64,000 bases of DNA from Reichenbachiella agarivorans. Lineage in GTDB: Bacteria; Bacteroidota; Bacteroidia; Cytophagales; Cyclobacteriaceae. The translations under genes were made by a program, and so were the position numbers. Below are positions 1 through 64,000 of the stretch, piece after piece. The stretch spans positions 2,759,501-2,823,500 of the forward strand of contig NZ_CP106679.1 in assembly GCF_025502585.1 (NCBI RefSeq), written 5' to 3'. The notes under the pieces were generated by a model. The model saw only the letters and a program-made list of their open reading frames with translations. It had not been told where the DNA came from and did not search any database. Positions within the stretch are counted from its first letter, which is position 1. Each line of letters begins with the position of its first letter.

Positions 1-1499
1 TGGTTGGGGGCTTGGTTTCCTGTCAAGAGCAAGTACAAAAAAGAACGATAGTGGAAAAACCCAACATCGTCATCTTCTATGTAGATGACTTGGGCTATGG
101 AGATGTTGGCTGCTATGGAGCCAAGGGGGTGCAAACACCCGTAGTGGATCGGCTGGCTGCACAGGGCTTGCGCATGACAGATGCTCATAGTGGGGCGTCT
201 ACTTGTACTCCATCCCGTTATTCGCTGTTGACGGGACGATATGCCTTTCGCAATCAAGCTGCCGTGTTGCCCGGTGATGCGCCATTGTTGATCGATACGG
301 CTCAGATGACCTTGCCTAAGTTGCTTGGGCGTGCAGGCTATCGCAGTGCAGTAGTTGGCAAGTGGCACTTGGGCTTGGGCAATGGCAATATCGACTGGAA
401 TGGGTCGGTATCGCCGGGTCCGTTGGAGATAGGTTTTGATTACAGCTATTTGTTGCCTGCCACGGGTGATCGAGTACCCACGGTGTACCTCGAAAATCAT
501 GAAGTGGTGAATTTGGATCCAAATGATCCGATCAGTGTGTCCTATGGAGCGCCAATCGGCGACCGACCGCTAGGATACGAGCATCCGGAGTTGCTGCGCT
601 ATGGCGCGGATCGTCAGCATGGCGAAACCATCGTCAACGGCATCAGCCGCATAGGCTACATGGCCGGTGGCGAAGAGGCACTTTGGGTAGACGAAGAGTT
701 TCCAGAGGTGCTCAATCAAAAGGCGATTAATTTCATCCAGGAGAGCAAGGATGATCCTTTCTTTTTGTTCTATTCATTTCATGACATCCACGTGCCCCGC
801 TTACCCAATGAACAGTTTCAAGGTGCCTCTACCATGGGTGTGAGAGGGGACGCGATCGCGCAAATGGACTGGACAGTAGGTCAGATATTGAATGAAATCG
901 AGCGTTTGGGATTGGCTGAGAATACCTTGGTGATTTTTACCAGCGACAATGGCCCAGTGCTCAATGATGGCTATGATGATCAGGCCGTCGAATTGCTCGG
1001 TGATCATCTGCCTGGCGGCATATACAGAGGGGGCAAGTATTCTGCTTTCGAAGCGGGCACGCGTGTACCGACGATCGTTTACTGGCCTGGACAGGTGCAG
1101 CCTGCCGTGTCAGAGGCGCTTTTTACGCAAGTGGATCTCATGGCTTCTTTGAGTGCGCTGGCTGGTGTACAGGCTACAGACAGCGAACTGAGCGACAGTC
1201 GAAACCAACTGGAGGCCATGCTTGGGCGCTCGGCGCAAGGGCGAAAGTACATGCTCGAAGAGGCGTACACCATGGCAATTCGCAGCAAGGATTGGAAATA
1301 CATCGCGCCAGTGCCTGCTGACAAAGCCTATCCTGCATGGCTAAAGGATAAGGACGTGGAAGGGGGAATGGATACCATCCCACAACTCTACCATGTAGCC
1401 AATGACCCTAGCGAACAGGTAAACGTCGCGGCACAAAACCCTGAAGTAGTAGCCGAATTGACAAATGAATTGAATGAGATATTGAAAGACAATATATGA
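1..1499 (+). CDS. S1-family sulfatase lipoprotein (5' end outside window)
   Basis: This is a formylglycine-dependent sulfatase, probably removing sulfate esters from algal galactan fragments. The open frame runs to the left edge without a start. The first visible residues (VGGLVSC) look like the end of a lipoprotein signal with Cys as the lipidation site, so the true start lies upstream and the TTG at 12 is unlikely to be used. The metal-binding start ([14 protein letters not shown]) is followed by the sulfatase signature CTPSR, whose Cys at base 204 would become formylglycine, then GKWHLG and a late TSDNGP metal-site motif. Its stop overlaps the next sulfatase's start (ATGA), so the two are translationally coupled. 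The S1 subfamily and the exact sulfate position cannot be read from sequence alone. Confidence 0.9.
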
Positions 1500-2902
1500 A
1501 ATCGCTAAAGCGAATAATGGTAGCCTATGGCCTGCTCGGGTTTTTATGTTTCACTTACCCGACGGTACATGCACAGCCCAATGTGCTGCTGATATTTTCA
1601 GACGATGCAGGCTATGCGGATTTTGGATTTCAGGGTAGCGAAGAGATCAAGACGCCAAATCTGGATCAATTGGCCACCGAAGGTATGCGTTTTGAACAGG
1701 CATACGTGTCTGCTGCTGTCTGTGGGCCGTCTAGGGCTGGGCTGCTGACGGGGCGATACCAGCAGCGATTTGGCTATGAGGAAAATAACGTGCCGGGGTA
1801 TATGAGTACGTCTTGTTTGCCTGATGACATGATGGGGCTGCCCTTAGACCAAGTGACTGTTGCCAATTATCTGAAGGAACAGGGGTATCGTACTGGACTG
1901 TTTGGCAAATGGCATTTGGGCAATGACGATCAGTTTCACCCCACCAAGCGTGGTTTTGATGAGTTTTATGGTTTTCGAGGAGGTGCGAGGAGCTACTTCG
2001 AATACGATGATGAGCATCCCAATCATCGCCAAGAGGATTATTTGGAGCGTGGTTTTGGCAATTTTGAAGAGTCTGAAAAGTACTTGACGGACGCCCTGGC
2101 TGATGAAACCATCGCTTTTATGAAACGCAATCAGGATCAGCCATTCTTTGCCATGTTGTCATTCAATGCGGTGCATACACCGATGGAAGCCGACCCCAAG
2201 GATTTGAAGGAGTTCCCAGAACTTACGGGCAAACGACAGCAACTGGCAGCCATGACTTTGTCGATGGATCGTGCTTGTGGTCGCGTGCTCAAAGCGCTCA
2301 AAAAACTCGGATTGGAAGACAATACCCTCGTGGTTTTTACCAATGACAATGGCGGCCCATCTGACGCTAACGCTTCCAATAATGCTCCGTTGAGTGGTAC
2401 GAAAGCCAACCACTTGGAGGGAGGCATCCGTGTTCCGATGCTGATGCGCTGGCCGGGTGTGATTTCTGCCCATACGACTTATCCTTTTCCGGTGAGTACC
2501 CTTGATTTGTTGCCGACGTTTGTGCAGTTAGCAGGAGGCAATGTGGATGAATTGAAGCAGTTGGATGGGGTAGATTTAAAGCCCTATGTCAGTGGAGAAA
2601 ATCAAGAGCGCCCCCACGAGGTACTGTATTGGAAGAAGGAAAATAGAGGAGCCATTCGCATGGGTGACTGGAAGCTGTTGCGCTATCCAGATCGTCCCGC
2701 CGAACTGTATGATCTTTCTAAAGATGAAAGCGAAGTGTACGATTTGGCCAATCAATACCCTGACAAAGTACGCGACATGTACAAGCAATTGTTCGACTGG
2801 GAATGCACGCTAGATAGACCTAAATGGCAACTGAAGCGCAAATATGAAAAGGATGCGATGGAAAGGATGGATGCTTATAGACAGGCCAAAACAAAGGATT
2901 AA
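1496..2902 (+). CDS. Secreted S1-family sulfatase
   Basis: This is a second formylglycine sulfatase, 468 residues. An N-terminal signal peptide ends near VHAQ, so it is periplasmic or exported. Metal-site residues lie in [14 protein letters not shown], the formylglycine Cys is residue 76 in CGPSR, and GKWHLG and FTNDNGGPS follow as in S1 sulfatases. It shares little with the preceding sulfatase beyond these motifs, so the pair probably attacks different sulfate positions. In an agar/porphyran locus the likely targets are L-galactose-6-sulfate or other sulfated galactose units; that is inference from context. The ATG overlaps the stop of the upstream sulfatase. Confidence 0.92.
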
Positions 2903-2920
2903 GGCTATATCGATTGCCTC

Positions 2921-2965
2921 AGTCTATAGAGAGTTAGGCTACTGTACATATCAAGTCTATAGAGA
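2921..2965 (+). promoter_or_regulatory. Direct repeat of AGTCTATAGAGA upstream of GH2 gene
   Basis: AGTCTATAGAGA occurs twice, at 2921-2932 and 2954-2965, with starts 33 bp apart (about three helical turns). The core TCTATAGA is palindromic. It lies in the 166-bp gap between the second sulfatase and the GH2 gene. Related copies occur at 9667-9686 and 17225-17235. A shared operator for a polysaccharide regulator is inferred; nothing here identifies the protein that binds. Confidence 0.4.
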
Positions 2966-3068
2966 AAATCAGCCTGAGACGGTAGGCATAAGTACTATTG
3001 TAACATAGTATAATGTTGAGGGGCTGTAAAATAGTTCCTAGTTGGTTTTTCCCTAAAACACAATTGAT

Positions 3069-5603
3069 ATGAAAGTGATTATGTATTTGACGTTCTTGTT
3101 GGTGCCCATGGCTGTATGGGCTCAACCTAACACCACCATTACTCATGAGGAGAGTAGTCAGCAGATCAGAGATTTGTCTGGTTTTCGGTGGAGAATGAAG
3201 ATGATGTTGCCCGGTGAAGGAGTCAAAAGGGGGCTGCATAAGTTGCCCTCAGAAGATATAGAAACGCTGGTATGGAACAATGCTCAGGTGCCTGGGGATG
3301 TATACACTGACCTGTGGAAAGCAGGGGTAATTGATGACCCATACTTTGGAAGAAATAGTGTCAGAGCACAGTGGGTGCAGGGTTATGAGTGGTGGTATGC
3401 TTTACAATTCCAGGTGACTGAAGATATTACCGATCAGGTGGTCGATTTGTTATTTGAGGGGGTTGATTATAGCTGTGAGGTCTGGTTGAACGGAAACTAT
3501 TTGGGCAAACATGAAGGGGTCTTTTCCAAATTTTCATTCAATGTCAATGAGTTTTTGCGGATCAGTAAGCACGATTACCTCAAAGGACAAAACATGCTCA
3601 TGGTTAAGATTGACCCAGCACCACAGGTGAATGCGCTAGTTGCAGGTAAGAAAACCCCTTGGTTTGGAGATTATTGGCGTGATTTGGCTCCTATGGGGAT
3701 TTGGCGTCCTGTCAAAATAGTACGAACAGGTAAAGTACGTTTTACGGATGTTTATGCCAATAATAAATTGAATGAGGATGGTTCTGCGAATGTCAGTCTT
3801 GAGCTAACTATCTATAACACCTCAGATCAACCTAGGGAAATGAGTTTTGTAGCGACATTAGAAGGTAAGAACTTCCAGATGGAGCCCTTGGAGGCACGCT
3901 TTGATACCACGATTAAGCCTGGGACACAAAAGGTGACAAAAACTGTCCATCTAAAAGATCCTCAACTTTGGTGGCCTTGGGATTTAGGAAAACCTAATCT
4001 TTATGTAGCTCGCATTTCACTCAAAGAAGGGAATATCAATCATGATTTCAACGAGACTGTGTTTGGCATACGAGAGGTTACCTCTCAATGGAACCCAGGT
4101 TTTGTAAAAGATGTAGACGTTAGCTTTCCTAGATCAACTTACATTAATGGCAAATTTCATTTTATTCGTTCAGCTTGCTGGGGAGGGCCGCCAGATATTT
4201 TGACGGGACGTACCTCAAAAGAAGAATATTTCGAGTTGATACGCCTGGCTAAGGATATGAATATGAACAATATTCGGATTTTTGGATGGCACCCACCAGA
4301 AATCCCAGAGTTCTATCAATACGCAGATGAGATGGGTATGACGATCTGGCAAGATATGATTCCATTGGGTACAGGCAATATACCGATGGATGAAAAAAAC
4401 CTTGCGGAAATATTTAATGAAGGAGTAAATGTAGTCAAGGAGCGTAGAAATCACCCATCGTTAATCATGATGGAGGGAGGTGAGGAAATGATGTTTAGGA
4501 CACGTGACCCTCAGGCGGGTCGAGCATTTTTGGAGCGTTTGGGTGATTCCTTGCAGGCCTATGTGAATCTACCTTACGTTCCGGATTCTCCAATGACAGA
4601 TCATGTGGCACAGGAGGCAGGATTCAAACCCAAGGAAGCGGTGCATGCCCTGCGCTATTTTTACGATATGGGTGAGTGGTTGCATGAGGATTGGTATCAG
4701 ACCAAGGCGGACGGTTATCCGATTGTTCCTGAGTTTGCGATCACTTCGGTACCCTCAGTAGAAAGCTTGAAGAAGTTTATTCCTGAAGACGAAATGTGGC
4801 CTCCAGGTTTGAGTTGGGGCCATCACTGGGGAGATTTGACAAGATTGAGAATGCAAAATTGGGATGTGTTTGGCAGTGAGATGAAGAGCTCACTCGAAGA
4901 GTTTGTCAATGCTACACAGGATGCTCAGGGTGTTATTTTTCAGAATGGCATAGAACATTTCAGAAGGGACAAGCCGAGTTTGAGCGGTATTTCTTTGTGT
5001 CACTTTATTACCTATTGGCCTGATATGAAATGGGGGATCGTTGATAATTATCAACAACCTAAACGATCCTACTACTTTGTTCAAAAGGCTTACCAGCCCT
5101 TATTGGTCAATTTTGAATTTAAAAAGCGCCGCTGGGCAAAAAACGAACCTTTTACAGGAAGTATTTGGGTGATCAATGATTTTTACGAGTCATTCGAGGA
5201 TTGCATCGCAACCTTGGTTATTAAAAATGAAGCTGGAAAAGTATTAAAGCGAGAGCAATTTGAATTGGGTACGGTGACTGGCAATAGTGCCAAGAAATTT
5301 GTGGATATATCAGCTGATGTTTTGGCTAAAGTAGATGAGAAATTTTTTGTGGAGCTATTGCTTACGGACAAGACCGGAGCGGTGGTGTCTGCTAACGATT
5401 ACTTCTTTTTGATGGGTGACCAGGTGCAGGCCACTGCGACATTCAACGCTTGGAAGAAGGAAAGATTGGCTTTGGAAAATAAATACGGATCATATGGCTC
5501 GTACTATTACTACTTCGATGAGATGACCGGTGAGAATGGTAAGAAATACGAGAGTGAAACGCAAACACCGAGAGCAGTAGGGTTTCCAGAAAACAAGAAA
5601 TGA
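3069..5603 (+). CDS. Secreted GH2-family exo-glycosidase
   Basis: A glycoside hydrolase of the GH2 beta-mannosidase/exo-glucosaminidase-like branch, 844 residues, with a signal peptide ending near AVWAQ. A sugar-binding jelly-roll (about 30-215), an Ig-like sandwich (220-330) and a TIM barrel (335-640) can be followed, then a further Ig-like region. The likely nucleophile is Glu555 in VPEFAITS. The candidate acid/base region after NHPSL is EGGEEM (residues 469-474), where the usual Asn-Glu pair is Glu-Glu. GH2 enzymes in porphyran loci remove terminal beta-galactose from oligosaccharides, which fits this setting, but substrate is not proven by sequence. It overlaps the next gene by four bases (ATGA). 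Confidence 0.85.
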   Translation: MKVIMYLTFLLVPMAVWAQPNTTITHEESSQQIRDLSGFRWRMKMMLPGEGVKRGLHKLPSEDIETLVWNNAQVPGDVYTDLWKAGVIDDPYFGRNSVRAQWVQGYEWWYALQFQVTEDITDQVVDLLFEGVDYSCEVWLNGNYLGKHEGVFSKFSFNVNEFLRISKHDYLKGQNMLMVKIDPAPQVNALVAGKKTPWFGDYWRDLAPMGIWRPVKIVRTGKVRFTDVYANNKLNEDGSANVSLELTIYNTSDQPREMSFVATLEGKNFQMEPLEARFDTTIKPGTQKVTKTVHLKDPQLWWPWDLGKPNLYVARISLKEGNINHDFNETVFGIREVTSQWNPGFVKDVDVSFPRSTYINGKFHFIRSACWGGPPDILTGRTSKEEYFELIRLAKDMNMNNIRIFGWHPPEIPEFYQYADEMGMTIWQDMIPLGTGNIPMDEKNLAEIFNEGVNVVKERRNHPSLIMMEGGEEMMFRTRDPQAGRAFLERLGDSLQAYVNLPYVPDSPMTDHVAQEAGFKPKEAVHALRYFYDMGEWLHEDWYQTKADGYPIVPEFAITSVPSVESLKKFIPEDEMWPPGLSWGHHWGDLTRLRMQNWDVFGSEMKSSLEEFVNATQDAQGVIFQNGIEHFRRDKPSLSGISLCHFITYWPDMKWGIVDNYQQPKRSYYFVQKAYQPLLVNFEFKKRRWAKNEPFTGSIWVINDFYESFEDCIATLVIKNEAGKVLKREQFELGTVTGNSAKKFVDISADVLAKVDEKFFVELLLTDKTGAVVSANDYFFLMGDQVQATATFNAWKKERLALENKYGSYGSYYYYFDEMTGENGKKYESETQTPRAVGFPENKK

Positions 5604-6400
5604 ATAAGTGTATTTTAAAGATTTCAAAAAATCTGCTTTACGGGTGCCTGTTGATTTGTTTGAGTGATTGTGGCAATAAGCCTCGATCAGTAATTGAAAG
5701 TCGGCCTAAAACGCTGCAAGTCATGCTTAGAAATGACTGTTTCGCCTGTCACAGTGTAGTGGATCGTGTAGCTGGGCCTCCTTATTTGGATGTGTCGCGT
5801 CGCTATCTCAGTCCAGATGCAGTGCTGAAAAAACGTCTCGCCAATAAGATCGCCGAGGGAGGAGGAGGATTGTGGTATGGTGGATACATGTCACCACACC
5901 CACTGCTCAAACTTGAGCAAATTGATGCCATGGTGGATTGGGTTTTGGCAATCCACAGCATGGAACAGATATGGTTTCAGCAGTGTACTCCTCAGCAAGT
6001 CTCCGATTGGGATCTAATGGAGAGAGGGAGATTTCGAATGGAAGTATCGACGAATGGAAACTCCGAGGTGCTTCGCTCTGGTCATGGCGATCAAGTCTGC
6101 TTTTGGGGTGCGAGGGCTTTTGCATCCTTGGAGGGGAAGATGGTTCAGGTCAGTGGACAGGTAGAAGTCAAGGTGCCTGGCAAGTACCTCTTTCGCTTGC
6201 ACAAAACAGGTGTTGGATCTCTCAAAATCAACGACCAAGTCGTCATTCGAGAAGATGTCACAGATCATGAGTACATCAAGGAATTGTCAGAGGGAAGTTA
6301 TTCCTTGGTACTCAACTATCAACCAGTCAGTGCTAGCGATACTCTGATTTTGAGTTGGATGACCCCAAGTGCTGAGTACTTTACAGTGATCGGACAGTAG
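5600..6400 (+). CDS. Haem-c lipoprotein with C-terminal beta-sandwich
   Basis: A 266-residue predicted lipoprotein (signal ending in CLSDC). A small class-I cytochrome c domain occupies about residues 35-115: haem attachment CFACHS near residue 48 and a probable axial Met in GGYMSPHP. After it comes a beta-rich region of about 110 residues (GKYLFRLHKTGVGSLKINDQ...) that resembles PA14-like or carbohydrate-binding sandwiches. Coupling to the GH2 gene by an ATGA overlap suggests joint production. A cytochrome joined to a possible sugar-binding domain suggests electron transfer near bound glycan, but that is inference. The C-terminal assignment is weaker than the haem domain. Confidence 0.75.
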   Translation: MNKCILKISKNLLYGCLLICLSDCGNKPRSVIESRPKTLQVMLRNDCFACHSVVDRVAGPPYLDVSRRYLSPDAVLKKRLANKIAEGGGGLWYGGYMSPHPLLKLEQIDAMVDWVLAIHSMEQIWFQQCTPQQVSDWDLMERGRFRMEVSTNGNSEVLRSGHGDQVCFWGARAFASLEGKMVQVSGQVEVKVPGKYLFRLHKTGVGSLKINDQVVIREDVTDHEYIKELSEGSYSLVLNYQPVSASDTLILSWMTPSAEYFTVIGQ

Positions 6401-6430
6401 CAGATGGACAGTTGGTCTTTGGTCCAAACG

Positions 6431-7789
6431 TCACCTTTTGACAAAGGTCTCCGTGGTGCTCTGACCGTCAGCAGTCCAAATTCGCAAGAGGTAGGTTCCC
6501 TGTTGTAATCCGGACAAGGGAATGTCGGTTTTTTGGGAGTTTGGAGTGATTTGTAGTTGTACTCTACCACTCAGGTCATAGATTGTCGCCTTACGGATGA
6601 CTTGACCATCAGCAGATAGGTAGAGGTTGCTGTCGGCAGGGTTTGGGTAGACTTGGTAGCCCAGTCCTTCGTCCTTGTTGGACAATACAAAATCAGGGTC
6701 TTCTATGGGTTTGTAGACTCTGATCCAATCTACTTTCATCGTGTTTTTGTCTGGATCACTGAGGTCATCATCATTCGGTGTTCGTCCAGCTTCTACGTGC
6801 CAATCTTGAGATTCGACATTGATGATGATGTCCAGTTCTTTGGTGAACCCCTGTCCATTTTGATAGTCGTAGGGGTCGATGACGCTGGTGTTGGAGAGCG
6901 CACTTGCTTCACTCAGTGTAGCAAAAGAATAGCTGCTTCCCGTGGCATATTCAGTTACTTTTTGATAGCCGTTTTCAAAATCCAATTGACCGTCCGTCAT
7001 GCTAGGGTAGGTATAGTGCCAAGTACCATTGATGTTACTAGCAAAGGCTTTGTCATATAGCACACGGACCAATACTCCGTCGATGTAGTACTCGAAATGT
7101 TTGGGTCCTATCCAGTTAACTCCTACGCGCACATAGGTACGGTTCCCTTCATTCCAGCAGTATTCTCCCCAGCTGGTGACTCCATCGGTTCCCCACCAGC
7201 TGTTGCGGTCTCGGGGTTGGTAGTCTTGAAAGGGGTTGCGTATGAAAGAATGGTGACTCAGGTGAATGTATTGCGCAAAGAAGTCGTTGTTGCTCTGGGC
7301 ACCTCCATAACACTCGATGATATCGATCTCTTGCGTGTCATCTGGGCTCAATAGCCAAACATCCGAAGCGAGCGTGATGTTGGCCACACTGATATTTGAT
7401 TCGACAAAGACGGGGTATTTGACGCGGTGATTGGATGTGATGCAACCTGCATTGACACCAGGTACACCCATTTTGGAGGTGCTGGGATTGCGAGACGATC
7501 GAATGACCAAATCATGTCCGTCGACTGAGACATGGTTGTATTGCCAGTAGGTAGTGCCTGGTCCATCCCAATGGTTGTGGTAGAAGTTGTACCACTTGTT
7601 ATCTCCAAAATTCGTTTGCTGGTTTGCCTCTTCAAAGGTGTAATTGAAATCATCCGAAGCGTCGGACTGTAAAACCCACTTGTTGCCTAGACCAGCTTCG
7701 GCAGGAACAGGGATACTTGCCCAGTCTTGAGCGGATAGTAGCGAAGTGGATAGTGTAATTAAGGTAAGCGCGATTAAATATTTTCTCAT
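6431..7789 (-). CDS. GH16 beta-agarase with T9SS sorting domain
   Basis: An endo-acting agarase of family GH16 that cuts beta-1,4 bonds of agarose. Start chosen at 7789 because it begins a clean signal peptide (MRKYLIALTLITLSTSLLSA); the open frame extends 42 codons further up without signal character. Catalytic residues sit in DDTQEIDIIE: nucleophile Glu154, Asp156, acid/base Glu159. LASDVWLLSPDDTQEID and NPFQDYQP match characterised beta-agarases rather than porphyranases. The tail (QVYPNPADSNLYL to the end) is a Por/type IX secretion sorting domain, so the 452-residue enzyme should be exported across the outer membrane. It has no CBM, unlike its paralogue at 21739. Confidence 0.93.
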   Translation of the reverse strand: MRKYLIALTLITLSTSLLSAQDWASIPVPAEAGLGNKWVLQSDASDDFNYTFEEANQQTNFGDNKWYNFYHNHWDGPGTTYWQYNHVSVDGHDLVIRSSRNPSTSKMGVPGVNAGCITSNHRVKYPVFVESNISVANITLASDVWLLSPDDTQEIDIIECYGGAQSNNDFFAQYIHLSHHSFIRNPFQDYQPRDRNSWWGTDGVTSWGEYCWNEGNRTYVRVGVNWIGPKHFEYYIDGVLVRVLYDKAFASNINGTWHYTYPSMTDGQLDFENGYQKVTEYATGSSYSFATLSEASALSNTSVIDPYDYQNGQGFTKELDIIINVESQDWHVEAGRTPNDDDLSDPDKNTMKVDWIRVYKPIEDPDFVLSNKDEGLGYQVYPNPADSNLYLSADGQVIRKATIYDLSGRVQLQITPNSQKTDIPLSGLQQGTYLLRIWTADGQSTTETFVKR

Positions 7790-7887
7790 TTTTCTACGAG
7801 TACTGTGATCTTTCGTTTTTTTAAATTTAGGTGTCAGGTTTTGATACAGTAAAAGTATGGTGTTTAGTGTTGCTCTTGTTTTTTGAC

Positions 7888-7898
7888 CACTAGACAAA
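7888..7898 (-). promoter_or_regulatory. TTTGTCTAGTG motif upstream of GH16 agarase
   Basis: Read on the minus strand, 7898-7888 is TTTGTCTAGTG, about 100 bp upstream of the agarase start. The identical 11-mer lies at 17418-17428 in the leader of the GH86 gene. It may be a shared regulatory site, but an 11-base match alone is modest evidence. Confidence 0.25.
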
Positions 7899-7965
7899 TA
7901 CTCGACAAGGGTCATTTTTATGCGTCAATTGAGGGGTCAACTCAAAGCATGCTTGGGTGAAAAAT

Positions 7966-9585
7966 CTAAACTTTGTCGATAAACTCCTTCAGATTATCAC
8001 CCTTTTCTAGTCCCAGTCGCTTGCGCAGGCGATAGCGGGAGGTGTTGGCACTTTCTGCTGAGATTCCGAGGAGTTGTGCCATTTCCTTGCCAGAAAAATC
8101 CAGTTTGATCAAGGCACAAATCTTATGGTCGTAGGGTTTGAGTTCAGGAAACTGCGCTCGCAGTTTGTCAAAGAAGTCGTTATTGACAGCTGCAAATTGC
8201 TTCTCGAAGGCAAGCCAACTTTGGTCTTTGTTGAGTTGGATGGTTTGGATGAGTTTACGTATTTCTGGCGAATGCCCTTCTTTTTGGAGAGTGGTGAGTT
8301 GGGTTTTGACCTCCGAAAGTAGTTCGTCTTTGGCGATGATTTGCAGGGTAGTATTGGTGAGTTCCTTGTTTTTGACTTCCAAAATGGCCTGGTTCTTTTC
8401 TTGTTCCTGCTGTTGTCGCAGGTGCAGAGCGGTGCGCTCCAGTTTGTGCTTTCTTCTGATTTTTCGGGTCCAAACGATCGCCGCAAAACCCACGAGCACG
8501 AGGGTCACTACGAGCACGACGGTTTTCAATATCCAGATATACTCTTCTTGTTCCAATTGTCGGAGGCGTTGTTCTTGTATGATTTGTGCTTGGCGCTCTT
8601 GCTCTTCGCGGTATTTGTCTTTGATTTCCAATAGGAAGTGATTGTTGGGACTTTTGGCACTGTAGAGCCATTGGTCGAGTGCATACGCTGTCTGCATGTA
8701 GGTGTTGGCTGCTGTGGGTTTTTGCAGGACGGTCATGACCTTGGACAATTTGAAATAGGTGTCGGGGACAAAATTAAGGTGTGCCAAATGGGTTTTGGCG
8801 GAGTTGAGTGCCAGCTGGTAGTGCGTCTGTGCTTTGGCGAAAGCCTCCCACGCAACGTACAAGTCGCCAAGTAGTGAGTGATAGATCACCAGATAGGAAG
8901 GAAGGAAGTCTGTGAGCTCTGCTTGGAGAGGAAGCAACAGTGCTTCTGCTTCTGGATAGTGGTGCGATTGGATCAGGAGGTAGGCCCGTTCGGCTTTGAC
9001 TAGGGTATTGGCATAAGGACTTTTTAGAGGGATACTTTCACAACTGTCAAGGTAGGCATTGGCAAGAGACACTTCGTTTTGATATCTAAAATGGATCGCT
9101 AGAGCGAAATAGTTGTCTCGCAATTTGAGAGAGTCAATTTCACCCGCAGCGAGTAATCGCTTGTTGATGGTGAGGGATTGGAGGTAGCTGTCCAGAGCGG
9201 CGTCTCTTCGTTCGTAGAGACTGTAGAGGATTCCCAGTCCGTTGTAGGAGTCTGCTTGGGCACGTTTGTCACCGACCTGTTCTGCCAGCAGGAGCGCTTG
9301 CCAGTAGCAGTCATAGGCCTGACTGTAGTCTACACGGTTACTATAGCGCATGGCGAGCTTATTGAGAGCAGGTATGGCTTGCAGGGTATCCCCTTTTTTT
9401 AGCCATTCACGTATCTGGTTTTCTTGTTGGGTAGTGGTGCTGTCTCCCATTTGACTTTGAATGAATCTGGGCGTGATCAGAAAGGGCAGATCCGAAGCAG
9501 TTGTACTGCTGCTGGACTGTGCAGACCTACATCCTATTGCTAACAAAAAAATCAAGCAGAGTCTATGTGTTATTTGTCTTATCAT
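7966..9585 (-). CDS. Membrane-anchored TPR regulator with LuxR-type HTH
   Basis: Predicted transcription regulator of 539 residues. The start at 9585 gives a short signal with a possible lipobox (FLLAIGC); the longer frame begins 19 codons earlier. Tetratricopeptide repeats fill about residues 60-330 (RAQADSYNGLGILYSLYERRD... style helices), one strong membrane helix lies at about 348-370, a charged coiled coil follows, and the last 60 residues are a LuxR/GerE-like helix-turn-helix (KLDFSGKEMAQLLGIS...). This places a TPR sensor outside the inner membrane and the DNA-binding end inside. It is divergent from the PSCyt gene and upstream of the agarase, so a local regulator role is likely but inferred. 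Confidence 0.8.
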   Translation of the reverse strand: MIRQITHRLCLIFLLAIGCRSAQSSSSTTASDLPFLITPRFIQSQMGDSTTTQQENQIREWLKKGDTLQAIPALNKLAMRYSNRVDYSQAYDCYWQALLLAEQVGDKRAQADSYNGLGILYSLYERRDAALDSYLQSLTINKRLLAAGEIDSLKLRDNYFALAIHFRYQNEVSLANAYLDSCESIPLKSPYANTLVKAERAYLLIQSHHYPEAEALLLPLQAELTDFLPSYLVIYHSLLGDLYVAWEAFAKAQTHYQLALNSAKTHLAHLNFVPDTYFKLSKVMTVLQKPTAANTYMQTAYALDQWLYSAKSPNNHFLLEIKDKYREEQERQAQIIQEQRLRQLEQEEYIWILKTVVLVVTLVLVGFAAIVWTRKIRRKHKLERTALHLRQQQEQEKNQAILEVKNKELTNTTLQIIAKDELLSEVKTQLTTLQKEGHSPEIRKLIQTIQLNKDQSWLAFEKQFAAVNNDFFDKLRAQFPELKPYDHKICALIKLDFSGKEMAQLLGISAESANTSRYRLRKRLGLEKGDNLKEFIDKV

Positions 9586-9666
9586 TTGGTCTTTTCGAGT
9601 GAAAACCTTTTCAAAACTGCATGAAATGCATTTTTGAAGCAATATAGATAGATTAAAATTTGCTTC

Positions 9667-9686
9667 TGTCTATATGGAGTCTATAT
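9667..9686 (+). promoter_or_regulatory. Repeated GTCTATAT motif upstream of PSCyt gene
   Basis: TGTCTATAT (9667-9675) and AGTCTATAT (9678-9686) are 11 bp apart, one helical turn, in the 180-bp gap between the divergent TPR/LuxR regulator and the PSCyt1/DUF1549 gene. The motif resembles the AGTCTATAGAGA pair at 2921-2965. A binding site for the adjacent regulator is a plausible inference. Confidence 0.4.
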
Positions 9687-9765
9687 CGAATATTAGGCTT
9701 GGTAGGCTGATGATGTCATCTTTGGGATAGTCAAATTGTAAAAGTGAAAAGTGAATTTTCAAAGC

Positions 9766-12700
9766 ATGAAGAGGACAAATACATTACAAAACCTATGGCG
9801 TACGATGTGTGGGTATATCTTGGTGATCATCGGGTTGTCAGCTTGTCAGCCAGACTTGCCCGAAGAAGTCGCCGTAGCTTATCAAAGCCTGCCCCAAGAG
9901 TTGGATTTTAACGTTCATGTCAAGCCTATTTTGTCGGACAAGTGTTTTGCTTGTCACGGACCAGACAAGGGGAAGATAGTAGCAGGGCTACAATTGCATG
10001 AAGCAGCTACAGCCTATGCGGAACTCCCAGAGTCACCAGGCAAGTATGCTATCGTGCCAAGGAATTTGGCCAAGAGTGAGGTGGCTCATCGTATTTTGAG
10101 TTCAGATCCAGAAGTGATCATGCCCAACCCCGAATCTAACCTAAAACTGACGGCTTATGAAAAGGCAATTTTGGTCAAATGGATAGAAGAGGGTGCAGTG
10201 TACAAACCACATTGGGCATTTGAGGCACCGAAGGAAGTAGCGTTACCTGCCACGGGACAACAGTGGGCGACCAATGCCATCGATCGTTTCATCAGTGCTA
10301 GATTGGAGCAGGAAGGCTTGACCCCTTCTCCGCAAGCGGACAAGGAGTTGCTCTTGCGCAGAGTATCGCTTGATTTGACAGGTTTACCACCTACACCACA
10401 AGAGATAAAGGCATTTTTGAGCGATGAGCGACCCGATGCTTATGAAAAACAAGTCGATAGGTTGTTGGCCTCTCCGCACTATGGTGAGAAGATGGCAGTG
10501 GACTGGCTTGATTTGGCTCGCTATGCAGATACACATGGCTACCAGATCGACCGATACCGTGACATGAGTCCGTGGCGTGATTGGGTGATCGAGTCATTCA
10601 ATACCAACATGCCTTACGATCAGTTCTTGACTTGGCAGTTGGCTGGGGACTTGCTCCCTGATGCATCGCGCGAACAGATTATCGCGACGGGTTTCAACCG
10701 TCTGCATCCTCAAAATGCCGAAGGAGGTATCGTGGATGAGGAGTTTCGAGTGGAGTATGTGGCGGATCGTACTGCCGTATTGAGTACTGGCGTGATGGGA
10801 CTCACCGTGGCTTGTGCCAGGTGCCATGATCACAAGTACGATCCGATTTCCCAAAAGAACCATTACGAATTGTTTGCCTTCTTCAACAATATCAATGAAA
10901 CGGGACAAATCTCGTGGGACGCTGATGATATTCCTGTACCCAATATACTTGTACCTACCAAAGAACAAGAAGAGATCATTAGTTACGTAGAGTCATTGAT
11001 TGACCAATCCGAAGAGGGTTTGGCAGAGGCCAAAGAAAAGGAACTTGGAGAGGTCAACGCTTGGATAGCGGAAGGGAAATACACTCAGCTGAGCAAGAAG
11101 GAGTTGCTAAAAGGAGCAGTGGCCAAGTTTGATTTGGATCAAAACCTGATGGATCAAATCAGTGGACAGTCGGGCAAGATGGGATTGATGTATCAGCAGG
11201 CAGGGCCAGCAACATTCGCAGCGGGCAAGCGAGGCAAGGCCATCTATCTGGATGGAGACACTTGGTTGGATCTGAAACCCGCAGGCATCTATGACCGCAG
11301 CGAACCTTTTAGCATTGGGTTGTGGGTATATGTGCCAGACTCTGTGAAGGAGGGCGTGATTTTTCACAAAAACATCGCCGTGATGCTGCACAGCAAGAAA
11401 GGCTATCATTTGTATCTCAAAGACAACAAACTTGAAATGGTGATGGCACATACATGGCCAGACAATGCCATCGAGGAAGTAAGTCAAGTAGAGCTGCCCA
11501 AGGAGGAGTGGGTACAATTGACCATGACTTACGATGGATCGAGTCAGGCGGAGGGATTGCGTCTCTATATGAATGGGAGGGAGTTGGTCACCCAGGTGAA
11601 CATTGATAATCTCTACAAGGACATCCTGTTTCATGACTATGAAGACCAAATCTATGCTGAGCCGATGGAGCCAGGCTTGATGATCGGTGCACGTTGGCGG
11701 GGGATTGGGTTGAGAAAGGGTCGTGCAGATGAAGTGACCGTATTTGACCGTACGCTTTCTGCTTTGGAAGTAGCGGCACTGGCGGAGAGCGATCAGTTGG
11801 ATCAAATACTGAGCAAGGCTCCTGCAGACCTGTTGGCGGAGGAAAAGACCATCCTACAAGAATATTACTTTTATAGAAAGTCAAAGGCATATCGAGCCAA
11901 ACAGACGGAATTGATGGCTCAGCGTAGCAGACTCAATGAGGAGGTAGAACCCGTCAAGCAGGTTATGGTGATGAAGGAAATGGAAACACCTCGTCAAGCC
12001 TATGTCCTAGAGCGGGGACAGTACAGTGCGTATGGTGAGGAGGTATTTCCCAATACACCCGAGAGTATCTTGCCGTTCCCAGATAGTCTGCCGCGCAACC
12101 GTCTGGGCTTGGCCAAGTGGCTTTTCTTGCCCGAGCATCCACTGACGGCACGCGTAGCTGTCAACCGTTATTGGCAGAACTACTTTGGGCGAGGAATTGT
12201 CCGTACGACGGAGGATTTTGGCAATCAAGGTGAGATGCCGAGTCACATGGAACTGCTGGATTGGTTGGCTTTGGATTTTATGCACAGTGGGTGGGATGTC
12301 AAGGCGTTGCAAAAGAAAATCGTGATGTCGTCCACTTACCGCCAGAGTTCCTACTGTGATGCCCAGCTACGTGAGCGAGACCCGTCCAATGTCCTCTTGG
12401 CTCGCGGGCCTAATGCGAGGCTGACTAGCGAAATGATGCGGGACAATGCCCTACTGGCGAGTGCTCTACTCAACGATACGATAGGTGGCCCGAGTGTCAA
12501 ACCCTATCAGCCAGAGGGACTCTGGCAAATGAATGCCAATACCTATGTGCCTGACAGTGGTAGTGACATGTACAGGCGAAGTTTGTACACCTTCTGGAAG
12601 CGTAGTGTGCCGCTTCCGACCCAGGGGACGTTTGATCAGCCCGATCGAAACGAATGCACGGTGAGACGACAAAAAACCAATACGCCACTGCAGGCTTTGG

Positions 12701-13023
12701 TGCTGCTCAACGATCCGGCTTATGTAGAAATGTCTAAAAAAATAGGTGCAGAGATATCTCAAGCAGACAGTGCAGAGCAGGGAATACGATCCGCTTTTGT
12801 CTCGTTGACGGGACGAGAAATCAAGGAAGAAGAACTCGCCATTTTGCTCCGTCTCCGGGAGCACGAATTGGAGAAGTTTTCTCAGAACCCAGACAAGATG
12901 AAAGGTTGGTTGGAAGCAGGGCAATATGTCGTGCAGACCGATTTGGATCAGCCTACAGTGGTTGCCAATGCGGTGGTAGCCAGTGCGATTATTAATTCAG
13001 ATGCAGCGATAACAAAAAGATAA
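9766..13023 (+). CDS. PSCyt1-DUF1549-LamG-DUF1553 multidomain lipoprotein
   Basis: A 1085-residue protein of a kind abundant in Planctomycetes. ATG at 9766 is preferred over GTG at 9751; either leads into a lipoprotein signal (IGLSAC). Order: PSCyt1 cytochrome-like domain with CFACHGPDK (Cys60, Cys63, His64), DUF1549/PSCyt2 (about 160-370) containing a second CARCH motif near residue 350, a LamG/concanavalin-like domain (about 480-680), and DUF1553/PSD1 (about 780-1060). Two CxxCH motifs suggest haem c binding. The LamG part could bind glycan. The biochemical role of this family is not established. It is followed 64 bp later by a DUF1501 protein, its usual partner. Confidence 0.88.
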
Positions 13024-13087
13024 AACCATGTGTGATCATAAACCAATACGATCCAATAACAAGGATTTACAGAAAGTAGAAAGAAAA

Positions 13088-14512
13088 ATGGACCGTCGCA
13101 ATTTCCTGACCAAGACCTCCATGGGATTGGGAGCAGCGGCACTCGGGTCATTGTTGGGAGCTGAAAGGCTTTTTGCCAATGCTACATCCCCTACTTTTGA
13201 TGGGGGATTAGGCGATTTGCCACATTTCTTTCCCAAAGCCAAGCGAGTGGTTTACCTCTTTCAGAGTGGAGGTCCCTCGCAGTTTGAGACTTTCGATTAC
13301 AAGCCCAAATTGGTCGATATGTTTGGCAAAGAACTCCCTGCATCCGTACGCCAGGGTCAGCGATTGACAGCCATGAGTGCGCAACAGTCGTCTTTGCCTA
13401 TTGCTCCGTCAGCCTACAAGTTTGATCAATATGGGGAGTCTCGTGCTTGGGTCAGTGAGTTGATGCCACATACCGCAGAAGTGGTCGATGATCTTTGTTT
13501 CATCAAATCGATGTACACCGAGCAGATCAATCATGACCCTGCGATTACGTTTTTTCAAACGGGCCATCAATTGCCTGGGCGACCATCGATTGGTTCGTGG
13601 ATGAGTTATGGATTGGGTTCGGACAACAAGAACCTGCCTTCGTTCATCGTGTTGGTGTCCAAAAATAGTGGAGGGCAGCCGCTCTACTCTCGCCTTTGGG
13701 GCAATGGGTTTCTCCCTACAGAGCATCAAGGGGTGCAATTTCGCTCAGGCAAAGACCCTGTGCTCTACTTGACCAACCCTGAAAACTATGACCAACAGGA
13801 TCGCGGGGAGATGCTCAAGTACCTCAAAGAACTCAACGAAGTGCAACATTCGGCGTATGCCGATCCAGAAATTAGCGCACGTATCGCACAGTACGAGATG
13901 GCCTTCCGCATGCAGACTTCTGTGCCCGAAGTGACGGACATGTCGGACGAACCAGATCATATCTTTGAGATGTATGGCAAAGACAGTCGTGATCCTGGGA
14001 CCTATGCCGCCAATTGTCTGATGGCGCGTCGCTTGCTAGAGAAGGACGTCAAATTTGTACAACTCTATCACAGAGGGTGGGACCAGCACCTCAATCTGCC
14101 CGGTGGAATCAAACATCAGTGTCAGACCACAGATCAAGCGACAGCAGCCCTGATCAAAGACCTCAAGCAACGGGGAATGTTAGAGGATACGCTAGTGGTA
14201 TGGGGAGGCGAGTTTGGTCGTACGGTTTATTCTCAGGGACAGCTGACTCCCAACAATTATGGACGTGACCACCACCCAAAGTGCTTTACCATGTGGATGG
14301 CTGGAGCAGGAGTCAAAGCAGGATATACGCATGGAGAGACAGATGACTTCAGCTACAACGTAGTGAAAGACCCAGTACATGTACACGATTTTCATGCGAC
14401 GATGATGCATCTGATGGGAGTGGATCACGAGCGATTGACCTACAAGCATCAGGGTCGCCGCTTCCGCTTGACGGATGTGCACGGCCATGTGGTCAAAGAT
14501 ATTTTGAGTTAG
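13088..14512 (+). CDS. DUF1501 family protein with Tat-type signal
   Basis: A 474-residue DUF1501 protein. Start chosen at 13088 because the N-terminus [20 protein letters not shown] is a twin-arginine type signal; the GTG 20 codons earlier adds a charged leader unlike a signal. The body shows alkaline-phosphatase/sulfatase-like fold features, including [16 protein letters not shown] near the start and [12 protein letters not shown] and [15 protein letters not shown] late. DUF1501 genes habitually follow DUF1549/DUF1553 genes, as here, so the two probably act together. The Tat signal implies folding, perhaps with a cofactor, before export. Reaction and substrate are unknown. Confidence 0.88.
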
Positions 14513-14521
14513 ATAACTAAT

Positions 14522-14548
14522 CCTCCAAGGGTTTTGAACCCTTGGAGG
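14522..14548. repeat. Intergenic palindrome, copy 1
   Basis: Perfect 12-bp arms CCTCCAAGGGTT (14522-14533) and AACCCTTGGAGG (14537-14548) flank a 3-nt loop. It sits between the DUF1501 stop and the NHL gene. Near-identical elements lie at 15684-15716 and 25343-25370. It could act as a hairpin in the transcript or as a REP-like repeat. Confidence 0.8.
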
Positions 14549-14565
14549 GATGCTGATACATATAC

Positions 14566-15675
14566 ATGAAAACAAGACGAAACTTCATCAAGAAGACTTC
14601 ACTGGTGGCAGGACTGGCAGCAGCTCTGCCGTCGATGAGCTTCAACGTGATCACCAAGCGCGCCGAACCGGAGCTGATCTTGGGGCACGGAGATTACCAA
14701 TACAAACTCGTACGCGATTGGGCGCAGCTCAGTGCCGTGCGCAATCCTCTGCTCAACTGCCACGAGATGGTGATGGACAGCAAGGGCCGATTGATCATGA
14801 TGGGCGATCATCCTAAGAACAACATCCTGATCTTTGACAAGTCGGGCAAACTGCTGGATTACTGGGGCACGGCCTATCCAGGAGGGCATGGACTCACTTT
14901 GTCACAGGAGGGTGAGGAGGATTTTCTCTACCTGACGGACTCAGGCTGGTTTCTCAACAAGGAGGGGCAGTGGACGCCTCACAATGGTCGGGTAGCCAAG
15001 ACGACTGTCGATGGCAAAGTCATCTTCGATATCGGGCATCCGCAGACGATCGGGGTTTACAAGGAAGGAGATCCATTCCGTCCCACGGAGGTGGCCGTCG
15101 CTCCCAATGGCGACATCTATGTGGCCGACGGCTATGGCATGGACTACATCATCCAGTACAACAGCCGTGGCGAGTACATCCGCCACTGGGGTGGGCATGA
15201 CAATGAAGACTCCAACTACAACCTCAAGAATGCCCACGGGGTGACCCTCGACCTACGCGACCCCAAGCAGCCCATGGTGGTGTGCTCGTCACGCAACGAA
15301 AGCACCTACAAGTGGTACAGCCTTGACGGAAAATTCGTGAAGAAGGTCTATCTCAACAATATGTTTATGTGCCGAGCCGTGATCGATGACGACAACCTGT
15401 ACGCTGGCGTCTGCTGGTCGTCACCAGAGGCCAATGGCTATTACAATTGGCTCCTACACACGGGATTTGTGACGGTACTGGAGGGTGACAAGGTAGTGTC
15501 CAATCCCGGCGGTACCGCACCGGAGTACAAAAGGGGAGAACTACAGCCTAGTTACCAGTTGCCCGAAAAGCCAATATTGCATGGCCATGACGTGTGCCTC
15601 GATGAGGACAAAAACCTCTACATCTGCCAATGGAATGCGAATAAATCTGCACCGCTAAAACTAGAGCGGGTGTAG
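14566..15675 (+). CDS. NHL-type beta-propeller protein with Tat-type signal
   Basis: A 369-residue protein starting MKTRRNFIKKTSLVAG, a twin-arginine signal. The rest is built of repeated propeller blades (HEMVMDSKGRLIMMGDH, PTEVAVAPNGDIYVADGYG, HGVTLDLRDPKQPMVV, GHDVCLDEDKNLYICQW), as in NHL and peptidylglycine-lyase-like propellers. No catalytic set can be assigned confidently. It follows DUF1501 after a palindromic spacer and precedes the DUF2231-cytochrome gene, so it is probably part of the same exported redox or glycan-processing set. The coding sequence is visibly more GC-rich than its neighbours. Confidence 0.78.
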   Translation: MKTRRNFIKKTSLVAGLAAALPSMSFNVITKRAEPELILGHGDYQYKLVRDWAQLSAVRNPLLNCHEMVMDSKGRLIMMGDHPKNNILIFDKSGKLLDYWGTAYPGGHGLTLSQEGEEDFLYLTDSGWFLNKEGQWTPHNGRVAKTTVDGKVIFDIGHPQTIGVYKEGDPFRPTEVAVAPNGDIYVADGYGMDYIIQYNSRGEYIRHWGGHDNEDSNYNLKNAHGVTLDLRDPKQPMVVCSSRNESTYKWYSLDGKFVKKVYLNNMFMCRAVIDDDNLYAGVCWSSPEANGYYNWLLHTGFVTVLEGDKVVSNPGGTAPEYKRGELQPSYQLPEKPILHGHDVCLDEDKNLYICQWNANKSAPLKLERV

Positions 15676-15683
15676 TTGGGAAA

Positions 15684-15716
15684 AACCCTCCAAGGGTTCT
15701 AAACCCTTGGAGGGTT
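15684..15716. repeat. Intergenic palindrome, copy 2
   Basis: Perfect 15-bp arms AACCCTCCAAGGGTT (15684-15698) and AACCCTTGGAGGGTT (15702-15716) around a CTA loop. Same family as 14522-14548, and placed directly after the NHL gene stop. Confidence 0.82.
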
Positions 15717-15748
15717 GGTTGGATGAAGTAAGCAAAGCATAAAGAACA

Positions 15749-17119
15749 ATGGAAGAATCAAACTTAATACTCTTTTTCGGGCGGTTTCACCCGCTGATCG
15801 TACACCTGCCGATTGGTTTTTTGATGATCGCAGCACTGATGGAGGTCGCTGAGCGACTCGGCTGGCTGTCCAACGTCCGCCCCGCCATCATATTCTCCCT
15901 GCTGCTCGGGGTAGCCAGTGCGGTAGCGGCCAGTGTGCTGGGCTACATGCTCGGCACCAGCGGTGACTATGCGCCCGATATGCTCGACGCGCACATGTGG
16001 GCGGGGATCATCACTACGGTGGTTGCTGCAGCGGCACTGCTGCTCAAGACGCGTTGGGTGGATTTTACCAAAGTGCAGACTCAGCTCTACCTCGGCCTGC
16101 TGGCGGTGATGATGATCGCCATGAGTGCCACCGGGCATCTGGGCGGAAACATGACCCACGGCTCGGACTATCTGACCAAATATGCGCCTTTCATCCCTAA
16201 GCCAGTAGATCCACTGGCCAGACCGAAGGTGACCGACATCCAACAAGCACAAATTTTTGGTGATGTAGTGCATCCAATCATACGGGATCGTTGCATGAGT
16301 TGCCACAGCAGCGAAAAGCAGAAGGGCAAACTTTCTTTTTCCTCCATAGAGGAATACCTAAAAGGCGGAGAAAGCGGTGACTTGATAGTAGCAGGAGATG
16401 CCTCAGCCAGCGAGCTGTTCAGGCGGATCAGCCTGCCTGCGGGTCATGACGACATCATGCCGCCAGAGGGCAAAGAGCCCTTGACCGAGGAGCAACAGCT
16501 ATTGATCAAATTTTGGATCGATGGAGCAGGAGGGAGTTTTGATACCCTGATCTCACAGGTCGAAGTACCAGAGGAGGTGATGACGGCTGCCAGTCACTAC
16601 CTGGGCTTATCGGGTGATGGGGAACAAATGTTGGCTTTGGATTCCATTGCGCCCAAGGACTTGGAGCAACTGCGCTTGATGGGGTTTGAGGTGCGCGAAC
16701 TGGCGGCTGGTAGTTATGCGCTAGATGTGACTTTGCCTGCTGGTACGGCCAACCCTTCTGATATCATGCGCTATCTCGATGCGCTAGATAAGGTCAGGGA
16801 GCATGTCATTTGGCTAGCTATGGACGACAGTGGACTCAGCGATGAATATTTGGTGCACTTTGCGGGGTACCCGAATTTGCGAAGTTTAAAATTGAGTAAC
16901 AATGCAATCACTGATGCAGGAATAAAACAACTCTCAGGGCTCCCTGTTTTGGAGAAACTCAATCTATATGGTACGGGAGTCACGGTGAGTAGTATGGATC
17001 ACTTGCGCAGACTACCTGCACTTCAGGTCGTGTACGTATGGCAGACGGGTATAGACGAAGAGGCAATTCACGAGTGGCATTCGGAACATGAAAAACCAAG
17101 ATTGGTGGCAGGATCATAA
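15749..17119 (+). CDS. DUF2231 membrane protein with PSCyt1 haem domain and LRR-like tail
   Basis: 456 residues. Four membrane helices in the first 140 residues match DUF2231 (FHPLIVHLPIGFLMIAALMEV at the start). A planctomycete-type cytochrome domain follows with CMSCHSS near residue 182 and a late Met (HDDIMPPEG) as a possible axial ligand. The last 100 residues are leucine-rich-repeat-like (LRSLKLSNNAITDAGIKQL, LEKLNLYGTGV). It would anchor a haem-c domain at the inner membrane, facing the periplasm, and so could link the neighbouring PSCyt1/DUF1549 protein to the respiratory chain. That link is inference. Confidence 0.85.
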   Translation: MEESNLILFFGRFHPLIVHLPIGFLMIAALMEVAERLGWLSNVRPAIIFSLLLGVASAVAASVLGYMLGTSGDYAPDMLDAHMWAGIITTVVAAAALLLKTRWVDFTKVQTQLYLGLLAVMMIAMSATGHLGGNMTHGSDYLTKYAPFIPKPVDPLARPKVTDIQQAQIFGDVVHPIIRDRCMSCHSSEKQKGKLSFSSIEEYLKGGESGDLIVAGDASASELFRRISLPAGHDDIMPPEGKEPLTEEQQLLIKFWIDGAGGSFDTLISQVEVPEEVMTAASHYLGLSGDGEQMLALDSIAPKDLEQLRLMGFEVRELAAGSYALDVTLPAGTANPSDIMRYLDALDKVREHVIWLAMDDSGLSDEYLVHFAGYPNLRSLKLSNNAITDAGIKQLSGLPVLEKLNLYGTGVTVSSMDHLRRLPALQVVYVWQTGIDEEAIHEWHSEHEKPRLVAGS

Positions 17120-17258
17120 ATACAGACGCAAGCAATTCACCTCAATTAGACAACTAGCCCAGTTTTAGTTTTATATATTGTTGTTTATCACCTACTGGAT
17201 TTCTTGATTCTATGAATTGTTAAATCTATAGACGGAATATTTATATTTAGTAGAATGT

Positions 17259-17404
17259 TTCTTGTTGTCTAGTTGCCTGTCTGTCAGTGTGGTATGAATG
17301 TACTTGCTGCAAGTTGCTTTTTTTTGCATATAGCCATGATTTTGATCTGATTCGGAAAAGTCCAAGTAGCAAATCTGTCGTGTCATATTCTTGTTGTCCA
17401 GTTG
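17259..17404 (+). promoter_or_regulatory. Repeated TTCTTGTTGTCYAGTTG motif
   Basis: The 17-mer occurs at 17259-17275 (T at the variable base) and 17388-17404 (C). A reversed relative, TTAGACAACTAG, lies at 17146-17157. Such repeats upstream of a single glycanase gene are consistent with binding sites for its regulator; the regulator is not identified. Confidence 0.35.
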
Positions 17405-17791
17405 TAGCTATTCAGTTTTTGTCTAGTGTGTTTGTTAGGAAATGGGGCAGAGATAGATCAATTTGACTTTGATTATTTTGAGAAAGACTAACATGACTGT
17501 ACCCCTCATACCGTATGCCCTATGGTGTCCTTTGGACACGGGCTATCAGGAGACTTTGGATCATGCGTCTCTCTTTTCACTAATCTGTAAAAAACATAAG
17601 GCCCACCAAGTAATGACCGGAAAATCAAAATCATTGGTAGACCTATGTCTAGAAATTAACTGTAACTTCTAAACCGCGAATATCTATGATTCTATAATTA
17701 CTCACGCACACTTTCTGCTTTAATCTCTTGAAGTAGTCAAAGACCATCTGTCCCCTCAAGTCCAAATAAAATGTGGGTTGGTTTGCACACA

Positions 17792-17810
17792 TAGGAACAT
17801 CCTGTTCCTA
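17792..17810 (+). promoter_or_regulatory. Leader hairpin before GH86 gene
   Basis: TAGGAACA (17792-17799) pairs with TGTTCCTA (17803-17810) around a TCC loop, about 70 nt upstream of the GH86 start. It could be an operator palindrome or a transcript hairpin; no U-tract follows, so it is not a simple terminator. Confidence 0.4.
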
Positions 17811-17880
17811 GCTATCACTGGTATGCCCTTTTGGGTAGCCTGTTGCATGAAAAATGATTATAAAAACTAAATGACTAAAC

Positions 17881-20800
17881 ATGAAATATTCATACTGGAA
17901 GAAGTGTGCGCTTCTTCTACTTACAATACCTATACTGGAGCAGTTGTCTGCTCAAAACGTTGAAGTAGATGTCAACGTCAACATCAAACATGAAGTAGGT
18001 GGTGTCTCTGATTTTGGGCGAGACCGCCATATTACCTTGCACGCAGCATTGTCAGAGAGTGACTGGGCTGGAGAAGAAGAAAAAATGGAATACCTTCTCA
18101 ATGACTTGGATGTCTACCTCGGTAGGGACAACGGTTCCTCTACTTGGAAGTTTCAGTATTCCGCCGAAGACCCTGACAACAGGAGTCATCATGACCCGGA
18201 TAGTTTGTCGAGTTTTGCAGGTTGGTGGTTAGAAGAGTACGAAAACATCATAGAGACCAACGGTACCAAGCAGTACGAAAACCGATCTACAGGAAAGATT
18301 TGTGGAACCAACCCGCACCCGACCTATCCGACCTTGTCGTACTGGCACATGTGTGGATCTGAGTGGGGTAGAGCCAATGGATACGCTTGGCTGCCTCAGG
18401 ATATCGAGACGTCTGCCGACTGGGTGACTCAGTATTTGGATGAGTTTTTTGTAGATGATCTGGCCTCAGAGGGTGAGTTGATGCCAGAGTATTGGGAAGT
18501 GATCAATGAGCCTGATATGCTCATGAATACTGGTGCTTTCATGGTGACGAGCTGGGAGGATATCTGGGAGTATCACAATCTCGTCGCAGAGGGAGTACGA
18601 AACCGACTCGGCAATCGGGCTCCTAAAATTGGCGGGATGACTTGGGGACTCCATGACTTTTTTGCCGATGATCTACACCGGTCACGTACGGTAGGGTATT
18701 CGGATGCCTACTACGGCAATACTCCTGGTGATGAAATCGCCAAGGCCTATGCTCGTGAGCAAACAGAGTCTGCTTACCTCAATCAAACGGGTCCTTGGAC
18801 ACAATGGGATGTCCTTTGGAAAGGCTTCATGGACAATGCGGGAGACAACATGGATTTTTACTCTGTTCATATGTACGATTGGCCGACCTATGGATCAAGC
18901 GGTGGAGCGACACGTTCTGGAGGTCATGTAGAAGCTATGCTGGAGATGATCGAGTGGTATGATGTTACAAAAAATGGAGTGAACAACCGCAAGCCTTTGG
19001 TCATCTCCGAATATGGAGCGGTACAGGGTGCGTGGACTTACCTCCCTCATGATGCGAGATATGACTGGGAGAGCTTGAAGCCCTTCAACGCCATGATGAT
19101 GCAGTTTCTGGAGCGACCAGATTACATCGAAAAGACGATGCCTTTTACTCCTATCAAAGCCCAATGGGGAGATGTAGATCAAAACGGTGACGGTACGCCA
19201 GAGTATATCTACCAGTACAAGATGATGCGAGATGATGACCATGACGGCAACTGGGAGTGGAGTGACTACATCAAGTGGTTTGAGCTATGGGCAGAAGTCA
19301 AAGGAACAAGAGTGGACACCAAGTCAAGTGATCCTGATATTCAGGTGGATTCTTATATCGATGGCAGAGACATGTACCTCATCCTCAACAACCTCGAAGG
19401 TGTAGCGAAGAGCATCAACTTGAATATGTTTGGCAACAGACCGACTCTTCAAAATGTCAACACCAAGCACTTGTATCTGCAAGGAACTAGCACGGTGAAG
19501 CTGGATGATACCAATGCCAGTTCGGCTCCTTCTGCTGTACAATTGGCGGCTGATGGTACCATGATATTGAAATACACGTATGCCAACAACGTCACAATCA
19601 ACCAACAGTCTGTGGAGAAGAAGTTCTACGGAGAAGCAGTCAGCAGCAACGAGCGAGTAGATATCCAGTCGGGTATGAATACGTTCTATGTCAACGATGT
19701 AGCAGTACCTCAGGATGCCAGCAAGGCAGAAGCCATGCTACGCATCACGGTCAATTTGTTTGACGCTGAGGATGACCAAGTGGGCTTCTTATCGATCGAT
19801 GAACTTAGAGTCAACGGGGTGGCAGTAGAAGCGCCACTTGATTGGAGAGGAGGGAGCCAAAACAGAAGCCGATGGTTTGGAACCTTGGAAATTCCCGTTC
19901 CAGTCAATTTGCTTCAAGCCAACAACCAAATCGATGTGGATTTTCATCATTCGGGAGAAGTGTGCGTCGTGAACCTCTCTACGTGGGAATTCACAACTGC
20001 CCCTGGTCGTACGATCGGTACAGACCCAGGTCCGTCTGTCGCTGTGACGGGAGTCAGTGTATCTCCGACTCAGGCTACCCTGACGAGTGTGGGAGCTACG
20101 CAGGCATTTACTGCCACGGTCGCACCGACCAACGCCACCAACAAATCGGTAAATTGGTCATCTAGCAACAGCAACGTCGCTACTGTCAATGCCAACGGTG
20201 TGGTCACTGCAGTAGCCAACGGGACGGCCACCATCACGGCGACTACCGTCGATGGTGCCAAGATCGCAACAAGTCAAGTGACGGTAAATACTTCTAGTCA
20301 GATGATTGCAGTCACGGGAGTATCTGTTTCGCCTACCTCACTTTCTCTCAATGTTGGGCAGAGTACGGACTTGTCCGAGACGGTGAGTCCTGCCAATGCG
20401 AGCAACAAGACTGTTTCTTGGGCATCAAGCAATTCCAATGTCGCTACTGTCAATGCCAACGGGTTGGTGTCAGCTGTGGGAGCAGGGAATGCGACCGTTA
20501 CAGTGACTACTGCGGATGGCAACAAAACAGCCACTGCTGCAGTGACGGTATCTGCGGGTACGCCATCGGGTACTACGATCGTGATCGAAGCAGAGTCGTT
20601 TGCCAGCACTGGAGGCACGTACAACGACGGTCATGTGCCCAATGGTGTGAATGTAGCACCAGGGCTGGGCATCAACTATGTGAATGCAGGCGATTGGGCA
20701 GAGTATAGCATCAATGTAGGGGAGGCCGGAGTGTATAGTATCGTGTACCAAATCTCTACTCCTATGACCAATGCGCAGATTCAGATAGCCATAGATGGCA

Positions 20801-21678
20801 ACAATGTCTCGACAGACAATGTCGCCAACAATGGGCAGTGGGATAGCTATCAGGGACTCACTGCGTCCAACAATGCTACACTGACAGCAGGTGTACATAC
20901 CGTGCGAATTACAGCTTCGGGAACCAATGCTTGGCAGTGGAACCTGGATAAAATTACTTTGACGAAAGTCGGAGAGTTGCCAAGTACTGGAGGAGGAAAC
21001 CCTGTTTCCTTGACTATCCAAGCCGAGGATTTTGCAACGACAGGAGGGACATACTCTGGCTTCTTGACCTATACTGTCGGGAGCGTGATGGCTATCAACT
21101 ACAACCAGACGGGTGATTGGGCAGATTACAATGTCAATATCCCCGAGACTGGAGATTACAATGTCGAGTATTTCATGGGTACGACTGTCAACGGCGCAGC
21201 GGTAGAGCTGTCAGTGGACGGGGTAGCTCAGCGCACCGATGCTGTGCCTAGCAATGGCAATTGGGATGCATTTGCCTCTGTCGTAGCAGGGGGGACGATT
21301 CATCTGAGTGCAGGATCACATACGATTCGCCTCAAAGGAGCCGGTATCCATGGCTGGGAATGGAACATGGACCGCTTCATCTTGTCCAAAGGCGGAGCAA
21401 GTGCTAGAACTATTGCGTCAAATCTGACTTCACAGCAAGAGTCTTTGGCACTACAGGTTTATCCAAATCCAGCGGCCGATCAACTTAACCTGAAGGGATT
21501 GACGCCTGGGCACTATCAAGTCGTGTTGTACAACTTGACTGGTGGAGTGGTGATGGATCAGCAAATAGATTTTGGTTACAACCATCAGGTCAATGTAGCC
21601 TCACTTCAGTCTGGTCTTTACCTCTTGCGAGTAAAGGGAGAAGGAGTGGATGAAAAAGTAAAAGTGAAAATACAATAA
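17881..21678 (+). CDS. GH86 beta-agarase/porphyranase with Big2, CBM6 and T9SS domains
   Basis: A 1265-residue secreted endo-glycanase. Signal peptide ends near EQLSAQ. The GH86 catalytic region spans about residues 30-520: acid/base Glu210 in EVINEPDM and nucleophile Glu377 in LVISEYGA. Two bacterial Ig-like (Big_2) domains follow at about 720-800 and 810-890, then two CBM6-like modules at about 898-1030 and 1042-1165, each with an EAESF/QAEDF opening, and a type IX secretion sorting domain (QVYPNPAADQLNL onward). GH86 members include both beta-agarases and beta-porphyranases; which applies here cannot be decided by eye. CBM6 modules in such enzymes bind agarose chain ends. Confidence 0.92.
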   Translation: MKYSYWKKCALLLLTIPILEQLSAQNVEVDVNVNIKHEVGGVSDFGRDRHITLHAALSESDWAGEEEKMEYLLNDLDVYLGRDNGSSTWKFQYSAEDPDNRSHHDPDSLSSFAGWWLEEYENIIETNGTKQYENRSTGKICGTNPHPTYPTLSYWHMCGSEWGRANGYAWLPQDIETSADWVTQYLDEFFVDDLASEGELMPEYWEVINEPDMLMNTGAFMVTSWEDIWEYHNLVAEGVRNRLGNRAPKIGGMTWGLHDFFADDLHRSRTVGYSDAYYGNTPGDEIAKAYAREQTESAYLNQTGPWTQWDVLWKGFMDNAGDNMDFYSVHMYDWPTYGSSGGATRSGGHVEAMLEMIEWYDVTKNGVNNRKPLVISEYGAVQGAWTYLPHDARYDWESLKPFNAMMMQFLERPDYIEKTMPFTPIKAQWGDVDQNGDGTPEYIYQYKMMRDDDHDGNWEWSDYIKWFELWAEVKGTRVDTKSSDPDIQVDSYIDGRDMYLILNNLEGVAKSINLNMFGNRPTLQNVNTKHLYLQGTSTVKLDDTNASSAPSAVQLAADGTMILKYTYANNVTINQQSVEKKFYGEAVSSNERVDIQSGMNTFYVNDVAVPQDASKAEAMLRITVNLFDAEDDQVGFLSIDELRVNGVAVEAPLDWRGGSQNRSRWFGTLEIPVPVNLLQANNQIDVDFHHSGEVCVVNLSTWEFTTAPGRTIGTDPGPSVAVTGVSVSPTQATLTSVGATQAFTATVAPTNATNKSVNWSSSNSNVATVNANGVVTAVANGTATITATTVDGAKIATSQVTVNTSSQMIAVTGVSVSPTSLSLNVGQSTDLSETVSPANASNKTVSWASSNSNVATVNANGLVSAVGAGNATVTVTTADGNKTATAAVTVSAGTPSGTTIVIEAESFASTGGTYNDGHVPNGVNVAPGLGINYVNAGDWAEYSINVGEAGVYSIVYQISTPMTNAQIQIAIDGNNVSTDNVANNGQWDSYQGLTASNNATLTAGVHTVRITASGTNAWQWNLDKITLTKVGELPSTGGGNPVSLTIQAEDFATTGGTYSGFLTYTVGSVMAINYNQTGDWADYNVNIPETGDYNVEYFMGTTVNGAAVELSVDGVAQRTDAVPSNGNWDAFASVVAGGTIHLSAGSHTIRLKGAGIHGWEWNMDRFILSKGGASARTIASNLTSQQESLALQVYPNPAADQLNLKGLTPGHYQVVLYNLTGGVVMDQQIDFGYNHQVNVASLQSGLYLLRVKGEGVDEKVKVKIQ

Positions 21679-21680
21679 AC

Positions 21681-21717
21681 AAAGGGGGAGGCTGTCTTTG
21701 CAAACAGCTTCCCCTTT
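21681..21717 (+). terminator. Hairpin between GH86 and GH16 genes
   Basis: AAAGGGG plus GCTGT pair with ACAGC plus CCCCTTT around a short loop, in the 60-bp gap between GH86 and the second GH16. The T-tract is weak, so it may be a partial terminator or a stabilising hairpin that tunes expression of the second gene. Confidence 0.5.
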
Positions 21718-21738
21718 ATTCTATAAAATACTACAAGC

Positions 21739-24000
21739 ATGATGAAAAAAGTACTATACAGCGTATTGGCCAACATGGTCTGTTTTGTGGCCGTATGCCA
21801 GGAATGGAGCGGAGTGGCTATCCCTGCCAATGCAGGATCAGGAAAAGAATGGCAGCTACAAACGGCACCTTCAGATGATTTCAATTATACCTTCAATGCG
21901 ACCAACCAACTGTCCAATTTTGGCAACAACAAGTGGTACAATTTTTACCACAATTCTTGGAATGGCCCTGGATCAACCTACTGGCAGTACAATCACACCG
22001 CGGTGGACGGTGACAACTTGGTGATTCGTGCTTCGAGAAATCCGAGCACTTCCAAAATGGGGGTGCCAGGCATCAATTCGGGCTGTATCACTTCCAACAA
22101 CAAAGTGAAATATCCCGTGTTCATCGAAGCAGCAGTGAGTGTAGCCAATATTTCCTTGGCATCTGACGTGTGGTTGTTGAGCCCAGACGATACGCAGGAA
22201 ATCGACATGATTGAGTGCTACGGTGGGGCAGATAATGGCAATGCTTTTTTTGCCAAGGACATCCACTTGAGTCATCACTCTTTCGTGAGAAATCCGTTTC
22301 AGGACTACCAACCACGAGGACACAACAGCTGGTGGACACGCAGCGACATCACGACTTCTTGGGGGGATTATTGTTGGAACAACGACAACCGAAAGTATGT
22401 AAGAATTGGTGTGAACTGGATCGGTCCCAAGCATTTTGAATACTACGTTGACGGAGAACTGGTGCGGGTACTGTACGACAAGGCATGTGCCACCAAGAAT
22501 GGAAACACGTGGTACTATACCTATCCTAGCATGACCAATGGTCAGTTGGATTTTGATAGTGATGGCTATCAGACCGAAAATGCCTTTGCGACCAGCGCAA
22601 ATTACACGTTTGCGACCTTGCAAAATGCCAGCAATACATCGAGCGTCAGCGTGATCGACCCGTACAATTTTCAGGGCGGAGTGGGATTCACCAAAGAACT
22701 AGACATCATCATCAATGTCGAATCACAGGACTGGCATGTGGCAGCTGGACGTACACCTGGAGATGCTGAACTCAACGATGCTACTAAAAATCAGATGAAA
22801 GTGGATTGGATTCGTGTGTACAAGCCAGTAGCTACAGGCGATACAGGAGGAGGTAGCACTGGAGGCGGAACGTCTACAGGTGGGGCTGAGATCATCATCG
22901 AGGCGGAGAGTTTTGGCAGCACAGGCGGGACATACAACGACAGCTTGGTTCCCTATGGATTCAACAATGCGGGTACGATCGTCAATTATGTCAATACGGG
23001 TGACTGGGCCGAATATGCCATCAATGCAACGGAAGCAGGGGAGTTTGAGATCAAATATAGCATCGCCACGCCTTCGGACAATGCACAAGTACGCATCAAA
23101 GTAGACGGGCAAACGGTATCGACCGACAATGTTCCCAACAATGGGTCTTGGGGTGGTTTTGCAACACTCAGTGGATCACAAAATGTGTCGCTTACAGCGG
23201 GTAGCCATACCGTACGTATCGAAGCTTCTGGAACGAATGCATGGCAATGGAATCTAGACAAGGTGATCTTGACCAAAGTCATTTCGAGCGGAGGAGGCAC
23301 AGGTAGCGATGTGTCTGTTGTCGTGCAAGCCGAAAATTTCACCACGACAGGAGGAACCTACAACGACGCTTTGTCTGGAGGTCCAGGTTTAGGAGCCAAT
23401 ACATCAGGTACGATCATTAACTTCGTCAACGGAGGAGACTACATGGACTATGTGGTATCGATCCCCGAAGCAGGGGCTTACGAAGTAGTGTACAACTATG
23501 CGACTCCATTGTCTGGTACATCGGTAGATATTGCGGTGTCTGGGACCTACTATTTCAGTACCAACTTTGTCAGTACGGGTGGATGGGGGACTTATCAAAG
23601 CCAATCTGCCACTCAGACCGCCAACTTCACTGTAGGAAATCATACGATCCGATTGACTGCAGGAGCGGCAGATTGGCAGTGGAATTTGGATCACATCACC
23701 TTGACACGTGTTGGCAACCAATCGTCACGCACCCGAACCGAGGTGGATGAAAAGTTGTCCTCCGAGTCTATCGTGGCTTATCCTGTGCCGGCGAGTACAC
23801 AAGTACGATTTGCGGGGTTGACAGAGGAGGCTTACCAGGTGTCAGTATATGATATGCGTGGCAAAAAAGTCGTCAGGGGTATGGTTCATGCATCCGAGGA
23901 CTATGTAATGGATGTGAGACACCTAGAAGCAGGGATTTATGTCACAAGGCTGTATGCTCAAGGACAAATACAGACGATGAAAATCAATGTGAGAAGATAA
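21739..24000 (+). CDS. GH16 beta-agarase with two CBM6 modules and T9SS domain
   Basis: A 753-residue beta-agarase, clearly paralogous to the one at 6431-7789 and almost collinear with it over the first 370 residues. Signal peptide ends near FVAVCQ. Catalytic residues are Glu154 and Glu159 in DDTQEIDMIE, followed by HLSHHSFVRNPFQDYQP. A Gly/Ser/Thr linker (about 372-385) leads into two CBM6-like modules (about 388-515 and 528-655), then a type IX sorting domain (VAYPVPASTQVRF onward). The CBM6 modules resemble those of the GH86 neighbour, suggesting module exchange. Located 60 bp after GH86, probably cotranscribed at least in part. Confidence 0.93.
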   Translation: MMKKVLYSVLANMVCFVAVCQEWSGVAIPANAGSGKEWQLQTAPSDDFNYTFNATNQLSNFGNNKWYNFYHNSWNGPGSTYWQYNHTAVDGDNLVIRASRNPSTSKMGVPGINSGCITSNNKVKYPVFIEAAVSVANISLASDVWLLSPDDTQEIDMIECYGGADNGNAFFAKDIHLSHHSFVRNPFQDYQPRGHNSWWTRSDITTSWGDYCWNNDNRKYVRIGVNWIGPKHFEYYVDGELVRVLYDKACATKNGNTWYYTYPSMTNGQLDFDSDGYQTENAFATSANYTFATLQNASNTSSVSVIDPYNFQGGVGFTKELDIIINVESQDWHVAAGRTPGDAELNDATKNQMKVDWIRVYKPVATGDTGGGSTGGGTSTGGAEIIIEAESFGSTGGTYNDSLVPYGFNNAGTIVNYVNTGDWAEYAINATEAGEFEIKYSIATPSDNAQVRIKVDGQTVSTDNVPNNGSWGGFATLSGSQNVSLTAGSHTVRIEASGTNAWQWNLDKVILTKVISSGGGTGSDVSVVVQAENFTTTGGTYNDALSGGPGLGANTSGTIINFVNGGDYMDYVVSIPEAGAYEVVYNYATPLSGTSVDIAVSGTYYFSTNFVSTGGWGTYQSQSATQTANFTVGNHTIRLTAGAADWQWNLDHITLTRVGNQSSRTRTEVDEKLSSESIVAYPVPASTQVRFAGLTEEAYQVSVYDMRGKKVVRGMVHASEDYVMDVRHLEAGIYVTRLYAQGQIQTMKINVRR

Positions 24001-24026
24001 CACGAATTTGCTCATGTATCTTTAGG

Positions 24027-24056
24027 CCAAGAGGTGTGGTGCCTCTTGGTTTTTTT
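24027..24056 (+). terminator. Rho-independent terminator after GH16-CBM6 gene
   Basis: CCAAGAGG (24027-24034) pairs with CCTCTTGG (24042-24049) around a 7-nt loop and is followed by seven T. It ends the GH86/GH16 transcript just before the convergent ferredoxin reductase gene. Confidence 0.85.
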
Positions 24057-24079
24057 GTACAAACAAAGTGTGTTTCTGT

Positions 24080-25327
24080 TTACGATGGAGCGAGCAGATG
24101 GACTGGTTTCAAGTCGGTTGATAGCTCTACGAGTTTTTGTTTGTCGACTTTTACGCTTTCCTTGATAAACTTCGTGCCGATCACATACGCTTTGGCGTTG
24201 TTGACTGCATCGACAGCCAGTAGTTGATCACCACGAAAGTACCAGGCAGAGAACTTGCGTTCACCTTCTTCCTCACGGATCAAAAGCTCGTCGTACCCTT
24301 CGGACAATCCTACCATTTGCAGTTTGACATCAAACTGATCCGACCAAAACCACGGGAGACTGTTGTAGCTGGCGTCCTTGCCAGCGATCACTGCAGCGGC
24401 TACTTTGGCCTGATCCACAGCATTTTGTACCGACTCCAGACGCACCCAACGGTCGTAAAGCGGATTGTGGTGAAAGCTACAATCGCCTATTGCGTAAATG
24501 GCAGGATCACTGGTTTGTGTCTGCGCATTGACTTTGATGCCGTTTTCAATCTCCAACCCCGCATCCTTGGCCAGCTCCAGATTGACACGAATGCCAACCC
24601 CTACCACGATCAGGTCTGCTGGGTATTGACTGCCATCTGAGCAATGTACGATGTTGCTTTCGTCAGCTTTTGCGATGGATACCACATTTTTATTCGTCAG
24701 TACATTCACATCCTGCTCCGCATGCAATTGCTGAAAGAATGCGGACATCTCAGGTGCCGTCACACGTGCCAGTACGCGCGCTTCGCGCTCGAGTACGGTG
24801 ACATCAGTGCCGACTTTTTTCATCGATGCGGCAATTTCCAGTCCGATGTATCCACCGCCGATGATCACCGCACGTTTGCCCTTACCGTCGCCCAGTGCAG
24901 CTTTGATTTGCTGCACATCATGAGCGGTTCTTAACGGATACAGCTGATGTGCTGTGTCCATGCCTGGGATCGGTGGGATGAGTGGTCGTGCTCCTGTCGC
25001 CAAAACCAGCTGATCGTACACCTGAGTTTCACCAGTATCTAGTGTGATGGTTTTGGTGTCACGGTTGATGGAGCTGATGCCTACACCCAGGCATAGTTCG
25101 ATATGCTCTTTTTCGTAGCTTTCCGCTGACTTGAGTGAGTGCTTTTCGATCAAATCGTCGCTGGTCAGGTAGGCCTTGGAGAGCGGTGGGCGGTGATAGG
25201 GCAGTACTGGGTCTTTGTCGAAGAGCACGATGCGGCCTTCCCAGCCTTCTTTGCGCAGCGCAAAGGCAAAGTTGACGCCCGCATGGCTCGCGCCGATCAC
25301 GAGACAGGTTTTATCTTTTGTAGACAT
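24080..25327 (-). CDS. FAD-dependent NAD(P)H-ferredoxin reductase for P450 system
   Basis: A 415-residue flavoprotein of the putidaredoxin-reductase type. An N-terminal FAD-binding Rossmann motif (VIGASHAGVNFAFAL), a central NAD(P)-binding motif (AVIIGGGYIGLEIA) and a second FAD motif (IYAIGDCSFH) are in the expected order, with a C-terminal dimer-like domain. It would pass electrons from NAD(P)H to the adjacent [2Fe-2S] ferredoxin and so to the P450. It is last in the minus-strand set P450, ferredoxin, reductase, separated from the ferredoxin by a short gap holding an intergenic palindrome. Confidence 0.92.
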   Translation of the reverse strand: MSTKDKTCLVIGASHAGVNFAFALRKEGWEGRIVLFDKDPVLPYHRPPLSKAYLTSDDLIEKHSLKSAESYEKEHIELCLGVGISSINRDTKTITLDTGETQVYDQLVLATGARPLIPPIPGMDTAHQLYPLRTAHDVQQIKAALGDGKGKRAVIIGGGYIGLEIAASMKKVGTDVTVLEREARVLARVTAPEMSAFFQQLHAEQDVNVLTNKNVVSIAKADESNIVHCSDGSQYPADLIVVGVGIRVNLELAKDAGLEIENGIKVNAQTQTSDPAIYAIGDCSFHHNPLYDRWVRLESVQNAVDQAKVAAAVIAGKDASYNSLPWFWSDQFDVKLQMVGLSEGYDELLIREEEGERKFSAWYFRGDQLLAVDAVNNAKAYVIGTKFIKESVKVDKQKLVELSTDLKPVHLLAPS

Positions 25328-25342
25328 AGTTTGAGAGACGAT

Positions 25343-25370
25343 CCCTCTAGGGTTTAAAACCCTTGGAGGG
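25343..25370. repeat. Intergenic palindrome, copy 3 (imperfect)
   Basis: CCCTCTAGGGTTT and AACCCTTGGAGGG form an imperfect stem of the same family as 14522-14548 and 15684-15716, between ferredoxin and reductase genes. The left arm has drifted by a substitution and a one-base loss. Confidence 0.7.
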
Positions 25371-25390
25371 TTGTTATGTTAATATAAATT

Positions 25391-25699
25391 TTAATTCACT
25401 ACATGGAGCGTCACCCCATCGATCGCATCGCTGATGTCGATCTGACAGCAGAGGCGACTGTGCTCGTTGTAGTTGTCTTCGAGCTCCAGCATGTCTGCCT
25501 CGATCTCTCCGGGAGCTCCCACTTTGTCAAAATCCCCTGCCGCAACATGCACATGACAGGTCGCACAGGAGCAAACGCCCCCACAGTCCCCGTCTATGCC
25601 GGTGACGTTGTTATCCTTGGCCAGCTCCATCACAGAGCCGCTGCTTGCTTCTGCTACGATCGTTTCGTTATCGCTGGTGATAAATGTAATTTTTGCCAT
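25391..25699 (-). CDS. Putidaredoxin-like [2Fe-2S] ferredoxin
   Basis: A 102-residue adrenodoxin/putidaredoxin-type ferredoxin. Cluster ligands are readable as Cys39, Cys45, Cys48 (in DCGGVCSCATCHV) and Cys85 (in RLCCQI). It shuttles single electrons from the reductase at 24080-25327 to the P450 at 25785-26945. Length and cysteine spacing match the family. The three genes lie in the same direction with short gaps, consistent with one transcript starting upstream of the P450. Confidence 0.93.
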   Translation of the reverse strand: MAKITFITSDNETIVAEASSGSVMELAKDNNVTGIDGDCGGVCSCATCHVHVAAGDFDKVGAPGEIEADMLELEDNYNEHSRLCCQIDISDAIDGVTLHVVN

Positions 25700-25734
25700 T
25701 GTTGTATTTTTTAATGTTGATTGAATTTCCTTCC

Positions 25735-25761
25735 CCTATCCCCCATCCTGAGGAGGATAGG
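25735..25761 (-). promoter_or_regulatory. Hairpin between P450 and ferredoxin genes
   Basis: CCTATCC (25735-25741) pairs with GGATAGG (25755-25761), extended inside by TCC-TGA-GGA with a small bulge. No T-tract follows on the minus strand. It may be an mRNA-stabilising or intergenic repeat element. Confidence 0.4.
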
Positions 25762-25784
25762 ATTATACCTTTGGCTAAGGAAGG

Positions 25785-26945
25785 TTAGTCCTTTCCATGA
25801 AATTTTACCTGAATACTGTCGTACCCCACTTTTCGTTGGAATTCGCCCCAGTCCTCGATATTGTCCTTTTGCTCTAGGATGTCGATAGATTTCACTTTTT
25901 GCGCAAGCACACCGAGTAAAACTCTCAATACCTGACGGGCGTGGGTAGCGCCTAGGCATTTGTGTATCCCAAAACCAAAGCCCACATGAGGATTCATTTT
26001 GCGATCGATGACTATTTCGTTAGGGTTTTCAAACGTCGAGGCATCTCTATTGGCGGAAGCCCAGCAAAGCGATACTCTGGTATCTGCTTTGGCGGCATGT
26101 TCGCAGACCTGGGTGTCTTCGGTCACCACTCGACCCATGTGGGTGAGCGGCGAGAAATAGCGCACGAGTTCCTCCACGGCGTGAGCAGTGATCTCAGGCT
26201 CATTGTCCAGTCGGCAGAGCGATTCAGGATGCTCTGCGAAGTAGGCAATGGAGTTGGTCACCGCATTGATGACGGTGTCTCTGCCACCCGCAAAGGTCAG
26301 GATCATCACGCCTTTGACTTCTTCTTTGGTCAGCTTTCGACCTTCAATTTCGGAATCTAGCAGCACTGAGTAAAGGTCATCTCCCGGGTGTTCGATGGCC
26401 TTGTCGATTTGCGCATCGATGTAGTCGTAGAGAATGGCCGCCTTGTCTCCGTCTAGCGCGGATTCTTCACTTCTGAATACGTGCATCCCCCAACCAATCC
26501 AGGTATCAGATTCTTCGTAGGGGATGTTGAGTAGCAGTGTGAGCGCACGTGACTGTAGCTTTAGGGCAAATTGCTCCATCACTTCGAGGCTGTCCGTTTG
26601 CAGCGCTTCGTCTACCAATTCAGTGATGATCTCTTCCAAACTCTCGCGATAATCTGGCTGCTCTGGTCGCTTGAACCAGTCTTCCAACAAAGCCCGGTAC
26701 TCACCGTGCATCGGTGGATCTACCTCAAAGGGAATCTGTCGGGTATCGCGTATGCTCACCTCCGACGGCACCACGATACGCCCCGGAGCAGCACCAGACT
26801 GAAATGTCTTCGTGTCCTTGGCTGTCTTGCGGACGTCTTTGAGACGGAGTAGCATGGTGACGGGATCGTTTTGATCCTCTATTGTGCCATAGCCTTTGGC
26901 TTCTCGGGCTTGTGCGAATGGATCGGGCAGTGCGCTTTTTTTCAT
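25785..26945 (-). CDS. Cytochrome P450, probable 6-O-methyl-D-galactose demethylase
   Basis: A 386-residue soluble bacterial P450. The I-helix oxygen-activation motif is AGGRDT, and the haem-ligand loop is FGFGIHKCLGA with Cys330. The K-helix region contains EELVRYFSP. No membrane anchor is present. In agar-degrading marine Bacteroidota, P450s of the CYP236A group located with a ferredoxin and a reductase oxidatively demethylate 6-O-methyl-D-galactose, a porphyran unit, giving galactose and formaldehyde. The same three-gene set beside agarases here makes that substrate likely; the assignment rests on context, not on recognised substrate-contact residues. Confidence 0.88.
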   Translation of the reverse strand: MKKSALPDPFAQAREAKGYGTIEDQNDPVTMLLRLKDVRKTAKDTKTFQSGAAPGRIVVPSEVSIRDTRQIPFEVDPPMHGEYRALLEDWFKRPEQPDYRESLEEIITELVDEALQTDSLEVMEQFALKLQSRALTLLLNIPYEESDTWIGWGMHVFRSEESALDGDKAAILYDYIDAQIDKAIEHPGDDLYSVLLDSEIEGRKLTKEEVKGVMILTFAGGRDTVINAVTNSIAYFAEHPESLCRLDNEPEITAHAVEELVRYFSPLTHMGRVVTEDTQVCEHAAKADTRVSLCWASANRDASTFENPNEIVIDRKMNPHVGFGFGIHKCLGATHARQVLRVLLGVLAQKVKSIDILEQKDNIEDWGEFQRKVGYDSIQVKFHGKD

Positions 26946-27316
26946 GTCAGCTCTTGTTTACTCAGTTGTGTAGATCAGTGCCTTCTATACACCTTCTATC
27001 TTACTAGCAAAGTACGCGAGCGGCCCTTGATTAATCTTCCTTTATTTTGATGGATTCATATGCTATTGTGTTGTATAAATAAAGATTTATAATAAATATG
27101 TGCTCAAATAGATCAGTAATCTCGCTGTGTTTAAACTTTTGGTTTCAAAGAATAATTAGCAGACCTATTTGCATAAATAAGTATATTTGATTTATCCATA
27201 TTGAGTAATTTCAACCTGAAAGAACTGAATAAGTCGAACTAACATATCAATAATGACGAGCAAGACAAGTAAATGTAAGATTCAGTTGGGAACACAATAA
27301 ATCAAATACAACTAAT
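26946..27316. other. Divergent intergenic region between P450 and mcrB-like gene
   Basis: About 370 bases with no gene. It must hold the minus-strand promoter for the P450 set and the plus-strand promoter for the McrBC pair. Composition changes sharply near 27050, from mixed to very AT-rich, which may mark the boundary of the restriction insert. A TATATTTG box lies at 27182-27189. Confidence 0.6.
27182..27189 (+). promoter_or_regulatory. Candidate -7 box (TATATTTG) for mcrBC-like genes
   Basis: TATATTTG fits the Bacteroidota TAnnTTTG box, about 128 bp upstream of the mcrB-like start. No well-spaced -33 TTG is evident, so this is tentative. Confidence 0.35.
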
Positions 27317-28705
27317 ATGATAGAAGAGATTCGACAGTTTATCACAAATCAGGCGATAGCGTTTGGCGCAAAACCTGAAGCAGAATTCCATAAACCGTAC
27401 ATCGAAAGAAACAACACAGGGCAGGAGGCTCTTAAAGATAATGGGGCTTACTTCGGGTTTATTCACCCTGATGAAGATGTATCAGGACCATTTCATGATT
27501 TTTCATTAACCATATTCCCAAATGATCAAGGGAAACCCTGGCTGGTTTGTTTAGGCATTGGTTCAAGTGGTTTTAAGAATGATTACGAGCTTGCTACTTA
27601 CCCTGGGTTGAGACGACTTTTTTCTCAACTTGTAGATCACAAAGGGTTTTGCAAATCGGATTTTTCAGATATAGAAACAAGTTTACCTAAGACAATCTCA
27701 GGTCATCGGGATTTACAGCATATTAAGAACACCGTCAAGACATATACCAAAGTACTTCCTGTGTGTCAAATTGTTGATAATCCAGAAAGCGAAGTAGGTA
27801 AGCAAACGATAGCAGCCTTCGTTGCTGGGTACGCGAAACTAAGAGATTGGCCTTCAAACAGCAGCCATCGCAAATCCCTATCAGCTGCATTATCACCTTT
27901 TCTCCAAATGAAAGAAGCTATTGACGAAACAGAAGAGATAATAAATCTTTTGACGGAGAGAAAATATATAGTACTCCAAGGACCTCCAGGCACGGGGAAA
28001 ACAAGATCAGCGAAAGAGGTAGCTGAAAAAATGAAAGCCATTGTGTTTTTTACTCAATTCCATGCTGAAACAAGCTTTTCCGATTTTATATATGGTATTC
28101 GACCTGATTTAGGCAATAATGAACTTAGCTACATTGAAAGTTTAGGGATTTTTACCCAAGCCCTTAAATATGCTCTTGAACACGGAAAGGAAAAAGTAGT
28201 CTTGGTCATTGACGAAATCAACAGAGCTAATCTTTCTAACGTCCTTGGGCCGATATTTTACTTATTTGAACACAAAATGGATTCGTCGAATGTAGAAATA
28301 GAAATAACTCCCGGTTTCAAGGTTAAAGTGCTTCCTGATAATTTTCACGTTATAGCAACGATGAATACAGCTGACCGAAGCCTAGCCGTTGTTGATTTTG
28401 CATTGAGAAGAAGATTTGCCTGGTACTCGCTAAAACCAAAAGCAATAAATATTAAACAATTTTTCAAAGATGATTTTGCTCGCATTGAAGATATCTTTAA
28501 TTGGTACGCGTCGAGCAATGAGCTCTCACTGCAACCTGGTCAAGGTTATTTTATTGCCGACAGTGAAAATGAGATGAAAAACCGCATTAGGTATGAAGTT
28601 TTCCCGTTGATTCAGGAGTATTTGCAAGAAGGCTTAATGAAAAACTCAAAGGAAGAATTCAATAATTACTTTTCAACTCGAATAGGTCAATCACTTTTTG
28701 AATGA
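27317..28705 (+). CDS. McrB-like AAA+ GTPase/ATPase of type IV restriction system
   Basis: A 462-residue motor subunit. The C-terminal half is a McrB-type AAA+ domain: Walker A GPPGTGKT, Walker B LVIDEINRAN, sensor MNTADRS and ALRRRF, all hallmark McrB motifs. The first 210 residues, which should recognise modified DNA, do not resemble a target-reading domain I know, so specificity is open. Codon use and composition are visibly more AT-rich than the flanking P450 and AraC genes, suggesting acquisition by transfer. The ATG of the McrC-like gene overlaps its stop (ATGA). It presumably restricts modified foreign DNA together with the next gene. Confidence 0.85.
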   Translation: MIEEIRQFITNQAIAFGAKPEAEFHKPYIERNNTGQEALKDNGAYFGFIHPDEDVSGPFHDFSLTIFPNDQGKPWLVCLGIGSSGFKNDYELATYPGLRRLFSQLVDHKGFCKSDFSDIETSLPKTISGHRDLQHIKNTVKTYTKVLPVCQIVDNPESEVGKQTIAAFVAGYAKLRDWPSNSSHRKSLSAALSPFLQMKEAIDETEEIINLLTERKYIVLQGPPGTGKTRSAKEVAEKMKAIVFFTQFHAETSFSDFIYGIRPDLGNNELSYIESLGIFTQALKYALEHGKEKVVLVIDEINRANLSNVLGPIFYLFEHKMDSSNVEIEITPGFKVKVLPDNFHVIATMNTADRSLAVVDFALRRRFAWYSLKPKAINIKQFFKDDFARIEDIFNWYASSNELSLQPGQGYFIADSENEMKNRIRYEVFPLIQEYLQEGLMKNSKEEFNNYFSTRIGQSLFE

Positions 28706-30114
28706 AACAGCCCGTTGATGTTTTTTGCGAAATACCCTGTTTGACCGAGCGCTCCAAGCAATTAAGCGGAATCACACTACAAAAAAAATGGTTTAAAGCT
28801 GCGGACAAAAGAATAATAGGTCAATACTTGCAAAAGTTCATTGACTATAATTCCAGCCTATTTAGATTCTTAGGCATTGAACCATACATCATTGGTACTG
28901 ACCAAAGCACTTCATTATCCTTTCGTTCATCAGAGTTTATCGGGACCGTTCCATTAAGAGCTCCGGATACTGGGAAGCAAATTGGTGACTTTGTTGTAAT
29001 GCCTAGGTTCATTGGTCAAGACCGATTTGAGGACTACATTGAAATACTAAACATTCTGGGGCCCGACATTAGTCCGCAAACGATAGATAGTCTACCGCTG
29101 GCTTCAGGGAAAAATTTCAGACCTCCATTATATCTCGAGGCATTAAAGTTCATCACTAGTGTCGAGTCACTATTAAAAAAATCATGGAAGAAATTTGATA
29201 ATATCGAAAAAGAATCAACTCAACCCAATGGACAAATCAACTGGAATAAGTACATATCCTCTCATTACAAAGTCGAAAAACAGCTTAAATTTCCTATCAA
29301 AAAAAACATTCTTAGTGAGTTTCATACAGAGTATGAAGAAGTGCGGTATGTTTATGATATTTGTAAGGCAGAACTGCTTTCATCGAAAACTCCACAAAGA
29401 ATTAAAAGCAGCATTCGAACTCAACTGGGTTTTATTGACGAAAAGTTGTATTTCCATCGACCTAAAACAACGAGTAAAATTGCAATCAGGGCTGCAGACA
29501 GCCCGACAGTAAAATCTTGTAAAAATCAAGCAAATAGAATCCTTAATTTCAAATTGACAGATAGTACTGCGTGGAGAGTTGATTTTTCAGAAGTTTTTGA
29601 AAAATTCATCCAATATATTTTCACAGAGGTGGCCAAAGAAACAGGTGGGAAGTTGCTCCCCAATTTTAAATTTCAATCCAGGACTTTAAGGCACTACGCT
29701 TGGGAAATGAAGCATATTGAACCTGATGCCATTTATCATAAGGATGGGTTTCTTGTTTTTATTGATGCTAAGTACAAGTCAAATCTTTACAACAAATTTG
29801 ACAGAAGTGATTCGCTAAAAGAAGATCATAGGCATGACTTACATCAAATCTTGGCATACTCTTCGTTTAGCAACTCTGAAGATAAATTTGGTTTTCTATG
29901 CTACCCTTCCTCCCATTTAGAATTAAAGACAATTAATTACTCAAATCGAATAAACAATGTAAAGAACACCGTTATAATACTAGGCATACCCTTAAAAAAG
30001 GACAGCATTTATGAAGCAAAAAAACTTTTGTCTCAAAAATTACATGATCTAGAAAAGCATAACGAACATAACATCATGCATTCCAATTTCAAATCCTCCG
30101 ATACATCTTCCTAA
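28702..30114 (+). CDS. McrC-like PD-(D/E)xK nuclease subunit
   Basis: A 470-residue partner of the McrB-like motor. The C-terminal part carries a PD-(D/E)xK nuclease core: PDAIYHKDGFLVFIDAKYK (Asp, then Asp-Ala-Lys), with a downstream HDLHQILAYS helix. The N-terminal half fits the McrC region that stimulates McrB hydrolysis. It overlaps the mcrB-like gene by four bases. Its last 26 bases overlap the 3' end of the AraC gene on the other strand, so its final residues (FKSSDTSS) are read from antisense AraC sequence; this looks like an insertion junction. AT-rich like its partner. Confidence 0.83.
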   Translation: MKQPVDVFCEIPCLTERSKQLSGITLQKKWFKAADKRIIGQYLQKFIDYNSSLFRFLGIEPYIIGTDQSTSLSFRSSEFIGTVPLRAPDTGKQIGDFVVMPRFIGQDRFEDYIEILNILGPDISPQTIDSLPLASGKNFRPPLYLEALKFITSVESLLKKSWKKFDNIEKESTQPNGQINWNKYISSHYKVEKQLKFPIKKNILSEFHTEYEEVRYVYDICKAELLSSKTPQRIKSSIRTQLGFIDEKLYFHRPKTTSKIAIRAADSPTVKSCKNQANRILNFKLTDSTAWRVDFSEVFEKFIQYIFTEVAKETGGKLLPNFKFQSRTLRHYAWEMKHIEPDAIYHKDGFLVFIDAKYKSNLYNKFDRSDSLKEDHRHDLHQILAYSSFSNSEDKFGFLCYPSSHLELKTINYSNRINNVKNTVIILGIPLKKDSIYEAKKLLSQKLHDLEKHNEHNIMHSNFKSSDTSS

Positions 30115-30931
30115 ACTCCAGTGGCGTGTAGCCTTTGAATTTTTTGAATTGCTTGTAGAAGAAAGGCAGGCTTTCATAGCCGCATTGGTAGGCGATCTCG
30201 GCCATCTGTAGGTCGGTCTCTAGGATGAGTCGGCTGGAGATATTCACCCGGTATTCGTTGAGGAAGACGAAGAAGGGCTTGCTCATCGTCTTGCTGAAAA
30301 AGCGCGAAAAGGACTGCTCACTCATGCTTAGCTTATCGGCAATATCAGCCAACTTAATTTTCTCTTTGAAGTGTGTTTTGACGTAAGATTGCACCACTTC
30401 GAGGCGGTTCGTAGTGGCGCTGGTACCGTCGTACGAATAGGAGGCGCCAGCGATATAGTCGTAGTGCGCATGGCGTGCGATGTAGTCCAGGAGCTCCACA
30501 AAACCAAGATATTGCTCAATCCCCGTACTGTCGGTCAACGCATGCATACGACTTGCGATTTCAGGCCGATCTTTGGGGTGAATGAACAAGCCTCTCTGCG
30601 CACGATGCATCAGTTCATGGATTTGGTCGAAAATCGGCAGATCGCTGATGATCTCCTGGCGCCACTGAATCACCAGCGATTCGCTAGGGCCGGTTTTATC
30701 ATCGATGTTTTTCCAACAATGCGGCAGGTTACTGCCCAGCAACACCAAATCACCTTCGTTGAAATCTGAAATATTGTTGCCCACGTAGCGGATGCCAGCA
30801 CTTCGGAGGATGAGGGTCAATTCATACTCGGGATGAAAATGCCAAGGCGCATCAAAAACCTTTTTGGAATAACGAAAGGCACGAATACTGTCCTGTTCGG
30901 CAATGGCTACTTGCTCTAGCACGGCTTTCAT
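30089..30931 (-). CDS. AraC-family transcriptional regulator
   Basis: A 280-residue regulator with an N-terminal cupin sensor (PWHFHPEYELTLIL, NEGDLVLLGSNLPHCW) and a C-terminal AraC double helix-turn-helix (IKLADIADKLSMSEQSFSRFF ... MAEIAYQCGYESLPFFYKQFKKFKGYTP). It is divergent from the alcohol dehydrogenase across a 145-bp gap, the usual layout for a local activator. The effector is unknown; a methylated sugar or a C1 product would suit the neighbourhood. It may have lain next to the P450 promoter before the McrBC pair arrived. Confidence 0.92.
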   Translation of the reverse strand: MKAVLEQVAIAEQDSIRAFRYSKKVFDAPWHFHPEYELTLILRSAGIRYVGNNISDFNEGDLVLLGSNLPHCWKNIDDKTGPSESLVIQWRQEIISDLPIFDQIHELMHRAQRGLFIHPKDRPEIASRMHALTDSTGIEQYLGFVELLDYIARHAHYDYIAGASYSYDGTSATTNRLEVVQSYVKTHFKEKIKLADIADKLSMSEQSFSRFFSKTMSKPFFVFLNEYRVNISSRLILETDLQMAEIAYQCGYESLPFFYKQFKKFKGYTPLEFRKMYRRI

Positions 30932-31076
30932 TTGTATTCTATTTTCTTATGCATTGAATTCATTTGAATAAATTGATTACAAAATAGCATATTTTTCAAT
31001 CAAAATAAGCAACTAAGGCGGCGCTGATTCTCGTCATATTTGTACTCTGTACTATTTAAGTCAATAAGTAAGAGAT

Positions 31077-32192
31077 ATGGCCATTCAATCCAAAGCGGCA
31101 ATAGCCAAGGGAGACGGGAGTTTCGTCATCGATACGGTAACGGTCGCTGATCCCCAAGCTGATGAAATACTAATAAGAGTGAAAGCAGCGGGACTCTGCC
31201 ACACCGATCATGATTCGCTCAACTGGGGCAAGCCCATCGTCATGGGGCACGAAGGTGCAGGAATCATCGAGAAATTGGGAAGTGAAGTCTCGGACTTCCA
31301 AGTCGGAGACCAAGTCATCCTCAACTGGGCGACACCTTGTATGCGATGCTTTCAGTGTGAGGAGGGCAACCAGCACATCTGCGAAAACAACTCACCCGTG
31401 ACAGCAGGAGGCAATGGCTATACGCCTGGTCACGCGCACCTCGACGGTACGAAGTGGAATGACAAAGCCATCGAACGCTCCTTCAATATCGGGACGCTTT
31501 CAGAGTACACGTTGGTCAAAGCCTCTGCCTGTGTGAAACTGTCCAGCGACATGCCCATGCCCTCGGCGAGTATCATCAGCTGCGGCGTGATGACGGGCTA
31601 CGGCTCGGTCGTCAACTCCGCCAAACTCTCTGCTGGCAGTTCGGCTGTGGTACTCGGTACTGGTGGAGTAGGTCTCAACGTCATCCAAGGAGCTCGCATC
31701 TCGGGTGCAGCCATGATCATCGCGATCGACATCAATCCCGAGCGACTGGAAATGGCCAAGGCCTTTGGGGCAACCCAAACGATACTGGCTGATAAGGAAG
31801 ACAAAGGGCTGATGAAAGCCGCCGAACAAGTCAAAGCCATGACCAAGGGACGCGGGGCGGACTATGCCTTTGAGTGTACAGCCATCCCTGCTTTGGGTGC
31901 AGCTCCGCTGGCGATGATCCGCAATGCCGGTACTGCCGTGCAGGTCAGTGGGATCGAAGAAGAAATAACTATCGATATGCGGCTCTTCGAATGGGACAAG
32001 ATTTACATCAATCCTCTTTACGGAAAATGCCGTCCGCAGATAGATTTCCCTAAATTGGTGAGTCTGTATGACAAGGGCGACTTGATGCTCGATCAGATGA
32101 TCACCCGCACCTATCCGCTCGATGACCTGCAGCAGGCCTTCGACGACATGCTGGGCGGTCGCAATGCCAAAGGCGTAATTGTATTCGACTGA
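31077..32192 (+). CDS. Zinc-dependent class-III-like alcohol dehydrogenase
   Basis: A 371-residue medium-chain dehydrogenase. Catalytic zinc ligands are recognisable in AGLCHTDH, GHEGAG and ISCGVMTGYG. The structural zinc set is CMRCFQCEEGNQHIC. The NAD site is GTGGVGLN. Its closest familiar relatives are class III enzymes that oxidise thiol-bound formaldehyde. Lying with a P450 demethylase set, it is a good candidate for oxidising released formaldehyde, though alcohol dehydrogenases in such loci could also act on sugar aldehydes. It shares one base with the esterase start, implying a joint transcript. A CATATTTG box near 31035 is a possible promoter. Confidence 0.88.
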   Translation: MAIQSKAAIAKGDGSFVIDTVTVADPQADEILIRVKAAGLCHTDHDSLNWGKPIVMGHEGAGIIEKLGSEVSDFQVGDQVILNWATPCMRCFQCEEGNQHICENNSPVTAGGNGYTPGHAHLDGTKWNDKAIERSFNIGTLSEYTLVKASACVKLSSDMPMPSASIISCGVMTGYGSVVNSAKLSAGSSAVVLGTGGVGLNVIQGARISGAAMIIAIDINPERLEMAKAFGATQTILADKEDKGLMKAAEQVKAMTKGRGADYAFECTAIPALGAAPLAMIRNAGTAVQVSGIEEEITIDMRLFEWDKIYINPLYGKCRPQIDFPKLVSLYDKGDLMLDQMITRTYPLDDLQQAFDDMLGGRNAKGVIVFD

Positions 32193-32989
32193 TGAGTAAA
32201 TTCAAAACAACCGAACTATCCGATCCGCAGTTTGAGATTGGAGGCCTACGCTTCATTACCGTGAAGACACCGAACCTAAAGGGGCGCGGCGATATCTGCG
32301 TTTTTGTCCCTGAGGGTGAAGACCTCCATGACCTACCCATTGTCACGTTGATGCACGGTGTGTACGGCAGTGCTTGGATCTGGGCGATGAAGGGCGGTGC
32401 AGCACAGACCGCCGAGCGACTGATCCGCGAGAACCAAATCCGAGCGATGGTACTGGCCATGCCTTCTGATGGATTGTGGGGCGACGGCTCGGCCTATATG
32501 GCGCACGATGGCTATGATTTTGAAAAATGGATTGCCGAGGATGTGACAGCTGCCGTGCGAGAACTGATCCCCCAGACTTCTGACCAATCACCGCTGTTCA
32601 TCTCGGGGTTGTCGATGGGTGGATTTGGCGCTTTGCGAGTAGGTGCCAAGTATGCGAAGCAATACGCGGGTATCTCGGCACATAGCTCCATCACAGAGAT
32701 CCGACAGATGAAACTGTTTGTCGTGGAGCCTCTGGATCACTACCAGCAGACGGCGCGCCTCGATGAGGATGCCTTTACTGCTATGGTGGAAAATCGAAAC
32801 GACCTGCCCCCGCTTCGCTTTGACTGTGGCAGCAGCGACTTGTTGATCGATTACAATCGCCAGTTGCATGCTGACCTGGACAAGGCAGGCATTGCCCATA
32901 CCTATGAAGAATTTGAAGGTGGCCACCAGTGGGAATATTGGCAGGAGCATTTGGTGGATACATTGCTGTTTTTTGATCGACAGATTTAG
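32192..32989 (+). CDS. Esterase-D-like alpha/beta hydrolase
   Basis: A 265-residue alpha/beta hydrolase of the putative-esterase (esterase D/S-formylglutathione hydrolase) fold. Nucleophile Ser141 sits in SGLSMGG; the probable acid is in CGSSDLLIDY and the His in FEGGHQWEYW. No signal peptide, so cytoplasmic. Being overlapped with a class-III-like dehydrogenase, it could hydrolyse the formyl thioester that enzyme would make, releasing formate. Alternative: a general carboxylesterase acting on acylated sugars. The pairing is the main support for the first view. Confidence 0.82.
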   Translation: MSKFKTTELSDPQFEIGGLRFITVKTPNLKGRGDICVFVPEGEDLHDLPIVTLMHGVYGSAWIWAMKGGAAQTAERLIRENQIRAMVLAMPSDGLWGDGSAYMAHDGYDFEKWIAEDVTAAVRELIPQTSDQSPLFISGLSMGGFGALRVGAKYAKQYAGISAHSSITEIRQMKLFVVEPLDHYQQTARLDEDAFTAMVENRNDLPPLRFDCGSSDLLIDYNRQLHADLDKAGIAHTYEEFEGGHQWEYWQEHLVDTLLFFDRQI

Positions 32990-33160
32990 GATAAGATTAA
33001 CAAATTGTTTGGCCTTGAAGAAAAGGCGTCAAGAAACTGGATTCCTTGGAGAAAAAGAAAATTATACTGTTTGAGAAGTGAAGTACGAGCTTCGAGTTTA
33101 TAATTTCCCCGACAAGGGAGTAAGTTTTAGTTATTTTCTTCACAGCCTTGATTTCTTTGC

Positions 33161-33188
33161 TTACTTTCTTCCTTAATGAAGAAAGTAA
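33161..33188. repeat. Inverted repeat upstream of FdhF/YdeP-like gene
   Basis: TTACTTTCTTC (33161-33171) and GAAGAAAGTAA (33178-33188) form a perfect 11-bp stem with a 6-nt loop. It lies 50 bp before the oxidoreductase start, in a stretch where an upstream ATG (33148) opens a frame with no family similarity. It may be part of a dispersed intergenic repeat; only one copy is present here. Confidence 0.55.
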
Positions 33189-33237
33189 GGCTCTGCCGGC
33201 GAGGCAAAAAGAACTTGACAAGCGGAAACAGAATATC

Positions 33238-35530
33238 ATGACCAAAAAACAAACCATATCCATCATCGGCCCCAAAAATCTCAGCGACCTCCGGCTGACA
33301 GCTCCACAGCAATACGCCGCAGGCATCCCCGCCGTGAAAGTGGCCCTCGATCACGCCATGAAGGAAGTGGGACTCACTCGCTCCTTTGCCACCCTATCCA
33401 AGCTCAATCAGGAGGAAGGTATTGACTGCCCGGGCTGTGCCTGGCCTGATCCCAAGAAGCGCTCTTCGCTCGGGGAGTATTGTGAAAATGGCGTCAAGGC
33501 CATTGCCGAAGAGGCTACTACCCATCGGGTGACGCCTGACTTTTTTGCACAGCATACGGTAGCCGAGATGTCACATTGGACGGACTACAAGATTGGCAAA
33601 AGCGGTCGACTCACGCACCCAATGGTGCTGCGAGAAGGCAGCGAACATTATGAAAAGATCTTCTTGGGAAGAGGCATTTGCTATGATTGGAAAGCAATTA
33701 CAGGCGTTGGATGATCCTAACGAAGCGATCTTTTATACCTCGGGTCGGTCGAGCAACGAAGCGGCTTTTCTCTATGGACTCTTCATCCGCGCCTTTGGCA
33801 CCAACAACATGCCTGACTGCTCCAACATGTGCCATGAGTCGAGTGGAATCGCTCTAGGCGAAACCCTGGGGATCGGCAAGGGGTCCGTCACATTGGAGGA
33901 TTTTGGGGATGCAGAAGCGGTCATGGTCATCGGTCAAAACCCGGGTACCAATCACCCGCGCATGCTCTCTGCGCTGGAGAAATGCAAAAGCCATGGCGGC
34001 AAAGTCATTGCGATCAATCCGCTCGAAGAAGCGGGATTGATCCGTTTCAAAAATCCGCAGGAGATCAAAGGCATCATGGGCGGTACTGAGCTCACCGACA
34101 TTCACCTACAAGTCAAAATCAACCAGGATGTGGCATTGCTCAAGCTCATCATGAAGCGACTCGCCGAGCGAGAAGAGCGTGAAAGTGGTGTTTTTGATTG
34201 GGAATTCATCAACCAAAAAACAAACGGAGTAGAAGCGCTATTGGCAGATTTGAAGCGACAAGACGAAGCAAGGCTTTTGGCGCAATGCGGCATCTCTGAA
34301 GTGAAAATCAACGAAACCGTGGAGCTGCTCGCTCAGCGTAAACGAATCATCATCTGCTGGGCGATGGGACTCACCCAACACAAAAACGGCGTAGAAAATA
34401 TCAAAGAATGCGTCAACCTACTCCTGCTCAAAGGCAGCCTCGGCATCAAAGGAGGCGGCACCTGTCCCGTCCGTGGACACAGCAACGTACAGGGAGACCG
34501 AACCGTGGGCATCATGCACCATGTATCACCCAAACTCAATGCCTCCTTGGAACGAGTATTTGGCTTTACCCCGCCTGATCAAGAAGGGTTGGATACGGTG
34601 CATGCCATCCAAGCCATGCACGAGGGACGTGCCAAGGTCTTCATTGCTTTGGGGGGCAACTTCCTATCGGCGGCATCTGATACTGCCTATACAGGTGAGG
34701 CCTTGCAGCGATGCGACTTGACGGTATCCATCAGTACCAAGCTCAACCGTACCCATTTGATCACTGGCAAGACGGCGTTGATATTGCCGACTTTGGGACG
34801 TACCGAGAAAGACCACAAAGCAGGAAAAGACCGATTCGTAACGGTAGAAAATAGCATGGGAAGGGTTCATCAATCACATGGGAGATTGGCGCCTGCCTCG
34901 GATCAGCTCATGAGTGAGCCCGAGATCGTGGCGCGCATGGCGCAAGCCTATTTTGGAGAGAATGCCAAGATTCCATGGCAGCAGCTAGGTACCGATTACG
35001 ACCTGGTGCGTCAAAAAATATCAGAGGTATTCGACGGTTTTGACAACTACACTAAGCGATCTCAGCAAGCAGGTTTTGATCTGCCCAACCACACACGTGT
35101 GTGGGACGAATCCAAATTGCCAGGAGGCAAGGCACAGTTCACCGTGTGTGGACTGCCACAGCACGACTTGGCCGCAGATGAGTTTCTATTGATGACGATC
35201 CGATCACATGATCAGTTCAACACCACGATCTATGGCATGGACGATCGCTACCGCGGCATCTACAACGAGCGCCGAGTGGTACTGATCAACGCCAAGGATG
35301 CTGAAATGATGGGATTAGAAAAGTTTGACAAAGTAGACTTAGTCAGTAGATACGGTGGGATTGAGCGCAAGGCAGAAAACTTCCTCATTATCCCCTACAA
35401 CATCCCTAGGGGCAATCTGGCGGCTTACTTTCCAGAAACCAATGTGCTGATCCCTCACGATCAATACGCAGACAAAAGCCACACGCCGATCAGCAAGTCG
35501 GTGAGGGTAAGGATTGATGTGAAGCGCTAA
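33238..35530 (+). pseudogene. FdhF/YdeP-family molybdopterin oxidoreductase, frameshifted
   Basis: A formate-dehydrogenase-like molybdopterin enzyme of the FdhF/YdeP type, about 763 residues if the frame is restored. ATG 33238 begins MTKKQTISIIGPKN; the family marker CPGCAWPDP and NMCHESSGIAL are present, as are ALGGNFLSAASDT and a C-terminal DHQ-type dinucleotide domain. The first frame stops at 33714, while homology continues in the frame ending 35530. The switch is at 33660-33662, where one extra T between ATC and TCTTGG breaks ...EHYEKI/SWEEAF. Everything after it looks intact, so this is either recent inactivation or a sequence error. In context it could oxidise formate to CO2; YdeP-type substrates are in general unproven. 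Confidence 0.85.
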
Positions 35531-35876
35531 TTTTTGGCATATCTAGTTTTTGTCTATGATGATTCTGTCGTTTCGCGAAGTACAACTAGGAGTTTTACGC
35601 CTACAATAATCTACCTGTAGTTTCTTGATGAACAGTCAAACGAACCTATTTATTAATTGATCTGTCTAAACTGGGTTTTAAACCTCATCACTGTTAGTAT
35701 AGATGAATGGTAAAAACTTCTTGTGGAATCAATAATAAAAAACATGCTTAGTGGCAGGATATTGTGCGTGTTTATGTGTCAGCAAAACATAAAGTAGATT
35801 ACCTTAGGTGGTAGTATGTGATTTTGGCCTGTCCTAAAAAAATAAATCACAACTTAATCACCTAAACGCAATTTTC
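35531..35876 (+). other. Non-coding gap upstream of DUF1254 gene
   Basis: About 346 bases with no gene. TTTTTGTCTATGATG near 35548 resembles, but does not match, the TTTGTCTAGTG motif of the agarase leaders. Otherwise I see no hairpin with a T-tract and no RNA gene. Confidence 0.5.
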
Positions 35877-37460
35877 ATGATTCCAAAACACAAATTACCA
35901 ATCGCTGTTAGCATTATTTCAATCTTAACTATAGGCTGTCAACGTACCACTCAAGAAAATCAAACAGAGGAGAAATTAGTAGAAACTAGTTTGATTGATC
36001 ATATAAAAGATAAATACAACACAGAAATACCGACAAAAATATTGACATCTGATGTCATTGAGACCAGAATAGGGTCGTTAAATTTCTTTGATGGACTCCC
36101 CTCAGAATCGACTGTAGAAAAAGTCTATGACAACCTTGATTTTATGAGAGGGGTCGAAACATTCTTGAATGGAATCCCTGCCACATCAATAGAAGGTCTT
36201 CGGCTTGGCTTTCAAGATGCAGGTGCCAATAATTCCAATCAGATAGCTATTTTCGATGATTTACTAGACTCAAATCCTTTGTTCTTAACAGGTAACACCA
36301 GTACAGTATATGCCTCAACCTTTATGAATCTGCACGAGAGTGGACCCGTAGTGGTAGAAGTACCCGCAGGCTGTGGTCCTGGTACAGTTAATGACGCATA
36401 TTTCAGGTTTGTGGTTGATATGGGGGCTCCTGGGCCTGATAGAGGGCAAGGAGGTAAGTACCTGATTTTACCTCCAGACTATGATGGAGAGACACCTGAT
36501 GGCTACTTTGTAGCAAAATCAACGAGCTATGTCAACTGGCTGATTTTAAGAGGGTTTTTGGTCGAGGGGAAACCTGATACGTCATCTAAAATGTATCGTG
36601 ATGGGCTAAAAGTTTATCCTCTAAAAGATAAAGACAATCCTCCAAACATGGAGTTTATCAATGTTTCGACCAAAGATTTTAATACTATTCATGCCAACAA
36701 TTATGACTTTTACCACGAATTGAATGATGTCATTCAGCGCGAACCAGTATCGTTTTTGGATCCAGAACTTCGGGGCTTGTTTGCAAGTATTGGTATAGAA
36801 AAGGGAAAGACTTTTGACCCGGATGAAAGAATGAAAGAAATCTTAGAAGATGCAGTAAAAGTTGGAAACGCAACTGCAAGAGCTATTTCATTTAGAACTC
36901 GTGAAGAAGAAGCTTCAATTTTTAAAAATGGACATTGGGAATCTGGATTTCTAGGTGGAAGTTATGAATGGTTGAAAAATGAAGGGAAGGGAGGACGCTA
37001 TTTGGATGCACGTACACGCTTTTTCTATGTCGCGACTGTAAACACACCTGCTATGGTGCTCAAAATGGTGGGCTTAGGTTCTCAGTATGCGCTAGGGGTC
37101 TTGGATTCCAAAGGGAATTATCTAGACGGTAGTAAAAAGTACACCTTAAATATCCCTGCCAATGTTCCCGCAAAGAATTTTTGGTCTATAGTCATGTATG
37201 ATCCACAAACACGCTCTATGCTCCAAACAAGTCAGGCACTTCCCAGTGTGAGTAGTCAAAGAACCCCATTGGTAGAGAATGAAGATGGGTCTGTTACCTT
37301 GTATTTTGGATCCAAGAACCACGCTCCCGAGGGAAAAGAGGCCAATTGGCTTCAGTCTGTAGATGGAAAAGGGTTCTTCGTATTGTTTAGACTCTATGGG
37401 CCACTTCAACCTTGGTTTGACAAAACATGGCAACCTGGTGATTTCGAACTGGTCCAATGA
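35877..37460 (+). CDS. DUF1254/DUF1214 lipoprotein
   Basis: A 527-residue predicted lipoprotein (signal ending in LTIGC, Cys20). The N-terminal half matches DUF1254 (GVETFLNGIPATSIEGL..., FMNLHESGPVVVEVPAG), and the last 120 residues match DUF1214 (ANVPAKNFWSIVMYDPQTRSML, FRLYGPLQPWFDKTWQPGDFELV). Proteins of this pair are widespread envelope proteins without a settled function. It is monocistronic here, with a strong terminator 30 bp downstream, and is less GC-rich than the upstream oxidoreductase. Confidence 0.85.
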   Translation: MIPKHKLPIAVSIISILTIGCQRTTQENQTEEKLVETSLIDHIKDKYNTEIPTKILTSDVIETRIGSLNFFDGLPSESTVEKVYDNLDFMRGVETFLNGIPATSIEGLRLGFQDAGANNSNQIAIFDDLLDSNPLFLTGNTSTVYASTFMNLHESGPVVVEVPAGCGPGTVNDAYFRFVVDMGAPGPDRGQGGKYLILPPDYDGETPDGYFVAKSTSYVNWLILRGFLVEGKPDTSSKMYRDGLKVYPLKDKDNPPNMEFINVSTKDFNTIHANNYDFYHELNDVIQREPVSFLDPELRGLFASIGIEKGKTFDPDERMKEILEDAVKVGNATARAISFRTREEEASIFKNGHWESGFLGGSYEWLKNEGKGGRYLDARTRFFYVATVNTPAMVLKMVGLGSQYALGVLDSKGNYLDGSKKYTLNIPANVPAKNFWSIVMYDPQTRSMLQTSQALPSVSSQRTPLVENEDGSVTLYFGSKNHAPEGKEANWLQSVDGKGFFVLFRLYGPLQPWFDKTWQPGDFELVQ

Positions 37461-37489
37461 TCTTAAATGACGAGGTACTAGTCCTCGCC

Positions 37490-37529
37490 ACCAGCAAGGA
37501 GATTCCTTCGTAGTAATCTCCTTGCTGGT
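37490..37529 (+). terminator. Terminator hairpin after DUF1254 gene
   Basis: Perfect 15-bp stem ACCAGCAAGGAGATT (37490-37504) with AATCTCCTTGCTGGT (37515-37529). A smaller CGAGG/CCTCG hairpin precedes it at 37471-37487. The following T-run is short, but stem length suggests termination. Confidence 0.65.
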
Positions 37530-37555
37530 CTATTACTCCTCTAGCGTTCATATCT

Positions 37556-37607
37556 TGTGGGTGACTTGTATATTAAAGAAGCAGAAATGATAGAGATATG
37601 TAGTCTC
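37556..37607. repeat. Diverged ~50-bp direct repeat, left copy
   Basis: TTGTGGGTGACTTGTATATT and the following AAAGAAGCAGAAA stretch matches 38478-38529 at roughly three of four positions. The two copies flank the thioredoxin-like gene. In one frame both read like DLxIKEAE, so they may be remnants of a duplicated gene end or an intergenic repeat. Confidence 0.45.
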
Positions 37608-37700
37608 GGTTCTGGAGTCACGAAAATAGAAACCAGTGCAGCTAAGTAACTCTAAGTCAATGGTTATCTATTTTAGAGTACTAACTTTGTTAAAAGATTA

Positions 37701-38306
37701 CTAGATCAGTCGCATAGCTATTTCATTTTGCGTAGATAGCCCTTTATCAGCATTGTACCATTTCTGTATTTCTGTGGACAACACTTCGTAGGCAGGTCGT
37801 TCCGCTTCGGGCATGGCTTTGTACTCCATGACTTTTTGTTGGGCAACTGCTGGTCTTGGGCCCCATACGGTGATCTCTGACCAATTTTCGTTCAGTATCA
37901 CTAGGATAGGGATAGACGTAGCACCGTTGGTTTTGTAGTAAGCCATAAGCTCAGGGTTGGAGTCTCGTAGTACGATATGCAGTGTAATGTTGGGATTTTG
38001 CTCTGCTATCTTAGCAATCACAGGGACGGTCTGCGAGGCATCTCCACACCAAGATTCGCTGATCAAAACCCAGTGCTGTGGAGACGAGATGGCTTTTATT
38101 CTATCAATGATCTCAGAATTGAGTTCAACTTTTTTGTACACGCGCTTCATGCGAGACAAGCCTAAAACAGAATAGTCGTAGTAGGATTTATTGTCAGGAA
38201 AACTGGTTGCTTTCTCCTCGGTGTGTAGCTGCTCGATGAGAGTGATATACTCCTCGAAAGTATAGGCAGTGGCTACTGCTGCTTGGATTGTTTCTTCTTT
38301 GGTCAC
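37701..38306 (-). CDS. Thioredoxin-like protein with single active-site cysteine
   Basis: A 201-residue cytoplasmic thioredoxin-fold protein. The active-site region is SESWCGDASQTVPVI with Cys87 and no second Cys at the usual CxxC position, so it is monothiol; the cis-Pro loop is GATSIPILVIL. This matches the thioredoxin family subgroup common in Bacteroidota and Firmicutes whose function is not defined. It stands alone, with long non-coding flanks on both sides and diverged direct repeats around it. Confidence 0.85.
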   Translation of the reverse strand: MTKEETIQAAVATAYTFEEYITLIEQLHTEEKATSFPDNKSYYDYSVLGLSRMKRVYKKVELNSEIIDRIKAISSPQHWVLISESWCGDASQTVPVIAKIAEQNPNITLHIVLRDSNPELMAYYKTNGATSIPILVILNENWSEITVWGPRPAVAQQKVMEYKAMPEAERPAYEVLSTEIQKWYNADKGLSTQNEIAMRLI

Positions 38307-38879
38307 GATTATTTATTTAATTCTGTTTACAACACTCCTCTGTTGAGCTTAGTTCCATTGGGAGGCATAAACAGATTGAATAGTTGATGGAGTAAGTAGG
38401 AGCTGCATATTAATAATAATGGTTGGGTAGGGATACTTCCTCTCAAGGACAAATCTCATACACTCCTACTTACATTTTGTGACAGACTTGTCTATCAAAG
38501 AAGCAGAAAAGTACAGGTATGTTGTCTTGCTGCAGTTGCTAAATAAGTCCGAGAGAAACACACTGTTGAGTACCCGAATACAGCCGGAACGGCAGCAGTT
38601 CACGCACTCACAGTAGGCGTAGGATAGTACACTTACATGTATTTTACCGTTCTGAGCTAGCTGATTAGCTCCTAATATGTGGGTGTTTATTAGCTTGAAA
38701 TCTAATATTCAGAATTGGGATGTTTGTATCGATGGGAGGAAAGGAGTATTCTTGGGAAATATAATCACCTGAATAGAATGTTAAATTTTTGGCAATCAAT
38801 CTACTCTGAGTCAAAATAATAAGAAATGATTTAGAATTGGCTTTAAGCATTGTTCAAATTCAAAAACAGATGAGAAAAA
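38307..38879. other. Long non-coding region upstream of Crp/Fnr gene
   Basis: About 570 bases. It holds the right copy of the diverged repeat (38478-38529). No convincing gene, RNA or terminator is visible; the 61-codon minus-strand frame at 38665-38850 has no supporting features. The right half becomes strongly AT-rich, matching the following genes. Confidence 0.5.
38478..38529. repeat. Diverged ~50-bp direct repeat, right copy
   Basis: Contains GACTTGTCTATCAAAGAAGC; pairs with 37556-37607 on the far side of the thioredoxin-like gene. Same orientation, about 920 bp apart. Confidence 0.45.
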
Positions 38880-39455
38880 ATGGAAGACCTATACAATTTT
38901 TTTAATGCTATTTCACCTATTCAAGAGGACACTTGGAAAGTAGTAAAAAATATTTTTAGTGAACATTCATTGAAAAAAGGTGAATACTTTATTGAGGGAG
39001 GTAAAATTGCTAAAAAATTCGGGTTCCTTAGACAAGGTGTAATTAGAGCCTTTTATCGCAATCATGAAGGCGTAGAATACAATAAACATTTCTTTACAAA
39101 AAACAATATGGTCGGCGGCTATTCCTCTTTGGTAACTCAATTGCCCAATACTATAAATCAACAAGCTTTGACAGATTGTGAATTGCTGATAGGGAACTAT
39201 AAAAAGCTAACTGATTTATTAGATAAACATCAAGATTTAGAAAGACTTTTAAGAAAGATTGCCGAAGGGTATTTCGTTAACAAGGAGCAACGCGAAGTAG
39301 AAATTGTATTATTAGAAGCGAATAAACGGTACGCAATTTTTCAGAAAGAATACCCTCAATTAGAACAACTGATTCCACAATACCATATTGCCTCCTACCT
39401 TGGTATAACTCCAACACAACTCAGCAGAATTAGAAAACAAAATAGTAAGAGCTAG
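38880..39455 (+). CDS. Crp/Fnr-family transcriptional regulator
   Basis: A 191-residue regulator with an N-terminal cyclic-nucleotide-binding-like barrel (HSLKKGEYFIEGGKIAKKFGFLRQGVIRAFY) and a C-terminal winged helix ending IASYLGITPTQLSRIRKQ. No Fe-S cysteine cluster is evident, so it is not a classic Fnr. It is 70 bp upstream of the exported RidA-like gene and in the same AT-rich block, so it probably regulates that pair. Effector unknown. Confidence 0.88.
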   Translation: MEDLYNFFNAISPIQEDTWKVVKNIFSEHSLKKGEYFIEGGKIAKKFGFLRQGVIRAFYRNHEGVEYNKHFFTKNNMVGGYSSLVTQLPNTINQQALTDCELLIGNYKKLTDLLDKHQDLERLLRKIAEGYFVNKEQREVEIVLLEANKRYAIFQKEYPQLEQLIPQYHIASYLGITPTQLSRIRKQNSKS

Positions 39456-39527
39456 TTTTCTTTACATATGTAAATGTACACAATCCGAATGTGCACTTTT
39501 TTTGTCAAATAATTTAAACATTAAAAT

Positions 39528-40031
39528 ATGACAGGAAGAATAATAGCACTCGGTATGCTAACATTATTATTAGCATGTACAGAAAAAGAAAATTTAAACT
39601 CTCCAAGAAATACTACGATGACACAACAAAAAATCAGCTTTCTCAATCCTAAAGATTTATTTAATCCAAAACAAAATGGATTTTCACACATTGTAAAAGT
39701 CCCAGAGGGAAAAGCACTTTATTATTTTTCAGGCCAATGGGCTTCAGATACTAGCGGTAAATTAGTTTCAGAAGATTTTAAAGAACAAGTAAGTAAAACT
39801 GTTTCCAACGTTAAGGCGGCCTTAGCAGCTTCAGGGTTATCAATTAATGATGTAGTGAAACAAACTGTTTATATCGTAGATTTCACAATGGAAAAAAAGC
39901 AAATTCTTATTGATGTTGCATCTAAAGAATGGAGAGTGGAAAATTTCCCTGCCAGCACTATTGTTCCGCTACCACTACTCGCAACTGCTCCAAACTGCTT
40001 AATAGAAATTGAAATTATTGCTACTAAATAA
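39528..40031 (+). CDS. RidA/YjgF-family lipoprotein
   Basis: A 167-residue RidA-fold protein with an unusual lipoprotein signal (MTGRIIALGMLTLLLAC). The RidA domain spans about residues 45-167 (YYFSGQWASDTSGKLV, ALAASGLSINDVVKQTVYIVD, STIVPLPLLATAPNCLIEIEIIA). The catalytic Arg that deaminates imines in true RidA, normally near the end, is not present; the corresponding segment reads APNCLIEIE, so enamine deaminase activity is doubtful. Followed 7 bp later by an exported DJ-1/PfpI-like gene. AT-rich. Confidence 0.82.
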   Translation: MTGRIIALGMLTLLLACTEKENLNSPRNTTMTQQKISFLNPKDLFNPKQNGFSHIVKVPEGKALYYFSGQWASDTSGKLVSEDFKEQVSKTVSNVKAALAASGLSINDVVKQTVYIVDFTMEKKQILIDVASKEWRVENFPASTIVPLPLLATAPNCLIEIEIIATK

Positions 40032-40038
40032 TCTAATA

Positions 40039-40836
40039 ATGAAAAGCATAATTTTAATTATCGCATTAACTATGATGGCTAGCATTTCTCTTTCCGCACA
40101 AAACAAAAAAATACTGTTTGTAATGAGTGCGGCAGATACTTTAGAACTAAATAAGGGGCAAAAGTTACGACAAACAGGTGTTTTTTTGAATGAGTTTTAC
40201 CTGGCTTTTAAAGCACTTACTGAAAATGGATATATTGTTGATTTTGCCACGCCAAACGGAATGGTGTCAACAATTGATGAAGAAAGCATTAATGACAACT
40301 ATTGGGAAGACCTTTTTGAAGTGAAGAAAGAAGCTGTAGAGTTTATAAACAAAGACAGTTCTTTTAGAAATCCAATTACACTTGAAAAAGCGATTGAAAA
40401 TCAAGATGATTATATTGGTTTAATTATTCCAGGAGGACAGGGTTTAATGATAGATTTGAAGCAAGACAAAAACATCCCTGTGTTGTTAAAATATTTTGCG
40501 GCAAAAGACAAACCAACAGGACTAATATGTCATGCACCAAGCCTTCTTCTAACCATGCCAGAAGAAGAGAACCCCTACATTGGGTATAAAGTTAATTCTG
40601 TTTCACCTTTGGAAGAATTTGTTATTGAAAAATTTATAATGAAAGGCAGACCAAGTGATAGAAAAATAGCTAAAAAATTAAAGAAACTAGGACTGAAATA
40701 TAGAAGTGGTTTACCAAAAGCAAACTTTGCATTAAAAGACAGGAACTTGGTGACAAGTCAGAATCCATTTTCGAGCAGCTCTTTTAATGCTTTGTATTTA
40801 AAGGCGTTGGAAGAATATTTAGGTAGAAAAAATTAA
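40039..40836 (+). CDS. Exported DJ-1/PfpI-like protein
   Basis: A 265-residue class I glutamine amidotransferase-like protein. Start at 40039 chosen because MKSIILIIALTMMASISLSAQ is a clean signal peptide; the frame extends ten codons upstream inside the preceding gene. Nucleophile-elbow Cys is in GLICHAPSLLL, and IIPGGQGL is the oxyanion-loop region. Such proteins include methylglyoxalase/chaperone types (Hsp31-like), with the GlxIII-like arrangement suggested by the HAP after Cys. Export is unusual. It pairs with the exported RidA-like protein and is followed by a terminator. Confidence 0.82.
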   Translation: MKSIILIIALTMMASISLSAQNKKILFVMSAADTLELNKGQKLRQTGVFLNEFYLAFKALTENGYIVDFATPNGMVSTIDEESINDNYWEDLFEVKKEAVEFINKDSSFRNPITLEKAIENQDDYIGLIIPGGQGLMIDLKQDKNIPVLLKYFAAKDKPTGLICHAPSLLLTMPEEENPYIGYKVNSVSPLEEFVIEKFIMKGRPSDRKIAKKLKKLGLKYRSGLPKANFALKDRNLVTSQNPFSSSSFNALYLKALEEYLGRKN

Positions 40837-41250
40837 TATGTGAGGTGACATTAGCTATCTCTTCAGGGTAGTAATGGTTGGAGTTGCGTGTGGTGGTTTC
40901 TACTAGCACCAGAAAATCTTCGATTTACCTCACATGGTTAGTGATATGAATCGAAGGTTTTTCTGTTTTTGTACTTGAAATTTTGAATATTCCTGCAGTA
41001 GAATTGACTTAGTTTTTCCAGTAGAATTTATATAATTTGATCACAGCGTTTTGAAAACACCAATGCAGCAAAACCTGTTGTCAATAGGGATGACAGCCTG
41101 TCTGATGGATCGAAAAGCTCACTATGACAGGGATATTTGAATAGTCACTTTATCATCTTCAATACAGATATGCTCACACAGGAAATGGTAATGTGTACTT
41201 GACTCTTGCTATATCTCGATCCAAAATGATCACTGTCTTTTGCCCTTCAA
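40837..41250. other. Non-coding region between DJ-1-like gene and dnaE
   Basis: About 415 bases between convergent genes. Apart from the terminator at 40913-40962, no gene, tRNA or repeat is evident. Confidence 0.5.
40913..40962 (+). terminator. Terminator after DJ-1-like gene
   Basis: AAAATCTTCGATT pairs with AATCGAAGGTTTT (one G-T pair) across a loop of about 23 nt and continues into T-rich sequence. The loop is long, so efficiency is uncertain. Confidence 0.55.
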
Positions 41251-44200
41251 TCACACGATCACATCATAGTGGATGGCATCATATTTTTCTAGCTTTTTCA
41301 AGAGTTCGTCATCGGTACTGATTTTGATGGTGCGAGACATTAGGTTGACCTTGAGGTTGTCTTCAGGATCTATGATGTTGACTTTGAGGATTCCTTCCCC
41401 ACCGTGTGCAGTGGTGAGGGCATAGATGTCCTGAATAAAAGTCTCTGAGATATCCTGTAGTCTGACATTGAGCGTGATGCCTTTGGTTTTTTCCTCCCTG
41501 ATATCAGTCAGTAGAGATATCGTGTTGATTTTAAACTCCATGTCTGGCCCCTGCCACTTCATTTTGACAGCTCCCTGGATGTAGAGGAACCAACCTACTT
41601 CAAAAAATTCTTTGAATTTGATATAGTCATCGGAGAACAAGAAAAAAGTGTAGGTATCCGAATAATCTTGAATCTCCAGTGTTCCAAAGGGCTTTCCGTT
41701 CTTGGTTTGTCTGTGAGCGATGGCGGTCACCATACCTGCAAGACGGATATTGGGACCTTTTTTTTGCAGTTCAGCGAGATTGTTGAGTTCGCCTAATCCA
41801 GTGTTACAGAAGTTGTCGATTTCAAACCTGAACTGATCCAAAGGATGACCTGAGATATAGAGTCCCACGACCTCTTTTTCCAATCGGAGTTGCTCTAGAT
41901 CGCTAAATCGCTCGACATTGCCCACCGTAGGGATCGGCTCAGATACACCAGTATCACCACCGAAGAGTGAGGCCTGTGCACTAGATGCCTGTGCCTCCAT
42001 ACGGTTGGCGTATTTGATGACTTTTTCGATGAGGTTGGCTTCTCCATCATCGGTAGCGAGGTATTGTCTCCTGTGGTAGTCTTTGAAGCAGTCAAAAGCA
42101 CCTGCCTGTGCCATCACTTCGAAGGTCTTTTTGTTGACTTGTCTCAGGTTGACACGGGTCGCTAGATTGAAGATGTCGGAGTAGGGGCCATTGGCTTCAC
42201 GCTCTTCGATCAGCGCTTTGACAGCAGCATCACCTGCACCCTTCATTGCTGCGAGTCCAAATCGTACCTGTCCTTGTTCGTTGACATTGAATTTCATGAT
42301 GGATTCGTTCACATCAGGACCCAATACGTCGAGTCCCATGCGCTGGCACTCTTCCATGAAGAAACTGACCTGCTTGATGTCGTTCATGTTGTTGCTCAGT
42401 ACGGCCGCCATGTATTCGGCAGGATAGTTGGCCTTGAGGTAGGCAGTTTGGTATGCCACCCAAGCGTAACAGGTCGAGTGTGATTTGTTGAAGGCATAGG
42501 ATGCAAAGGCTTCCCAATCTTTCCATACTTTCTCCAGTATCTTGGCATCATGTCCTTTGGCAGAGGCCTGCTCAATGAACTTTGGCTTCATTTTGTCCAA
42601 AACCGCCATTTGCTTCTTACCCATCGCCTTACGAAGTACATCGGCCTCACCTTTGGTGAAGTCCGCGAGCTTCTGAGACAAACGCATGACCTGCTCCTGA
42701 TAGACCGTGATACCGTAAGTCTCCTCTAGGTACTCTTGCATGTCTGCCAAATCGTACTGAATCTCCTCATCTCCATGCTTACGCTTGATAAATGAAGGGA
42801 TGTACTCGATAGGTCCCGGACGATAGAGTGCATTCATGGCAATCAAATCAGCAAATACGGTGGGTTTCAGTTCCCGCATGTATTTCTGCATACCAGGAGA
42901 TTCGTATTGGAATATCCCTACCGTTTCACCGCGCTGGAAGAGTTCATAGGTCTTTTGATCATCAATAGGGAAGTTGTCTGGATCGAGATCCAAACCATGT
43001 CTTTGTTTGACCAGACGACAAGCATCTTTGATCAGTGTCAGAGTTTTTAGACCCAAAAAATCCATTTTGAGCAAGCCAGCATCTTCTACGACCGAGTTGT
43101 CAAACTGGGTACAGTACATGTCAGAGTCTTTGGCAAGTGCCACTGGGACGAACTTGGTGATGTCGTCAGGCGTGATGATGACTCCACAGGCGTGAATGCC
43201 CGTGTTTCGGACAGAGCCTTCCAAGACTCTGGCTTGGTTCAAAACTTTGGACTCGTCGCTACTGTCACCTATGCCTAAGATTCTCTTGAGTTCGTTGGCT
43301 TGGGTGATGGCTTCTGCGTTGTTTTTGAGTGCATCTGCCAGTTCTTTGTCACTAAAACCAAAGAGCTTTTTAAGTTTGATATCAGGGACGAGTTTGGCGA
43401 GTTTGTCTGCTTCGGAGAGGTTTAGTTCTAGTACCCGAGCTGTGTCTCGGATGGCAGACTTGGCAGCCATCGTACCGTAGGTGATGATTTGAGCTACCTG
43501 ATTCGCTCCGTATTTGTTGATTACATAGTCGATGACCCGCTGACGACCCTCGTCATCAAAGTCAATATCAATATCGGGCATGGACACCCTTTCTGGATTC
43601 AAGAAACGCTCAAAAAGTAGGTCATACTTGATCGGGTCTACATTGGTGATCCCCGTACAATAGGCAACAGCTGATCCAGCAGCTGATCCACGACCTGGAC
43701 CTACAGAGACGCCCATGTCTCTGGCTGCCTGACAAAAATCCTGTACAATCAGGAAGTACCCTGGGTAGCCAGTGTTTCGGATGACTTCTAGCTCAAAATC
43801 CAATCGCTCTTCGATCTCAGGAGTGATTTCTGGATATCGTTTTTTGGCTCCTTCGTAGGTGAGGTGGCGCAGCAGGTTGTTTTCTCCTAGTTTGAGTTTA
43901 GGGTCGTCTTTGTCTCTTTCGTCTCGAAACTCCTCTGGGATGCTATAGGCAGGGAGGAGGATGTCTCGTTCGAGTGCATAGCTTTCGATTTTTTCTACGA
44001 TCTCTGCTGTGGTACTGATGGCCTCAGGCAGATCCGCAAAGAGTTTTTTCATTTCGTCTTGGGACTTGATGTAAAACTCGTCATTGGGGAAGCCATAGCG
44101 GTATTCTCTGCCACGCTTGCCTATGTACATTTTGGGCTTGCTCTGTTGCTCTCCGTCCTTTACACAGAGCAGAATGTCGTGAGCATTGGCTTGCTTCTTT

Positions 44201-45528
44201 TCTGTGTAGTAGGTGTTGTTGGAGGCAAAATATTTTACTCCATGCTTCTTGGCAAAGTCCAGCAAAACCTGATTCACAATGTTTTCTTCTTCTACACCGT
44301 GACGTGTGAGTTCGACATAAAAATCCTCACCGAATTGCTCTTTGTACCAGATGAAAACCTCTTCGGCTTGTTCTACGCCATAGTTGAGGATGGTAAAAGG
44401 AATCTCTCCCCAAAGTCCACCCGTGGTAGCAATGATGTCACTCTTGTACTGAACCAATACTTCTTTGTCAATCCTAGGTACATAGTAAAAACCTTCGATG
44501 AAGGCAATGGAAGCCATTTTTGCTAAGTTGTGATAGCCAGCTTTGTTCTTGGCGATCAGTACTTGCTGGTAGCCGTTGTTTTGCTTGCTTTTTGATTTTC
44601 GGTCGTCTGTAATGTTGAATTCACAGCCTAGGATAGGTTTGATCTCAGCTTTGTGAGCGGCTCGTACGAAATGAAAGGCTGCCATCATGTTGCCATGATC
44701 CGTCAGCGCAATCGCGGGCATATCCATGGCCTTGGCAGTGTCCACAATGGATTGCACCTCTGATACCGCCTGCAGTACTGAGAACTGCGAGTGTACATGT
44801 AGATGGGAGAAGCTGACATCTTCCATGGCTTTGATATCAGCTGTTGTGCCTTTGGGAGGAGTCTCTACTGTCACTTCTTCTGCCACAGCAAAGTTGGCAG
44901 CATCTAATTTGGGAGCTTCATAGATAACTTCCTTTCTGTCTCTACCATCCAGTGGTGGGATGATCCCCTCTGTGATCAAACCAAAGAAACATTTGGCAGT
45001 AGCGTCTACATCGTATGCTGCATCGTGAGCATCTGCAAAGCCCGTCCCGAATAGCTTGGTGTGTAGTTCTGTCAGTGTCGGCCATTTGAACTTGCCACCA
45101 CGACCTGGGATAGCCACATAGTCTGTGGATTCATCCTTGGTGTCTATGGCTTTGATTGTAGAGAGGTCGTTGTTTCTTTCTTTTCTCAGGTACTCTGCCC
45201 CGACGATGTTGAGGTCAAACTCTACGTTGTGACCTACGACAGATTGGGTTTTGAGCAGATCTGCTGAGAATATATCCAGTACTTCGTTGAGATCGTGACC
45301 TTCTGCTTCTGCACGCTCTGTTGAGATACCATGGACTTTCTGCGCATTGAAAGGGATGGTATAGCCATCTGGTTTGACGATGAAGTTTTGCGCTCTGATG
45401 AGAGAACCGTCACTGGCATGGAGTTGCCAAGCGAGTTGCACCAGTCTAGGCCAGTTGTCCAAATCCTCCAAAGGAGCATTGTAATTCTTGGGTAAACCAG
45501 TGGTCTCGGTATCAAATATCAGGTACAT
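41251..45528 (-). CDS. dnaE: DNA polymerase III alpha subunit with fused N-terminal exonuclease
   Basis: The 1425-residue replicative polymerase. The first 185 residues are a DnaQ-like DEDDh proofreading exonuclease (FDTETTGLP, VGHNVEFDLNIV, DAHDAAYDVDAT). The PHP domain begins near residue 243 (SHLHVHSQFSVLQ). The polymerase core contains the catalytic acidic motif PDIDIDFDD near residue 650 and GPGRGSAAGS. A helix-hairpin-helix and an OB-fold (IRLAGMVTAIAHRQTKNGKPFGTL) close the protein. The exonuclease fusion is typical of Bacteroidota DnaE. It is transcribed alone; upstream lies a short AT-rich direct repeat. Confidence 0.97.
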   Translation of the reverse strand: MYLIFDTETTGLPKNYNAPLEDLDNWPRLVQLAWQLHASDGSLIRAQNFIVKPDGYTIPFNAQKVHGISTERAEAEGHDLNEVLDIFSADLLKTQSVVGHNVEFDLNIVGAEYLRKERNNDLSTIKAIDTKDESTDYVAIPGRGGKFKWPTLTELHTKLFGTGFADAHDAAYDVDATAKCFFGLITEGIIPPLDGRDRKEVIYEAPKLDAANFAVAEEVTVETPPKGTTADIKAMEDVSFSHLHVHSQFSVLQAVSEVQSIVDTAKAMDMPAIALTDHGNMMAAFHFVRAAHKAEIKPILGCEFNITDDRKSKSKQNNGYQQVLIAKNKAGYHNLAKMASIAFIEGFYYVPRIDKEVLVQYKSDIIATTGGLWGEIPFTILNYGVEQAEEVFIWYKEQFGEDFYVELTRHGVEEENIVNQVLLDFAKKHGVKYFASNNTYYTEKKQANAHDILLCVKDGEQQSKPKMYIGKRGREYRYGFPNDEFYIKSQDEMKKLFADLPEAISTTAEIVEKIESYALERDILLPAYSIPEEFRDERDKDDPKLKLGENNLLRHLTYEGAKKRYPEITPEIEERLDFELEVIRNTGYPGYFLIVQDFCQAARDMGVSVGPGRGSAAGSAVAYCTGITNVDPIKYDLLFERFLNPERVSMPDIDIDFDDEGRQRVIDYVINKYGANQVAQIITYGTMAAKSAIRDTARVLELNLSEADKLAKLVPDIKLKKLFGFSDKELADALKNNAEAITQANELKRILGIGDSSDESKVLNQARVLEGSVRNTGIHACGVIITPDDITKFVPVALAKDSDMYCTQFDNSVVEDAGLLKMDFLGLKTLTLIKDACRLVKQRHGLDLDPDNFPIDDQKTYELFQRGETVGIFQYESPGMQKYMRELKPTVFADLIAMNALYRPGPIEYIPSFIKRKHGDEEIQYDLADMQEYLEETYGITVYQEQVMRLSQKLADFTKGEADVLRKAMGKKQMAVLDKMKPKFIEQASAKGHDAKILEKVWKDWEAFASYAFNKSHSTCYAWVAYQTAYLKANYPAEYMAAVLSNNMNDIKQVSFFMEECQRMGLDVLGPDVNESIMKFNVNEQGQVRFGLAAMKGAGDAAVKALIEEREANGPYSDIFNLATRVNLRQVNKKTFEVMAQAGAFDCFKDYHRRQYLATDDGEANLIEKVIKYANRMEAQASSAQASLFGGDTGVSEPIPTVGNVERFSDLEQLRLEKEVVGLYISGHPLDQFRFEIDNFCNTGLGELNNLAELQKKGPNIRLAGMVTAIAHRQTKNGKPFGTLEIQDYSDTYTFFLFSDDYIKFKEFFEVGWFLYIQGAVKMKWQGPDMEFKINTISLLTDIREEKTKGITLNVRLQDISETFIQDIYALTTAHGGEGILKVNIIDPEDNLKVNLMSRTIKISTDDELLKKLEKYDAIHYDVIV

Positions 45529-45542
45529 GGGCGTGAATTAGA

Positions 45543-45568
45543 GATTCAAAATTCAAGATTCGAAATTC
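45543..45568. repeat. Short direct repeat upstream of dnaE
   Basis: GATTCAAAATTC (45543-45554) and GATTCGAAATTC (45557-45568) are adjacent near-copies 14 bp apart, directly upstream of dnaE. Significance unknown. Confidence 0.4.
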
Positions 45569-45683
45569 CCGATTGGGAAGCGCGAAACAGGCCTTAAAAG
45601 TAGTGATTTATGAAATCGGAAAGGAGAGGGTAGAAGGGAAGTTTTCCACAGGAGAGGAAATAATAGGAGGGGTATGGATAAAT

Positions 45684-45713
45684 AGAAAGAGCAGCTATAT
45701 AGCTGCTCTTTCT
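45684..45713 (-). terminator. Terminator after small lipoprotein gene
   Basis: A perfect 14-bp stem (AGAAAGAGCAGCTA and its complement) with a 2-nt loop, 20 bp beyond the stop of the small lipoprotein gene on the minus strand. Its A-rich edge gives a U-rich end in that direction. Confidence 0.75.
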
Positions 45714-45732
45714 TATGAATTACAATAATGTT

Positions 45733-46032
45733 TTATTCACCAGCACAAGCAAAATAGAAAGTGAATAGTTTAGCTGCATCATCATCATCAGCTCCATCTT
45801 CATCTTCAGTGAATTCTTTGTATTCTTTATAGCTGAATTCGTCACTTACTTTTGATATAAAACAATCACAAGTAGCTTCGTCATCTCCATCAGCAACACA
45901 AGAAGCGTTTGCTTCAGCAATTTCAGCATCTGTCCAACTTGATCCCCCGTCATCGTCTTTGCTACAAGAAGACACAAATACTGCTGATCCTAGAAGAGCA
46001 ATCATTAAAGCTGTTTTTGAAAAACTTTTCAT
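45733..46032 (-). CDS. Small acidic Cys-containing lipoprotein of unknown function
   Basis: A 99-residue protein with a standard lipoprotein signal (AVFVSSC, Cys23). The mature part is very acidic, with a run of Asp/Glu in DEDGADDDDA, and has four further cysteines (SCVADGDDEATCDCF and a final FACAGE) that could form disulfides. I recognise no family. It stands between a terminator and the 41-bp tandem array, so is probably transcribed alone. Confidence 0.75.
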   Translation of the reverse strand: MKSFSKTALMIALLGSAVFVSSCSKDDDGGSSWTDAEIAEANASCVADGDDEATCDCFISKVSDEFSYKEYKEFTEDEDGADDDDAAKLFTFYFACAGE

Positions 46033-46187
46033 AAAATGGTTAGTTAAAATGTTAAGCGCTTAGCGCGGTTGAAAATTATTGAGTCGCTAAACTATTAGAA
46101 AAGTTCAGTAATATGTTAAAATAGTCAATAAAAAGACAATTTTTAAGTGTTTCACTTAATGAGTAAGCTGGTTTACCTACCAGATTG

Positions 46188-46370
46188 ATAGAAAACTGCA
46201 GGAAACGGCTGTCCTACGATTCTGGAAGGTCGAAAACTGTAGGAAACGGCTATCCTAGGCTCTAGGAAGATAGAAAACTGTAGGAAATGGCTATCCTACG
46301 ATTCCGGAAGGTAGAAAACTGTAGGAAACAGCAATCCTAGGTTCTAAGATGATAGAAAACTGTAGGAAGC
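46188..46370. repeat. 41-bp tandem repeat array with internal hairpins
   Basis: Four full units of 41 bp start at 46188, 46229, 46270 and 46311, with a partial fifth at 46352-46370. Each begins ATAGAAAACTGTAGGAAA (with small changes) and contains GTAGGA ... TCCTAC/G, a 6-bp inverted repeat around about 8 nt. Units differ at several positions, including paired sites. No protein frame or CRISPR-type spacer is present. Confidence 0.9.
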
Positions 46371-46457
46371 AAGTAATCTCTGTCACTAGCTCAATTTGCT
46401 AAGACTGATCCTGTACAGCGTGGACACGAGCTGCAAGCTCGAGAAGGATTGAAATAA

Positions 46458-46495
46458 AAAAGCGAGACTGAATACTCAAATCCAGTCTCGCTTTT
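46458..46495 (-). terminator. Terminator of the sdh operon
   Basis: AAAAGCGAGACTG (46458-46470) and CAGTCTCGCTTTT (46483-46495) form a perfect 13-bp stem, 16 bp beyond the sdhB stop. A/T tails on both sides would allow function in either direction. Confidence 0.85.
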
Positions 46496-46510
46496 ATGAT
46501 TAATTATTTC

Positions 46511-47263
46511 TTATACGTTGTTAGACGAGACTTTTGCACCTAAGAACTCACGGTTCATTCTAGCAATGTGCTCTTGTCCGATTTCTTTTGGACATACTGC
46601 AGAACAAGCGCCAGTGTTGGTACAGTGACCAAAACCTTCTTCTTCCATCTGTGCAACCATTCTTTCCACACGTGTTTGCTTCTCTACTTGTCCCTGTGGT
46701 AGCAGTGCTAGCTGAGAAACCTTCGCCGCAGTAAATAGCATCGCAGAAGCATTCTTACAAGCAGCGACACACGCACCACAACCTATACACTGTGCAGCAT
46801 CCATGGCTTGATCGGCTATGGTTTTTGGTATTGGGATGATGTTAGCATCTGGTACACCGCCTGTGTTGACGTTGACGTATCCACCTGCCTGGATGATTCT
46901 GTCAAAAGAGCTACGGTCTACCACCAAATCCTTTTGGACAGGGAAAGCAGAGGCTCTCCAAGGTTCGATGACGATGATCTCTCCGTCTTTGAATGATCTC
47001 ATGTGCAACTGGCAAGTCGTCACTGCATCCTTAGGTCCGTGAGGTTTGCCATTGATGTATAGTGAACACATGCCACAAATTCCTTCTCTACAATCGTGAT
47101 CGAAGTGTACAGGGTCTTTGTCTTCTCTCGAAAGGTTCTCGTTTAACACGTCAAGCATTTCTAGGAATGACATGTCCGGCGATACATCAGAAACTTTGTA
47201 AGTTTCAAACCCACCCTTATCAGCAGGGTTTTTTTGTCTCCATACTTTTAATGTAATATTCAT
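46511..47263 (-). CDS. sdhB: Succinate dehydrogenase iron-sulfur subunit
   Basis: A 250-residue subunit passing electrons from the flavoprotein to the membrane quinone site. [2Fe-2S] ligands are in CREGICGMC and the following Cys; [4Fe-4S] ligands in [11 protein letters not shown]; [3Fe-4S] ligands in [12 protein letters not shown]. It is last in a minus-strand sdhC-sdhA-sdhB operon, 8 bp after sdhA. The set corresponds to the Bacteroidota type with a single cytochrome b subunit. Confidence 0.96.
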
Positions 47264-47271
47264 GTCAATTC

Positions 47272-49194
47272 TTATTTATAACTACGTTGTGTCAATTTAA
47301 CATTTTCGAATTCTAATTTTTCTTGGTGAAGTTTCTCTTCCAAATCCTCTCCTAGGTATTCCCAAGCTGCAACGTATGCATACTCGTCATCCATTCTGAG
47401 TGCTTCTCCTTCTGGCGTTTGAGATTCTTCTCTGAAGTGGCCCCCACAAGATTCTTTCCTGTTTTGTGCATCGTCGACCATGAGTTCACCTAGTTCGATG
47501 AAGTCAGCTACTCTGTTGGCTTTTTCTAGAGACATGTTCATCTCTTCGTTTTCACCGAGTACCTTGACATTAGTCCAGAATTCAGCTTTCAGAGCTTTGA
47601 TTTTAGCTTTGGCAGTTTTGAGGCCTTCCTCGTTTCTAGCCATACCGCAGTATTCCCACATGATATGTCCTAGTTCCTTGTGGAAGTCATCTACCGTTTT
47701 GCTGCCCTTGATACTGAGTAGTTTTTGAATCCTGTCTTTGACTGCTTTTTCAGCTTTCTGGAATTCTTCGTGATCCGTTGGGATTTTGTCATAAGGTACA
47801 TTCGCCAAATAATCACCAATTGTATATGGCAATACGAAGTATCCATCTGCCAAACCTTGCATCAAGGCACTAGCACCCAGTCTGTTTGCACCGTGATCAG
47901 AGAAGTTGGCTTCACCTGCGGCATACAATCCTGGCACAGTTGTCATCAAGTTGTAATCCACCCACAGTCCACCCATGGTATAGTGCACCGCTGGATAGAT
48001 CATCATTGGCATCTCGTATGGATTGTCTCCTGTGATCTGCTGATACATGTCAAACAAGTTGCCGTACTTTCCTTTAATAGTTTCTAGTCCGTCTCTTTTG
48101 ATCGCATCCGCAAAATCCAAGAATACAGCCAGGCCAGTATTGCCTACACCCAAACCTGCATCACACATTTGTTTGGCGTTTCTAGAAGCCACGTCTCTAG
48201 GGACGAGGTTACCAAATGCGGGGTATTTTCTTTCCAAGTAGTAATCTCTGTCTGCTTCAGCAATCTTGGCGGCATCAGCGGCTTTCAATCCTTTGACAGC
48301 TACTTTAGGCACCCAGATTCGCCCATCATTTCTCAATGACTCTGACATCAATGTCAATTTGGACTGGTGATCACCTGATACTGGGATACAAGTCGGGTGA
48401 ATCTGTGTGTAACATGGGTTGCCGAAGAATGCACCTTTTTTGTGTGCTCTCCATGCAGCAGTTACATTCGATCCCATCGCATTGGTAGATAGGAAGAATA
48501 CGTTACCGTATCCGCCTGTTGCCAATACTACGGCGTGTGCTGAGTGTGATTCGATTTCGCCAGTGATTAGATTTCTGGTGACGATACCTCTTGCTTGACC
48601 ATTGACGATCACTACGTCTAGCATTTCAGTTCTGGCGTACAGCTTCACCTTACCAGTAGCTACTTGTCTGCTGAGTGCAGAGTAGGCTCCCAAAAGCAAT
48701 TGCTGTCCAGTTTGGCCTCTGGCATAGAATGTACGTGATACTTGTGCTCCACCAAATGATCTGTTGTCTAGCAATCCTCCATATTCTCTGGCGAAAGGTA
48801 CACCTTGTGCCACACACTGGTCGATGATGTCGACCGATACTTCTGCGAGTCTGTGGATGTTGGCTTCTCTACCTCTGTAGTCACCGCCTTTGATGGTATC
48901 ATAGAAGAGACGGAAAACTGAGTCGCCATCGTTCTGATAATTTTTTGCTGCGTTGATTCCACCTTGTGCCGCGATACTGTGCGCTCTACGCGGGCTGTCT
49001 TGGAAACAAAACGATTTGACATTGTAGCCAAGTTCACCAAACGATGCAGCAGCTGATGCGCCTGCTAGTCCAGTACCCACTACGATGATGTCGTATTTTC
49101 TTTTATTCGCTGGGTTGACCAGTTTGCTCTTGAACTTGTGGTTAGTCCACTTTTGTGCCAACGGTCCCTCAGGTATTTTTGAATCTAAAGCCAT
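47272..49194 (-). CDS. sdhA: Succinate dehydrogenase/fumarate reductase flavoprotein subunit
   Basis: A 640-residue catalytic subunit. The FAD-binding Rossmann motif is [14 protein letters not shown]; the flavin-linking His lies in [15 protein letters not shown]; and the substrate-site region [26 protein letters not shown] is present. It oxidises succinate to fumarate in the citric acid cycle at the inner face of the membrane. Flanked closely by sdhC upstream and sdhB downstream. Confidence 0.97.
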
Positions 49195-49227
49195 TTCTTT
49201 AATTTCTAAATTTTCTAATTCTTTATA

Positions 49228-49908
49228 TTATCCTCTCAGGAACATGACAATCGGAATGATTGCGAACCCAGCAGCTACCAAGATAGAGTAGAGTAGACCT
49301 AGTTTTTTGATGAAAGGAGTGTATTTCTTGTGATTCAAACCCAAAGTCTGGAAAGCACTAGAAAAACCATGTGACAAGTGGAATCCTAAGAAGATCATGC
49401 AGATCACATAAAACGCCACATACAGCGGTTGAGAAAAAGCATAAGCGACTACCTCATATCCGTTGGGATAGCTTACGCCATCATAGACTACATCGGAGAG
49501 AGAGCCATTTTTGAATTGGTACCAGAATCCTTTCAAATGTGCGATGATGAAGATAAGAATAATGATCCCTAGTAGAGCCATGTTTTTAGAAGCCCAGCTA
49601 CTTTTAGAATCCTTGGTAGGTACCGCGTACCTGACTTTTCTTGCGGCTCTGTTTTGTCTAGTCAAGATGATCCCGTCGATGATGTGGATCAGGATAAACA
49701 AGAAGTTGCCATAAGAAACTGCTTTGATCAAAGGGTTATGAGCCATGTTGTACGCATACATATTGAATGCTTGACCCTCGTCACCTTTGAGCAACTGAAG
49801 ATTTCCGGCCAAGTGAATCACCAGAAATAGAATTAGAAATAATCCAGTCAGCGACATGAGCAATTTTTTGCCTATCGTGCTAGAAATCGATTGTGTAAAC
49901 CAACTCAT
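49228..49908 (-). CDS. sdhC: Succinate dehydrogenase cytochrome b subunit
   Basis: A 226-residue membrane subunit with five hydrophobic helices, as in the single-subunit b558-type anchors. Helices begin at about residues 12, 57, 105, 150 and 200, with His residues in helices suited to haem b (LVIHLAGN, LIHIIDG, AHLKGFW, GFHLSHG). It anchors SdhAB and reduces menaquinone. It is first in the operon; a plausible promoter lies just upstream. Confidence 0.93.
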   Translation of the reverse strand: MSWFTQSISSTIGKKLLMSLTGLFLILFLVIHLAGNLQLLKGDEGQAFNMYAYNMAHNPLIKAVSYGNFLFILIHIIDGIILTRQNRAARKVRYAVPTKDSKSSWASKNMALLGIIILIFIIAHLKGFWYQFKNGSLSDVVYDGVSYPNGYEVVAYAFSQPLYVAFYVICMIFLGFHLSHGFSSAFQTLGLNHKKYTPFIKKLGLLYSILVAAGFAIIPIVMFLRG

Positions 49909-49942
49909 GATTTAGTTTTTGAATAAGTAGAATAAATTTTCG

Positions 49943-49973
49943 TAAAGATATATTCGCAAGGCTAATCTGACAA
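49943..49973 (-). promoter_or_regulatory. Candidate sdh operon promoter
   Basis: On the minus strand TTG (49973-49971) and TATCTTTA (49950-49943) are spaced 20 bp, near the Bacteroidota -33/-7 pattern, 35 bp upstream of sdhC. The last base of the -7 box departs from consensus. Confidence 0.4.
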
Positions 49974-50118
49974 TGACAACAAGTATTTATACTGTGTATA
50001 AATAGTGTGATTTGTCATAAAACATTCTACTTCAAGAAGGTACATTTAGTAAAAGTTAAACTTCTTGACAAATACTGAAAATAATGTCCGATCTGAAATG
50101 CGACTCACGCAATCGGTT

Positions 50119-50126
50119 TATATTTG
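50119..50126 (+). promoter_or_regulatory. Candidate -7 box for gliding-type protein gene
   Basis: TATATTTG matches TAnnTTTG, 76 bp upstream of the preferred ATG. It lies across the GTG at 50124, which argues against that upstream start. Confidence 0.5.
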
Positions 50127-50201
50127 GTGTTGACTTGTATAAATATGGCAAAAGAGGTCATTTTGATCTATTTTGTTATGTTTTGTTTAAAGCAGTATGG
50201 A

Positions 50202-53096
50202 ATGATCAATCTTCTTAGAATCAAAATCTTCAGTGTATTGGCGTTGCTCTTGTTGGTGAGTCAAGCTTCGTGGGCTACCCATATTCGGGCAGGAGAGATT
50301 ATTGCTCAGCGAATCTCTACCTCTACGTTGACCTATCGTTTTTCTGTCATAGGCTATACAGATACAGGGTCTACTGTGATATTCGGGAGTGGAAATATTG
50401 ATTTTGGCGATGGTGTATCGGTCAATCTTGGTGAAAACGCAGAGAGCAACCAGACGATCTTGCTGGAAGACGAGGTTGCCTACAATATTTTCACGATCAT
50501 CCATACTTTCCAAGGACCAGGTAGGTATGTGATTCGCTACGACGAGCAAAATAGAAATGCCGGTGTGGTGAATATGTCCAATTCGGTAGATACGCCGTTT
50601 TACATTGAAACTGAAATGTTGATAGATCCACTGTTTGGCATCAACAATACTCCCGTATTTCTTGTACCGCCTGTGGATAAAGGAGCCGTTGGGGCTACAT
50701 TCTTGCACAATCCTGGTGCCTATGATCCAGATGGCGATAGCCTTTCGTACCACATGACAATCCCTCAACAGTTCATAGACAGAAATGTCAATGATTACAA
50801 AGATCCCAATGACCCTGGTTTTTATACCAATTACCTAGAAGGAAATCAAGAAGGAGATGGCCCTCCAATTTTTAAAATAGATTCTATCAATGGCGATTTG
50901 GTATGGGATGCACCTGGCTTGATGGGGGAGTACAACATTGCTTTTATTGTGAAAGAATGGAGGATTTTGGAAGGCAAAGCGTACAGCCTGGGCTATGTTA
51001 CCAGAGACATGCAGATCATCATAGAAGAGACGGAAAACAATCCGCCAGAGATTGTACAGCCGATGGAGTTGTGTGTCGAAGCAGGTACATTGATCACAGA
51101 GACATTGGTAGCTACTGATCCAGATGGTGATCCAGTGATATTTGAGGCCTTTGGAGGTCCTTTCGAAATGACTATCAATCCGGCGACTTATGAACCGAGC
51201 CCTCCAGTGTCCCAGCCAGTTCCTGCCAATCTGCAATTTACATGGCAGACTGACTGTGCTCATGTCAGAGAGCGCCCCTATGAAATTCAACTCAAGGCCA
51301 AAGATCAGCCCCCAATTGGTGCTAAATTGGTGGATTTCAAAACTTGGTTGATACGCGTGGTAGCACCAGCACCCACGGGTTTGACAGCTACCAAGCTGTC
51401 AGGACGTAGGGTAGAGCTCAATTGGGATAAATACACCTGTGGCAATGCCGATAAAATTGAGATTTGGAGAAGGGTGGATAGTTTTGATTTTACCGCAGAA
51501 GATTGTGTGGTGGGCATGCCTGCCAACGCAGGCTATGAGTTGATTGATTTGGTGAACAATAGCACTTTGGCGGGAGAGCAAATTACCAATTATATCGATG
51601 ACAATGAAGGTATGGGCTTGGCGCCTGGGGCACTGTACTGCTACCGTATCGTGGCGAAATTTCCAGATCCAGCTGGAGGGGAGAGTTATGCGTCGGATGA
51701 GGCATGCGCACAAATAGACGTGGTGGCTCCTGTCGTCCTTAATGTAGATGTAGTGGCTACTGACAAGGTCGCTGGTCAAATTTATGTGCGTTGGGAAGAG
51801 CCGTTTGATTTGGATCCAGTTCTATTTCCTGGGCCTTATACTTATGATGTGGTACGATTTGAAGGGCTTTCTGGTCAAATCAATGGAGATACCATTTCAC
51901 TCAAACAAACTGCTTTGGACATCACCGATACTGGATTGGATACGGATAGTAAGCCTTACCATTACTTGGTATATGTCTATGATAATAGCGGTAGTTACAT
52001 TGATTCTTCTTTTCCAGCCTCATCAGTTTGGTTGGATGCTTTATCAGACGTGAAGACAATTACACTTAGCTGGGAGGCTTTGGTTCCTTGGTCCAATGTC
52101 ATGGACTCGTTACCATATCACCGCGTGTACAGGGATAATGTGGACGAATTTTTTCCTGATGATTTGTATTTAATTGATTCCGCAAAAGTGACAGAGTCTG
52201 GATTTAGGTATGTAGATGATGGGTCACACAATGGAGTGGAACTCAATGACGAAATCATTTACAGATATTACGTAGAAACCAAGGGTAGCTATGGCAATCC
52301 AGTATTTAAACCCTACGATCCTTTGTTGAATAAGTCCCAAATACTGTCTGCTCAACCCAATGATACCATTCCACCATGTGGTGTGGTTAATTTTAGGTTT
52401 GATGATACCTTTGACTGCAGTGTATTCCTGTCTACGAGAGGTTGTGATTTCAATGACTATTCCAACTTGTTAGAATGGGAAGAGAACGGCGATTCACAAT
52501 GCGACAATGACATCAGTAGCTATAATATCTACTTTTCGGATGAAGATATAGATGGTGAATTGCCATTGTTAGAAAATGTCCAAGGGACTCAATTCTTACA
52601 CGATGGACTTAGTTCGTTCAAAGGGTGTTATCAAATCACCTCCGTAGATCGTTCTGGAAATGAAAGCGAGCGATCTGAAAGAATATGTCATGACAATTGT
52701 CCATTCATCAAGATGCCAAATGCTTTCACACCCAATGGGGATGGTAAGAATGATTTTTTTACACCATTTTACAATCAGATAGGAGGAGGCACTGAAGGCG
52801 GCGGTACCGGTATCCCTGGATTCAACAATGCAGATTGTCCAAGGTTTGTGTTGGAGGTTACGTTTACCGTGTTTGATAGAACAGGCGGCACTTTGTTTAC
52901 ATACAATTCTGCAGATCAAATAGAAAACATAGGAGAAGAGGGCAATGCGATCTTGATCAATTGGGATGGCAAATCTGATAACGGCACACAGCTCGAATCT
53001 GGAGTGTATTACTATAGTTTGGAAGTCATCTATGATTTGCTAAATCCCAAAGATCAAAAGAAGAAATACAAAGGATGGGTGAATATCTTGAGGTAG
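50202..53096 (+). CDS. Secreted gliding-motility-type C-terminal domain protein
   Basis: A 964-residue secreted protein. ATG 50202 gives MINLLRIKIFSVLALLLLVSQASWA, a good signal peptide, whereas the frame upstream (from 50124) overlaps the promoter box. The N-terminal THIRAGEI segment and cadherin/PKD-like beta domains (PGAYDPDGDSLSYHM, VATDPDGDPVIFEA) are followed by fibronectin-like domains. The last 90 residues, from MPNAFTPNGDGKNDFF, are the gliding-motility-associated C-terminal domain used as a type IX secretion signal. Probably a surface adhesin or structural protein. The next gene starts inside its 3' end. Confidence 0.9.
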   Translation: MINLLRIKIFSVLALLLLVSQASWATHIRAGEIIAQRISTSTLTYRFSVIGYTDTGSTVIFGSGNIDFGDGVSVNLGENAESNQTILLEDEVAYNIFTIIHTFQGPGRYVIRYDEQNRNAGVVNMSNSVDTPFYIETEMLIDPLFGINNTPVFLVPPVDKGAVGATFLHNPGAYDPDGDSLSYHMTIPQQFIDRNVNDYKDPNDPGFYTNYLEGNQEGDGPPIFKIDSINGDLVWDAPGLMGEYNIAFIVKEWRILEGKAYSLGYVTRDMQIIIEETENNPPEIVQPMELCVEAGTLITETLVATDPDGDPVIFEAFGGPFEMTINPATYEPSPPVSQPVPANLQFTWQTDCAHVRERPYEIQLKAKDQPPIGAKLVDFKTWLIRVVAPAPTGLTATKLSGRRVELNWDKYTCGNADKIEIWRRVDSFDFTAEDCVVGMPANAGYELIDLVNNSTLAGEQITNYIDDNEGMGLAPGALYCYRIVAKFPDPAGGESYASDEACAQIDVVAPVVLNVDVVATDKVAGQIYVRWEEPFDLDPVLFPGPYTYDVVRFEGLSGQINGDTISLKQTALDITDTGLDTDSKPYHYLVYVYDNSGSYIDSSFPASSVWLDALSDVKTITLSWEALVPWSNVMDSLPYHRVYRDNVDEFFPDDLYLIDSAKVTESGFRYVDDGSHNGVELNDEIIYRYYVETKGSYGNPVFKPYDPLLNKSQILSAQPNDTIPPCGVVNFRFDDTFDCSVFLSTRGCDFNDYSNLLEWEENGDSQCDNDISSYNIYFSDEDIDGELPLLENVQGTQFLHDGLSSFKGCYQITSVDRSGNESERSERICHDNCPFIKMPNAFTPNGDGKNDFFTPFYNQIGGGTEGGGTGIPGFNNADCPRFVLEVTFTVFDRTGGTLFTYNSADQIENIGEEGNAILINWDGKSDNGTQLESGVYYYSLEVIYDLLNPKDQKKKYKGWVNILR

Positions 53097-53497
53097 AAGA
53101 GCTGAATGATGTGCTCCTCTATGATGGGGTATGTAAGTTTTGTAACAGCTCAGTGAGTTTTGTATTGGAGCATGAGAAAAATGATCAACTGAAATTCACG
53201 CCTCTTCAATCTGATTTAGGAGTAAGGATATTGACTCATTTTGGTTATCCCAAGGATTATACGGATGGTATTCTATTCTTATCCAATGGGAAGTTGGCCT
53301 CCAAATCCAGGGCCGCACTCTACATTTCGAAATTCCTGAAAAGGCCTTGGTCATGGTTGCAAGTCTTTTGGATTGTTCCTTTATTTATTTCAGACTTTGT
53401 TTACAACATCATCGCTCGCAATCGCTACAAGTGGTTTGGGATGACTGATGCCTGCATGCTCCCCCCACGCAATCACAAGGAGAGGTTTTTAGAATGA
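53075..53497 (+). CDS. DCC-family thiol-disulfide oxidoreductase-like protein (DUF393)
   Basis: A 140-residue DUF393 protein. The family motif DGVCKFC near residue 18 provides a CxxC pair; RAALYISKFLKRPWSWLQ and the end region NRYKWFG are conserved features. These proteins have a thioredoxin-like fold and unproven function. Its ATG lies 22 bases inside the end of the gliding-type gene, so it is probably translated from the same message. Confidence 0.85.
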   Translation: MGEYLEVEELNDVLLYDGVCKFCNSSVSFVLEHEKNDQLKFTPLQSDLGVRILTHFGYPKDYTDGILFLSNGKLASKSRAALYISKFLKRPWSWLQVFWIVPLFISDFVYNIIARNRYKWFGMTDACMLPPRNHKERFLE

Positions 53498-53508
53498 AGG
53501 AATTGCTG

Positions 53509-53516
53509 TAAGTTTG
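53509..53516 (+). promoter_or_regulatory. Candidate -7 box for fabD
   Basis: TAAGTTTG fits TAnnTTTG, 25 bp upstream of the fabD ATG. No clear -33 TTG is seen. Confidence 0.4.
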
Positions 53517-53540
53517 CGCTTTGAAATTTAAAAAAGGTAA

Positions 53541-54410
53541 ATGAAAGCATACGTATTCCCTGGGCAAGGCGCTCAATTTACAGGAATGGGCAAGGACTTG
53601 TACGATAGTTCTGCTCAAGCAAAAGCATACTTTGATCAAGCGAATGAGATACTTGGATTTGACATTGCCAAAATTATGTTTGAAGGTTCTGCAGAAGAGC
53701 TAAAGGAAACGAAAGTAACTCAACCTGCAGTATTTATTCATTCTGTAGTATCTGCATTGGTGCAGGATAGTTTTCACCCTGATATGGTTGCTGGTCATTC
53801 ATTGGGTGAATTCTCTGCTTTGGTGGCCAACAAGACTTTGGGATTTGAAGATGCTTTGAAGTTGGTTTCCCAACGTGCACTTGCGATGCAAAGGGCGTGT
53901 GAAATGAACCCCTCAACCATGGCTGCCATACTAGGATTAGATGATCATATAGTGGAAGAAATTTGCGCTACAGTGAATGGAGTAGTGGCAGCCAACTACA
54001 ATTGCCCTAGTCAGCTGGTGATTTCTGGAACCAACGAAGGAATTGCCATTGCTTGTGAAAAAATGAAAGAAGCAGGTGCAAAACGTGCTTTGCCATTGCC
54101 AGTAGGAGGTGCATTTCATAGCCCATTGATGGAGCCAGCCAGAGAAGAATTGGCAGCAGCTATCGAGGCAACCAATTTTAGCAATCCGATCTGCCCAGTC
54201 TACCAAAATTTTGACGCTCAAGCGCACAGTGATGTGGCCGAAATCAAGAAGAACTTAATTTTGCAATTGACCGCTCCAGTACGATGGACACAGTCAGTAC
54301 AACAAATGGTCGCTGATGGTGCTCTTGATTTTATAGAGTGTGGACCAGGCAAAGTATTGCAAGGGTTAGTTAAGAAAATACACAAAGAAGCTGAGGTAAG
54401 CAGCCTTTGA
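53541..54410 (+). CDS. fabD: Malonyl-CoA:ACP transacylase
   Basis: A 289-residue cytoplasmic enzyme that loads malonyl groups onto acyl carrier protein for fatty acid synthesis. FPGQGAQFTGMG opens the protein; the catalytic Ser87 is in GHSLGEFSAL; the catalytic His is in GGAFHSPLM. Length is normal. It stands alone between a promoter box and a strong terminator. Confidence 0.96.
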   Translation: MKAYVFPGQGAQFTGMGKDLYDSSAQAKAYFDQANEILGFDIAKIMFEGSAEELKETKVTQPAVFIHSVVSALVQDSFHPDMVAGHSLGEFSALVANKTLGFEDALKLVSQRALAMQRACEMNPSTMAAILGLDDHIVEEICATVNGVVAANYNCPSQLVISGTNEGIAIACEKMKEAGAKRALPLPVGGAFHSPLMEPAREELAAAIEATNFSNPICPVYQNFDAQAHSDVAEIKKNLILQLTAPVRWTQSVQQMVADGALDFIECGPGKVLQGLVKKIHKEAEVSSL

Positions 54411-54444
54411 TTAGAGGTTCAAGACTTTTAGACTCAAGATTTAA

Positions 54445-54484
54445 GACAAAAAAAGGTGATTCAGTTGAGTCACCTTTTTTTGTC
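54445..54484 (+). terminator. Terminator after fabD
   Basis: A perfect 15-bp stem (GACAAAAAAAGGTGA and its complement) with a 10-nt loop and a long T-tract within the right arm. Suitable for termination in both directions, but the convergent pepP-like gene ends 70 bp further on. Confidence 0.85.
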
Positions 54485-54555
54485 TTTGTACTTTATACGC
54501 GTTGCAGCGGAACTAGCGCAATCCATGATTTTCAAAGCGTACAGCGTTTAGCGTG

Positions 54556-55845
54556 CTACTTATTCATCAGACTTTCAATCTCATCGGCGTGAATAGGAAT
54601 GTTTCTCATCAAATTGATGTGCCCCTTTTCAGTGATGACAATGTTGTCTTCTAGTCTGATACCAATTCCTTCTTCTCTGATATATATGCCTGGTTCTACT
54701 GTCAGTACCATGCCTGGTTCAAATTTTTTGTAGATGCTGGCTACATCATGGACATTGATTCCTAAATGATGCGACGTGCCGTGCATGAAATACCTCTTGT
54801 ATGCTGGATTATTTGGGTCTTGTTTTTCGATATCTGATTTTCTAAGCAAACCTAACGCAAGCAGTTCACCTTCCATGATTTTGCCAACTTCTTTGTGGTA
54901 TTCTGGGATGGCATTGCCAGGGGTTAGCATTTCGGTGGCGGCATTTTTCACTCTTAGTACTGCATTGTACACGTCCTTTTGGCGTTTGGTAAATTTGCCA
55001 TTGACTGGAATGGTTCTAGTCATGTCGGCATTGTAATTGGCGTACTCAGCCCCTACATCGAATAGGATCAAATCATCGTCTTGGCATTGTTTGTTGTTCT
55101 CTATGTAGTGCAATACACAAGAGTTGGCGCCCGAAGCAATGATGGGCTGATAGCCAAACCCTGTGGCTCGGTTGCGCAGAAATTCATAGATGAATTCTGC
55201 CTCCAGTTCATATTCCCAGACACCTGGTTTGGTAAACTCTAGTATTCGTCTAAAGCCTTTTTCTGTGATATCACAGGCGTGTTGCAGTTGCTTGATTTCT
55301 TCTGGCTCTTTGATGCATCTGAGGTCTGTCAAAATAGGGGCAATGCGTTCATATTTGTGGAGTTTGTAAACGGTCTGACACCACTTGTTGAATCGCTCGG
55401 TTCTTGTCTCGACCACAGATGCATTTCTGATGTGTTCATTGCTGTCCAGATAGATGTATTCAGTCTCTGCCAGTATAGTGTTGAAGACGGATTCGAATGA
55501 TTCCAGCCACATTATATTTTTTATACCAGAAGCTTCTTGTGCTTCTTCTTGGGTGTATTTGTGTCCTTCCCAAATTGCAATTTCTTCATTGGTTCTTCTC
55601 AGAAAGAGAATTTCTCTCATGGATTCATTTGGGAAGTCCGGAGCAATCAATAGAATAGATTCTTCTTGGTCGATCCCAGATAAATAGATCAGATTAGCGT
55701 CTTGTTTGAACGGCAAAGTGCCATCTGCCGAAGTGGGCATGATATCACTGGAGTTCAATACAGCAACCGAATTTGGTTTTAGTCTTTTGCCGAACTTAGC
55801 CCTGTTTTTCAAAAACAGCTCCTTGTTTATGGGGTGGTATTTCAT
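54556..55845 (-). CDS. pepP: M24 metallopeptidase, Xaa-Pro aminopeptidase type
   Basis: A 429-residue aminopeptidase P-like enzyme that removes N-terminal residues before proline. ATG 55845 is chosen over a TTG eight codons upstream. An N-terminal creatinase-like domain is followed by the pita-bread domain with metal ligands: two Asp in FDVGAEYANYNADMTRT, His in GTSHHLGINVHD, Glu in VEPGIYI and Glu in IRLEDNIVIT. Cytoplasmic, no signal peptide. Convergent with fabD. Confidence 0.93.
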   Translation of the reverse strand: MKYHPINKELFLKNRAKFGKRLKPNSVAVLNSSDIMPTSADGTLPFKQDANLIYLSGIDQEESILLIAPDFPNESMREILFLRRTNEEIAIWEGHKYTQEEAQEASGIKNIMWLESFESVFNTILAETEYIYLDSNEHIRNASVVETRTERFNKWCQTVYKLHKYERIAPILTDLRCIKEPEEIKQLQHACDITEKGFRRILEFTKPGVWEYELEAEFIYEFLRNRATGFGYQPIIASGANSCVLHYIENNKQCQDDDLILFDVGAEYANYNADMTRTIPVNGKFTKRQKDVYNAVLRVKNAATEMLTPGNAIPEYHKEVGKIMEGELLALGLLRKSDIEKQDPNNPAYKRYFMHGTSHHLGINVHDVASIYKKFEPGMVLTVEPGIYIREEGIGIRLEDNIVITEKGHINLMRNIPIHADEIESLMNK

Positions 55846-55960
55846 CTTTTGATTGTCGTTTGTTGTCAAAGGTAAAAGTAAATTGAAATCGAATGATTTG
55901 ATAGCTAAAATGATTTTAATGATGTCTCTGTCGAATCGGTCACGGGAGACTATTTTTAGC

Positions 55961-55968
55961 TAATTTTG
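55961..55968 (+). promoter_or_regulatory. Candidate -7 box for M16 peptidase gene
   Basis: TAATTTTG fits TAnnTTTG, 24 bp upstream of the GTG start at 55992. Confidence 0.4.
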
Positions 55969-55991
55969 CCGACTTAAATAATGGATCAAGC

Positions 55992-57224
55992 GTGGAATAC
56001 GAACTCGTAGAATTGCCCAATAAAATAAGAGTAGTGCACAAGCAGGTGCCTCATACTAAGGTGTCGCACTGTGCGATCATGCTCGATATAGGGAGCCGTG
56101 ACGAAAAAGAAGGGCAGCAAGGTATAGCACACTTTTGGGAGCACATGGCTTTCAAAGGTACCAAAAAGCGAAAGGCCTATCATATCATCAATCGTTTAGA
56201 ATCTTTGGGTGGAGAATTGAATGCTTATACGACTAAGGAGAAAATATGCTTTTATGCGACCATTTTGGACAAGCATTTAGACAAGTCTGTTGAGTTGTTG
56301 ACTGATATTACTTTCAACTCGGTGTTTCCAGAGCAGCAAATCATCAAGGAAAGGCAGGTGATATTGGAAGAGATGTCAATGTACCTCGATGATCCAGAAG
56401 ATGCTATTCAAGATCAGCTGGATAGCCAGGTATTTAAGGGCCACGCATTGGGTGAGAATATTCTAGGTACCAATGAAAGTGTGAGTGGATTCACCACTCA
56501 AGACTTTCATTCTTTTCTGGGAGCAAACCTGGATACATCACGTGTAGTTTTGGCGTCTATGGGGAATTACTCAATGAATCAACTGTTGAAATCCGTCAAC
56601 CGCTATTTGTCACAAGTACCCAAAATAGAGAAAGAAAGGAAACGTACATCAGTCAATGGCTATGCACCAGCTCGATTGACTGAGTCAAAGGATATTTTGC
56701 AGGCTCATGTGGGGATTGGTACACGGGCATTTGACATTCATTCTGAGCAGAGAGTGCCATTCTTTGTGCTCAACAATGTGTTGGGAGGCAACAGTATGAC
56801 ATCCAAATTGAACCTTTCACTCAGAGAAAAACTGGGTTTAGTCTATCATGTAGAAAGTAACTATCATGCTTTTTCGGATACAGGTTTGTTCTCATTGTTT
56901 TACGCCACAGAACCAAAGAAAATCAAGAAATCACTGGATGCAGTGGTCAAGGAATTTGACAAACTAAAGGCGGGTCAAATGACTATAAGACAACTGCAAA
57001 CTGCCAAGGATCAAATCAAAGGACAATTGGCGATCTCAGAAGAGAACAATCAGAATTACATGTTGATGATGGCAAAGAGCATCTTGAATTATGATAAAAT
57101 TGAATCTTTGGAGTCTGTATTTGAAAGAATCGATGAGGTCACCGCTGAGCAGTTGCAGCAATTGGCCATCGAGGTGTTGGATATGGATAATATGTGCCTG
57201 CTCACTTACATTCCTAACAAATAG
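55992..57224 (+). CDS. M16-family zinc peptidase
   Basis: A 410-residue single-polypeptide M16B peptidase. The inverted zinc motif HFWEH lies near residue 39, with the third ligand Glu in the helix RQVILEEMSMY. The second, inactive half (FVLNNVLGGNSMTSKLNLSLREKLGLVYH) completes the clam-shell. The start is GTG at 55992; the ATG 11 bases upstream is out of frame, and no earlier in-frame ATG precedes the promoter box. No signal peptide. Probably a cytoplasmic peptide-degrading or processing enzyme. Confidence 0.92.
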   Translation: MEYELVELPNKIRVVHKQVPHTKVSHCAIMLDIGSRDEKEGQQGIAHFWEHMAFKGTKKRKAYHIINRLESLGGELNAYTTKEKICFYATILDKHLDKSVELLTDITFNSVFPEQQIIKERQVILEEMSMYLDDPEDAIQDQLDSQVFKGHALGENILGTNESVSGFTTQDFHSFLGANLDTSRVVLASMGNYSMNQLLKSVNRYLSQVPKIEKERKRTSVNGYAPARLTESKDILQAHVGIGTRAFDIHSEQRVPFFVLNNVLGGNSMTSKLNLSLREKLGLVYHVESNYHAFSDTGLFSLFYATEPKKIKKSLDAVVKEFDKLKAGQMTIRQLQTAKDQIKGQLAISEENNQNYMLMMAKSILNYDKIESLESVFERIDEVTAEQLQQLAIEVLDMDNMCLLTYIPNK

Positions 57225-57306
57225 CCTACTTGTCTGAGATTCATTTTTCTATCTCATGTTTTTTTTGCAACTTAAGACATAGACGAATTACAAAATATTA
57301 CCTGCT

Positions 57307-57714
57307 ATGAATTACTGGTTGATGAAGACTGAACCCAACACTTTTTCATGGGATGATTTGGTCAACAAAGGAAGGGATCATTGGGATGGTGTAAGAAATT
57401 ATGCGGCACGCAAACACATGATGGAAATGAAAGCCGATGATTTGGCTTTGTTTTATCATAGTGTGAATGAAAAGTCAATTGTTGGTATTGCAAAAATAGT
57501 AAAGGAGCATTATCCTGATCCCACCACAGATGATGATCGTTGGGTAGTGGTGGATTTGGCTCCAGAGCGAAAACTGACAAACCCAGTTACATTGGATGTG
57601 GTCAAAGCGGATTCTAGATTGACCAACATGGTGCTCGTCAATAACTCTCGACTTTCGGTTCAGCCCGTGACCGAGCAAGAGTTCAAGATAATTTTAGAAT
57701 TGTCCGCTCAATAA
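57307..57714 (+). CDS. EVE-domain protein
   Basis: A 135-residue EVE (PUA/YTH-like) protein, starting MNYWLMKTEPNTFSWDDL and containing WDGVRNYAARKHMM and ALFYHSVNEKSIVGIA, all signature segments. EVE domains bind modified bases in nucleic acid. In this solo form the role is not established. The unknown secreted protein gene starts two bases after its stop. Confidence 0.9.
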   Translation: MNYWLMKTEPNTFSWDDLVNKGRDHWDGVRNYAARKHMMEMKADDLALFYHSVNEKSIVGIAKIVKEHYPDPTTDDDRWVVVDLAPERKLTNPVTLDVVKADSRLTNMVLVNNSRLSVQPVTEQEFKIILELSAQ

Positions 57715-57715
57715 T

Positions 57716-59269
57716 ATGCTTAGAATTTTTCTGCTCACTTGGTTGATGATAGGAATCCCCTTATGGGTGTTTTCTCAAGCTATATCTGATAGTGATTCAT
57801 CTATATTGATGCAAACCAAGCGAGTAGAGTACGAAGTGAGCAACGAGGATATTCGTTTTGAACTGGTACAAGGGGATGACGAAGGTATCTTGATGATCAG
57901 AGAGACACGCCGCAGAACATCCTCAGGTTTTATATGGACGTTGAATTACCTAGATACTTCACTCAATGAAAATTGGACTGTAGACATCAATGTGCTTTTT
58001 GGGATGTCATTTATGGGACATGATTTCAATGGGGAGTCATTTTTTTTATTGTTTGCCAAAGATGAATACAAATTGGAGGAGTTGTATGTGATCAAGGTGG
58101 ACAAAGCAGATGGAGCACTTTCGGATTATCATGTCAACACAGTACTCCCGATGACCTTGAGTCATTTTGAGGTTTTGAATCATTCATTGATATTTGGAGG
58201 AAGCTCCAACAATCGACCCGTTGTGCTGTTTTATCAGTTGGAGGAGAAAAAGGCCAAAGTACTTCCAGGCATTTACAACAATAAAAGTGAGATTGTCGAC
58301 ATACTCGTCAATGACGAAAGAGGTGTTTTTACTGTAGTGCTAAACGAACGCTCTCATAGCAAAGATTTTATCGTGTCATTGAAAATCTTCTCAGGTGAAG
58401 GAAAGACACTGCATACGAGTGCTCTGAAAACGATCTACGAAAAGAGTTTGATTGATGGAGTGCCTACAGATTTTGATTTTGGTATCCAGTATGTAGCTGG
58501 CGCTTATTCTAACCGAAACTCCGATGTGTCGAGAGGGTTGTATCTGGCCAAACTGGTCAATGGCGAGCAGGAGTTTATCAAATACCACAGCTATGGTGAT
58601 TTGGATAATTTCTTTTCCTATTTGGGGGACAATAGAGAGGTCAAGATGAAACGTAAAATTAACAAGAGACGTGAATCGGGTAAGAACCTGAAGTTTAACT
58701 ATCGTCTCTTGGTGCATGACATTGTAAAGCGTGGAGAAGAGTATATTTTGATAGGGGAGGCATACTATCCCAAATATTCCAGCAATACCAGTGTGCAAGG
58801 TAGCATGATCAATCCGTATGATCAGCTGAATCAGCAACAAGCAGTCTATGCACAGCCCAAACTACTAGGGTACAATTATACACATGCCGTAGTGGTTGGG
58901 TTCAGTGCTGATGGAGAAATCCTATGGGACAACAGTTTTGAGATCAATGATGTGCTGGTGTTTCCATTGATCGAAAATGTGCAGGTCAGTGTCAATCATG
59001 ATAAAATAATACTGATGTATGCGCACGACAACATGCTCAAAACGAAGATCATACAAGGAGATAGTGTACTGGAGGGCAAAACCATAGAAAACATCGAACT
59101 CAGCTATGAGGGCGATCAAGTGAAAGAAAGCATTCCTGGGATGGAGGGAATCAAGTGGTGGTATGACAAGTCTTTTTATGCATACGGGATGCAAAAAATC
59201 AAGAATATGACCCAAGAGGGGGTAAAGATGAATAGAAAGGTGTTTTATATCAACAAAGTTGAATTCTAA
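57716..59269 (+). CDS. Secreted protein of unknown function
   Basis: A 517-residue protein with a signal peptide (MLRIFLLTWLMIGIPLWVFSQA). The mature part is rich in beta-strand-like, aromatic/charged alternation (GFIWTLNYLDTSLNENWTVDIN, HAVVVGFSADGEILWDNSF) reminiscent of propeller-like repeats, but I recognise no family. No membrane helix, cysteine cluster or sorting domain is evident at the C-terminus. It is directly coupled to the EVE gene by spacing, with no reason to suspect a shared function. Confidence 0.75.
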   Translation: MLRIFLLTWLMIGIPLWVFSQAISDSDSSILMQTKRVEYEVSNEDIRFELVQGDDEGILMIRETRRRTSSGFIWTLNYLDTSLNENWTVDINVLFGMSFMGHDFNGESFFLLFAKDEYKLEELYVIKVDKADGALSDYHVNTVLPMTLSHFEVLNHSLIFGGSSNNRPVVLFYQLEEKKAKVLPGIYNNKSEIVDILVNDERGVFTVVLNERSHSKDFIVSLKIFSGEGKTLHTSALKTIYEKSLIDGVPTDFDFGIQYVAGAYSNRNSDVSRGLYLAKLVNGEQEFIKYHSYGDLDNFFSYLGDNREVKMKRKINKRRESGKNLKFNYRLLVHDIVKRGEEYILIGEAYYPKYSSNTSVQGSMINPYDQLNQQQAVYAQPKLLGYNYTHAVVVGFSADGEILWDNSFEINDVLVFPLIENVQVSVNHDKIILMYAHDNMLKTKIIQGDSVLEGKTIENIELSYEGDQVKESIPGMEGIKWWYDKSFYAYGMQKIKNMTQEGVKMNRKVFYINKVEF

Positions 59270-59323
59270 AAATATAGATGGAATCTTATCTCCAAATGCT
59301 TTTCAAAATGTAGCAGGTCTCTC

Positions 59324-59331
59324 TATATTTG
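59324..59331 (+). promoter_or_regulatory. Candidate -7 box for pyrR-pyrB
   Basis: TATATTTG at 59324-59331 lies 15 bp before the pyrR ATG, giving a very short leader. The TTG codon at 59329 falls inside this box and is therefore unlikely as a start. The short leader leaves no room for a PyrR attenuator. Confidence 0.5.
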
Positions 59332-59346
59332 CCTAATATCAAGCTC

Positions 59347-59892
59347 ATGCAGAAAAGACTCCTACTTAATAGCAAACATTTAAGTATAACCATTTCCCGC
59401 CTTTGTCATCAGCTCATCGAAAATCACCTCGTTTTTGAAAATACCGTGCTTATTGGTCTGCAACCAAAAGGTGTTTTTCTGGCTGAAAGAATCAAATCCA
59501 AACTAGAAGAGATCATCAAAAAACCAATTCAATTGGGTTATTTGGATATCACGTTCTACAGAGATGATTTTCGCAGACGTGACGAACCACTGACTCCTAA
59601 CGAGACAAAAGTCCCGTTCATCATAGAAGACAAAAACGTAATATTGATTGACGATGTACTCTACACGGGTCGTTCTGTCAAATCTGCTATGGATGCCATG
59701 AGTGCATTTGGACGCCCTGCCAAGGTAGAATTTTTGACCCTTATAGATAGGATTCATACGAGACACCTACCTGTAGAGGCCAATTATGTAGGCAAGCAAG
59801 TCAATACGGTCTTTTCACAAAAAGTTTTGGTGGAATTGACAGAGCAAGGTAAGAAAGAGGATAAAATTTGGTTGATTGATAAATCGAAATAA
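59347..59892 (+). CDS. pyrR: PyrR-type phosphoribosyltransferase
   Basis: A 181-residue type I phosphoribosyltransferase of the PyrR group. The PRPP-binding loop is VILIDDVLYTGRSVKSA, preceded by the flexible segment DITFYRDDFRRRDEPL typical of PyrR. PyrR proteins couple uracil phosphoribosyltransferase activity with control of pyrimidine genes by RNA binding, but no attenuator is seen here. ATG 59347 preferred, as argued from the promoter box. Its stop overlaps the pyrB start by one base. Confidence 0.92.
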   Translation: MQKRLLLNSKHLSITISRLCHQLIENHLVFENTVLIGLQPKGVFLAERIKSKLEEIIKKPIQLGYLDITFYRDDFRRRDEPLTPNETKVPFIIEDKNVILIDDVLYTGRSVKSAMDAMSAFGRPAKVEFLTLIDRIHTRHLPVEANYVGKQVNTVFSQKVLVELTEQGKKEDKIWLIDKSK

Positions 59893-60818
59893 TGAGTCAG
59901 TTAAGTAGCAAACATTTATTGGGTATCAAGGATTTGACAAAGGATGATATCCAATTGATATTCGAGACTGCGGATAATTTTAAAGATGTAATCAATCGTC
60001 CGATCAAAAAAGTACCCTCTCTGCGTGATATTACGATTGCCAATGTATTCTTTGAAAACTCTACGCGTACCAAACTCTCATTTGAGTTGGCAGAGAAGAG
60101 ACTTTCGGCTGATGTAATCAATTTTTCTTCGTCTGGAAGTTCTGTCAAAAAGGGGGAGACTTTGTTGGATACTGTCAACAACATCCTTGCGATGAAGGTA
60201 GACATGATTGTGATGAGACATAGTTCGCCAGGAGCTCCTCATTTCTTGTCCAAGCATATCAAGGCCAACATAGTAAATGCAGGAGATGGTACACATGAGC
60301 ATCCTACACAAGCGCTCTTAGACGCATATTCGATGAGAGAAAGAGTGGGAGATTTGGAAGGAAAGAATATTGCCATCATCGGAGATATTATTCACTCAAG
60401 AGTCGCATTGTCCAATATTTTTGCTTTACAAAAATTGGGGGCTAATATTATGATTTGTGGCCCTGCGACTTTGGTGCCGAAGTATATGTCTTCTTTCGGG
60501 GTAAAAGTGGTGTCTGATGTACGTCAAGCTTTGGAATGGTGTGATGTGGCAAACATCCTTCGCATCCAATTGGAGCGGCAACAGATCAAATATTTTCCTT
60601 CCTTGAGAGAGTATTCTTTGTATTTTGGTGTAAACAAAGCTTTGTTGGATAGTTTGAACAAGGAGATTGTAATCATGCACCCAGGCCCTATCAACAGAGG
60701 TGTAGAAATCACCAGTGATGTGGCGGATTCTCACCATTCGATTATTCTCGATCAGGTAGAAAATGGTGTGGCGACTCGTATGGCAGTTTTGTACCTGCTC
60801 GCAGGCACAAAACCTTGA
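59892..60818 (+). CDS. pyrB: Aspartate carbamoyltransferase catalytic subunit
   Basis: A 308-residue enzyme catalysing carbamoyl phosphate plus aspartate to carbamoyl aspartate in pyrimidine synthesis. Carbamoyl-phosphate site motif FFENSTRTKLSFELA, then GDGTHEHPTQALLDAYSM, and HPGPINRGVEI near the end are diagnostic. No regulatory-subunit gene follows. It shares one base with pyrR, the usual pyrR-pyrB pairing. Confidence 0.97.
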   Translation: MSQLSSKHLLGIKDLTKDDIQLIFETADNFKDVINRPIKKVPSLRDITIANVFFENSTRTKLSFELAEKRLSADVINFSSSGSSVKKGETLLDTVNNILAMKVDMIVMRHSSPGAPHFLSKHIKANIVNAGDGTHEHPTQALLDAYSMRERVGDLEGKNIAIIGDIIHSRVALSNIFALQKLGANIMICGPATLVPKYMSSFGVKVVSDVRQALEWCDVANILRIQLERQQIKYFPSLREYSLYFGVNKALLDSLNKEIVIMHPGPINRGVEITSDVADSHHSIILDQVENGVATRMAVLYLLAGTKP

Positions 60819-60833
60819 TATCTTTGGATAATA

Positions 60834-61730
60834 TTATAACTTGCTCAACCCGTTGTTGATCAAGAACTCACCGTACAATACTTGAAAGTCTTCGATCTCA
60901 GGAGATCCCTCAATGATGTCTTCGTATTGTTTGATGGCGTCAAGTATCAGGTTGTTTTCTTCAAAGAAAGAGGCAAGTATAAGTTTGCTCAAAGGAGAAT
61001 CATATGGAATTTCAGCTTTGACCGCATCCAATTCGTTTTGTATTCTTGCTTGTTCTTCCGATGGTAGTCTTTCGATCCCGTAGCTCGGAGAGAAGAGTTC
61101 AGGGTTGTCTTTGACGATTACTTTGACTGTGATCAATTCTTCATTAGCCAAGTTCTCATCATTTAGATTGATATTCAAATGAGTCTTTTCAGTTTCTGCG
61201 CTGTATATCTCTTCATCAAATATGTTCTTAACCGAGATGATGTAGTAGGCTTGGTCACCGACAGAGTTCCATCTTAAAACCACATCTGGATTAAATACCT
61301 GTACGGTCTGTGGAATCATAAGCGTGATGGCAGTGCTGTTGGAGCGGTGAACCGCCTCTCTGTAGTTGCCGTTGACATCTTGACTGCCAGTTGTGCTTTT
61401 GGTGAGTACTGCTTTGGCGTATCTATTAGAGGCAGTGTTGTCAGATTTAGCCAATCTACTTTGTAGGTCTGCTACTGTCACATTACCCATGTTTTTGATC
61501 TCCAGTGTTTGCCCTGATTTGTGCATCAATCCGATGTAGGCATTGGTACCAACAATCAATGCGTCACCTTCATTCATTTTGATACCTGTTCGCAAGAAGG
61601 TGGGGGCTGAGTTGTCGGACTTCTGAAGCTTGTTTACCCCTTTGTTTGCCAACACTCTAAACTCGAAAGTTTGCGCAAGAGTAGCCAAGGAAATCAGACA
61701 AGTAGTGAGGGTCAAAAGGTATTTTTTCAT
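60834..61730 (-). CDS. Secreted FecR-like protein, paralogue A
   Basis: A 298-residue exported protein (signal MKKYLLTLTTCLISLATLAQ). Residues 22-100 resemble a FecR-like beta domain (VLANKGVNKLQK, LRTGIKMNEGDALIVGTNAYIGLMHKSG), then an Ig-like region containing VVLRWNSVGDQAYYIISVKNIFDEEIY, and a TPR-like C-terminus (LIDA-type helices: LILDAIKQYEDIIEGSPE). It is clearly paralogous to 61847-62770, with the same order throughout. Function unknown; an envelope sensor or scaffold is a guess. A terminator separates the two genes. Confidence 0.78.
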   Translation of the reverse strand: MKKYLLTLTTCLISLATLAQTFEFRVLANKGVNKLQKSDNSAPTFLRTGIKMNEGDALIVGTNAYIGLMHKSGQTLEIKNMGNVTVADLQSRLAKSDNTASNRYAKAVLTKSTTGSQDVNGNYREAVHRSNSTAITLMIPQTVQVFNPDVVLRWNSVGDQAYYIISVKNIFDEEIYSAETEKTHLNINLNDENLANEELITVKVIVKDNPELFSPSYGIERLPSEEQARIQNELDAVKAEIPYDSPLSKLILASFFEENNLILDAIKQYEDIIEGSPEIEDFQVLYGEFLINNGLSKL

Positions 61731-61793
61731 AGCGATAAAGTTGATGCACTTGATGTAAATGCGTTTAAAAATAGCCTACAATCTGTAAAGTGC

Positions 61794-61820
61794 AAAAAAA
61801 ACCGCATCATATGATGCGGT
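61794..61820 (-). terminator. Terminator after FecR-like paralogue B
   Basis: A perfect palindrome ACCGCATCATATGATGCGGT (61801-61820) followed, on the minus strand, by seven T (61800-61794). It ends transcription of the upstream paralogue and CHASE2 gene and lies upstream of paralogue A. Confidence 0.85.
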
Positions 61821-61846
61821 CTAATTCATTAATTTTTCTCTAGTTT

Positions 61847-62770
61847 TTATTGAAGACCGTTCTTCATTAAGAAGTCGTCGTACAACATTTTGAAATCATC
61901 TACTTCTGGAGAAAGCTGGATGGCTTGCTCGTATTGTGTGATGGCATCTAGGATCAAATTGTTTTCTTCATAGAAGGAAGCGTAAATCAATTTGTTCAAA
62001 GCAGAGTTATTTGGAACTTCGGTTTTCAAGACATCTAGACTCTCGTTGATTGCAGATGCATCATCTGCAGAGATTCTTTTGATACCATAATCACCAGAGA
62101 CAATGTCTTTTTGCCCTTTGACAGTTACTGTCAAGATGACCAATCTCTCATTAGATAGATTCTCATCATCAAAATTGATTGGCATGCTTGTTTTATCTGT
62201 TTCACCTTTAAAAATTTCTTCGTCGAAGATGTTTTTGATGCTTACCACATATTTTGGGTTTTCTACCTCTGGTGCTGCAGACCATCTGATGATCGCATCT
62301 GGGTTAAGAATATCCACAGAGCTTGGGAGCATTACTTTGAGAGCGTTGCTGCTGCTTGCTCTTGTTACCGCTCCAGTCGCCTTCATGTTTTGGCGATAGT
62401 TGCTGTTGATGTCACCGTCTCCTTCGTTCATTTTGTTCATCACAAACTGAGCATACTTATTAGCCACGTCATTTTGCGTTTTTGCTAATTTTGATTCCAA
62501 ATCTGTGATTTTGGTGATGCCAGAGTTTCTGACTTCAATCGTTCTCCCAGTTTTGTGCATTAATCCAATGTAGGCTCCGTTGGCGGCAATGAGTTCATCT
62601 CCGCTCATTAGGGTAGCCCCTGTTTTTAGAGGAACTGTTTCCCCGTTTGCACCTTTTTTTACTTGATTGGCACCCTTACTCGCCAATACTCTAAACACAA
62701 ATCCTTGTCCAAAGCTGGTATTGACTAGAAAGAATATCAAAAGAGTTGAAAATATTAGTTTAGTTCTCAT
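61847..62770 (-). CDS. Secreted FecR-like protein, paralogue B
   Basis: A 307-residue exported protein (signal MRTKLIFSTLLIFFLVNTSFGQ). It shares with paralogue A the FVFRVLASKGANQVKKG/GDELIAANGAYIGLMHKTG opening, the VSIKNIFDEEIF centre and the NNLILDAITQYEQAIQLSPE TPR-like end. It follows the CHASE2 gene by 27 bp, suggesting one transcript. A tandem duplication produced the pair; divergence is moderate and spread along the length. Confidence 0.78.
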   Translation of the reverse strand: MRTKLIFSTLLIFFLVNTSFGQGFVFRVLASKGANQVKKGANGETVPLKTGATLMSGDELIAANGAYIGLMHKTGRTIEVRNSGITKITDLESKLAKTQNDVANKYAQFVMNKMNEGDGDINSNYRQNMKATGAVTRASSSNALKVMLPSSVDILNPDAIIRWSAAPEVENPKYVVSIKNIFDEEIFKGETDKTSMPINFDDENLSNERLVILTVTVKGQKDIVSGDYGIKRISADDASAINESLDVLKTEVPNNSALNKLIYASFYEENNLILDAITQYEQAIQLSPEVDDFKMLYDDFLMKNGLQ

Positions 62771-62797
62771 GATATAATTATTAATGAATTTACAAAA

Positions 62798-64000
62798 TTA
62801 CAATTTATTTAATTCAGTTAGTTCTCTTCTTCCTTCTTTAGTAAAAAGATTCTTAACCACTCCAAAATACACCTCTAAGGCATCTCCTGCTATCAGAACC
62901 CCCAAAATCATCCATGTCGTATCGATTTTATAATTATAGACATTGAATATGATGAGTCCTAAGCTAAATAACGAAAAAGCTTCTATTAATTGTATAAGTT
63001 TTGTCAAACCGTCATACCATTTTGGTAAGGAATGATAAATGAAGGCAAACAAAGCAACATTCAAGTAAAGTAGCACGATCGCAATGATGGTTTCAATATT
63101 GTCATTCATCTCATCAATGTAGTCTTCTGCTAAGATCATAGAGATGATGTTGGCATGTATCACACCCCCAAACATGTCCGCATGGCCTTTGCCAGCATAG
63201 TGTGTGTTGAGCGGAGTGAAATATTTATCCTCAAGTGCTTGTCTATCACCGAGTTCTTTTCCTAGGAAACAGAAAAGAACACATTTGTCTTTGATCAATT
63301 CAGGGTCAAATTGACCATCAAATACCTGGTACCAATCTAATGCAAAATAAGTTATGGGAGCCTGCGTGGCTCCATAATCGAAGATGTTGCCCCGGTAGTT
63401 GATGACCTCTACATCTTTGTTTCTATCTAGAAAGTTGAGGGTCTTTACAGAGTCCATGTAGTAGGCCAATTTGATCGATAATGAATATTCTAATTCACCT
63501 TTTGCATATTCTTTGGGAGCGAAAGTCCTACAAACTTTGATGTCATCCTGATCGGCGGCACCTGTGATAAAATTGGCATAGGCAGTTTCGGCATATTGAT
63601 TGAACAGTTCGTTGGAGACTGCCAGAGAGTCAAAGGATTCATTCTCATTAGGTAGTTCTAGTTTGCTCACCAATACCAAGTTCTCAACTTGTGAAAAAGC
63701 ATAAGCGAGTGCCAAATCTCCTAAAGTATCTGGTTTAAGGTCAGGAAAAAACATATCCATGCCGATTACTCTGGGCTCTGAAGCAGATATAATGTTGACC
63801 AAGTCAGCGATTCCTTGGCGGTTGAGGTTACCGACGTTGACAATGACGATTTCTTCTTCACCCAAGGGGTCTTCTCTCAATTGTGAGAACACAATGTCTG
63901 TACTCTCCATATCAGCAAATGCGTCACCAATAGGGTCAAAAACATCAAATATCTTGAAGGCAAAGGCTTGGGTTACAACAAATCCTAAGAGTAGGATGAA
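62798..64000 (-). CDS. CHASE2-domain membrane protein (5' end outside window)
   Basis: A CHASE2 sensor-like protein of which at least 400 residues are visible. The frame runs to the right window edge, where a membrane helix (FILLLGFVVTQAFAF) leads into KIFDVFDPIGDAFADMESTDIVFSQ, the usual CHASE2 opening, so the ATG at 63910 is internal. The extracytoplasmic domain contains VIGMDMFFPDLKPDTLGD; three membrane helices lie near the C-terminus, and no kinase, cyclase or other output domain follows. This makes it a truncated-type CHASE2 protein by nature, not by frameshift. Confidence 0.85.
   Translation of the reverse strand, partial: FILLLGFVVTQAFAFKIFDVFDPIGDAFADMESTDIVFSQLREDPLGEEEIVIVNVGNLNRQGIADLVNIISASEPRVIGMDMFFPDLKPDTLGDLALAYAFSQVENLVLVSKLELPNENESFDSLAVSNELFNQYAETAYANFITGAADQDDIKVCRTFAPKEYAKGELEYSLSIKLAYYMDSVKTLNFLDRNKDVEVINYRGNIFDYGATQAPITYFALDWYQVFDGQFDPELIKDKCVLFCFLGKELGDRQALEDKYFTPLNTHYAGKGHADMFGGVIHANIISMILAEDYIDEMNDNIETIIAIVLLYLNVALFAFIYHSLPKWYDGLTKLIQLIEAFSLFSLGLIIFNVYNYKIDTTWMILGVLIAGDALEVYFGVVKNLFTKEGRRELTELNKL

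Follow-up and report, generated by a model that had tools for sequence, protein, structure and literature searches.

A recurring molybdoenzyme of the FdhF/YdeP family is the new part of a Reichenbachiella agarivorans region that, judged from its genes, is on balance probably a known type of 6-O-methyl-D-galactose demethylation locus within a porphyran utilisation region; the alcohol dehydrogenase (ADH) and esterase found there are already in print (PMC10033563). A known-kind locus with the molybdoenzyme added is our best explanation of the whole, with a somewhat better than even chance of being right. Formaldehyde is an unavoidable by-product of bacterial use of the red-algal methylated sugar. 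Why growth requires the ADH is a question that published work still asks, and the molybdoenzyme gives a handle on it, pointing to a C1 end product. This enzyme belongs to a subclade that lacks FdhD and is present in genera that lack the RuMP route known from Zobellia.

The window, that is, the whole 64,000-nt stretch analysed (contig NZ_CP106679.1, positions 2,759,501 to 2,823,500), holds the following features.

12..6400, + strand: two sulfatases, a GH2-like enzyme and a cytochrome c-domain protein (context)
17881..21678, + strand: secreted enzyme with a porphyranase domain and CBM6 repeats (context; Pfam Porphyrn_cat_1 and BPA_C)
21739..24000, + strand: secreted protein with CBM6/CBM35 domains (context; Pfam left the catalytic domain unnamed)
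24080..25327, - strand: ferredoxin reductase of the P450 system (Pfam Pyr_redox_2 and Reductase_C)
25391..25699, - strand: 2Fe-2S ferredoxin (Pfam Fer2)
25785..26945, - strand: cytochrome P450, putative 6-O-methyl-D-galactose demethylase (PDB 6g5o match)
27317..28705, + strand: McrB-like AAA ATPase, insertion (NCBIfam McrB model, below cut-off)
28702..30114, + strand: gene paired with the McrB-like ATPase, McrC on position alone (no family match)
30089..30931, - strand: AraC-family regulator (Pfam HTH_18)
31077..32192, + strand: zinc alcohol dehydrogenase, predicted FoADH/ZoADH ortholog (8h2a and 8h2b matches)
32192..32989, + strand: cytoplasmic-looking CE1/ferulate-esterase-like alpha/beta-hydrolase, partner of the ADH (Pfam Esterase)
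33238..33714, + strand: FdhF/YdeP molybdoenzyme, N-terminal part, first frame (TIGR01701 positions 2-116, 113.8 bits)
33593..35530, + strand: FdhF/YdeP molybdoenzyme, C-terminal part, second frame (TIGR01701 positions 112-742, 729.3 bits)

The catalytic domain of the protein at 21739..24000 is, by motif, presumably GH16, and Pfam places a polysaccharide utilisation locus with a porphyranase domain next to the demethylase genes. The P450, the single one found in the whole genome, has its best PDB match in 6g5o, which we take to be the solved Zobellia 6-O-methyl-D-galactose demethylase P450 (647 bits, 383/386 residues; the next PDB chain reached 144 bits). Orthology to 6g5o, together with the adjoining ferredoxin and ferredoxin reductase, marks a putative demethylase system, and by this orthology the three proteins would convert 6-O-methyl-D-galactose to galactose and formaldehyde. 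Oxidative demethylation loci for this sugar were reportedly described by Reisky 2018 and Robb 2018. We scanned 80 P450 loci for flanking genes, of which 14 had incomplete and 66 full flanks. The 2Fe-2S ferredoxin was present in 79/80 loci, as was the ferredoxin reductase, whose one missing case lies on a cut contig.

The identification of the P450 and its partners as being of the 6-O-methyl-D-galactose demethylase kind, made earlier from the DNA letters, thus holds by the 6g5o match and by Brott et al. 2023 (PMC10033563), who describe a conserved neighbourhood of P450, redox partners, esterase and ADH. The Formosa agariphila and Zobellia galactanivorans loci reported there likewise carry a P450, ferredoxin, reductase, ADH and esterase along with porphyran-degrading enzymes. 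Compared to these loci, the Reichenbachiella region has two differences: an FdhF/YdeP molybdoenzyme 3′ of the esterase, and a McrB-like gene pair between the P450 and the AraC gene that is seen in this window only.

All the genes listed in the sequence-only reading are present, from the reductase, ferredoxin and P450 to the AraC regulator, dehydrogenase, hydrolase and molybdoenzyme. However, that reading missed the two genes between the P450 and AraC (27317-28705 and 28702-30114) and placed the regulator on the strand of the dehydrogenase, whereas it lies on the P450 strand. An AraC-type match was found in 52/80 P450 loci, and a scan of the locus for promoters and terminators gave a result near chance. 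The McrB-like ATPase scores 119 bits against the NCBIfam McrB model, under its cut-off of 637, and tblastn returned no match to it in two sets of 20 and 80 P450 loci. No family was found for the 28702-30114 product in Pfam, NCBIfam or PADLOC. Roughly 3 kb (27074 to about 30043) are absent from the two closest sister loci, and we conclude that the McrB-like defence gene and its partner are an insertion outside the pathway.

In a full-length comparison with PDB, the ADH matched 8h2a at 721.7 bits and 8h2b at 663.1 bits, the next match being a class III enzyme at 186.2 bits. Against the class III model TIGR02818 it scored 221.2 bits (cut-off 543.95), and it also fell below the cut-offs of the class III, mycothiol and NDMA models. 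Pro107 aligns at the site of class III Arg115, a residue that we take to bind the glutathione adduct, and this Pro is invariant in 22/22 locus ADHs. On these grounds (221.2 versus 543.95 bits, Pro instead of Arg), we rejected class III dehydrogenase as the family name. PDB entries 8H2A and 8H2B are FoADH and ZoADH by the assignment in PMC10033563; full-length orthology and the P450 neighbourhood identify the dehydrogenase, as a sequence-based assignment, as their ortholog. We found no difference from FoADH/ZoADH that would predict another substrate for the window enzyme.

The esterase scored 28.7 bits against the S-formylglutathione hydrolase model TIGR02821 (cut-off 281.7), and this family name was likewise rejected. 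The model matched 24/24 locus esterases weakly (best E 8.9e-12), and a profile built from the 24 relatives gave 5vol and 7xrt as its best matches, while chains named S-formylglutathione hydrolase appeared at E ~1e-8. The GLSMGG motif, the D and the H are invariant in all 24. The hydrolase had been put forward as a non-standard extension of the demethylase system; it is not new, being printed in PMC10033563. Among the 80 P450 loci, the ADH was found in 58, the esterase in 57 and FdhF in 7, and the clustering of these genes with the P450 is more than chance. The esterase accompanies the ADH in 57/58 ADH-bearing loci, less than 400 bases away in 52, and both are absent from 15/66 full-flank loci.

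A zinc ADH beside a serine esterase is also the layout of class III ADH and S-formylglutathione hydrolase systems, and the initial interpretation had read the pair as a class III dehydrogenase and a formyl-thiol hydrolase. That claim is unsupported because formaldehyde assays of the orthologs were negative: in PMC10033563, both FoADH and ZoADH are inactive on formaldehyde in thiol-free assays, in dismutase assays and with eight thiols (glutathione, mycothiol, bacillithiol, cysteine, CoA, ergothioneine and two aromatic thiols). With both window proteins below the family cut-offs, the likeness is one of superfamily level. The AraC regulator, the FoADH/ZoADH-type ADH and its obligate esterase partner would instead form the published auxiliary set, which in Zobellia is needed for growth on the methyl sugar and is not the classical thiol-dependent formaldehyde pair.

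We therefore urge caution toward the tidy three-step reading, which conflicts with these published assays. In its literal form, formaldehyde bound to a thiol carrier other than those assayed so far would be oxidised by the ADH, formate would be released by the hydrolase, and the molybdoenzyme would turn it into CO2. Strict pairing of ADH and esterase is what thiol-dependent formaldehyde systems show, and the locus ADHs match the NDMA-dependent ADH model best, followed by the mycothiol- and glutathione-dependent formaldehyde dehydrogenase models (22/22 each). Deletion of the ADH in Zobellia impairs growth on the methyl sugar, a phenotype specific to that sugar, and the authors leave an unknown thiol possible (PMC10033563). 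However, the same authors call the active site narrow, the ADH is below all three model cut-offs, the esterase is far from S-formylglutathione hydrolase, and one relative (L031) has the esterase and FdhF at its locus with no ADH match. Given these points and the negative assays, we consider the literal route unlikely.

The molybdoenzyme belongs to TIGR01701, its C-terminal fragment alone scoring 729.3 bits against a cut-off of 582.15. The gene is split, with model positions 2-116 running from the ATG at 33238 to a stop at 33714 and positions 112-742 running in another frame to 35530. This corresponds to a one-base frame shift near 33.66 kb, with second-frame homology from about 33653. Both parts lie in one frame in 6/6 relatives that carry the gene in this position, and the break reflects an error in sequencing or else a recent loss. 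As the molybdoenzyme is frame-broken, this assembly does not contain an intact version of the full route previously proposed for this one locus.

The Cys-His pair and the Arg that are the catalytic residues of Cys-type formate dehydrogenases are kept in the locus FdhF and in 30/30 other aligned FdhF/YdeP-family members. They are likewise present in E. coli YdeP, so their conservation is weak and not decisive evidence for a formate dehydrogenase. FdhD, the usual formate-dehydrogenase sulfurtransferase, gave no match (PF02634, E 0.001) in the Reichenbachiella genome or in any of the 16 searched genomes with FdhF placed in this subclade. The suggestion that the molybdoenzyme is the last step is doubtful: the enzyme keeps the catalytic residues of formate dehydrogenases, yet no FdhD turned up in the genomes searched. 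P. putida PP_0256 and PP_4596 and M. extorquens Fdh4A fall under the same model and keep the Cys-His and Arg, whereas the window enzyme sits in the FdhD-less subclade, is frame-broken and has no partner subunit beside its gene (PMC10308882). The same source reports that deletion of the P. putida FdhF/YdeP proteins shows a role in formate oxidation and that P. putida without fdhD retains CO2 release from formate. The most likely role of the locus enzyme, to which we give about an even chance, is the oxidation of formate or of a formyl adduct derived from the released C1 unit.

Another possibility, which we regard as a minority one though worth taking seriously, is that the ADH and esterase handle a different by-product, namely an acyl group of the sugar or a reactive aldehyde of aromatic or furan-like type, and that the molybdoenzyme reduces or oxidises a substrate other than formate. 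As reductases, FoADH and ZoADH favour aromatic aldehydes and furans (PMC10033563), the esterase is closest to ferulate-esterase-like proteins, FdhD is absent, and E. coli YdeP has been linked to acid resistance (PMC7384014). Against this, nothing in porphyran is known to yield such an aldehyde, and the ADH deletion has its effect on the methyl sugar specifically; the retained Cys-His-Arg also speaks against it, weakly, given its presence in YdeP.

A further, doubtful reading is that the trio forms a dedicated C1-oxidation line, with a carrier not yet known, ending in an FdhD-independent formate dehydrogenase; the line would, just as tentatively, give porphyran eaters without RuMP their own formaldehyde disposal. 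As a guess at the carrier, we name the heteroaromatic thiol ovothiol. The Zobellia RuMP route (Brott 2022, cited in PMC10033563) would clear the same formaldehyde, but hexulose-phosphate synthase (HPS) reached 32.6 bits in the Reichenbachiella genome, under the cut-off of 200. An HPS match was lacking in 7/7 genomes with FdhF at the locus but also in 30/41 others searched, and replacement of RuMP by FdhF at the locus is thus unproven. In the family set, HPS exceeded the cut-off in 1/7 genomes with FdhF at the locus; among the other 15, none did and four scored near 140 bits.

The gene-order comparison that the sequence-only reading had called for bore out the ADH and esterase (58/80 and 57/80), while FdhF lay beside 7/80 P450 loci and was elsewhere or absent in 73/80. 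The molybdoenzyme is a recurring neighbour that the neighbourhood section of PMC10033563 does not mention, and we found no paper joining this P450 locus with FdhF/YdeP in PubMed Central (CC0, CC BY and CC BY-SA articles). In Reichenbachiella, Echinicola and Flammeovirga, a member of the FdhD-less subclade appears to have been added 3′ of the esterase; Aquimarina also has FdhF/YdeP next to the demethylation genes, in a different arrangement and apparently 3′ of the reductase.

Passive linkage of FdhF, a common single gene that serves general formate removal in marine Bacteroidota, would also place it at the locus. In most P450-bearing genomes FdhF/YdeP lies away from the locus, it occurs in 117/368 P450-less genomes of the family of the window, and it stands beside unrelated genes in other places. 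In favour of a tie to the demethylation locus, FdhF/YdeP exceeded the cut-off in 44/48 P450-bearing genomes searched, within the family in 20/22 P450-bearing genomes against those 117/368 (Fisher p 3.5e-8, kinship ignored), and within Aquimarina in 18/19 versus 31/47 (p 0.015, kinship ignored). Against it stand the 31/47 P450-less Aquimarina genomes with the gene and the genus of the window itself, where 8/8 genomes have it, five with and three without the P450. We judge passive linkage improbable, as in nine loci from three genera the gene lies 87-252 bases behind the esterase in the same orientation, at ~70% protein identity, the Aquimarina placement is separate, and the FdhF tree needs at least five changes of the 'P450-adjacent' label.

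The locus is of a known kind. The window's P450, the only one found in the 4.47-Mb single-contig genome, matches PDB 6g5o, which we take to be the Zobellia demethylase, at 647 bits, with the runner-up chain at 144 bits. This agrees with the proposed assignment of the P450 and its partners to the 6-O-methyl-D-galactose demethylases, a P450 system whose activity is described in PMC10033563. The locus is laid out as follows:

Upstream of the locus: secreted proteins with a porphyranase domain or CBM, sulfatases and a GH2-like enzyme
24080-26945, minus strand: reductase, ferredoxin and P450
27317-30114, between P450 and AraC: McrB-like AAA ATPase and unnamed partner gene
30089-30931, minus strand: AraC regulator
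31077-35530, plus strand: zinc dehydrogenase (ADH), esterase and FdhF/YdeP-family molybdoenzyme (FdhF)

All genes named in the sequence-only reading are present, with the AraC regulator on the P450 strand rather than on that of ADH. That reading overlooked the McrB-like gene and its partner, which appear as an insertion (27074-30114). The region is missing from two sister loci, and neither gene had a match in the two partly overlapping sets of P450 loci that we compared (20 and 80 loci). The sister genome G154 belongs to the window's own genus. In an Echinicola relative (L046), the P450 gene is broken across two frames.

The three plus-strand genes had been read as converting released formaldehyde to formate and CO2, beginning with a class III dehydrogenase and a formyl-thiol hydrolase. 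The first step is contradicted by published assays and the second is unsupported; the sequence holds no direct evidence of formaldehyde disposal at the locus. The window ADH matches 8h2a and 8h2b at 722 and 663 bits and class III enzymes at 186 bits. The class III Arg, which binds the glutathione adduct in those enzymes, aligns with Pro107, which is invariant in all 22 locus ADHs. PMC10033563 identifies 8h2a and 8h2b as FoADH and ZoADH. It reports that neither acted on formaldehyde when supplied with any of eight thiols (glutathione, mycothiol, bacillithiol, cysteine, coenzyme A, ergothioneine, 2-mercaptoimidazole, 4-mercaptophenol), when given no thiol, or in dismutation; deletion of the Zobellia ADH impaired growth on the methyl sugar and not on galactose. 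A Reichenbachiella relative (L031) has esterase and FdhF at the locus, with an ADH match absent there.

A profile built from 24 locus esterases, which keep the Ser, Asp and His motifs, ranked 5vol (E 6e-37) at the top together with chains from ferulic acid esterases; chains named S-formylglutathione hydrolase followed at E about 1e-8. ADH and esterase occur as a pair: among the 80 loci, ADH is present at 58 and esterase at 57 of these (the exception is a cut contig). FdhF adjoins 7 of the 80 (Reichenbachiella, Echinicola, three Flammeovirga and two Aquimarina). ADH and esterase lie <400 bases apart in 52 pairs and 2.5-3.4 kb apart in five; of the 66 loci whose flanks are complete, 15 carry neither.

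The part worth following is the recurring molybdoenzyme that lacks FdhD. FdhF is also at 6 of the 20 loci of the second set, which shares some genomes with the first, and at the P450 locus in two more Aquimarina. At nine loci (Reichenbachiella, Echinicola, Flammeovirga) it lies behind the esterase in the same orientation, after a gap of 87-252 bases. Compared with both sister assemblies, the window copy has a one-base frame break near 33.66 kb; its C-terminal part alone passes TIGR01701 (729 bits, cut-off 582). Six relatives have a single frame. The FdhF/YdeP gene is also in two pieces in the assemblies of Paraglaciecola hydrolytica (G417, from L095) and G186. In three Algoriphagus loci (L137, L138, L139), FdhF comes first in a conserved run, followed by genes labeled by eye as transporter-like, two unassigned and SDR-like.

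In a quick tree of 62 proteins, all 14 P450-adjacent molybdoenzymes fell into one 32-row branch (SH-aLRT 100). FdhD adjoins FdhF in none of these rows versus 15 of the 30 outside, E. coli YdeP included. A whole-genome search found FdhD in 7 of 32 genomes: 0/16 placed in the branch, 5/6 placed outside it (G336 being without), both unplaced Cyclobacteriaceae (G155, G176), 0/2 unplaced Zobellia and 0/6 lacking an over-cut-off FdhF. The Cys-His and Arg motifs are identical across both subtypes and in E. coli YdeP. PMC7384014 describes FdhD as supplying a sulfur ligand to formate dehydrogenases, yet PMC10308882 reports that CO2 release from formate persists in P. putida without fdhD. Formate would thus be the likeliest FdhF substrate, with real doubt.

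FdhF exceeded the cut-off in 44 of 48 P450-bearing genomes (drawn from 50 of the 80 loci) and in 20 of 22 from Cyclobacteriaceae. The family sample gave 137/390, and therefore 117/368 among P450-less genomes (p 3.5e-8, ignoring kinship). Inside a single genus the link is weaker: 18/19 with P450 versus 31/47 without in Aquimarina (p 0.015), and 5/5 and 3/3 in the window's genus. Hexulose-phosphate synthase (RuMP) was found at E 1e-15 in 11 of the 48 genomes, 5 over cut-off; the family had 1/22 over cut-off and four others near 140 bits, and the window's own genome none over cut-off.

Planctomycete-type genes (PSCyt1/PSD1, DUF1501, NHL-like, DUF2231/PSCyt1) occupy 9751-17119. At 8/80 and 5/20 loci (one in common), a DUF1501 homolog with 61-82% identity is found no more than 10 kb from the P450; in Aquimarina, such homologs lie behind FdhF.
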